Source: Syntrophobacterales bacterium
GTDB taxonomy: Bacteria; Desulfobacterota; Syntrophia; Syntrophales; UBA5619
Direction: 5' to 3'
NCBI GenBank assembly: GCA_019429105.1
Contig: JAHYJE010000033.1
Coordinates: 1-32,663, forward strand
DNA length: 32,663 nucleotides
In this document: one piece after another, positions 1 through 32,663 of the stretch
Numbering within the stretch: the stretch's first letter is position 1
Layout: each line of letters opens with the position of its first letter
The notes under the pieces: model-generated
The model's database searches: none
Seen by the model: the letters and a program-made list of their open reading frames with translations, nothing else
Told to the model about the DNA's origin: nothing
Made by a program: the position numbers and the translations under genes

Positions 1-51
1 GTAACCTTCGTCATCTTCAGAGTAGAAAATGTTTATATGGTAATCTCTCAT
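1..51 (-). CDS. hicB: HicB-type antitoxin, 5' fragment (cut by window edge)
   Basis: Only the first 17 codons are visible; the frame stays open to the left edge. They read MRDYHINIFYSEDDEGY, which matches the start of HicB antitoxins, whose N-terminal partial RNase H-like fold begins in the same way (Y..FY.EDDEGY). A strong GGAGG ribosome site lies seven bases upstream, inside the end of hicA, and the ATG overlaps the hicA stop as ATGA, so the two are translationally coupled. HicB would bind and neutralise HicA and usually represses the operon through a C-terminal DNA-binding domain, which is outside the window. Confidence 0.8.
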   Translation of the reverse strand, partial: MRDYHINIFYSEDDEGY

Positions 52-305
52 TTGTCCTCCTCCAGTCTTAAGCTGTGGCGTTCGATCAACTTTAGAAATT
101 GGCGCATCTGGTATGGTTTCGCTTGCCCTTTCACCTCTTGGAGATTGACAAGCTCCGGAATGTCAGGATGCACGAAAATGTGGTGGCTGCCATCAGTCCG
201 AGAAAGCCGGAACCCGAAGCCTTCCACAAGTTCTATCATATCAGAGAACCGGATATTTTTCGATCCAGCAAGTATCTTCTGCAATATCTTGTATTTTGTC
301 GCCAT
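48..305 (-). CDS. hicA: HicA-type mRNA interferase toxin
   Basis: This is an 85-residue protein of the HicA/YcfA family, a double-stranded-RNA-binding-fold mRNA interferase. The hallmark is the GSHHIF stretch at residues 39-44, where His41 corresponds to the family's catalytic histidine, followed by a PYQMRQFLKLIE helix like the TLRQILK helix of other HicA proteins. I chose the ATG at 305 (MATKYK) because AAGGACGAG lies just upstream; the frame continues to 374, but that would run through attC 324-372. The toxin gene precedes the antitoxin gene, the normal hicAB order. The pair forms its own cassette directly downstream of attC 324-372. It is longer than the 58-residue E. coli HicA mainly at the N-terminus. 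Confidence 0.85.
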   Translation of the reverse strand: MATKYKILQKILAGSKNIRFSDMIELVEGFGFRLSRTDGSHHIFVHPDIPELVNLQEVKGQAKPYQMRQFLKLIERHSLRLEEDK

Positions 306-323
306 ATCACTCGTCCTTTGTTG

Positions 324-372
324 GCATAACATGAAAATCACCGGTTTTATCCGGTGGATTTTATGGTAGGGC
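324..372 (-). repeat. attC site 1 (compact, 49 bp)
   Basis: In the gene-sense (minus) direction it reads GCCCTAC as R'' (372-366), an arm at 362-351, a six-base loop (350-345), the second arm at 344-334 and GTTATGC as R' (330-324). The arms pair over 11 bp with one extra base on the 5' arm, matching the polarity of the other sites. It begins five bases after the HIRAN-gene stop and ends 18 bases before the hicA start. The loop is much shorter than in usual attC sites, so an intrinsic terminator is the main alternative; the matching R' heptamer (the same GTTATGC as in site 6) favours attC. Confidence 0.6.
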
Positions 373-377
373 AATGC

Positions 378-2042
378 CTATTCCTCTCGGCTTTGTCCTC
401 TGTCAAGGAATGACCGCGTTGCTTGCCCGGCTATAAGAAACCTTGAATAGAATCCAGACTTTATTTCTCCTTCCAGGCATTGCTCTATGGTTAGGACGCC
501 ATATTTTCCAAATTTTCTGTTTCCATCTTCGTGTTTATTCCATATATAACGAATAATGGCATTAGAGATTATCTCAGAGTAAATATCTTTTGTTGTCATG
601 TGTTGATTCGGCTCGCCAAACCTTTCAATAAGCCACTTGATGTCAGTTTTTCCCAACGCATTTAGGTTGCTGTAGCCGATTTTCATGTAGTCAATCCCTA
701 TTCCCTCAATTTCGCTGTATGCAACATATTCGCATACTGAATTATTGTAGCCTGAAGGCAATGAATTGCAAAAGTCATCACGAAGAGAAGAGACAATTGC
801 AAGGCCGTATAGCGAATGTAATGTCCCGTCATATATTGCCCCCTCTTTTCTTGCTTGCCTTATAACCTTCCTTAATTCCTTCATGATTATTTGCGACCAG
901 TATAAGCCATTCACAGCCAAAGCGCGAACTTCCTCTCGTTCAAAATCAGCAGGTCTGACAAAAGGCTTCATCCAGCGGCGGGAAAATTCAGAAGATTTCC
1001 TGCGCCTCTTCTCCTCCTGTGTTTCTTCATGAAACCACTTGTCAGGTTTCTGGAGGGCGTCGAGCTTCTTCTTGAAGACGAACATCCATTTTTCCATCTC
1101 ACGAGAGACTTCCTCCTTGCTCGGTTCTATGTAGTCCGTCTGGGCGTTATCAAGCGCCTCATCTTGATCTTCTTCTTTACCCATCTCAGCTTTTGAAAGG
1201 AGTTTGCAAACAATTTTACAGCCACCATCATAAATACTGGCAATACTGGCATCCCATCCGGCAGCAGCCAACAAGTCATCATAGACAGAATCAGGGCAAA
1301 TGCCAATTTGTCCTTTTCCAAAAGGAGTATTCTTTCTGTAAATATAAATTTCCCTGCTATCACCCTTCTGCCAAAGATTAACTTCATCGCCCGCTTTACA
1401 ATTCAATAACTCAAATCTATTAAGCTGATTGACAAGGAATTCTATGGGGTTTGACTGATTTGGGGGAGCCGATATCGCATGCGCACTATTTCTTTCGGGC
1501 AAACTATTTGGAAGGGTTAAATCTATATCGAGCCATACTCCATAAGATCCTGCTTTGTCGAAGTTTCTATCCCATGCAATTTTTGCTGGACAAGTCACTG
1601 CACCGGAAAATCCTTCAGATATCATTTTGCTGCGCCATATAAGTGCTTTTTTTCTACTAAGATGTCCAACGATTTCGCCTTCAATTTCAATTTTGACTGC
1701 ATGAGCGTCATCAGAATTATCGTCATAAGGTATTATTTCGGCCTGCACATGCAACTCAATGCCTTCCTCGCGCCTACCGCCGCAAATCTTTTCCAATGCC
1801 TTCTGGTAGAAAGACACTCCAACAACAATAACCTCGGGGGTATCAAATTCTGAGGGTGTAGCCTCTCTGCTATGTGACAATTTTGCACTGATTTCGGCAA
1901 TCGATTCGTATTCGTCCGTTAAGGATAAGGGTTTGTATTCAGTTGTTAAGCGTTGAGGTTTGGAATCGGCTTGATAATTTTTGATGGAATTACAGTCGGT
2001 ATCTCTTCCAAATAGATCCAGTAATTTTTCAAACAATGTCAT
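378..2042 (-). CDS. HIRAN-domain protein, function unknown
   Basis: This is a 554-residue soluble protein. Residues about 70-175 look like a HIRAN domain: VVGVSFYQKAL at the start, a D-AHAV motif (residues 112-116), then VGHLSRKKA and a VTCPAKI strand. HIRAN domains bind DNA ends or stalled forks in Rad5/HLTF and occur in many bacterial nuclease-linked proteins. Residues about 215-285 form a second beta-rich module containing GKGQIGICP. The C-terminal 270 residues appear helical and charged, and I recognise nothing in them. No helicase or nuclease motif is evident. The gene starts 38 bases after the HNH gene with an AAGGGGTGG ribosome site, so the pair should be cotranscribed. Both lie in one cassette bounded by attC 324-372 and 3000-3058. 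A role in defence or DNA processing is inference from the partner. Confidence 0.6.
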   Translation of the reverse strand: MTLFEKLLDLFGRDTDCNSIKNYQADSKPQRLTTEYKPLSLTDEYESIAEISAKLSHSREATPSEFDTPEVIVVGVSFYQKALEKICGGRREEGIELHVQAEIIPYDDNSDDAHAVKIEIEGEIVGHLSRKKALIWRSKMISEGFSGAVTCPAKIAWDRNFDKAGSYGVWLDIDLTLPNSLPERNSAHAISAPPNQSNPIEFLVNQLNRFELLNCKAGDEVNLWQKGDSREIYIYRKNTPFGKGQIGICPDSVYDDLLAAAGWDASIASIYDGGCKIVCKLLSKAEMGKEEDQDEALDNAQTDYIEPSKEEVSREMEKWMFVFKKKLDALQKPDKWFHEETQEEKRRRKSSEFSRRWMKPFVRPADFEREEVRALAVNGLYWSQIIMKELRKVIRQARKEGAIYDGTLHSLYGLAIVSSLRDDFCNSLPSGYNNSVCEYVAYSEIEGIGIDYMKIGYSNLNALGKTDIKWLIERFGEPNQHMTTKDIYSEIISNAIIRYIWNKHEDGNRKFGKYGVLTIEQCLEGEIKSGFYSRFLIAGQATRSFLDRGQSREE

Positions 2043-2080
2043 TTGCCACCCCTTAGAGTCATCTGAACGGAGGTGATTAT

Positions 2081-2983
2081 CTATGAATAGTCTAATTTCA
2101 TCTGCAATCTTTCAGGCCAACTGCTCAACAACACTTGGGCTTCGAGGGATACTCGCTGCCCTTTCTCCCAAAAGCTTGGCAGAGTATTGTAAATATCATC
2201 CATAGGATTTAAGGACGGAAGAAGAATAGAAAAGCCGTCGAACGAAACCAAAAACATATGTAACGGATTGCGCAAAAACATTACTTTATTCAACGGCATA
2301 CTCTCGTTTCCTTCTATCCAGAATCTCGTACCCAAGATATTGTTTTCCGGTTCTTGAATCTGCCGCCGTACGACTTCCAGGCGTGGGTCAAAAGCGTAGC
2401 GATATCCAAGCCAAGCAAACATCAGCAGAAACGCGGACTTGAGCTGGCTCAATTTGTAGAAGCGGTGATCGTATTTTTGAGTCATTGACAGCTTGAATTC
2501 GAAGCCGTTGACATTGTTGGCGGCGAGATTGCCGAGGTACTCCTTGTACTTCTCGATTGTAGCTGGCTGATTGGCATTAGGAAGCGGCATTACATCAAAA
2601 GAGCGTTCTGTGCAAATGGAGGTTGCTATGCTAAAATCCGCCATTGACAGTGTAGCAAAGGGTATCGTTCCATTTTCTTGACCACACACTACCCTCCAAA
2701 ATTCTTCGAATTTCCTTTTGCTTGCAGTGCTAACATCAATTTTGTGTCCTGCTGATGAATTGCACTGGCGACATGTCTGGAGGATTGGCTTTCCGCCAAC
2801 ACTCTTGGGAGGAACATCCTCCAGTGTGAGATCTGCGCCTGCAATAGCTGAGGATTCAGGATATCCAACCCCGCATATTGGACAATAATACAGTGAAGAA
2901 TCACCGTTTGTATACTTGGCAATCGCTGCCGAGCCGTATTGAAAAATTTTCAACCTTCTTTCTTTGTTAGTCATCTTTGCCAT
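2081..2983 (-). CDS. HNH-type zinc-finger nuclease-like protein
   Basis: This is a 300-residue protein with an N-terminal zinc/HNH-like module. It has CPIC at residues 34-37, then LTLEDVPPKSVGGKP at about 52-66, then TCRQCN at 70-75 and AGHKID to 83. This order (CxxC, E-D/H-VPPKS, CxxCN, AGxxxD) is that of a group of HNH endonucleases in which the first histidine is often EHVPP; here it is Asp56, so catalytic competence is uncertain. The remaining 210 residues are unfamiliar and mixed alpha/beta. The start ATG at 2983 lies 16 bases after attC 3000-3058, so this gene opens its cassette, and the HIRAN-domain gene follows. A pair of HNH and HIRAN-domain genes suggests DNA targeting, but the role is not known. 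Confidence 0.65.
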   Translation of the reverse strand: MAKMTNKERRLKIFQYGSAAIAKYTNGDSSLYYCPICGVGYPESSAIAGADLTLEDVPPKSVGGKPILQTCRQCNSSAGHKIDVSTASKRKFEEFWRVVCGQENGTIPFATLSMADFSIATSICTERSFDVMPLPNANQPATIEKYKEYLGNLAANNVNGFEFKLSMTQKYDHRFYKLSQLKSAFLLMFAWLGYRYAFDPRLEVVRRQIQEPENNILGTRFWIEGNESMPLNKVMFLRNPLHMFLVSFDGFSILLPSLNPMDDIYNTLPSFWEKGQRVSLEAQVLLSSWPERLQMKLDYS

Positions 2984-2999
2984 TATAGGGTTTTCCTGT

Positions 3000-3058
3000 T
3001 CCCAACGACGAGTTCAGCCGCGCCGCGAAGCGGCGCCAGCTGAAACGCGGTGTTAACT
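3000..3058 (-). repeat. attC site 2 (59 bp), end of the katG cassette
   Basis: Gene-sense layout: R'' AGTTAAC (3058-3052), a five-base spacer, an arm GTTTCAGC (3046-3039), a GC-rich inner hairpin (3035-3021, GCCGC stem with a GAA/TTC loop), the second arm GCTGAAC (3018-3012), a five-base spacer and R' GTTGGGA (3006-3000). The 5' arm has one extra T. The central part closely resembles the 59-base element of aadA-type cassettes. It lies between the katG stop and the HNH start. Confidence 0.9.
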
Positions 3059-3109
3059 GCCCGTTTTATGCCGTCCTGTCAGAAGCCCTTGAAGACATTT
3101 AGACTGCGA

Positions 3110-5323
<2,214 letters not shown>

Positions 5324-5336
5324 TTATGATGCTTAC

Positions 5337-5396
5337 AGCTAACGCCACTAATCAGCCGCGCTGCCTTTTGAGTCGGCTCGCTTAGCATTTTCAGGC
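5337..5396 (-). repeat. attC site 3 (60 bp), end of the lipocalin cassette
   Basis: Gene-sense layout: R'' GCCTGAA (5396-5390, weak), an arm including GAGCCGAC (5381-5372), the complementary GCGCGGCTGATTAG region (5361-5348), a six-base spacer AGTGGC and R' GTTAGCT (5343-5337). The AGCCGAC...GCGCGGCT core is that of classical short attC sites, and the spacer matches site 4. The R'' end is degenerate. The end of the lipocalin coding sequence, including its stop, lies inside the site. Confidence 0.75.
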
Positions 5397-5911
5397 GATA
5401 TGTCATGATCGACAAAGATCAAATTAGGCGTGTCAAAACCCAATGCCGCAGCTTTTTCTATGAGAATATTTTTTATATCTTTTTTCATTTTTGGACCTCT
5501 GGCCAGGATCCATAAATAAGATTTGTCAGGGCCACATACCAGTGAATATTGATAATTCTCGTGATCAAGTTCAAAAACTATATAAGAACCATAAAAGGGG
5601 CCAAAGAAGGAAACTTTCAGAAAACCCTGGTCAGGTCCTTTTGCAAAATAAGCCTTCCCTTCGGCCTCTTTCCATGACTTTTCCTTAATAGAATAACCGC
5701 GATTTAATACCCTGATACCCCCATCATCACGCAAACTGTAATCTGCTGTTACCTGGGTCAATCCTCGTTCAAATGAATGATCCAGTCTGGCGATTTCGTA
5801 CCACTTACCCAGATATTTTTCTAACTTGAAATTATCAACAGGTTTTACATTTTCAGGAATTCCAATGCAACCCATTAAGAATAAAACCAAAACTATTGAT
5901 AGTTTTTTCAT
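5348..5911 (-). CDS. blc: outer-membrane lipocalin, Blc type
   Basis: This is a 187-residue bacterial lipocalin. A lipoprotein signal sequence (positive start, hydrophobic run, lipobox LMGC with Cys15) predicts lipidation and membrane anchoring. The lipocalin signature is the GKWYEIARLDHSFERGL stretch near residues 35-51, and the YLWILAR strand near 129-135 is also typical of Blc. Blc proteins bind fatty acids or lysophospholipids and are linked to envelope stress. The last ten or so residues (RADSKGSAAD) are polar and low in complexity because they are encoded by attC 5337-5396; the fold proper ends before them. The gene starts 19 bases after attC 5931-5990 and is a one-gene cassette. Confidence 0.93.
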   Translation of the reverse strand: MKKLSIVLVLFLMGCIGIPENVKPVDNFKLEKYLGKWYEIARLDHSFERGLTQVTADYSLRDDGGIRVLNRGYSIKEKSWKEAEGKAYFAKGPDQGFLKVSFFGPFYGSYIVFELDHENYQYSLVCGPDKSYLWILARGPKMKKDIKNILIEKAAALGFDTPNLIFVDHDISPENAKRADSKGSAAD

Positions 5912-5930
5912 CTCTTTTTTTAAATGCGAA

Positions 5931-5990
5931 GCCTGACGCCACTAATAAGCCGCGCGTCTTTTTGCGTCGGCTGCATTGGCCTTGTTAGCT
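5931..5990 (-). repeat. attC site 4 (60 bp), end of the ADP-ribosylglycohydrolase cassette
   Basis: Gene-sense layout: R'' AGCTAAC (5990-5984), spacer AAGGCC, an arm AATGCAGCCGAC, loop, the complementary GCGCGGCTTATT, spacer AGTGGC and R' GTCAGGC (5937-5931). The arms pair with an extra base on the 5' side. The layout and core bases match classical 60-bp attC sites. The TAA stop of the upstream gene is embedded in R''. Confidence 0.9.
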
Positions 5991-6758
5991 GTTCATATAT
6001 CTTGTATTGAATGTATCAATAATCTCTAAAAAGTCTTGTGGCAATCTTTTCCTTACTTCCACAGTAATTTCTGCAGGAACTTCTTTATAAAATGCCTGAG
6101 CAATTCCGCCAGCGATACAAGCTAAAGTATCACTGTCTCCGCCTAATGAGATAGCTTTTCTTATCGCATCCTCATAATTCTCTGCATCAAGAAAGGCTAT
6201 TATGGCTTCTGGTACTGATCGCTGACAGGAAACATCAAATCTGTAATTGGGTCTGATCTCATCAACCGTCCGTTGAAGATTATAACTGAATCGTTCACTA
6301 ATTTCTTTACGGATAGTGGTTTTGTTTTCCCCTGTTCGAGCAAGAAAAACAGCTAATGCCGTAGCTTGCGCGCCTTTGATTCCTTCTGGATGATTATGAG
6401 AAACTGCAGCAGTTTTTTCGGCTTCTAATAACACAGTTTCAACTGTAGAAAAAGCAAACCCTATGGGACTGACACGCATAGCGGAACCGTTTCCCCAACT
6501 GTTGTAAGGCTTACTTTCTGGTTCAAATATCCATTCAATAAATGCCCCGCCGTAACCCGCATCTGGATATTTACGTCCAAACAATTTGAGCGTGGCCGCA
6601 TAATCTTTTTGATGTAATACGGAATAAGCAATCGCGATTGTGAGAACCGTATCATCAGTAAAACGAGAATATCTCTGAAATAACTGAAAATCAGTCGTTT
6701 TTATAGCACGATGCTCAAATACGGAGCCGATCACATCCCCTGCAATTGCACCAAACAT
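5985..6758 (-). CDS. ADP-ribosylglycohydrolase family protein (DraG-like)
   Basis: This is a 257-residue member of the ADP-ribosyl-[dinitrogen reductase] hydrolase/ARH fold, which removes ADP-ribose from proteins or nucleic acids using two divalent metals. Metal-binding motifs are intact: an N-terminal GAIAGDVIGSVFE, FTDDT at residues 33-37 and GGDSDT at 206-211. At 257 residues it is close to minimal size for the family. No signal peptide is seen. The target cannot be read from the sequence; a general DraG role in nitrogenase control is unlikely because no nif context exists. It stands alone in a cassette between attC 6787-6890 and 5931-5990, next to toxin-antitoxin cassettes, so reversal of a toxic ADP-ribosylation is a plausible inference. 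Confidence 0.9.
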   Translation of the reverse strand: MFGAIAGDVIGSVFEHRAIKTTDFQLFQRYSRFTDDTVLTIAIAYSVLHQKDYAATLKLFGRKYPDAGYGGAFIEWIFEPESKPYNSWGNGSAMRVSPIGFAFSTVETVLLEAEKTAAVSHNHPEGIKGAQATALAVFLARTGENKTTIRKEISERFSYNLQRTVDEIRPNYRFDVSCQRSVPEAIIAFLDAENYEDAIRKAISLGGDSDTLACIAGGIAQAFYKEVPAEITVEVRKRLPQDFLEIIDTFNTRYMNS

Positions 6759-6786
6759 AGTAATTCCTCATTGTTATTTTAACGAC

Positions 6787-6890
6787 AGATAACGATAAAC
6801 TCACCAGCGCGCGGAACGAATAGGGCATACCTGCGAAATCTCCGAAATACTGCCACGTTTATCCGTGGCTGGTGAAGTGAAATGTCGGCT
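6787..6890 (-). repeat. attC site 5 (long, about 104 bp), end of the vapBC cassette
   Basis: Gene-sense layout: R'' AGCCGAC (6890-6884, degenerate), a five-base spacer, an arm ACTTCACCAGC, a long variable region with a small CCACG/CGTGG hairpin, the second arm GCTGGTGAGT, a five-base spacer and R' GTTATCT (6793-6787). The arms pair over 10 bp with one extra T on the 5' arm. It lies between the vapC stop and the glycohydrolase start. The length is closer to the Vibrio type than to the other sites here. Confidence 0.65.
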
Positions 6891-6964
6891 AACTTGCCTG
6901 TCAGCGCGGATCAGCCGCAAAAAATGGCGTAGCTATTTCTTGTCACCTGAATCTCTTTGTGCTT

Positions 6965-7339
6965 TTATTTCTTTGGAAAATATTTGACCTTACTCATATC
7001 TTTAAAGTCCACATCTTGAGTCCATATAGTAGCCCTGAATTCTTGGGCCGTTGCAAGAATAATACTGTCTGCCATTGGAAGCCGATGTTCCAGACTCAAT
7101 CTTGCTGCTGCTAGTGCCAGTGATGTATTTAAATCTATGACTTCCCCTTTTTGCATGGCAACGACAGCCTGTAATGCCTCATTCTCACTGGATTCCCTCA
7201 GAATGACTTTAAATACTTCGTATATGGTTATTGCAGGAACTATAAGCTTGGTTGGATTACTCAATGGTGCCATAAAATGCTTTGCATTTATTTCATCAGC
7301 AAAATAAGCAAGCCAGCCTGAAGAATCTACAATATTCAT
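6965..7339 (-). CDS. vapC: VapC-family PIN-domain toxin
   Basis: This is a 124-residue PIN-domain ribonuclease. The expected acidic residues are present: Asp5 in NIVDSSGWL, Glu41 in TIYEVFKVI, Asp91 in PMADSIILATA and Asp109/Asp111 in TQDVDF. VapC toxins cleave tRNA or rRNA in a metal-dependent way. The start overlaps the vapB stop as ATGA, giving translational coupling. The pair forms one cassette closed by attC 6787-6890. All catalytic residues are present, so it should be active. Confidence 0.92.
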   Translation of the reverse strand: MNIVDSSGWLAYFADEINAKHFMAPLSNPTKLIVPAITIYEVFKVILRESSENEALQAVVAMQKGEVIDLNTSLALAAARLSLEHRLPMADSIILATAQEFRATIWTQDVDFKDMSKVKYFPKK

Positions 7340-7542
7340 AATCTATCTTCCTCGCGCTTGAATTCTGTATTGATGCCTTTGAGAAATCCACGGAGCTCTT
7401 TGATATCACGTTCAGGAATAAGTTCAATCCTTCCGGCATATTCTACGACTTGCATTTTTTGCCCCGGCTGAAGCTTTAATGATTCTCTGACGTCTTTGGG
7501 TATAACCACCTGATATTTCGGTGATACAGTGACTGATTGCAT
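7336..7542 (-). CDS. vapB: VapB-type antitoxin, AbrB/MazE-fold DNA-binding protein
   Basis: This is a 68-residue SpoVT/AbrB-domain protein. The N-terminal swapped-hairpin motif is clear: VTVSPKYQVVIPKDVRESLKL followed by PGQKMQVVEYAGRIELIP. The charged C-terminal tail (from about residue 46) would wrap the PIN toxin. It precedes and overlaps vapC. AbrB-type antitoxins repress their own promoter, and a palindrome over the candidate -10 box lies 19 bases upstream (7561-7581). A GGAGG ribosome site precedes the ATG. Confidence 0.92.
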   Translation of the reverse strand: MQSVTVSPKYQVVIPKDVRESLKLQPGQKMQVVEYAGRIELIPERDIKELRGFLKGINTEFKREEDRL

Positions 7543-7560
7543 ACCAATACCTCCATCGAT

Positions 7561-7604
7561 ATATTGTTAGTATTACAATATCACAATCGATATTACTCTG
7601 TCAA
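7561..7604 (-). promoter_or_regulatory. vapBC promoter with overlapping operator palindrome
   Basis: In the minus direction, TTGACA (7604-7599) and TATTGT (7580-7575) are 18 bases apart, a reasonable sigma-70 promoter. The perfect inverted repeat ATATTGT-N7-ACAATAT (7561-7581) covers the -10 box, where a VapBC complex would bind to repress transcription. The whole element lies between attC 7614-7673 and vapB, so the cassette carries its own promoter, as toxin-antitoxin cassettes usually do. Confidence 0.6.
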
Positions 7605-7613
7605 TTATTCCGT

Positions 7614-7673
7614 GCATAACTACGAATTAACCGGGCGCGGCTGTTAGCGCTCCGGTTGAAGGATGTGTTGGCC
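7614..7673 (-). repeat. attC site 6 (60 bp), end of the mazE cassette
   Basis: Gene-sense layout: R'' GGCCAAC (7673-7667), spacer ACATCC, an arm TTCAACCGG, loop, the second arm CCGGTTAA, spacer TTCGTA and R' GTTATGC (7620-7614). The arms pair over eight bases with one extra C on the 5' arm, as in classical 60-bp sites. It overlaps the tail of the truncated mazF frame. Confidence 0.8.
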
Positions 7674-7797
7674 GGTCAGTAAATGCATGCATCCAATATT
7701 GAAAGCACCCGGGACGGCGGCCTTTTTGTTCATGACCGGATTGTGGATCAAAAGTGAGCGCAATGATGTCTCCTTGTCTCGGGATATAAGTTGCCAT
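7627..7797 (-). pseudogene. mazF: truncated MazF/PemK toxin
   Basis: The frame opens with ATG directly after the mazE stop (TAGATG) and encodes 56 residues. The first 29 are an ordinary MazF N-terminus: MATYIPRQGDIIALTFDP, then Q-S-G-H-E-Q-K-G-RRP, where the family continues with AVVLS. From residue 30 the similarity stops, and the remaining codons run into and through most of attC 7614-7673. A normal MazF is about 110 residues, so roughly three quarters of the toxin is missing. The break lies 30-40 bases before the attC, suggesting loss when the cassette end was formed or rearranged. It is almost certainly inactive. Confidence 0.85.
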
Positions 7798-8046
7798 CTA
7801 CCAGATCTCCTTGCCGGTTGATTCACCCCATTCAATCTCACCGGGCTTGTAGCCTTTAGGAATACGTGCCACAAGATCCTTCAGGCAGTAGCGGCCGCGT
7901 ATTTTTTTGGCTGGGGCCACAAGCATAATGCCTTCTTTTACACTGATATCAACTTCATCGCCGACATCAAGCTGTGCCTCCGAGAGCAGATTTTTGGAGA
8001 TACGAAGCCCCTGACTATTCCCCCATTTTTGAATTTTTGCAAGCAT
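7798..8046 (-). CDS. mazE: MazE/PemI-type antitoxin (partner truncated)
   Basis: This is an 82-residue AbrB/MazE-fold antitoxin. The start MLAKIQKWGNSQGLRISKNLL is the standard MazE opening, followed by LDVGDEVDISVKEGIMLVAP. The C-terminal segment (about 45-82) is the toxin-binding tail. I chose the ATG at 8046 because a GGGAGGTG ribosome site precedes it; the frame remains open upstream to 8091. Its toxin gene is truncated, leaving an orphan antitoxin that could still neutralise related MazF toxins elsewhere or only repress its own promoter. A REP/MITE-like element lies in its upstream region. Confidence 0.9.
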   Translation of the reverse strand: MLAKIQKWGNSQGLRISKNLLSEAQLDVGDEVDISVKEGIMLVAPAKKIRGRYCLKDLVARIPKGYKPGEIEWGESTGKEIW

Positions 8047-8051
8047 CACGC

Positions 8052-8238
8052 ACCTCCCTATGTATAGCCTATGAGCCAATTGCAAAACCATTTGTCATTC
8101 CCGAAAGCGGAGCTTAATGTACACAATGTCTCTATCGGGAATATGGTTTTTTCAAGCAGTTAGAACCAGATTCCCGCTCAGAATCGTTGCGGGAATGACA
8201 AGAATGGGGAGTTTTGCAATTACCTCCTATGTATGGCC
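8052..8238. repeat. REP/MITE-like inverted-repeat element with flanking direct repeats
   Basis: Inverted repeats AATTGCAAAAC (8078-8088) and GTTTTGCAATT (8211-8221), then TTGTCATTCCCG (8092-8103) and CGGGAATGACAA (8190-8201), bound an element of about 144 bp. The right half is itself palindromic (ATTCCCGC 8170-8177, GCGGGAAT 8189-8196). It is flanked by near-identical direct repeats: 8052-8069 (ACCTCCCTATGTATAGCC) and 8222-8238 (ACCTCCTATGTATGGCC). The left copy contains the mazE ribosome site. No transposase is encoded, so it would be non-autonomous. Confidence 0.7.
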
Positions 8239-8272
8239 AATTTGCATGCGATTTTCAAGGACAATTTTTTAG

Positions 8273-8446
8273 GCCAACAGCCGTAAGGGGCCATGCCGCC
8301 TGTCCCGGACGCTGGCAACGCAAACAGGCATGAACAACGATTGGCTCAAGGATCAAGGGCTGCTGTCTGTCAAAGAGCTGTGGGTTCACATTATAAACAT
8401 TAAACTTCGTTTTCACTACCCGGCTACGGCCCGGCAATCTCTGTGA
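8273..8446 (+). pseudogene. group II intron reverse transcriptase/maturase, C-terminal fragment
   Basis: A plus-strand frame begins after a TAG at 8270 and encodes about 57 residues. It contains NSRKGPCRLSRTLATQTGMN, then DWLKDQGLLSVKELWV and LRFHYPATAR. This resembles the C-terminus of bacterial group II intron maturases (a GPWRLS...NxWLxxQGLLSxxxLW segment close to the stop). The reverse transcriptase and X domains are absent upstream, where the REP/MITE-like element starts, so only the 3' end survives. The extra HIINIKL between ELWV and RFHYP may be a small insertion. It reads antisense to the cassettes. Similarity is recognised from memory, not searched. Confidence 0.6.
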
Positions 8447-8515
8447 ACCGCCCGGTGCGGACCCGCATGCCGGGTAGTGTGGGGGCTGGGGGTTAACTAC
8501 CCCCGGCTAACCGAT
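8440..8515 (+). ncRNA. group II intron domain V/VI-like 3' end (class C type)
   Basis: Directly after the maturase-fragment stop comes a hairpin with lower stem ACCGCCCGG/CCGGGTAGT and upper stem around GCGGACCCGC (8447-8476), the layout of domain V in class C introns. It is followed by GTGTGGG and a second hairpin (GGGGGTTAACTACCCCC, 8490-8506) suited to domain VI with its branch adenosine. The 3' border probably falls near 8515 but cannot be fixed by eye. The 5' end of the intron is missing, so it cannot splice. Confidence 0.55.
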
Positions 8516-8538
8516 TCGAGCACCGATTTGCAGGCACG

Positions 8539-9240
8539 CTAAAGTTGCCATACCCCATGCACCAAGCACAACTTCTTGTTGATTTTTGCAATTGTGACCT
8601 TTGCGTCAGACCTATCCAGCTTTAATGTGAAGTCGGGCGGGTTTTTACCGACAGGAATATTAATCGTTGGGCCATCAGCGGCGAAGTGCTCTCGTCCGAC
8701 ATCCATTATCTGAGAAAAAAGAGAGACGGGAATTTCGACAAGTTCATAGCGATGCAAGGATTGAAAATACCGCAGCTGCACGATGGCATCGACTTCATCG
8801 CAGTACTCTTTAAAAAGGCGACGCGTGTGCTCGCGGCGCTTCGTAGCAGTTCTGCAATCCTGAATCCATGCAGCTTCGGTAAGCTTGCTGATATGGAGTG
8901 TATCCTCGCGAAGGCTTTTCGCTTTCGACGACTTTAGGCTAATCCTTCTTCCATCAACAATTACATCCCAGAACCGTTGTCCGTCAGCTGCTTCCTCCAC
9001 CTTGTGCCCGGTATGCGAACAAGCCGCAATAAAGGCGGAATCGAAGCTTTCCTGAAATAGGGGCGAACCCATAAAACAGTGATGAGTAAGAAGTTTCGAC
9101 CGAAATTCACTCTCGAAAGAATCACTATTGAAAGGAGACTTCGGATTCATTTCCACCTTACAACTCGTTCGCAAAGCATTGATGAACTCTTTGAGCCTTC
9201 GCTCCTCGGCCGCAGTTACGGAAACGGTAAAATTAATCAT
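8539..9240 (-). CDS. type II restriction endonuclease, PD-(D/E)XK-like
   Basis: This is a 233-residue protein, assigned as the endonuclease of the adjacent methyltransferase by position and motif. A candidate catalytic core runs from Glu64 (FQESFDSAF) through Asp92 (FWDVIVDG) to Lys103 in SLKSS, that is D-x(10)-K with Ser in place of the usual acidic residue two before the lysine. I do not recognise the specificity family. It overlaps the methyltransferase end by eight bases (TATGATTAA), so the two are coupled and the methylase is made first. The stop lies about 25 bases from the group II intron tail, which may occupy its downstream attC. No internal break is seen. Confidence 0.7.
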   Translation of the reverse strand: MINFTVSVTAAEERRLKEFINALRTSCKVEMNPKSPFNSDSFESEFRSKLLTHHCFMGSPLFQESFDSAFIAACSHTGHKVEEAADGQRFWDVIVDGRRISLKSSKAKSLREDTLHISKLTEAAWIQDCRTATKRREHTRRLFKEYCDEVDAIVQLRYFQSLHRYELVEIPVSLFSQIMDVGREHFAADGPTINIPVGKNPPDFTLKLDRSDAKVTIAKINKKLCLVHGVWQL

Positions 9241-10432
9241 AGAAAAACTCCTGCTGACCTTTTTTCATTATGTCCGATTGTCTCAGGTTAGTCCCTCGTA
9301 GGATTATATCTTTAATTTGGGGTTGCTTCCCCGTTAGAATCCAGTGAGCTAGATGTGCCAGCTGATAGGAAATCAAGGGAGGTACCGCATCGCCTATGTG
9401 ACGGTACATATTCGATACGGCGGCCCCGTTGAGCGCAAAATCGTTCGGGAACCCTTGCAAAGCCGCCATCTCTCGCACAGAACATAGTCGATCCTTCTCG
9501 GGGTGCGCGTATCGGCCGTTTCCAACATGGGAGCACTCGCGCTTAATTGTGGGAGCGGGTTTGCCCCAAACCATGCGACCGTAAACGTCAGGGTAGGATC
9601 CGAACCGCTTGTGGGCAACGATCCGCTTCATCGCATCAGTCAACAGCTCGTCGGCATCTCTACGCGGTAAGAGATCCATCCATGAGCCGCCATCCTTTGG
9701 AATTGCTGCTATTCTTCGCCGCACTACATCGGACGAGAAATTCGGGTAAAGATCAAAGCCATCGGCATCAGACGCAATCATTTCAAAAGTTCTTTTGACG
9801 GTCAAAGCTTCATCTGCGGCACCCCAGCCATCCCACAGACTGTCTAACGTATGAAGCGGAAGATGCTGCTTGGCGGCGATCACGATTGCCCGCTCACGAA
9901 TTTGTGGTAGTCCGAATCTGGATAGCATGTAAGTCCGGCCAAACACGTTGTATCCGTGGCTCTCCAGATACTCCCGGAACCACTCATAATGGTGCTTGAA
10001 GTTACCTCGAATCAGCTCACGAGCGTTTTCCATGACCACGATATCAACCGATAGGGCAACAGCGAACTGAGCCGATCGACGCACCAAGCTGTTTCGTTTG
10101 TCATCACGAAGATGATTCTCAGGATTGGCTCGACTGAACCCGGTGCATGGCGGGCACGCCGCAAGAACGGTGATATGCTGTTGGTCAGACAAACCAAGCT
10201 TAGAACGCAATTTGTCAGGAGCAATGGCCGTCAAATCCAATCGGGCTGGCATAAAACCAATGTTTTTAAAATAGGTGCTATTGCACTGTAGCCTGCCTTG
10301 CCCGGTGCTCGGCTTCCCCAGTTCAGCATCGGCTGCGGCAATTACCTCGAAAGATGCATGCTTATGGAATCCGTAGCTCATCCCTCCGGCTCCGGAAAAA
10401 AGATCGACAACTGCAAATCGTTCTGGTTCCAT
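9233..10432 (-). CDS. DNA (cytosine-5) methyltransferase
   Basis: This is a 399-residue C5-cytosine methyltransferase using S-adenosylmethionine. Conserved motifs occur in order: motif I LFSGAGGMSYGF (residues 11-22), motif IV PPCTGFS (94-100, catalytic Cys96), motif VI MENAREL (134-140), motif VIII QIRERAIVIA (177-186), and near the end motif IX-like REMAALQGFP and motif X GDAVPPLISYQLA. The variable target-recognition region lies at about residues 210-310; the recognition sequence cannot be read from it. An AAGGAG site precedes the ATG. It is 29 bases downstream of vsr and overlaps the endonuclease gene. It protects host DNA; a linked Vsr implies that deamination of its product is repaired. 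Confidence 0.95.
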   Translation of the reverse strand: MEPERFAVVDLFSGAGGMSYGFHKHASFEVIAAADAELGKPSTGQGRLQCNSTYFKNIGFMPARLDLTAIAPDKLRSKLGLSDQQHITVLAACPPCTGFSRANPENHLRDDKRNSLVRRSAQFAVALSVDIVVMENARELIRGNFKHHYEWFREYLESHGYNVFGRTYMLSRFGLPQIRERAIVIAAKQHLPLHTLDSLWDGWGAADEALTVKRTFEMIASDADGFDLYPNFSSDVVRRRIAAIPKDGGSWMDLLPRRDADELLTDAMKRIVAHKRFGSYPDVYGRMVWGKPAPTIKRECSHVGNGRYAHPEKDRLCSVREMAALQGFPNDFALNGAAVSNMYRHIGDAVPPLISYQLAHLAHWILTGKQPQIKDIILRGTNLRQSDIMKKGQQEFFYD

Positions 10433-10461
10433 CGCTCCTTACCTTATCTACGCTGATTCAT

Positions 10462-10977
10462 TTAGTTCCGGTCGTTATCATACGAGGATATTCGATAACG
10501 TATCTTTTTTTCCGCTACGGATAGCAGCTCATGTTGTTTCATACCACTATCATAACATACTTTGCCTTGGCTAAGCCAATAAGCGACCCGATAAACGGTT
10601 TCAAGCGCTTTTCTGGTCAATTCGCACTCCCATACCACCAAAATCCGCCAGCCAAGGATTTCGAGCTGTCGTATAATTCGACGGTCTCTTTCAACATTTT
10701 CAGTGAATTTTTTCTCCCAGAAATCGACATTGCTCTTGGGCATGCTTGCGTCTTTACATCCTGGATGTCTGTGCCAATAACAACCGTGGACGAACAGGAC
10801 TACATGGAATTTTGGAAAGACGAGATCCGGGCAACCCGGTAGGAGGCTGTTTTTAATACGGTATCTAAACCCGAGTCTATGCAATCCACATCGGAGAATC
10901 CATTCCGGCTTAGTGTCACGGCTGCGCACCTTCGACATCAGTTTAGATCGTTGTTTTTTGCTAACGATATCAGTCAT
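10462..10977 (-). CDS. vsr: very short patch repair endonuclease Vsr
   Basis: This is a 171-residue T:G mismatch nicking endonuclease that repairs deaminated 5-methylcytosine. Catalytic residues fall at the same positions as in E. coli Vsr: Asp51 (PGCPDLVFPK), His64 and His69 (FVHGCYWHRHPGC). His71, Cys74 and the cysteine of WECEL are placed to bind structural zinc. I start at the ATG at 10977 (MTDIVSKKQRSKLMS), the usual opening; the frame extends further upstream without support. It is first in a vsr-methyltransferase-endonuclease operon. The C-terminus is about 15 residues longer than in E. coli. Confidence 0.95.
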   Translation of the reverse strand: MTDIVSKKQRSKLMSKVRSRDTKPEWILRCGLHRLGFRYRIKNSLLPGCPDLVFPKFHVVLFVHGCYWHRHPGCKDASMPKSNVDFWEKKFTENVERDRRIIRQLEILGWRILVVWECELTRKALETVYRVAYWLSQGKVCYDSGMKQHELLSVAEKKIRYRISSYDNDRN

Positions 10978-11218
10978 GGCTCTTTTTGTGCTCGAACAAG
11001 TTATTCTACAGTTTCTGGTGAACTCCTGGACCTGTGGACTGCCTTTATCGATCATCTTGTCGCAGGCCGTGAGGCCGCGCGCCGCCGGATCCCTTTTTTC
11101 AGATTTAACTGTCCTGAAATACATATAAAACCCTTGACGTGGGTTTTGCAATCATTTATTTCTTATTTTCCGTATATCATGTAAAAGTAAAGATTATCAG
11201 GAAGGTGGCGGATTCCAC

Positions 11219-11593
11219 ATGATGGAGACCCCTGACGCATTACAGTCAAAATTTGAAGAACATCTGCGGAATAAGGCGATCCCGGACAGCAGGGATGGGC
11301 TGCACATGCGGGTCAAGATCAAAACCATTTATCACTTAAAAAGGGCGCTCGGCACAGGGGAGTTGGAGGTTGACCTGCCCGAGGGGACAAATGTGCGGGG
11401 TCTCCTGTCCCGGATGATTGAAATCGGGGGGGATAAATTGTCGCGGCGCCTTTTCAAACCCGAAACTAAGACCCTTCGTCCGCAGATCCGCTTGATGGTG
11501 AATGGGCAGGACGTGGGGTTCTTGAACGGAATGGATACGGCGCTCAAAGATGGCGATGAGGTTTTGCTGCTTCCACTCGCAGCGGGCGGATAG
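11219..11593 (+). CDS. MoaD/ThiS-family sulfur-carrier protein
   Basis: This is a 124-residue protein whose last 95 residues form a beta-grasp sulfur carrier ending in AAGG, the diglycine that is activated and thiocarboxylated. Core elements are VKIKTIYHLKRAL, VDLPEGTNVRGLL, LMVNGQDV and LKDGDEVLLLPLAAGG. About 28 extra N-terminal residues precede this core; the start at 11219 has GGAAGGTGG upstream, while the internal Met30 has no good site. Such proteins supply sulfur for molybdopterin, thiamine or related cofactors. A tungsten or molybdenum pterin cofactor would suit benzoyl-CoA reductases of this kind of organism, but that link is inference. A plausible TTGACG -35 box lies at 11134. Confidence 0.85.
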   Translation: MMETPDALQSKFEEHLRNKAIPDSRDGLHMRVKIKTIYHLKRALGTGELEVDLPEGTNVRGLLSRMIEIGGDKLSRRLFKPETKTLRPQIRLMVNGQDVGFLNGMDTALKDGDEVLLLPLAAGG

Positions 11594-11655
11594 CAAGGGG
11601 AACGGAAGTTGCGAACGCCGTCATGCATTCAACTAACCGATTTCCCTGAATATAA

Positions 11656-11684
11656 GCGTTTGCGCCAACCGTTGGCGCAAACGC
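11656..11684. terminator. perfect inverted repeat between convergent genes
   Basis: Two perfect 14-base arms, GCGTTTGCGCCAAC (11656-11669) and its complement (11671-11684), surround a single C. It lies between the 3' ends of the MoaD-like gene and the convergent acyl-CoA ligase gene, the usual place for a bidirectional terminator. No T-run follows on either strand, so intrinsic termination would be weak. Confidence 0.45.
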
Positions 11685-11699
11685 GTCGGCCGGCATGAT

Positions 11700-13898
11700 T
11701 TAATCTTCCCGCTGCCTTTGCAGTTCCCGCCACCGGCTGTAAGAGGCCATGCGGGAGAGGGCTTTGACCGCCCGCTCCGGCGTGAGAAACGAAACGGCTT
11801 TATAGGGGCTCCCCTCGACATCGTTTACGGTATGGATGTTTTCCTCCTGCATCAGCGGCACCCCGATAATCGGCTTGCCGGTCTTTTCCATCAGATGAGC
11901 CGTGTGAGCAAGAAATTTGTTTTCAAACTCTTCCAGCAATTGAGGAACCGCGGAGAGAAAATTCTGATCCGCTTCCGGGTCGGATATTCTGACGTCCTTG
12001 ATCATCTTGCGCAGCGAAGAAAGCCTTCCGGAAATTCCCAGATGCAGCACCGCGTCGCAGCCGTCCCATTGGGATAATTGTTCCAGAACGAACATCGGGA
12101 TATTCGGGTCAAACTCTCCGACCAGATCAACCGGGTTGGAATGGCTCCAGTAGGGGGGGAGAACCTTGTTGATGTTGGCGATCAGTTCCGGGGAGAGCTT
12201 GGGGATGAGGAGGCCGTTTTCCGCGCAGAGATCGGTAGTGACAACGCCCCAGCCGCCCCCCAGCGTCATGATCGCGACGCGGTTGCCGCGGGGGAGGGGC
12301 AGCGAGGAGAAGGCCGCGGACGCATCGAGCATCTCGATCGGCTGCTCCGCGATCACTATTCCCGCCTGACGCGCCGCCGCGTTGAAGACCTTGGCGTTGG
12401 AGGCGAGCGCGCCGGTATGACTGACCGCAGCGTGATGCCCGGCCTCCGTCCTGCCTCCCTTCAGCATTACCACTGGTTTGAGCAAGCCGACGCGCCGCGC
12501 GGATTCAAAGAAACGACGGCCGTTTTTAATGCTTTCCAAATAAATCACGACCGTCTTGGTCAACTCATCGACCTCGAAGGCCTCCATGTAATCCTCGATC
12601 GTAATCATGGCCTCATTGCCCGAGCCGCCAAAGGCGCGGATGCCGACCCCTTCGCGTTCCGCAAATTCCAGAAGCTGAACGCCGAGATTTCCCGACTGCG
12701 AGATCAGCGTCGTTGTCCCGGGTTTGGGGTGCACATTGGCCCCTCCGCAGCAAAGCAGGTCATTGTGCGGGTTGCAAAGACCCATGGTGTTCGGGCCCAT
12801 GATCAGGATATCGGCGGCCCGGGCCGCCTGCACCAGTTCATCCTGCAGCCTGCGGCCCTCTGCGCCGGTTTCCGCAAAGCCGGAGGTGATCAGCAGCATG
12901 TTCTTTATTCCCTTCGCCTGTAATTGCGGGATGAGTTCGATCACCCTGTCTTCGGGGATTGTGACTACGGCGAGGTCAACAAAACCGGGTATTTCCGCTA
13001 CCGATTTGAAGGCCGTTCTGCCGGCAATTGTCCCGCCCCGGGGATTGACCGGGTAAACCTCGCCCGCGAATCCGCCGGCGATAATGCTGCACATCATTCG
13101 GTATCCCCATTTGGTGAAGGCGTTTGACGCCCCGATAACCGCGATCGAGCGCGGATAGAAAAACTTGCCGATGGCGGATGCAGCGATCGCGGGGAGGTAT
13201 TTTTTGGGGGCTGGCTTCTCGCCGAGGACAACCAGAGCGTCAACGGCCACTGCCCGGCCTTCGGGACCGACCAAAAGCGGGTTGATGTCAATTTCCGTAA
13301 TGTCCGGGATTTCCATGCCGATGCGGGACAAGCCCAGCAGGGTGCTGACGATCCGCTTTCGTTCCACCGCCTGTTCGCCGCGGAAAGCCCCCAGGAGTTT
13401 TCGGGAACGTATCTCATTTATCATCTGCTCCGCATCGTTTTTAGTCAATGGGGCGACGCGAAAAACAGCGTCGTCAATGGCTTCCGTGAATACGCCGCCC
13501 AGTCCGAACATGACAATCGGTCCGAACTGGGGATCGTGAAACAATCCGGCCACAAACTCCCGATGTCCGGAAAGCATCGGCTGGATCAGGTATCCCTCCA
13601 GATCAGCGCCTGCCGAGGTCGCCGCGGCCCTTGCCGCTTTTTCCACCGCCTCTGCACTGTTCAGGTTAAGGAAAACAAGACCCCGCTCGGTCTTATGCGC
13701 AAGTTTTGTTCCCAACCCCTTCAGAACGACGGGGAACCCTGTATCTTTAGCAGCCTGGATTGCATCCTCCGGAGAAACTGCGATACGTTCCTCCACCACC
13801 GGCACGGCGAATTGCCGGAGAACTTCTTTTGATTCTGCCTCGGTCAAAGATCCGCGGCCTTCCGCTTTGGCGGCGCTGATTATTTCCAATGCCTGCAT
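11700..13898 (-). CDS. ADP-forming acyl-CoA (acetate-CoA) ligase, fused beta-alpha
   Basis: This is a 732-residue single-chain NDP-forming acyl-CoA synthetase. Residues about 1-225 are the ATP-grasp (beta) part, with the phosphorylatable His68 in GTKLAHKTERGLV and TEIDINPLLV near 201-210. Residues about 245-345 are a Rossmann CoA-binding domain (YPRSIAVIGAS). Residues about 395-530 are the ligase domain with the active-site His494 in SHTGALAS. A third domain fills 530-732. The enzyme makes ATP from an acyl-CoA, ADP and phosphate, or the reverse. Next to benzoate-pathway genes it may recover ATP or activate a carboxylate; the substrate is unknown. A GGGAGA site precedes the ATG. It is divergent from the ferredoxin gene. 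Confidence 0.93.
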   Translation of the reverse strand: MQALEIISAAKAEGRGSLTEAESKEVLRQFAVPVVEERIAVSPEDAIQAAKDTGFPVVLKGLGTKLAHKTERGLVFLNLNSAEAVEKAARAAATSAGADLEGYLIQPMLSGHREFVAGLFHDPQFGPIVMFGLGGVFTEAIDDAVFRVAPLTKNDAEQMINEIRSRKLLGAFRGEQAVERKRIVSTLLGLSRIGMEIPDITEIDINPLLVGPEGRAVAVDALVVLGEKPAPKKYLPAIAASAIGKFFYPRSIAVIGASNAFTKWGYRMMCSIIAGGFAGEVYPVNPRGGTIAGRTAFKSVAEIPGFVDLAVVTIPEDRVIELIPQLQAKGIKNMLLITSGFAETGAEGRRLQDELVQAARAADILIMGPNTMGLCNPHNDLLCCGGANVHPKPGTTTLISQSGNLGVQLLEFAEREGVGIRAFGGSGNEAMITIEDYMEAFEVDELTKTVVIYLESIKNGRRFFESARRVGLLKPVVMLKGGRTEAGHHAAVSHTGALASNAKVFNAAARQAGIVIAEQPIEMLDASAAFSSLPLPRGNRVAIMTLGGGWGVVTTDLCAENGLLIPKLSPELIANINKVLPPYWSHSNPVDLVGEFDPNIPMFVLEQLSQWDGCDAVLHLGISGRLSSLRKMIKDVRISDPEADQNFLSAVPQLLEEFENKFLAHTAHLMEKTGKPIIGVPLMQEENIHTVNDVEGSPYKAVSFLTPERAVKALSRMASYSRWRELQRQRED

Positions 13899-14305
13899 AT
13901 TGTCTCCCTATCGATAAATGTCGCAATTTATTTAATAATAACAATGCCATCGCGTTAACTACAACAACGCTGGCGGCTCTATATCATAAATGGTAGCCGA
14001 AGCCAATAAAGATTGGCGCTGGACAAGTTTTGAAGGCGATCCCTTGCAAGTATTCAAAATGCGGAATTTAATTGATAAAATAGATAGTTGAAGGTGATAT
14101 TTCAACTAAGACGGGAGTGAATCTTTAATATTTGGAGGCTGCGCAGAGGGAGCGCGGGAAACGAAAGTTTGTCTTGACAACCGGAATATCTACAGGGTAG
14201 CATCCGCGCCGGAACTGCTGTAAAGATATACATCACCATGCTGTTTCAAGAAGGTTAAGGGTGCAAAAACCGAAACAATATAATCGAAATTCATAAAGGC
14301 GGAGA
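13899..14305. promoter_or_regulatory. divergent intergenic region with promoter and operator candidates
   Basis: This 407-base gap separates the ligase gene (minus) from the ferredoxin gene (plus). I see no coding sequence. A plus-strand promoter candidate is TTGACA (14174-14179) with TAGCAT (14198-14203) at 18-base spacing. A seven-base inverted repeat AGTTGAA-N8-TTCAACT (14086-14107) is a possible operator serving either gene. The half towards the ligase gene is AT-rich and could hold its promoter, but no clear boxes stand out. Confidence 0.4.
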
Positions 14306-14815
14306 ATGGAAATAAGGCGTGAACAATTGGTAATCGATCCCCTCAAATGTACCGGGTGTCAACAATGCTTGCTTGCCTGTTCGATGAAACATCAGGGAAA
14401 TGTAAATTCCCGGTTGGCCTTGCTTAAAATCCTCAGGCTTGAAGTCCAGGAGGTTGACGTCCCTGTCATCTGCATGGCGTGCGATAACGCCCCCTGCATC
14501 AAGGTGTGCCCAATGAATGCGCGGGTGCGACAGGAAAATGGGACGGTTATAACTAACCCGGATGTCTGTATCGGGTGCAGGGCGTGCGTTTATATCTGCC
14601 CGGTCGGCAGCCCGTCGGTAAACCCTTATACGGGGCAGACGATGACCTGCGATATGTGCAAAGACGATGCGGCCGGACCCTGGTGTGTAACCGCCTGTCG
14701 CGAGGGGGCCCTTAAAATCAGCAAAGAGGATGCGCTGACAAAGGGAGTGGTGAGAAAACGGGCGGAGCGCTCAAGAGCCATATATCCAAATAATTTCAGG
14801 ATGAATACAACATGA
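14306..14815 (+). CDS. ferredoxin-type protein with four [4Fe-4S] motifs
   Basis: This is a 169-residue iron-sulfur electron-transfer protein of the HycB/DmsB type. Sixteen cysteines fall in four groups: 15, 18, 21, 25 (CTGCQQCLLAC); 56, 59, 64, 68; 88, 91, 94, 98 (CIGCRACVYIC); and 115, 118, 127, 131. This predicts four cubane clusters. No Tat or Sec signal is seen, so it is cytoplasmic. Its stop overlaps the next gene as ATGA, so it probably forms a complex with that FAD oxidoreductase. The overall role would be to pass electrons between ferredoxin-like carriers and NAD(P)H. The weak ribosome site AAGGCGGAGA abuts the ATG. Confidence 0.92.
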   Translation: MEIRREQLVIDPLKCTGCQQCLLACSMKHQGNVNSRLALLKILRLEVQEVDVPVICMACDNAPCIKVCPMNARVRQENGTVITNPDVCIGCRACVYICPVGSPSVNPYTGQTMTCDMCKDDAAGPWCVTACREGALKISKEDALTKGVVRKRAERSRAIYPNNFRMNTT

Positions 14816-16104
14816 AAACGCAGTTTAATGTTCACAAGGTAGTTATTGTGGGAAACGGGATTGCCGGCAATCGGGTGGCTTCTGAACTGCGGGAAAGGGA
14901 CAAGGAAATCGAGATATGCATCCTTTCCGCCGAGGCTGTTCCGGAATATGATCCCTGCTCGCTTCCCTATTATCTTGCCGGCAATATCGGGAAGAAAGAT
15001 GTTTTCAAAAAAACCGTTGAAGATTACAAGCGGCTTGACATCGATATTATGTTCAATAGCAAGGTTGCTGCCATCAACCCGGAGGCCAAGAATGTCACAA
15101 CCGAAGAGGGCGTGGAAATAGGCTACGACAAACTCGTGCTGGCCCATGGCGGGGCCCTTTTCTTTCCCCCGATTGAGGGGATTCGCAACGAAGGCGTATT
15201 TAGTTGCAAACAGGTGTCGGAAGCGGAAAAGCTCGAAGCTCACAAAGGCAGCAAAGCGGTCGTGATCGGCTCCGGAGCGATCGGGATAGAAGCGGCGGAG
15301 GCATTGAAGAAAAAGGGTTATGAGGTTCACATCATTGAGCTTCTGGGATGGATTCTGCCGGTCCTGTTTGATGAACCCACCGCCAGGATACTCGAAGCGG
15401 CGATGGAGGGGTACGGGATTCATATTCATACCGGGGAAAAGGTTCTCCAGATTAAAGGGGAGGCGAAGGTTGCAAGCGTTGTCACGGACAAACGGGAGAT
15501 CGAATGCGACACGGTTGTAGTTGCAACGGGCGTGGTTCCGGGAACGGCGCTTGCCAAAACCGCGCAGATCGAAACGGGGCGCGGCATCAAGGTCAACAGG
15601 AAGATGGAAACCTCGGTTTCCGATATTTATGCCTGCGGGGACTGTGTCGAAACCTTTGATGCCTGTACCGAAGAGACAGTCATGTTTCAGTTGAAGCATA
15701 ACGCGATTGAGCAGGCGCAAATCGTGGCCAGAAACATCCTGGGAGATGACGTCAAATACCTGGGCGCCTATGCGTTTGCGCGAGTGCATTTTTTTAACAC
15801 CCATGCGTCCACCTTCGGTAAAACCATGCGGGCAACCGCGTGCATGCTGGGGAAATCCGAGCTTATCGAAAAGCAGAGCGGCGGTGATTATTTGCGGATT
15901 GTTTTGCTGGACGGCAAGGTGCTGGGCGGCCAGGCCATCGGCAAGTACGCCGAGGCCATTGGCGCATTTATTGGCGCCATGTGGCGAAAAGACGATTTGG
16001 ACCAATTGAGGGCCAAATGGCGCCAAATTCCGCAAGCAGGCGCCGCTTCCGCGTGGCCTTTGATCCGGCTGGGCCAGCTTATCGGATCATCTGTACAGAA
16101 TTGA
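14812..16104 (+). CDS. FAD-dependent pyridine nucleotide-disulfide oxidoreductase
   Basis: This is a 430-residue class I flavin oxidoreductase related to NADH oxidase and CoA-disulfide reductase. It has an N-terminal FAD Rossmann motif VVIVGNGIAGNRVASELRE (residues 10-28), an internal NAD(P) motif VVIGSGAIGIEAAEAL (about 149-164) and the second FAD motif VSDIYACGDCVE. Cys49 in YDPCSLPYYLAG lines up with the redox-active cysteine of CoA-disulfide reductase/Nox. With the overlapping four-cluster ferredoxin it probably forms an NAD(P)H:iron-sulfur oxidoreductase, useful for moving electrons released or needed in aromatic-ring metabolism. The electron acceptor cannot be told from sequence. Confidence 0.88.
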   Translation: MKTQFNVHKVVIVGNGIAGNRVASELRERDKEIEICILSAEAVPEYDPCSLPYYLAGNIGKKDVFKKTVEDYKRLDIDIMFNSKVAAINPEAKNVTTEEGVEIGYDKLVLAHGGALFFPPIEGIRNEGVFSCKQVSEAEKLEAHKGSKAVVIGSGAIGIEAAEALKKKGYEVHIIELLGWILPVLFDEPTARILEAAMEGYGIHIHTGEKVLQIKGEAKVASVVTDKREIECDTVVVATGVVPGTALAKTAQIETGRGIKVNRKMETSVSDIYACGDCVETFDACTEETVMFQLKHNAIEQAQIVARNILGDDVKYLGAYAFARVHFFNTHASTFGKTMRATACMLGKSELIEKQSGGDYLRIVLLDGKVLGGQAIGKYAEAIGAFIGAMWRKDDLDQLRAKWRQIPQAGAASAWPLIRLGQLIGSSVQN

Positions 16105-16204
16105 TGCTCCATTTCCATAATGACTGTTTATCGGGGATTTATCGTCGGGGAAAAACAGTTGCACTAAATCAGATCAATCAACCTTTGGAAAAGAGGTGCC
16201 ATTT

Positions 16205-16957
16205 ATGAAACTCAAGGACAAGATCGCGCTGGTAACCGGAGGCAGCCGGGGAGTGGGCAGGTCGGTCGCCCTCGCCTACGGGAAGGAGGGGGCCAAGGTT
16301 GTAGTCAACTATACCTCCAATGAAAAGGCGGCCCAGGAGGTTGTGGAGGCCATCGCCGCAATGGGGAGCGAGGCCATTGCCGTTAAAGCGGATGTCGCCT
16401 GCAAGGCCGACGTGGAAAGCCTTTTTGCCGCGGGAATGGAGCGGTTCGGCAGGCTGGATATCCTGGTCAACAATGCGGGATTTACCAGACCCGCCCTGCT
16501 GCTCAAGATGACGGAAGAGCAGTGGGATCAGGTGGTTGACATTCACCTGAAGGGCGCCTTCCTCTGTACCCAAGCCGCCGCCAATCTGATGAAGGGGCAA
16601 AACAGCGGGAAAATCATCAACGTCATGTCGGTTGCCGGCCTGGTGGGAACAGTCGGGCAAATCAACTACAGCGCCGCCAAGGGGGGCGTCCTGAGCATGA
16701 CCAAATCCATTGCCCGGGAACTGGCCCGCTACAACATCTGCGCCAATGTCATCTCCCTCGGCATCGTAGCCACCGACATGTCCGAGAAGATCAGAACGGA
16801 TGAAAAGCTGGCGGAGATCTACATGAACCGGATTTTGCTCAAACGCTTTGCCGAGGCCGGGGATATTGCCCCCGCTTTTGTATTTCTCGCCTCGGACGAC
16901 GCCAATTACATTACCGGTCAGCTCCTCTGCGTCGATGGCGGCTACGGAATGATCTGA
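16205..16957 (+). CDS. short-chain dehydrogenase, FabG-like
   Basis: This is a 250-residue classical SDR. The NAD(P) motif is TGGSRGVG (residues 11-18), NNAG follows at 89-92, and the catalytic Ser142, Tyr155 and Lys159 are present. The usual catalytic asparagine before LKG is His114, a variant seen in many SDRs. It ends with DGGYGMI, as FabG-type enzymes do. I use the ATG at 16205 because AAGAGG lies eight bases upstream; a GTG at 16196 is in frame but overlaps this site. Lying before had, oah and dch, it is a candidate 3-hydroxypimelyl-CoA dehydrogenase (the step after ring opening), but general 3-oxoacyl reductase activity is equally possible. Confidence 0.88.
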   Translation: MKLKDKIALVTGGSRGVGRSVALAYGKEGAKVVVNYTSNEKAAQEVVEAIAAMGSEAIAVKADVACKADVESLFAAGMERFGRLDILVNNAGFTRPALLLKMTEEQWDQVVDIHLKGAFLCTQAAANLMKGQNSGKIINVMSVAGLVGTVGQINYSAAKGGVLSMTKSIARELARYNICANVISLGIVATDMSEKIRTDEKLAEIYMNRILLKRFAEAGDIAPAFVFLASDDANYITGQLLCVDGGYGMI

Positions 16958-16983
16958 GATGTTTTCCCTGGCATGTTAATAAA

Positions 16984-17017
16984 CTTGTCAAGGCAAGATG
17001 GACCATTATGGCCATAA
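16984..17017 (+). promoter_or_regulatory. palindromes upstream of the had gene
   Basis: A 12-base perfect palindrome TTATGGCCATAA (17006-17017) and CTTG-T-CAAG (16984-16992) lie 30-65 bases before the dehydrogenase start. TTGTCA with TATGGC at 16-base spacing is a weak promoter candidate. This may be a regulator site for the had-oah genes; no regulator gene is adjacent. Confidence 0.3.
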
Positions 17018-17048
17018 ATGACTTGATAAAAAACATAAGGAGGAGAAA

Positions 17049-18155
17049 ATGGCAGGATTACCCGATAAGATAAAGACATGGCAAATGGTTCAGCCGACTG
17101 TCTTCAACCGGGAGACTAAGGAAACCACGCCTGGAAAACTGCAAAAAACAGAGATTCCAGTGCCAGATTTGAAGCCCGGGGAGGTGTTGGTAGAGGTAGC
17201 CGGCTGCGGGGTGTGTCACACGGACTTGGGGTATTTTTATGACGGCGTTCCGACTGTCTCCAAACCGCCGTTAACCTTGGGGCATGAGATCTCGGGGACA
17301 GTGGTTGCCGGGGATGCCAAATGGATCGGGAAAGAGGTTATCATTCCAGCGGTTATGCCGTGTCGTCAGTGCTACCTCTGCAAAACGGGGAGGGGGAACC
17401 GGTGCCTGGATCAGAAGATGCCCGGAAACAGCATCGGCCTGTATGGAGGTTTTTCCAGCCATATCCCGGTCCCCAGCGTTGATCTGTGCGAAGTAAAAAA
17501 CCGGGGCAACATTCCGTTGTCCCATCTTGCCGTTGTCGCCGATGCCGCCACCACGCCCTATCAGGCCGCCAAAAGGGCCGACCTGCAGCCGGGCGACAAT
17601 GTGATAGTGCTTGGCATTACCGGGGGAGTAGGACAGTATATGGGGCAGGTCGCCAAGGCCCTGGGCGCCAAGACGGTCATCGGCATCGCCCGCAATCAGG
17701 AAAAACTCGATAAGGCGCTGAAATTCGGAGCGGATTTTGTCATCAACACAACGGGCAAGGACACAGGCGCAGTGGTCAAAGAGTACCGGGGACTCTGCAA
17801 GGCAAACGGTCTTCCCAATACCGGCTGGAAGATATTCGAGGTGACGGGTTCCAAGGCGGGCCAGGAAATCGCGCTGGCCCTCTTGAGCTTTACCGGGAAA
17901 TTGCTGGTAGTGGGATACGGCGTAAGCTCGGTGGAATACAACATCAGCCGGCTTATGGCCTTTGACGCAGAGATTATTGGGACCTGGGGATGTCTCCCCG
18001 AGTATTACCCGATTGTTCTGGACATGGTGCTGAGCGGAAAGGTCAATCTCGAGGAGTTCGTCGAGACGCGCCCGATGAGCACAATCGAGCAGACCTTTGC
18101 CGAGAACCATAAGACGCCGCCGATGAAACGGATTGTACTGATCCCCGATTTCTGA
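17049..18155 (+). CDS. bamQ: 6-hydroxycyclohex-1-ene-1-carbonyl-CoA dehydrogenase (Had, BamQ)
   Basis: This is a 368-residue zinc-dependent medium-chain alcohol dehydrogenase that oxidises 6-hydroxycyclohex-1-ene-1-carbonyl-CoA to the 6-oxo compound with NAD in the benzoyl-CoA pathway. Catalytic zinc ligands include Cys56 (GVCHTD) and His79-Glu80 (GHE). Structural zinc cysteines are 105, 108, 111 and 119. The NAD motif is VLGITGGVGQYMG near residue 193. The MPGNSIGLYGGFSSHIPVP stretch (124-142) is characteristic of Had enzymes rather than general alcohol dehydrogenases. A GGAGGAG ribosome site precedes the ATG. It is immediately upstream of its pathway partner oah. Confidence 0.93.
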   Translation: MAGLPDKIKTWQMVQPTVFNRETKETTPGKLQKTEIPVPDLKPGEVLVEVAGCGVCHTDLGYFYDGVPTVSKPPLTLGHEISGTVVAGDAKWIGKEVIIPAVMPCRQCYLCKTGRGNRCLDQKMPGNSIGLYGGFSSHIPVPSVDLCEVKNRGNIPLSHLAVVADAATTPYQAAKRADLQPGDNVIVLGITGGVGQYMGQVAKALGAKTVIGIARNQEKLDKALKFGADFVINTTGKDTGAVVKEYRGLCKANGLPNTGWKIFEVTGSKAGQEIALALLSFTGKLLVVGYGVSSVEYNISRLMAFDAEIIGTWGCLPEYYPIVLDMVLSGKVNLEEFVETRPMSTIEQTFAENHKTPPMKRIVLIPDF

Positions 18156-18228
18156 AAGCGGCTGGGACGGGCTTTCGCGAACAAGGACTGAAGAGAGACG
18201 ATAAATTCAAACAACAAGGAGAGACGCT

Positions 18229-19371
18229 ATGACATTAAAGGGTTTGGAATGGCTGCCGCGGGAAGACGGCATCAAGGATCACGCGTTGCATACGGACAAG
18301 CATTGGGGAACGGAAGCGCCCTGTACGGTCTATGAGAAAAGGCCCCTTACCGATCCCACGGGGAAGGTCGTCGATGGCCTCTTTACCGCGTGGATTCGCC
18401 TCAACAACCCCAAACAGTTCAATTCCTACACGACAGAAATGGTCAAAGGGGTGATTGCCGGTTTTGAAAACGCGTCGTTAGACAGAAGCGTTGTGGCTGT
18501 GGTCTTCACGGGCACGGGCCCCTACGCGTTTTGCACCGGCGGCAACACCAAGGAGTACAGCGAGTATTACAGCATGAGGTCCGACGAGTACGGGCAGTAC
18601 ATGGAACTCTTCAACCACATGGTTGATTCCATCCTCTTCTGCAAAAAGCCGGTTATCTGCCGGGTGAACGGCATGCGGGTGGCCGGTGGTCAGGAGATTG
18701 GCATGGCGTGCGACCTTGCCGTATCCTCGGATCTGGCGATCTACGGTCAGGCGGGTCCGCGACATGGTTCCGCCCCGGTCGGCGGCGCCTCGGACTTTCT
18801 GCCCTGGTACCTCGGCATCGAAGACGCCATGTGGAACTGCGTCTCCTGTGAGATGTGGTCGGCCTACAAGATGAAGGCGAAGAATCTGATCAGCAAGATT
18901 GTTCCCGTACTGAAGGTGGATGGGAAATGGGTGCGCAATCCCCAGGTCATCACGGATGTTTACGTGCAGGACGGCGAGATCGTTTACGGCGAAAACAAAA
19001 CCGGCGAAGAAGCCAAGGCTGCCCGTGAATTTGTCAAACTGCATCAGCCCAATGCCGATTTCGAACTCCTCGACAAGGAGGTTGACAAGATGGTCTGGAC
19101 GTTCGCCAATTTGTTCCCCGGTTGCCTGATGGAGTCGATTGACAGCGTCCGCCAGAAGAAGAAATTCTTCTGGGATACCATGAAAAATGCCCATCGCCAC
19201 TGGCTGGCTGCCAACATGGGCGGCGAGGCCTTCCTCGGCTTCGGGGCCTTCAACTCGAAGAAGATCACCGGCAAGGACACTATTGATTTCATCAAGTTCC
19301 GTCAGAATATCGTCGAAGGCAAGGCCTGGGATATGGAGATGTTCTCGGGAGTTCTGGGGAAACCTCTTTAA
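18229..19371 (+). CDS. bamA: 6-oxocyclohex-1-ene-1-carbonyl-CoA hydrolase (Oah, BamA)
   Basis: This is a 380-residue crotonase-family ring-opening hydrolase that converts 6-oxocyclohex-1-ene-1-carbonyl-CoA to 3-hydroxypimelyl-CoA by hydration and C-C cleavage. It is the established marker gene for anaerobic aromatic degradation through benzoyl-CoA. Recognisable segments are the N-terminal WLPREDGIKDHALHTDKHWG, the oxyanion-hole region FCTGGNTKEYSEYYSMRSDEY, GMRVAGGQEIGMACDLAVS and AGPRHGSAPVGGASDFLPW. Its length is normal for BamA. The ribosome site AAGGAGAG lies seven bases before the ATG. A strong terminator follows it at 19404-19450. Confidence 0.97.
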   Translation: MTLKGLEWLPREDGIKDHALHTDKHWGTEAPCTVYEKRPLTDPTGKVVDGLFTAWIRLNNPKQFNSYTTEMVKGVIAGFENASLDRSVVAVVFTGTGPYAFCTGGNTKEYSEYYSMRSDEYGQYMELFNHMVDSILFCKKPVICRVNGMRVAGGQEIGMACDLAVSSDLAIYGQAGPRHGSAPVGGASDFLPWYLGIEDAMWNCVSCEMWSAYKMKAKNLISKIVPVLKVDGKWVRNPQVITDVYVQDGEIVYGENKTGEEAKAAREFVKLHQPNADFELLDKEVDKMVWTFANLFPGCLMESIDSVRQKKKFFWDTMKNAHRHWLAANMGGEAFLGFGAFNSKKITGKDTIDFIKFRQNIVEGKAWDMEMFSGVLGKPL

Positions 19372-19403
19372 CAGGGGTTTTTAAAGACGCACTATGGCTA
19401 GCG

Positions 19404-19450
19404 AAGAGGCAGGCATGTTCCCGAAAAAGAGACCTGCCTGCCTCTTTTTT
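19404..19450 (+). terminator. intrinsic terminator after oah
   Basis: Twelve-base perfect arms AAGAGGCAGGCA (19404-19415) and TGCCTGCCTCTT (19435-19446), a 19-base loop, then a T-run continuing to 19450. This is a standard rho-independent terminator. It sits between oah and dch, 25 bases before the dch ATG, so it separates or attenuates dch expression. Confidence 0.85.
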
Positions 19451-19475
19451 ATGTAAAAAAAGGAGCTAAAATACC

Positions 19476-20243
19476 ATGAGTTATGAGCATATTGAAGCGG
19501 CAATGCAGGATGGCCTGGGAACCATAACCCTCAACCGTCCGCCGGTGAACGTCCTGAACATCGCCATGATGAAGGAGATCAATGGGGTGCTGGACGCATG
19601 GAGAGGCCAGAAGGATTTGAAGGCAGTTCTGTTCCAGGCAAAAGGCAAATGCTTTTCCGCCGGCGTGGATGTAGGGGAACACATGGGCGATCTGGCGCCG
19701 AAGATGATCGACGCCTTTCACGGCATGTTCCGCCGGATGGAGAAAATTGACGTTCCAACCGTGGCCTCGGTTTACGGCTCCTGTCTGGGAGGCGGTTGCG
19801 AGCTCGCCATCTTCTGTGATCTGGTCATCGCTGCGGATGATGCCAAGTTCGGCCAGCCGGAGATCCAGGTCGGGGTCTTTCCCCCGATTGCCGCCCAGAT
19901 CATGCCGCGCATCATCGGGCAGAAGGCAGCGATGGAGCTGATCCTTTCCGGGAAAACCATCTCGGCCGGGGAGGCCAGGGAACTGGGGTTGATCAACCAG
20001 GTGGTGGGGCGAGACGAGCTGGAAACGGCCACCGCGGCCTTTTTGAAGCCCTACCTGAGGCTGAGCGCCGAGGTGCTCCGCTTGACAAAAAAGGCGGTTA
20101 AAGCAGGGCTTATGGACCCGCTGGAACCATCTTTGCAAACCATCGAAGCTATCTATCTGCAGGAACTCCTGAAGACAACGGATGCCCAGGAGGGCCTTGT
20201 CGCCTTTCTCGAAAAGAGAAAACCGCAGTGGCGCAATGAATAA
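19476..20243 (+). CDS. bamR: cyclohexa-1,5-diene-1-carbonyl-CoA hydratase (Dch, BamR)
   Basis: This is a 255-residue crotonase-fold enoyl-CoA hydratase. In the benzoyl-CoA pathway Dch adds water to the cyclic dienoyl-CoA made by benzoyl-CoA reductase, giving the substrate of Had. Family features are TLNRPPVNVLNIAMM at the start, the oxyanion segments FSAGVDVGEH and YGSCLGGGCELAIF, and the FGQPEIQVGVFPPIAA stretch that resembles Dch enzymes. The assignment over generic hydratases rests on this similarity and on linkage to had and oah. It follows a terminator with only 25 bases in between; AAGGAG lies about ten bases before the ATG. Confidence 0.9.
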   Translation: MSYEHIEAAMQDGLGTITLNRPPVNVLNIAMMKEINGVLDAWRGQKDLKAVLFQAKGKCFSAGVDVGEHMGDLAPKMIDAFHGMFRRMEKIDVPTVASVYGSCLGGGCELAIFCDLVIAADDAKFGQPEIQVGVFPPIAAQIMPRIIGQKAAMELILSGKTISAGEARELGLINQVVGRDELETATAAFLKPYLRLSAEVLRLTKKAVKAGLMDPLEPSLQTIEAIYLQELLKTTDAQEGLVAFLEKRKPQWRNE

Positions 20244-20657
20244 GTTTACAGAGGGCTGCATCCCACGCCAACAGCCATGAAGCCGGGAGTGTACTTTCCG
20301 GCAGCCGTTTGCTGGAATGCCGGGCGTGTCAGCCCTCCAACTGGTCCATAAACTGAGGCGGGAACAGCAGCGGGAAGGCGTCTCCATTGTCCTATCCGGG
20401 AAATGGCTTGCCGGTTCGTCGGCAGGATGCGGCTGATGAACAGTCATCACTGGAGCGCCTCCGCAAATCGCTGCCTGGGGGAGGATGATATCCGCCCTTG
20501 ATGGACAAGCAGTTAAATAATTGTCAATATAGGGTTCCTGAGACTAGAAAAAACAAAGTTTTTCAGGTTCATCCGGTCTATTTGCTGCGTGTAACAAATT
20601 ATCGGCTGTAAATTGAATCGAAAGGCAGTATTCCGCTTTCAGTTCTGAATATAGATA
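20244..20657. other. intergenic gap between benzoate genes and type I RM locus
   Basis: About 414 bases with no supported gene. The left half is GC-rich like the neighbouring coding DNA, and the right half turns AT-rich, marking a composition boundary just before the restriction locus. A six-base hairpin GAAAAA/TTTTTC lies near 20549-20566. I see no integrase, tRNA or attachment-site repeat that would show how the restriction locus arrived. Confidence 0.5.
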
Positions 20658-20693
20658 GTAGTTGTTGACAACTACTCTATTGGGGAGTATAGT
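20658..20693 (+). promoter_or_regulatory. type I RM promoter with 18-bp operator palindrome
   Basis: TTGACA (20665-20670) and TATAGT (20688-20693) are exactly 17 bases apart, a near-consensus sigma-70 promoter. The perfect palindrome GTAGTTGTTGACAACTAC (20658-20675) covers the -35 box. A second short symmetry ACTC-N6-GAGT (20674-20687) lies in the spacer. The first gene downstream encodes a small HTH protein (20744), a natural candidate to bind here and repress its own operon. Confidence 0.75.
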
Positions 20694-20743
20694 ATTCGCA
20701 ACTTGGCGGATTAGCATACACTTTTAAGTTCGGGAGCTAAACC

Positions 20744-20947
20744 ATGGACAGGGAATCACGGAAAAAGCAGGTCGCCCACTGCCTTGTCGATATGGGCCAA
20801 ACGATCACCTCCTGGGCCGCCAAGAACGGTCTGCACCACAAGATCGTCTCCGACCTGATCGACGGCAAGCTGAAGGGAACCCGAGGCGTCGCCCTGGAAA
20901 CCCGTCGTGCAATGGAAAAAACGTTCGGTCCCATCTTCGACGAATAG
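20744..20947 (+). CDS. small HTH DNA-binding regulator (BcepMu gp16-like)
   Basis: This is a 67-residue basic protein with a single helix-turn-helix: ITSWAAKNGLHHKIVSDLIDG (residues about 20-40), then KLKGTRGVALETRRAMEKTFG. The pattern (short helix, WA--NG----V---L-G, then a TRG loop) resembles the phage-associated BcepMu gp16 family and Cro-like repressors. A GGGAG site precedes the ATG. It is the first gene after the palindromic promoter and ends 28 bases before hsdM, so it probably controls the restriction-modification operon in the manner of C proteins. That control function is inference. Confidence 0.75.
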   Translation: MDRESRKKQVAHCLVDMGQTITSWAAKNGLHHKIVSDLIDGKLKGTRGVALETRRAMEKTFGPIFDE

Positions 20948-20975
20948 ACGAATAGGAGATCACCCCAAGGATCCT

Positions 20976-23192
20976 ATGAATACCCAACAGATCGAAAAAG
21001 AACTCTGGGAGGCGGCCGATCAGCTCCGGGCCAATTCCAAACTCACCGCCGCCGAGTACTCCATGCCCGTCCTGGGGCTGATATTTCTGCGCCACGCCGA
21101 CAATCGCTTCAAACAATTCGTGGATGAGATCGAGAAGTCCATCCCGCCCCAGGTGCCGGCGGCCCAGCGGGAAGGGTTGATCAAGCTGGAGTTTCAGGGC
21201 AAGGCCGCCATGTATCTGCCGCAAGAGGCCCGCTACGACTATCTGGCCGATCTGCCCAAGGGCAAGAATGTCGGCAAGGCCATCGACGATGCCATGGACC
21301 TGATAGAGAACGAGTATGAAGTCCTCAAGGGCGCTCTGCCGCGGGGCTATTCGGCTTTTGAACCGGATCTCCTGGCGGAAATCGTCAAGATCTTCAACCG
21401 CGACGCCCTGAAGAAGGCCAGCGGCGACGTCTTCGGCCGCATCTACGAATACTTCCTCAACAAGTTTGCCCAGAGCGGCGCTCAGGAGGGCGGCGAATTC
21501 TTCACGCCCCCGTCCCTGGTCCGGATGATCGTCAATGTGATCGAGCCGGATCACGGCATCATCCTCGATCCGGCGGTCGGCTCGGCCGGCATGTTCGTGC
21601 AGACCGGCCACTTCATCGAGGATGTGCGCCGCCAGAACCCCAACGACAAGGCGACCTTCTTCGGGCAGGAAAAATCCGAAACCAACACAAAGCTGGCCCG
21701 CATGAACCTGGCCGTTCACGGCCTGGACGGAAAGATCATTCAGGGCAACACCTTTTATGATGATCACCACACCTTGTTGGGCCGCTGCGACTACGTCATG
21801 GCCAATCCCCCCTTCAACGTCGATTCGGTGGACACCAAGAAGGTGGAGGCCCATGTGGGAGAAGGGGACCGCCTGCCTTTCGGTTTGCCCGGCATCAACG
21901 CCAAGACCGGGGCGATCTCCAATGCCAACAGCCTTTGGATCCAGTTCTTCTATTCCTATCTCAACGACACCGGCAGGACCGGGTTCGTCATGGCCTCCTC
22001 GGCGTCCGATGCAGGCAACAAGGACAAGGAGATCCGCCGGAAGCTGGTGGAGTCCGGCCACGTGGACGCGATGATCGCCATCGGCCCCAAGTTCTTCTAC
22101 ACCCGCGGCCTCCCCTGCACCCTCTGGTTCTTCGATAAGGGGAAAGGTTCTATGCCCCGGCAGAAAGAGGTCACGGGCGCGCCCGCTTGGAACGATAGCG
22201 ATCATGTGCTGATGATCGACGCCCGCAACGTCTACCATGCAGTTTCGGCCCGGTCCCACGTCTTTACGGAAGAGCAGTTGGCCAACCTGACCGCCATTAC
22301 CTGGCTCTACCGGGGGGAGCAGGCAAAGTTCGTCGCCTTGGTCGCCTCTTACCAGCGGCGGGTGGATGAATGGCTGGCGGAACTGCCGGTCCGCCTCGCC
22401 GCAGATGGAGAAAAGGCACAGGAAGTGGCCAGCCTGCTGACCACCTTTTCCGACCAGGTGGTTCTCGCGGCACTGAATAAGGACGTTCCGGAAGAGGAAC
22501 AAATCACGCAGATGCAGTTGACGGCTTTCAAGGGTGAGTTGCAGGCCGCAGGGGAGCAGACCGCCGCTATAGACCGGCAGATCGCTGCCCTGTTAGCGCA
22601 GGCGGCAGCCGCTAGGGGAAAGATCGCCGCTGCCGACCGGTCTTCCCATGCCGGCCAAAAGGCCCTTCAGACAGAACTGGATGCCTTTTTGCCCCTGTTG
22701 AAAGAGGCGCAGAAGGAAGTGGAGGCCCGCCACAAGCTCTGGCTGAAACTCCTGGACAGGGCGGAAAAAACCCTGTCGGCTCGCAAGTCGGATGCCTACG
22801 ACAACAAACGCGGCCGGGAGATAAAGCGGGCGCTGACGGCAGCGGACGAGAAGAAGGAAGAAGAACCGACTATCCGTGATCTAGTACTGGAAGGCCTCAA
22901 ACAGGCAGCCTACTTCATCGCTCAGGTGAACAAGCTTCACAAGCGCTTCCCCGAGGCCGTTTATGCCGATGTCCCGGGTCTCTGCAATGTGGTTTCCCGA
23001 GCTGACATTGCAGCTAGCGACTATAGCCTCACGCCAGGCCGGTACGTCGGCGTGGCGGTATTGGCGGAGGATGACGAGGAGGACTTCCAGGAACGGCTGA
23101 CCCAGATTCATACAGAGCTGGAAGAGTTGAACGAAAAGACGGTGCTGCTGGCTGAGCGTATAAAGGAAAACTTCGCGGAGTTGATGGTATGA
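20976..23192 (+). CDS. hsdM: type I restriction-modification methyltransferase subunit HsdM
   Basis: This is a 738-residue N6-adenine methyltransferase. Residues about 5-160 are the HsdM N-terminal helical domain. Motif I is DPAVGSAGMF (198-207) and motif IV is NPPF (277-280). The C-terminal SDYSLTPGRYVGV segment and helix typical of HsdM are present. It is about 200 residues longer than usual because a long, Ala/Glu/Gln-rich, coiled-coil-like segment lies at about residues 440-640. I start at the ATG at 20976 (MNTQQIEKELWEAADQLR) with AAGGAT six bases upstream. It overlaps hsdS by ATGA. With HsdS it forms the modification enzyme, and with HsdR the full restriction complex. Confidence 0.96.
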   Translation: MNTQQIEKELWEAADQLRANSKLTAAEYSMPVLGLIFLRHADNRFKQFVDEIEKSIPPQVPAAQREGLIKLEFQGKAAMYLPQEARYDYLADLPKGKNVGKAIDDAMDLIENEYEVLKGALPRGYSAFEPDLLAEIVKIFNRDALKKASGDVFGRIYEYFLNKFAQSGAQEGGEFFTPPSLVRMIVNVIEPDHGIILDPAVGSAGMFVQTGHFIEDVRRQNPNDKATFFGQEKSETNTKLARMNLAVHGLDGKIIQGNTFYDDHHTLLGRCDYVMANPPFNVDSVDTKKVEAHVGEGDRLPFGLPGINAKTGAISNANSLWIQFFYSYLNDTGRTGFVMASSASDAGNKDKEIRRKLVESGHVDAMIAIGPKFFYTRGLPCTLWFFDKGKGSMPRQKEVTGAPAWNDSDHVLMIDARNVYHAVSARSHVFTEEQLANLTAITWLYRGEQAKFVALVASYQRRVDEWLAELPVRLAADGEKAQEVASLLTTFSDQVVLAALNKDVPEEEQITQMQLTAFKGELQAAGEQTAAIDRQIAALLAQAAAARGKIAAADRSSHAGQKALQTELDAFLPLLKEAQKEVEARHKLWLKLLDRAEKTLSARKSDAYDNKRGREIKRALTAADEKKEEEPTIRDLVLEGLKQAAYFIAQVNKLHKRFPEAVYADVPGLCNVVSRADIAASDYSLTPGRYVGVAVLAEDDEEDFQERLTQIHTELEELNEKTVLLAERIKENFAELMV

Positions 23193-24457
23193 GTGAGTCC
23201 TGGGGAAAAATTGCTTTTGAGCAAGCTCCTCTCCAAATTATAGATGGGGATCGAGGTACCAAATATCCGCAAAAAGACGATTTCACGGATTCAGGTTACT
23301 GCGTATTCTTGAATACCAGCAATGTATTAAGTGATGGATTCAATTTGTTTCAATGCCAATTCATTTCTGAGTCGAAAGACCAAGAGCTAAGGAAAGGACG
23401 CTTGTGCAGGGGTGACGTTGTTCTCACAACCCGGGGTACAATAGGGAACATAGGTATATATGATGAGAGCGTGCCCTATGACCATATCAGGATTAATTCC
23501 GGGATGGTGATCCTCCGTACAGACAAGGGAAAGCTTTTGCCGGCATTCCTGTTCCAGTTCTTGCGATCGTCGTTCTTCAGGGAACAAGTAGATTCATTGA
23601 GGAGTGGTGCGGCCCAACCCCAGCTTCCAATTCGAGATATCAAACGCGTTCTTATTCCATTTCCTGATGTTCCGATTCAAACTTGCATTGTGTCGGTGCT
23701 CTCCGCCTACGACGACCTCATCACAGCCAACCAACGCCGCATCCAACTGCTGGAGGAGTCGGCCCGGCTGCTGTATCGCGAATGGTTCGTGAAGCTGTGC
23801 TTCCCTGGGCACGAGACCGTGCCGATCAGTGATGGCGTCCCCGGGGGATGGGCACGCAAGCCCGTTTCAGCACTGGTCGATGTTAATCCAAGGACTCCAT
23901 TTCCCAGAGATGTGGCAAGACCTTTCGTAAGGATGGAGGTCCTTGCCGAAGACTCGATGGTTATAGATGCCTCCTCTGATGCCCGACCTATAAGCGGGGG
24001 AGCAAAATTCCGAAATGGTGATACCCTATTGGCGAGGATTACGCCATGTCTTGAAAACGGAAAGACCGGTTTTGTTCAGTTTCTTGAAGATGATGAGGCC
24101 GTCGCCAGTGGTTCAACGGAGTTTATTGTGCTCCGGTCCCGCACGGTCAATCCCTACTATGTCTATTGCCTTGCACGTAGCGATTCTTTCCGTGAACATG
24201 CGATTAACAGCATGGCGGGATCCGATGGACGGCAACGGGTCAACACAAAATGTTTCCAGCAATACTTGACATTACAACCGCCTGATGATGTGTCGCAGCA
24301 TTTCGAAGACAAAGTGAGAGATATGTTCGAACAGGTACAGTCTCTGACGAACTACAATCAGGCATTACGTGAGGCTCGCGACCTGCTCCTCCCCAAGCTG
24401 ATGTCCGGAGCGCTGGACGTGAGCCGCATCACTGTTCCCCAGGAGGTCGCCGCATGA
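23189..24457 (+). CDS. hsdS: type I restriction-modification specificity subunit HsdS
   Basis: This is a 422-residue specificity subunit with two target-recognition domains: the first at about residues 1-150 and the second at about 205-370. The conserved helical spacers are YDDLITANQRRIQLLEESARL (central) and NQALREARDLLLPKLMSGALDVS (C-terminal). Both recognition domains are plainly richer in A and T than the conserved spacers and flanking genes, a sign of domain exchange. It overlaps hsdM by ATGA at its start and the next gene by ATGA at its end. The recognised bipartite sequence cannot be predicted by eye. Confidence 0.95.
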   Translation: MSESWGKIAFEQAPLQIIDGDRGTKYPQKDDFTDSGYCVFLNTSNVLSDGFNLFQCQFISESKDQELRKGRLCRGDVVLTTRGTIGNIGIYDESVPYDHIRINSGMVILRTDKGKLLPAFLFQFLRSSFFREQVDSLRSGAAQPQLPIRDIKRVLIPFPDVPIQTCIVSVLSAYDDLITANQRRIQLLEESARLLYREWFVKLCFPGHETVPISDGVPGGWARKPVSALVDVNPRTPFPRDVARPFVRMEVLAEDSMVIDASSDARPISGGAKFRNGDTLLARITPCLENGKTGFVQFLEDDEAVASGSTEFIVLRSRTVNPYYVYCLARSDSFREHAINSMAGSDGRQRVNTKCFQQYLTLQPPDDVSQHFEDKVRDMFEQVQSLTNYNQALREARDLLLPKLMSGALDVSRITVPQEVAA

Positions 24458-26091
24458 GCCAGGAAGGGCAACTCCTCGACAAGAAGTCGTTGCGGACGGT
24501 CACCGGAAAGTCGGCGGACTGGAAGGAACTGGCCAAGGACTGCATTGCCTTTGCCAATGCCCAGGGCGGCCGGCTTCTGATCGGCATAGAGAACAAGGCC
24601 GACCTGCCGCCCGCTGGGCAGCGCATCGATTCGGTCCTGCCCGATCAGATCCGCCGCAAGGTCGGGGAGCGAACGGTGAATGTGACCGTCCTGCCGGAAA
24701 TACGCGAGGCCGAGAATGGGGCCGAATATATCGAGTTGCGGATACCGAGGTCTCTGGCCGTGGCCTCAACGCCTGACGGTCATTACTTTCTGCGCGTAGC
24801 CGATGAGAGCAAGCCCGTAGTGGGGGATGAGGTGATGAGGTTGGCAGCCGAGCGGTCGGCCCTGCCCTGGGAGACCCAGACGACGCTGCATGTCCCCCGA
24901 AGCGAGACAGATCCCCAGAAGCTGGCTGTTTTTGCAGCTGGGATTCGTGCCTCGGACCGGGTCAAGGAATCGGTGAAGGAAAAGAGCGACGACGAATTGC
25001 TGGATCATTACCTGCTGGCCCAGGGCCAGTGGCTGACCCATCTGGGCATCCTTTGCGTCGGCAGACGTCAGGATCGGGCGCGGCTGGGCACCGCCCCGGT
25101 GATCCAGTTCCTCAAGTACGACGAATTGGGGAAGAAGGTAAACAAGATCCCCTGGGACGACTTCAGCCTGTCGCCGATGGAGTTGATCGAGGCAGTCTGG
25201 CGGGAGGTGCCGGACTTCCGGGAAAAATACGAGTTGCCTGATGGGCTCTTTCGCCAGCATGTGCCGCTTTATGATGAGATCGTCGTCCGGGAACTGCTGG
25301 TGAACGCCCTGGTGCACCGGCCCTATACGCAGCGGGGCGACATTTTCCTGAACCTGCACCCCGATCGGCTGGAGGTCGTCAATCCGGGCCTGCTGCCCCT
25401 GGGCGTCACGCCGCAGAACATGCTGCACACCTCGGTGCGCCGCAACGAGCATCTGGCCAGGGTATTCCACGACCTGAAGCTCATGGAGCGCGAAGGGAGC
25501 GGCTACGACCGGATTTACGAGGTCCTCCTGTCCCAGGGCAAGCCGGTGCCGGAACCGAAAGAAGGTACGGACCGGTTCGAGGTGACGGTGCGGCCGCGGA
25601 TCATCAAGCCCCAGGTGATCGACTTCCTGGCCAAGGCGGACAGGACCTTCCAGTTGACCCAGCGGGAGCGCATTGCCCTGGGCCTGCTGGCTCAGCAGGA
25701 GGCGCTGACGGCCCGGGAACTGGCAGGCGCGCTGGAACTGGCCTCCGTCGATGCCCTGTCTCCCTGGGTGCATCGGCTGCTGGATTGGGGCCTGGTCAGA
25801 AGCAGCGGACGGACCCAGGCCACCCGCTACTTTGTCGATCCCGATCTGCTCCGGCGGCTGGAGTTCACGGCACCGACCTCACTGAAAAGGATCGAGCCGC
25901 ACCGTCTAGCGGCACTGATCCTCGAGGATGTAGGGCGCTACCCTGATTCCCGCATCGGTGCCATCCATGCACGGATTGGACCTGAAATCCCTAAAGCTCA
26001 GCTCAAGCGCGCTCTGGCCTCTTTGGTCAAGGAAGGCCGCTTGGCCATGACCGGTTCCCGTAGGGGCTCCGCCTATCAAGTGCCCACTTAG
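24454..26091 (+). CDS. AlbA_2/Schlafen-type protein with GHKL ATPase-like domain
   Basis: This is a 545-residue protein of the type annotated as putative transcriptional regulator or ATP-binding protein. Residues about 25-125 form an AlbA_2/Schlafen-like domain (CIAFANAQGGRLLIGIEN). Residues about 270-365 are GHKL ATPase-like, with an N-box ELLVNALVHR, RLEVVNPG and LMEREGSGYDRI. The C-terminal 150 residues look like winged-helix modules. It is embedded in the operon: its ATG overlaps the hsdS stop, and hsdR follows after 283 bases. Similar genes are often found between hsdS and hsdR; their role in type I systems is not settled. The repeated motifs just downstream could be its binding sites (inference). 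Confidence 0.85.
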   Translation: MSQEGQLLDKKSLRTVTGKSADWKELAKDCIAFANAQGGRLLIGIENKADLPPAGQRIDSVLPDQIRRKVGERTVNVTVLPEIREAENGAEYIELRIPRSLAVASTPDGHYFLRVADESKPVVGDEVMRLAAERSALPWETQTTLHVPRSETDPQKLAVFAAGIRASDRVKESVKEKSDDELLDHYLLAQGQWLTHLGILCVGRRQDRARLGTAPVIQFLKYDELGKKVNKIPWDDFSLSPMELIEAVWREVPDFREKYELPDGLFRQHVPLYDEIVVRELLVNALVHRPYTQRGDIFLNLHPDRLEVVNPGLLPLGVTPQNMLHTSVRRNEHLARVFHDLKLMEREGSGYDRIYEVLLSQGKPVPEPKEGTDRFEVTVRPRIIKPQVIDFLAKADRTFQLTQRERIALGLLAQQEALTARELAGALELASVDALSPWVHRLLDWGLVRSSGRTQATRYFVDPDLLRRLEFTAPTSLKRIEPHRLAALILEDVGRYPDSRIGAIHARIGPEIPKAQLKRALASLVKEGRLAMTGSRRGSAYQVPT

Positions 26092-26374
26092 TTTTGGCTC
26101 ACTTGGGGCCCTATCTGCCCAAGATGAGCCAAAAAAACGAGCCAAAAGGTGCCTGCTGAATTGGAAGTAAGCTGAAATCGTTTCCTTTTTATTTGGCTCA
26201 TGATCGCCATATTGACTGAACTCTATTGGCTCAAACGCTCCATATCCGCCAAGGGCGGTCAATAGGAGGGACGATAGCTTTTCTTAACCATCTGAATCTG
26301 AGCAGTTTTTCTATTGACCTTGTGGGGCTGTGTCTTTTCGGTCCGGGCTATAGACGAGCCAAAGTGGAGGTGGG
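26092..26374. promoter_or_regulatory. hsdR upstream region with six TTGGCTC-type motifs
   Basis: Six copies of a (T)TTGGCTCA-like motif occur in 283 bases, three on each strand: plus at 26092-26101, 26191-26200 and 26225-26233; minus at 26125-26134, 26138-26147 and 26356-26363. The first two form a long hairpin: TTTTGGCTCACTTGGG pairs with its complement up to 26134 with one bulged A. A second nested hairpin has CTATTG (26224) pairing with CAATAG (26260) around CCGCC/GGCGG. No consensus promoter for hsdR stands out. An earlier protein-coding remnant is not evident. Confidence 0.65.
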
Positions 26375-29300
26375 ATGCCGCGCAAAGACTACTCTGAAGA
26401 TATTCTGATTCAACAGCCGACCGTGGAATTGCTGGAAGAGGAACTGAAGTGGGACTCCGTTTTTGCCTATGACAGTGAGGACTTCGGCCCCGAAAGCCTG
26501 TTGGGAAGGTCGTCCGACCGAGAGGTGATCCTCCGCCGGGATGTCGCATCCGCCCTCCGCCGCCTGAATCCGGGGCTCCCTGTCGAAGCCTATGAAGAGG
26601 CACTGGCCCAGGTCGCCAGTTATGATTTGACCAAGACGCTGGTCCAGATGAACGAGGACAAGTACCGGCTGCTGCGCGACGGTGTGCCGGTGAAGTATCG
26701 GGACGCGCAGGGGCGGATAGCGGAACAGCGGCTGAAACTGGTGGATTTCGATGACCCGGCCAATTCGGAGAGGAACCGGTTTCTGGCGGTCCGTGAGTTA
26801 TGGGTGCGAGGGAATACCTACCGCCGCCGGCCCGATGTGATCGGCTTCGTCAACGGCCTGCCCCTGGTCTTCATCGAGCTGAAGCGCTACGACCAGCATG
26901 TGGACAAGGCCTTCAAGAAGAACTACAGCGACTACCTGGACACGATTCCCCAAATGTTCCACTGGAATGCCCTGATCGTCCTGTCCAATGGGGTCGATGC
27001 CAAGGTCGGCTCCCTGACCTCGATCGTGGAACATTTCTCTCGTTGGAAGCGGTTGCAGGAAGAATATCCGGAACCGAAAAAGGACCGGCCGCTGCTCCCC
27101 ATCCTGCTGCGCGGCTTGCTGAACAAGGAAACCCTGCTCGATGTGGTGGAGAATTTCATCCTCTATGACCGGACCGAGGGGGAGGTCCAGAAGATCGTGG
27201 CGCGGAATCACCAATACCTGGGCGCCAACCGGGTGATCGACAAGCTGTTGTCGGATAAACCCAAAGATCAAAGCGAAGTGGCGGCAGGCAAGCTGGGCGT
27301 CTTCTTGCACACCCAGGGATCGGGCAAGTCCTATTCCATGATCTTCCTGACCGAGAAGATCCACCGGAAGATTTCGGCAAAATACACCTTTGTGCTGATG
27401 ACCGACCGGAACGAACTGGACGGTCAGCTTTTCGGCACCTTCACCGGTTGCGGCGCGGCCACCAACAAGAAGGCCAAGGCCCGGAACGGCAAGGGTCTGG
27501 AAAAGCTCCTGACGGATAACCACCGGTATGTGTTCAGCCTGATCCACAAATTCCACCGCCTGGTCGATGAAGCCTACAGCCCCCGGGAAGACATCATCGT
27601 CATTTCCGACGAAGCCCACCGGACCCAGTACGGCAGGCTTGCGATCAACATGCGCAAGGCCTTGCCCAACGCGAAATTCCTCGGCTTTACCGGCACCCCC
27701 CTGATCGACAGCCAGGAAAAGCAGATGACCCGCGCGGTGTTCGGCGACTACATCTCCATCTACGATTTCCAACGGGCCGTGGCCGATGGCGCGACGTTGC
27801 CGCTCTTCTATGAGAACCGGGGGGATAAACTGAAGATTGTTGATGAGGAGATCAACAAGCGGATCGCAGCGCGGATCGAGGCGGCCAGGGCGGCGGGTGA
27901 TCTGGATCCGGCCCAGGAAGAGAAGCTGTACCGTGAGTTGGCCCGCGACTACCCCATCCTGACCTCCCCGACACGACTCGGCAAGGTGGCCGCGGACTTT
28001 GTCGGGCATTACCATCAACGCTGGCAGACCGGCAAGGCGATGCTCGTGTGTATCGACAAGATCACCTGCGTCAGGATGTATGACGAGATCACCGTAAAGT
28101 GGCGGGAAACCTGGGAAGCGCTGGAGGCAGAGGTGGCGGCCGAGGAGAAGCGTTTTGCCGATGCGGGGAAGAACCCGGACAAGTTCCTGCAAAAGCGCCG
28201 CGCCCAAGTGGAATGGATGAAGGAGACGGAGTTCTGTGTGGTGGTTTCCCAGGAGCAGGGCGAAGTCGAAGAATTCAGGAAATGGAAGCTGGATATCCTC
28301 CCCCACCGGGAAAAGATGGTGCATCGCGACCTGGATCTGGAGTTCAAGAAGTCGGAGCACCCCTTCCGAGTGGTGATCGTCTGCGCCATGTGGCTCACGG
28401 GCTTTGATGTGAAGTGCCTTTCCACGCTTTATTTGGACAAGCCCATGAAAGGGCACACATTGATGCAGGCCATTGCCCGGGTGAACCGTGTCGGCGGCGG
28501 CAAGAAGAACGGCCTGATCATCGACTACAACGGCATGCTCAAGAGCCTCCGTCAGGCCCTGGCCACCTTTGCCCAATATGAGCGGAAGGGAGATGGCAAG
28601 GAGGTCCTCCGGGACTATGCAGAAGCCCTGGTCGAGTATGGTCAGGCTGTTCGTGCAGCCCAGGATTTTCTGACTGGTTGCGGTTTCAATCTCGATGAGC
28701 TGATCGCCGCCAAAGGCTTCAACAAGCAGGCACTGATCCTGCGCGGGGTCAATATGGTCTGCGAGACCGATGAACGGCGAAAGACCTTCGAGGTTATGGC
28801 CGAAGACATCGCCGCCCGGCTGCTGGGGCTTTTTCCCAATGCCGGGTTATACGAGTACGATAATCAGGAAAACGCCATCTCGGCCCTCTATAATCGGCTG
28901 CAGGAAAGCAAGGAGTCGCCTGATGTCTCAGAGATGCTGCAGGCCCTCTACGAGGTGGTCGATACGGCAGTGGCTACCGAACATTTGGGGGTCAGCGAAC
29001 GCCGGCGCTACAATCTGACCAAGGTCGATATCCGGCGGCTACAGGCGGAGTTCGAACGCCAGTGCCCCAATATCAAGATGCTCAATCTGCGCGAGAAGAT
29101 CGAGAAACGTTTGGCGAAGATGATAGCCCTCAATCCGACCCGTGTGGATCTGTATGAACGCTATCAGGAGATCGTCGCAGAGTACAACAAGTACAAGGAT
29201 GCCGCGGAGGTGCAGCGGGTCTTCGATGACCTGTTTAAATTCAATGACGAACTCGACGAGGAGCAGCGCCGCTATCTGCGCGAAGGGCTCGACAACGAGG

Positions 29301-29602
29301 ATCAGTTGGCTGTTTTCGATTTGCTGCAGAAGGACAGCTTGAAACGGAAGGAGCGCGAACGGATCAAGGCGGTGGCCAAGGAGCTGCTGGAGAAGCTCTT
29401 GGCGGACAAGCTCCGCATCGACCATTGGAAGGCAAAGGCCACCGCCCAGGCTCAGGTCAAGGCGGAGATCATCAAGCATCTCTACATCAACTTGCCCGGA
29501 GAGGACTATACGGAGCAGGAGATTGCGGACAAGGCGGATATAGTTTTCGCCCATCTTTATCATCCGGGGATCGGCGCGGGTGGATGCCCTATGTATTATT
29601 GA
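26375..29602 (+). CDS. hsdR: type I restriction endonuclease subunit HsdR
   Basis: This is a 1075-residue motor and nuclease subunit. The N-terminal nuclease core is RRPDVIGFVNGLPLVFIELK: Asp154, Glu168 and Lys170 form the PD-ExK set. The translocase part has Walker A TQGSGKS (313-319), DEAH (412-415) and TGTP (439-442), with later SF2 motifs including the MWLTGFD and QAIARVNRV stretches. The C-terminal third, from about residue 760, is helical for HsdM/HsdS assembly. Length is normal and no motif is broken, so with hsdM and hsdS the system looks complete. GTGGAGGTGGG precedes the ATG. Confidence 0.96.
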   Translation: MPRKDYSEDILIQQPTVELLEEELKWDSVFAYDSEDFGPESLLGRSSDREVILRRDVASALRRLNPGLPVEAYEEALAQVASYDLTKTLVQMNEDKYRLLRDGVPVKYRDAQGRIAEQRLKLVDFDDPANSERNRFLAVRELWVRGNTYRRRPDVIGFVNGLPLVFIELKRYDQHVDKAFKKNYSDYLDTIPQMFHWNALIVLSNGVDAKVGSLTSIVEHFSRWKRLQEEYPEPKKDRPLLPILLRGLLNKETLLDVVENFILYDRTEGEVQKIVARNHQYLGANRVIDKLLSDKPKDQSEVAAGKLGVFLHTQGSGKSYSMIFLTEKIHRKISAKYTFVLMTDRNELDGQLFGTFTGCGAATNKKAKARNGKGLEKLLTDNHRYVFSLIHKFHRLVDEAYSPREDIIVISDEAHRTQYGRLAINMRKALPNAKFLGFTGTPLIDSQEKQMTRAVFGDYISIYDFQRAVADGATLPLFYENRGDKLKIVDEEINKRIAARIEAARAAGDLDPAQEEKLYRELARDYPILTSPTRLGKVAADFVGHYHQRWQTGKAMLVCIDKITCVRMYDEITVKWRETWEALEAEVAAEEKRFADAGKNPDKFLQKRRAQVEWMKETEFCVVVSQEQGEVEEFRKWKLDILPHREKMVHRDLDLEFKKSEHPFRVVIVCAMWLTGFDVKCLSTLYLDKPMKGHTLMQAIARVNRVGGGKKNGLIIDYNGMLKSLRQALATFAQYERKGDGKEVLRDYAEALVEYGQAVRAAQDFLTGCGFNLDELIAAKGFNKQALILRGVNMVCETDERRKTFEVMAEDIAARLLGLFPNAGLYEYDNQENAISALYNRLQESKESPDVSEMLQALYEVVDTAVATEHLGVSERRRYNLTKVDIRRLQAEFERQCPNIKMLNLREKIEKRLAKMIALNPTRVDLYERYQEIVAEYNKYKDAAEVQRVFDDLFKFNDELDEEQRRYLREGLDNEDQLAVFDLLQKDSLKRKERERIKAVAKELLEKLLADKLRIDHWKAKATAQAQVKAEIIKHLYINLPGEDYTEQEIADKADIVFAHLYHPGIGAGGCPMYY

Positions 29603-29766
29603 GCTCAACTAGCCGCTGAAAAATTTCTTTGTACTTTCAACCCGCAATCGATAGTCAGGGGTACCAACCAAAATTAGCAACTTGTATTTGAAGTGTTATG
29701 CGCTCGCAACAAAAGTAGATTCAAGGAGGAAGTACGCTTTAATCGGATGAACCATTTTTCAAATAT

Positions 29767-30021
29767 TTATGGATGCTCGGAAACAGAGGCATCCTTCCCC
29801 CGCAGGGTTTCCCGGATTTTCACCGTAAGATCCTTGATGATGAAGGGTTTATGCAGGAAGGATGTTCCCGATTCGTGGGCGCCCTGGCTGATGATTGTAT
29901 CTTCCGTGTATCCCGACATGTAAATTACCTTGAGGGTGGGGCGATTTCTCCGAAGCCGATCGACGAGCACGACGCCCGCCGTGATTCTTCCGGCAGGGAT
30001 GCTCCAGGGAACAGCGTCCAA
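29767..30021 (-). pseudogene. response-regulator receiver domain, C-terminal remnant
   Basis: The frame encodes about 84 residues, of which VDRLRRNRPTLKVIYMSGYTED and FLHKPFIIKDLTVKIRETLRG are the second half of a receiver domain: the conserved Ser/Thr region MSGY and the Lys in the HKPF motif. The first half, with the acidic pocket and phosphorylated Asp, is missing upstream, and no ATG with a ribosome site opens the frame. This looks like the tail of a hybrid histidine kinase left after a deletion. The rest of the 29603-30148 gap (29603-29766 and 30022-30148) shows no gene. Confidence 0.7.
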
Positions 30022-30148
30022 GACGTTAGAGGAGACGACGAAACAGATGCGGCTGCTGTTTTCCTGTGCCTGCTATTTGACTATTGGGCTGGCATGGTTA
30101 GATTAGCGCAGAAGTGGAGCAGATAGGGCAGGTCGGGAAAGGAGAAAA

Positions 30149-31273
30149 ATGATGAAGAAGCGGTTAATTTACCTGCTTTTATTTGGTATTGTGCTGGGGT
30201 GCAATCAACCGGAGGTTAATGTTCATAAAACGGAGGCAGAAAGCCAGGAGGGTGGAAAAAATATGCAAAAAAATACTGAAATAGTTGAAATAGCTACCTT
30301 TGCGGGTGGGTGTTTCTGGTGCGTGGAAGCGGATTTTGAAAAGATCCCCGGGGTGCTCGGCGCCGTATCCGGTTATACGGGGGGAAAGGTGGAAAATCCC
30401 TCTTATGAAGATGTATCTTCCGGGAAAACCGGTCATGTCGAAGCCGTTCAGGTGCGGTATGATCCGGCAAGGGTTACATACGCGCAGTTGCTTGATGTCT
30501 TTTGGAGTCATATTGATCCGACCGATGCCGGCGGACAGTTCGTCGATCGCGGGTCCCAGTATGCAAGCGCTATTTTCTATCACGATGACAAACAGCGGCA
30601 AAGCGCGTTGCAGTCTAAAGAAGAGCTGCAGAAAACGGGCCGTTTTAAAGCACCCATTGTAACGGAGATCAAAAAATTTGAGCGCTTTTATGAAGCGGAG
30701 GACTACCATCAGAATTACTGTAAAATTAGCCCCTTACGGTATGAGAATTACCGGTTGGGTTCAGGCCGCGATCAGTTCCTGCAAAAGGTGTGGGGGAGAG
30801 CTGATGCAGGCATCAATTCTGCTGCTTTCGCCAGTCAAAAAGCGGATAGGGAGCTGTTGAAGAAAAAGCTGACGCCCCTGCAGTACGATGTAACTCAGAA
30901 CAACGGCACGGAGCCGCCTTTTCGCAACGAATACTGGAACAACAAAAAGGAGGGCATTTATGTGGATATTGTCTCGGGAGAGCCGCTCTTTTCTTCGCTC
31001 GACAAATTCGACTCGGGGACGGGATGGCCAAGCTTTAGCCGGCCGCTTTTGCCCGGCAGCATAACGGAAAAAAATGACGGCAGATTTTCGATGCAGCGCA
31101 CCGAAGTCAGGAGTAAAAATGGGGATTCCCACCTCGGTCACCTCTTTTTCGACGGCCCTCAGCCCACGGGACTTCGCTACTGTATAAACTCTGCGGCGTT
31201 GCGCTTTATTCCCAAAGAGGGTATGGAAAAAGCGGGTTATGGTCAGTATCTCAAAATATTTGAGAAAAAATAG
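30149..31273 (+). CDS. msrAB: lipoprotein methionine sulfoxide reductase MsrA-MsrB fusion
   Basis: This is a 374-residue fusion that reduces both S- and R-methionine sulfoxides in proteins. A lipoprotein signal ([18 protein letters not shown], lipobox VLGC with Cys18) places it outside the cytoplasmic membrane. The MsrA domain (about 45-200) has GCFWC with catalytic Cys55 and the GYTGG and EVVQV-like segments. The MsrB domain (about 235-365) has [17 protein letters not shown] and the catalytic cysteine in [13 protein letters not shown]. The zinc CxxC pairs of some MsrB proteins are absent. This is the PilB-type arrangement without its N-terminal thioredoxin domain, so electrons must come from a separate periplasmic carrier. 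AAAGGAG precedes the ATG. Confidence 0.95.
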
Positions 31274-31386
31274 AACGGGGCTAAATTTTTTTCGGGCAAA
31301 GGGTGATAATTGAGACATCGTTGCCGGATGATTGCGGAAGAGCTCAACGTGATGGGCAATTCAATGACGAAAATAAGGAACGAAGC

Positions 31387-32217
31387 ATGCAAACAGGCAT
31401 ACCCAGGCCGTCTCAAGCGCAACTGAGGGGCTGGAAAAAGCTGACTCTGGAGAAGTATCGTCGTCAGGAACGGGCTTTTCTGGCCGAGGGCGAGAAGATC
31501 GTCGGGGAACTGCTGAAGAGCAAATGGCCGATAAACGAGATTCTGATTTGCGGGGAAATTGCCGGAGGCCTTTATCCGGATATTTTCGCAGGGATTCCGT
31601 ACGGGACGCCTGTTTACGAACTGACGAAGCATGAATGGGGGACGCTCAGCCAGGACAAGGCGCCGGAAGGGGTGATGGCGATAGCCGCAGTGCCGGGGCC
31701 GCTTCCTGCAGACGGCACTGCCGCAGAGTCACACCTTGCCGAAGTGCTGGAAAAAGTCCCCGGGCCGCTCCTGCTGATTTATCAGGTGAGCAATCCCAAT
31801 AATCTGGGGGCGCTTTTCCGCACCGCCTGCTGGTTCGGCTTCTCCACAATCATTCTCAGCCGCAATTCCTGCGAGGCTTTCAACCCGAAGGTCGTACGCG
31901 CCTCGATGGGAAGCATCTTCCAGCTAAATATTATTGAAGGTGTTGATTTAGAAGAGGTTATCGCAGATATCGCGGGGCGCTTTACGATTGTCGGAAGCGA
32001 AGTCCGCCAAGGCGTTGCCCCCCATCCCTGCAGCCGCAAAACGGCGCTGCTCCTCGGCAGCGAGAGTCACGGTCTGCCGGGGGCGCTCCTCAATCTGACA
32101 GATGAAGCATGGAAAATTCCAGGCGCGGGGGAGGGGGAGTCGCTGAGCCTTCCCCAAGCGGGGGCGATCATGATGTACGAGTGCGCCCGGGGCAACTTTG
32201 ACCAAAAGACAAACTGA
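31387..32217 (+). CDS. TrmH/SpoU-family RNA 2'-O-methyltransferase
   Basis: This is a 276-residue SPOUT methyltransferase. Motif 1 is NPNNLGALFRTA, motif 2 is LLLGSESHGLP, and motif 3 is IPGAGEGESLSLPQAGAIMMYE, forming the knotted SAM site. The N-terminal 100 residues are a substrate-binding domain like that of RlmB/TrmH-type enzymes (FLAEGEKIVGELLKS). The substrate (23S rRNA or tRNA) is not predictable by eye. Motif 3 has GEGESLSLP where many have (M/I)xxxxESLNVS, a modest variation. I start at the ATG at 31387, preceded by AAGGAA; an upstream GTG at 31303 is in frame but unsupported. Confidence 0.9.
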   Translation: MQTGIPRPSQAQLRGWKKLTLEKYRRQERAFLAEGEKIVGELLKSKWPINEILICGEIAGGLYPDIFAGIPYGTPVYELTKHEWGTLSQDKAPEGVMAIAAVPGPLPADGTAAESHLAEVLEKVPGPLLLIYQVSNPNNLGALFRTACWFGFSTIILSRNSCEAFNPKVVRASMGSIFQLNIIEGVDLEEVIADIAGRFTIVGSEVRQGVAPHPCSRKTALLLGSESHGLPGALLNLTDEAWKIPGAGEGESLSLPQAGAIMMYECARGNFDQKTN

Positions 32218-32275
32218 AGCTTTGCTGCATCCCTGATTTTTCTCTGGGGCCTGGTAAACCTTGCGCCGCCGTGAC

Positions 32276-32386
32276 TTATTTGCTGCCCGCCTTTGCCTCT
32301 TTCAGCCGCAGCTTCAGACTCTCCTTCCGGCGTTTGCGTTTTCTGTCTATCTCTTTTTCCCGATTGATCTTTTTGTGTCTGCTCAT
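32276..32386 (-). CDS. very basic 36-residue small protein
   Basis: This short gene has an excellent ribosome site (AAGGAGG four bases before ATG). The product begins MSRHKKINREKEIDRKRKRR, continues with KESLKLRLKEAKAG and ends SK; almost half of its residues are Lys or Arg. It resembles small basic proteins of the DUF6800 type (MSRxREIKRRRxRKEKLxxL) found in several phyla, whose function is unknown; RNA or ribosome association would suit the charge but is inference. It is convergent with the SpoU-family gene. Confidence 0.65.
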   Translation of the reverse strand: MSRHKKINREKEIDRKRKRRKESLKLRLKEAKAGSK

Positions 32387-32502
32387 AAAACCTCCTTGTT
32401 AGTTGGGAGAAAAAGGCCTTTGCCCGTTCATCGTTCAAGGAACAATCAGGGGCGCATCCCGCTTATGGAGAAGGCTTTTTCTCTTGGGGGGGAGGCTATA
32501 CG

Positions 32503-32663
32503 ATGAAACCGGGTGTGAGTCAAGGGACTTGTATTAACCCAAAATCCGCGATTGATTTTGGCGAAGTAGTTTTTCTGATCGGAACGGCCAAAAAATTGCC
32601 TGTTAAGCTCGGCCGTGGCCTTAAAAAATGTCGTTATTCAACGCAAGCGTCATATTTAATAAA
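32503..32663 (+). CDS. possible open frame running off the right edge
   Basis: An ATG at 32503 has GGGGGGAGG eight bases upstream, and the frame stays open for 53 codons to the window end. The start MKPGVSQGTCINPKSAIDFG is not recognised, and the composition turns AT-rich. Chance cannot be excluded at this length. Without the sequence beyond 32663 it is only a candidate. Confidence 0.25.
   Translation, partial: MKPGVSQGTCINPKSAIDFGEVVFLIGTAKKLPVKLGRGLKKCRYSTQASYLI

Follow-up and report, generated by a model that had tools for sequence, protein, structure and literature searches.

HIRAN domains are common near defence genes in bacteria. The described systems closest to the locus presented here are the HNH_5 (PF14279) endonucleases, the HIRAN proteins of the HLTF/Rad5 type (PF08797), the HipL/HipN modules, the Hachiman systems with a HIRAN domain in HamB, and the type IV or modification-dependent HNH enzymes (SRA-HNH, GmrSD). 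The HIRAN domain of HLTF binds the 3'-OH ends of single-stranded DNA, and this binding is disrupted by N90A-N91A (PMC11237066). Phage-defence cassettes are known to be stored in chromosomal integrons (review PMC12409362). In the window, the whole stretch of 32,663 nucleotides that was analysed, a gene for an HNH-type protein (gene 1) lies next to a gene for a tandem-HIRAN protein (gene 2). No paper describing this pair was found in the open-licence literature searched.

The product of gene 1 shares with the HNH_5 endonucleases the bba-metal core, the CxxC...CxxC arrangement and the E..(H)VPP..GG..N motif, but it matched the Pfam HNH_5 profile (E 2.4e-5, 24.6 bits) below the curated cut-off of 27.5, it has a long conserved C-terminal region, and in over half of its family Asp stands at the position of the usual catalytic His. 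The product of gene 2 resembles the HLTF/Rad5-type proteins in its fold and in the N..D..A motif of its first HIRAN domain (HIRAN-1), but the domain is in tandem, the second copy (HIRAN-2) is without the motif, there is no helicase, and an extra domain is present at the C-terminus. The HipL/HipN modules are also bacterial systems with HIRAN as the proposed DNA sensor, but neither a kinase nor a HipS part was found in the window pair, where the partner is an HNH protein. Hachiman with HIRAN in HamB likewise combines a HIRAN-bearing protein with a nuclease, and a gene of the gene 1 family lies beside such a system in Embleya, but the window pair has neither a helicase nor HamA/DUF1837 (Pfam, PADLOC) and is not classed as Hachiman. 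The type IV and modification-dependent enzymes couple HNH cutting to a DNA-reading domain, whereas the reader in the window is a HIRAN domain in a separate protein, and SRA, NTPase and DUF262 were not found by Pfam. PADLOC gave 0 matches for the proteins of genes 1 and 2, Rfam gave no match, and NCBIfam gave nothing useful.

Gene 1 (2983-2081, 300 aa) and gene 2 (2042-378, 554 aa) are both encoded on the minus strand. The ORF calls bore out the spacing given in the earlier note, with 38 bases between the two co-directional reading frames. The depth of the families behind both genes shows that neither is a chance open reading frame. The gap (2043-2080, minus strand) contains a AGGGGTGG-type ribosome site ahead of the start of the HIRAN gene, and it has no attC, as had been noted: its folding was no better than that of shuffled sequence (z -0.3). 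Upstream of the pair, an attC-like site (3000-3058, minus strand; AGTTAAC...GTTGGGA, with one additional unpaired base in its stem) was also seen in the attC scan, and its single-strand fold (z -3.36) was equalled by 0 of 200 shuffles. Downstream, between the HIRAN gene and the HicA-like gene (hicA) that follows it, there is a hairpin at about 305-377 (minus strand). Although it folded with z -3.06, the scan detected no R''/R' core pair in it; it is non-canonical as attC and may be a terminator or a decayed attC site. Of the claim that attC sites lie on both outer sides, the upstream half therefore stood, with a canonical-looking site, while the downstream side has a hairpin without canonical core sites. 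With no canonical attC after gene 2, the pair can be called only a candidate for moving as one unit. The window begins at the first base of its contig (C33), so the left side of the locus is cut off. The locus is a degraded integron-like gene array.

The CxxC...VPPKS...CxxCN module is present in gene 1 (2081-2983, minus strand). Its Cys4 zinc site consists of C34, C37, C71 and C74, and it carries E55-D56...N75...D83. The AlphaFold model (pLDDT 80.5) has strands at residues 52-57 and 65-71 and a helix at residues 72-99, which is the bba-metal fold of HNH endonucleases. Its best structural matches, as ranked among Foldseek candidates rescored by VIA, were Cas9 HNH domains, with a modest Z of about 5 over residues 1-86. 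Foldseek itself returned no significant match for the model in PDB and BFVD. A phmmer match to a sugar isomerase was taken as chance.

Relatives of gene 1 were found at 17 loci from 84,980 species genomes, in Deltaproteobacteria, Bacteroidota, Actinomycetota and others, while scans of viral contigs with raw proteins and with the HNH profile gave no relatives. The relative from Embleya passes the HNH_5 cut-off at 31.4 bits. Residues C34, P35, E55, V57, P58, P59, G63, G64, N75, G79, L186, G193 and P256 are invariant in the alignment of 20 sequences and D83 is near-invariant; a Sphingobacteriales group has lost three of the four zinc-site cysteines. Gene 1 belongs to an undescribed family of about 300 aa with an N-terminal HNH-type fold. 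Position 56, where the general-base His of HNH enzymes is expected, is Asp in gene 1, and Asp and His have exchanged there at least three times on the family tree. With Asp in place of the general base, cutting may be weak or absent. The substitution does not prove loss of cutting, because PacI has Tyr at that position (PMC4081073). The product of gene 1 is a probable DNA-cutting protein, and a family with an Asp/His swap at this position tests how far HNH chemistry varies.

By tblastn, the product of gene 2 (378-2042, minus strand) consists of three pieces, each of which also occurs separately. HIRAN-1 (1518-1829, minus strand; residues 72-175) keeps N109..D112..A115, corresponding to HLTF N91 and D94, and a motif search found the N..D motif of the 3'-OH DNA-end site in HIRAN-1 and not in HIRAN-2. 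The full protein had no direct Pfam match. The HIRAN-1 profile matched human HLTF HIRAN structures (E 2.5e-4), two bacterial relatives of HIRAN-1 matched Pfam HIRAN (PF08797) just under the cut-off, and pLDDT was mostly above 90 at residues 80-150 in the AlphaFold model. The HIRAN-like fold on which the earlier note had rested its reading of residues 70-175 is therefore predicted there. Small proteins of both phages and bacteria match HIRAN-1, with 70 viral loci among them.

The second beta-rich module had been left unnamed, and structure matching identified it as HIRAN-like. The model of residues 190-283 matched HLTF HIRAN X-ray chains with Z 8.0-8.4 and lp_0118 with Z 10.2, and its order of strands and helices in the AlphaFold model is the same as in HIRAN-1. 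These matches make residues 195-283 (1194-1460, minus strand), as modelled, a second, motif-less HIRAN-like domain. The HIRAN-2 region recurs in an exonuclease fusion and in a small standalone protein. In the scans of viral contigs, the HIRAN-2 profile and the C-terminal domain gave no relatives, and only HIRAN-1 gave some; one viral-contig protein (L056) carries both HIRAN-1 and HIRAN-2, in tandem. On that contig (L056:351-6017), an EcoRI-type methylase, a GmrSD_N-HNH gene and the tandem-HIRAN protein are encoded. The C-terminus, previously described as large, helical and unknown, is a helical domain (495-1043, minus strand; profile match at about residues 334-516), with a poor AlphaFold model. 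The label unknown does not hold throughout: the domain is mobile in its own right, and IncC/IncU plasmids as well as rhizobial plasmids carry standalone relatives. In two rhizobia (L003:4000-5465 and L044:2006-3465), standalone genes for this domain overlap the end of SRAP genes.

Sedentary arrays had been described in the earlier note as rich in defence cassettes, and the window carries restriction genes of both types, II and I. A SmaI-like REase, a C5 MTase and Vsr are encoded in a row at 8539-11151. At 20907-29602 there is a type I RM locus, consisting of M, S and R, in which a gene for Schlafen/AlbA_2 plus RecG-C separates S from R. A 6-oxocyclohexenecarbonyl-CoA hydrolase-like gene and dehydrogenases are located at 14306-20243 and suggest that the host may be an anaerobic aromatic-acid degrader. 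Among 247 genomes of the phylum, Pfam detected HIRAN in 17, and at least 5 of these 17 HIRAN genes have a neighbour with Cas3-type domains. The HIRAN genes of the phylum (L125-L141) are often beside WYL regulators. A second HIRAN protein of 765 aa is encoded in the same genome as the window (contig C18, L138:931-3228), beside a gene that is Vsr-like by eye.

The two kinds of gene are found together elsewhere. An HNH-HIRAN pair is also present in a genome (G249) of the same phylum and a different class, where the HNH protein is 80% identical to the gene 1 product. The order there is reversed, with a 337-aa HIRAN protein (PF08797, E 7.7e-7) first and the HNH gene second. This HIRAN protein, which matches the PADLOC PDC-M03B models, has no detectable similarity to the gene 2 product and is not homologous to it outside the HIRAN domain. 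The G249 pair sits between two strong attC sites, about 1.4 kb from an integron-integrase remnant. The DNA of the HNH genes of the window and G249 is 82% identical over 922 bp, and the homology begins at the attC core CGTTGG, 24-26 bases ahead of the HNH start codon. Conservation of this leader (2984-3007, minus strand, in the window) was better than in 5000 of 5000 shuffles. A leftover attC-like core is present at the HIRAN/HNH joint of G249. We infer that the HNH gene was a cassette of its own that was joined to a HIRAN gene separately in the two genomes; it seems to have been an independent cassette originally and to have acquired a HIRAN neighbour on at least two occasions, downstream of it in the window and upstream in G249. 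A possible ORF of 30 codons (L015:9206-9293) lies between the HIRAN and HNH genes of G249, with stop/start codon overlaps on both sides.

A third, looser association was found in Embleya (Actinomycetota), where a remote HNH relative, about 25% identical, is situated 1.5 kb downstream of the HamA and HamB genes of a Hachiman system, and HamB ends in a HIRAN domain that was found with the HIRAN profile. The Embleya plasmid (L147:3608-10435) carries HamA and the HIRAN-bearing HamB, then ORFs that by eye resemble a NACHT-type remnant, and then the HNH-family gene. A HIRAN neighbour was absent from the sequence around the other 20 HNH-family loci searched, partial loci included. There is no conserved operon, since the HIRAN partners are not orthologous. 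Under uniform chance, with the HIRAN frequency taken from Pfam, HNH-HIRAN adjacency would have a probability of roughly 4e-5 to 2e-4, which is an underestimate in practice, as genes of the defence type are clustered.

A closely similar HNH gene is joined to another HIRAN gene in the G249 integron, so the two proteins probably act together on foreign or broken DNA. Tentatively, and with slightly less than even confidence, we favour a two-component module in which the HNH protein is brought to DNA ends or forks by the HIRAN protein, most likely for defence. The earlier note had proposed joint action on foreign or damaged DNA. For such a module we counted the HNH fold with invariant E55, N75 and G79, both HIRAN folds, the joining in G249, the rarity of HIRAN, the HIRAN-bearing HamB of the Embleya Hachiman system, the Cas3-type neighbours, the defence-rich surroundings with their restriction genes, the GmrSD_N-HNH gene of the viral contig and the 3'-OH end binding of HLTF HIRAN; against it we counted the 20 HNH loci without HIRAN, the non-orthologous partners, Asp56, the core at the G249 joint and the lack of a PADLOC model.

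The main rival, which we regard as quite possible, is that two unrelated single-gene cassettes came to lie side by side by chance; the HNH protein would be a nuclease or DNA-binding factor that works by itself, with the HIRAN protein as separate cargo. With an attC-like core persisting at the G249 joint, the two genes may be no more than adjacent cassettes, and the homology of the HNH genes stops exactly at the attC core, as in a one-gene cassette. Most members of the HNH family stand alone, cassette arrays juxtapose genes freely, and the downstream attC of the window pair is non-canonical. However, two arrays have HIRAN joined to the HNH gene, by different joints and with distinct HIRAN proteins, and a third member of the family has a HIRAN helicase nearby, while HIRAN is rare.

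In the two-component module that we favour, the HIRAN protein would recognise DNA ends or forks, and HIRAN-1 keeps the motif predicted to bind 3'-OH ends. HIRAN-2 probably has a structural role or mediates contacts between proteins, and the C-terminal domain may have a coupling or regulatory function. The HNH protein, brought by the HIRAN protein in a putative complex, would then nick or cut the DNA. The natural role would most likely be defence against phage or plasmid DNA, like that of the surrounding restriction genes. A two-gene system of an end sensor and a nuclease would make the role of bacterial HIRAN near defence genes directly testable. More doubtful is a wider reading, in which the HNH family, with interchangeable Asp and His, would be paired repeatedly with different HIRAN sensors of DNA ends, be they tandem HIRAN, HIRAN with a helical repeat or a HIRAN helicase, and would travel in integron cassettes as an undescribed modular defence class.

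It is improbable that the pair is a module for DNA repair or replication forks, with HIRAN binding stalled forks or ends and the HNH protein trimming or resolving structures after damage. The HIRAN proteins that have been studied act in repair and at forks (PMC11237066), and SRAP, the abasic-site protein, is encoded by the genes that the C-terminal-domain genes overlap in the rhizobia, but the patchy, mobile distribution and the defence-rich surroundings argue against it. Even less probable is a toxin-antitoxin-like or abortive pair, modelled on the proposal for HIRAN antitoxins of HipA kinases, in which the HIRAN protein would hold a toxic HNH nuclease until foreign DNA ends are sensed: HIRAN domains are found in predicted HipN antitoxins (PMC8262856), the G249 HIRAN protein has its PDC-M03B matches and hicA adjoins the pair, but many HNH relatives have no HIRAN partner able to neutralise them and the HipS-like part was not found.

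In the window, katG (3110-5305) is followed by the attC-like site at 3000-3058 that lies upstream of the pair. In another genome (G468, L121:10553-13006), a katG 77.6% identical to that of the window is likewise followed by an attC-like hairpin, and an HNH-family gene, 31% identical and broken by an IS, lies 2.2 kb beyond this hairpin. The katG gene may travel as a cassette.
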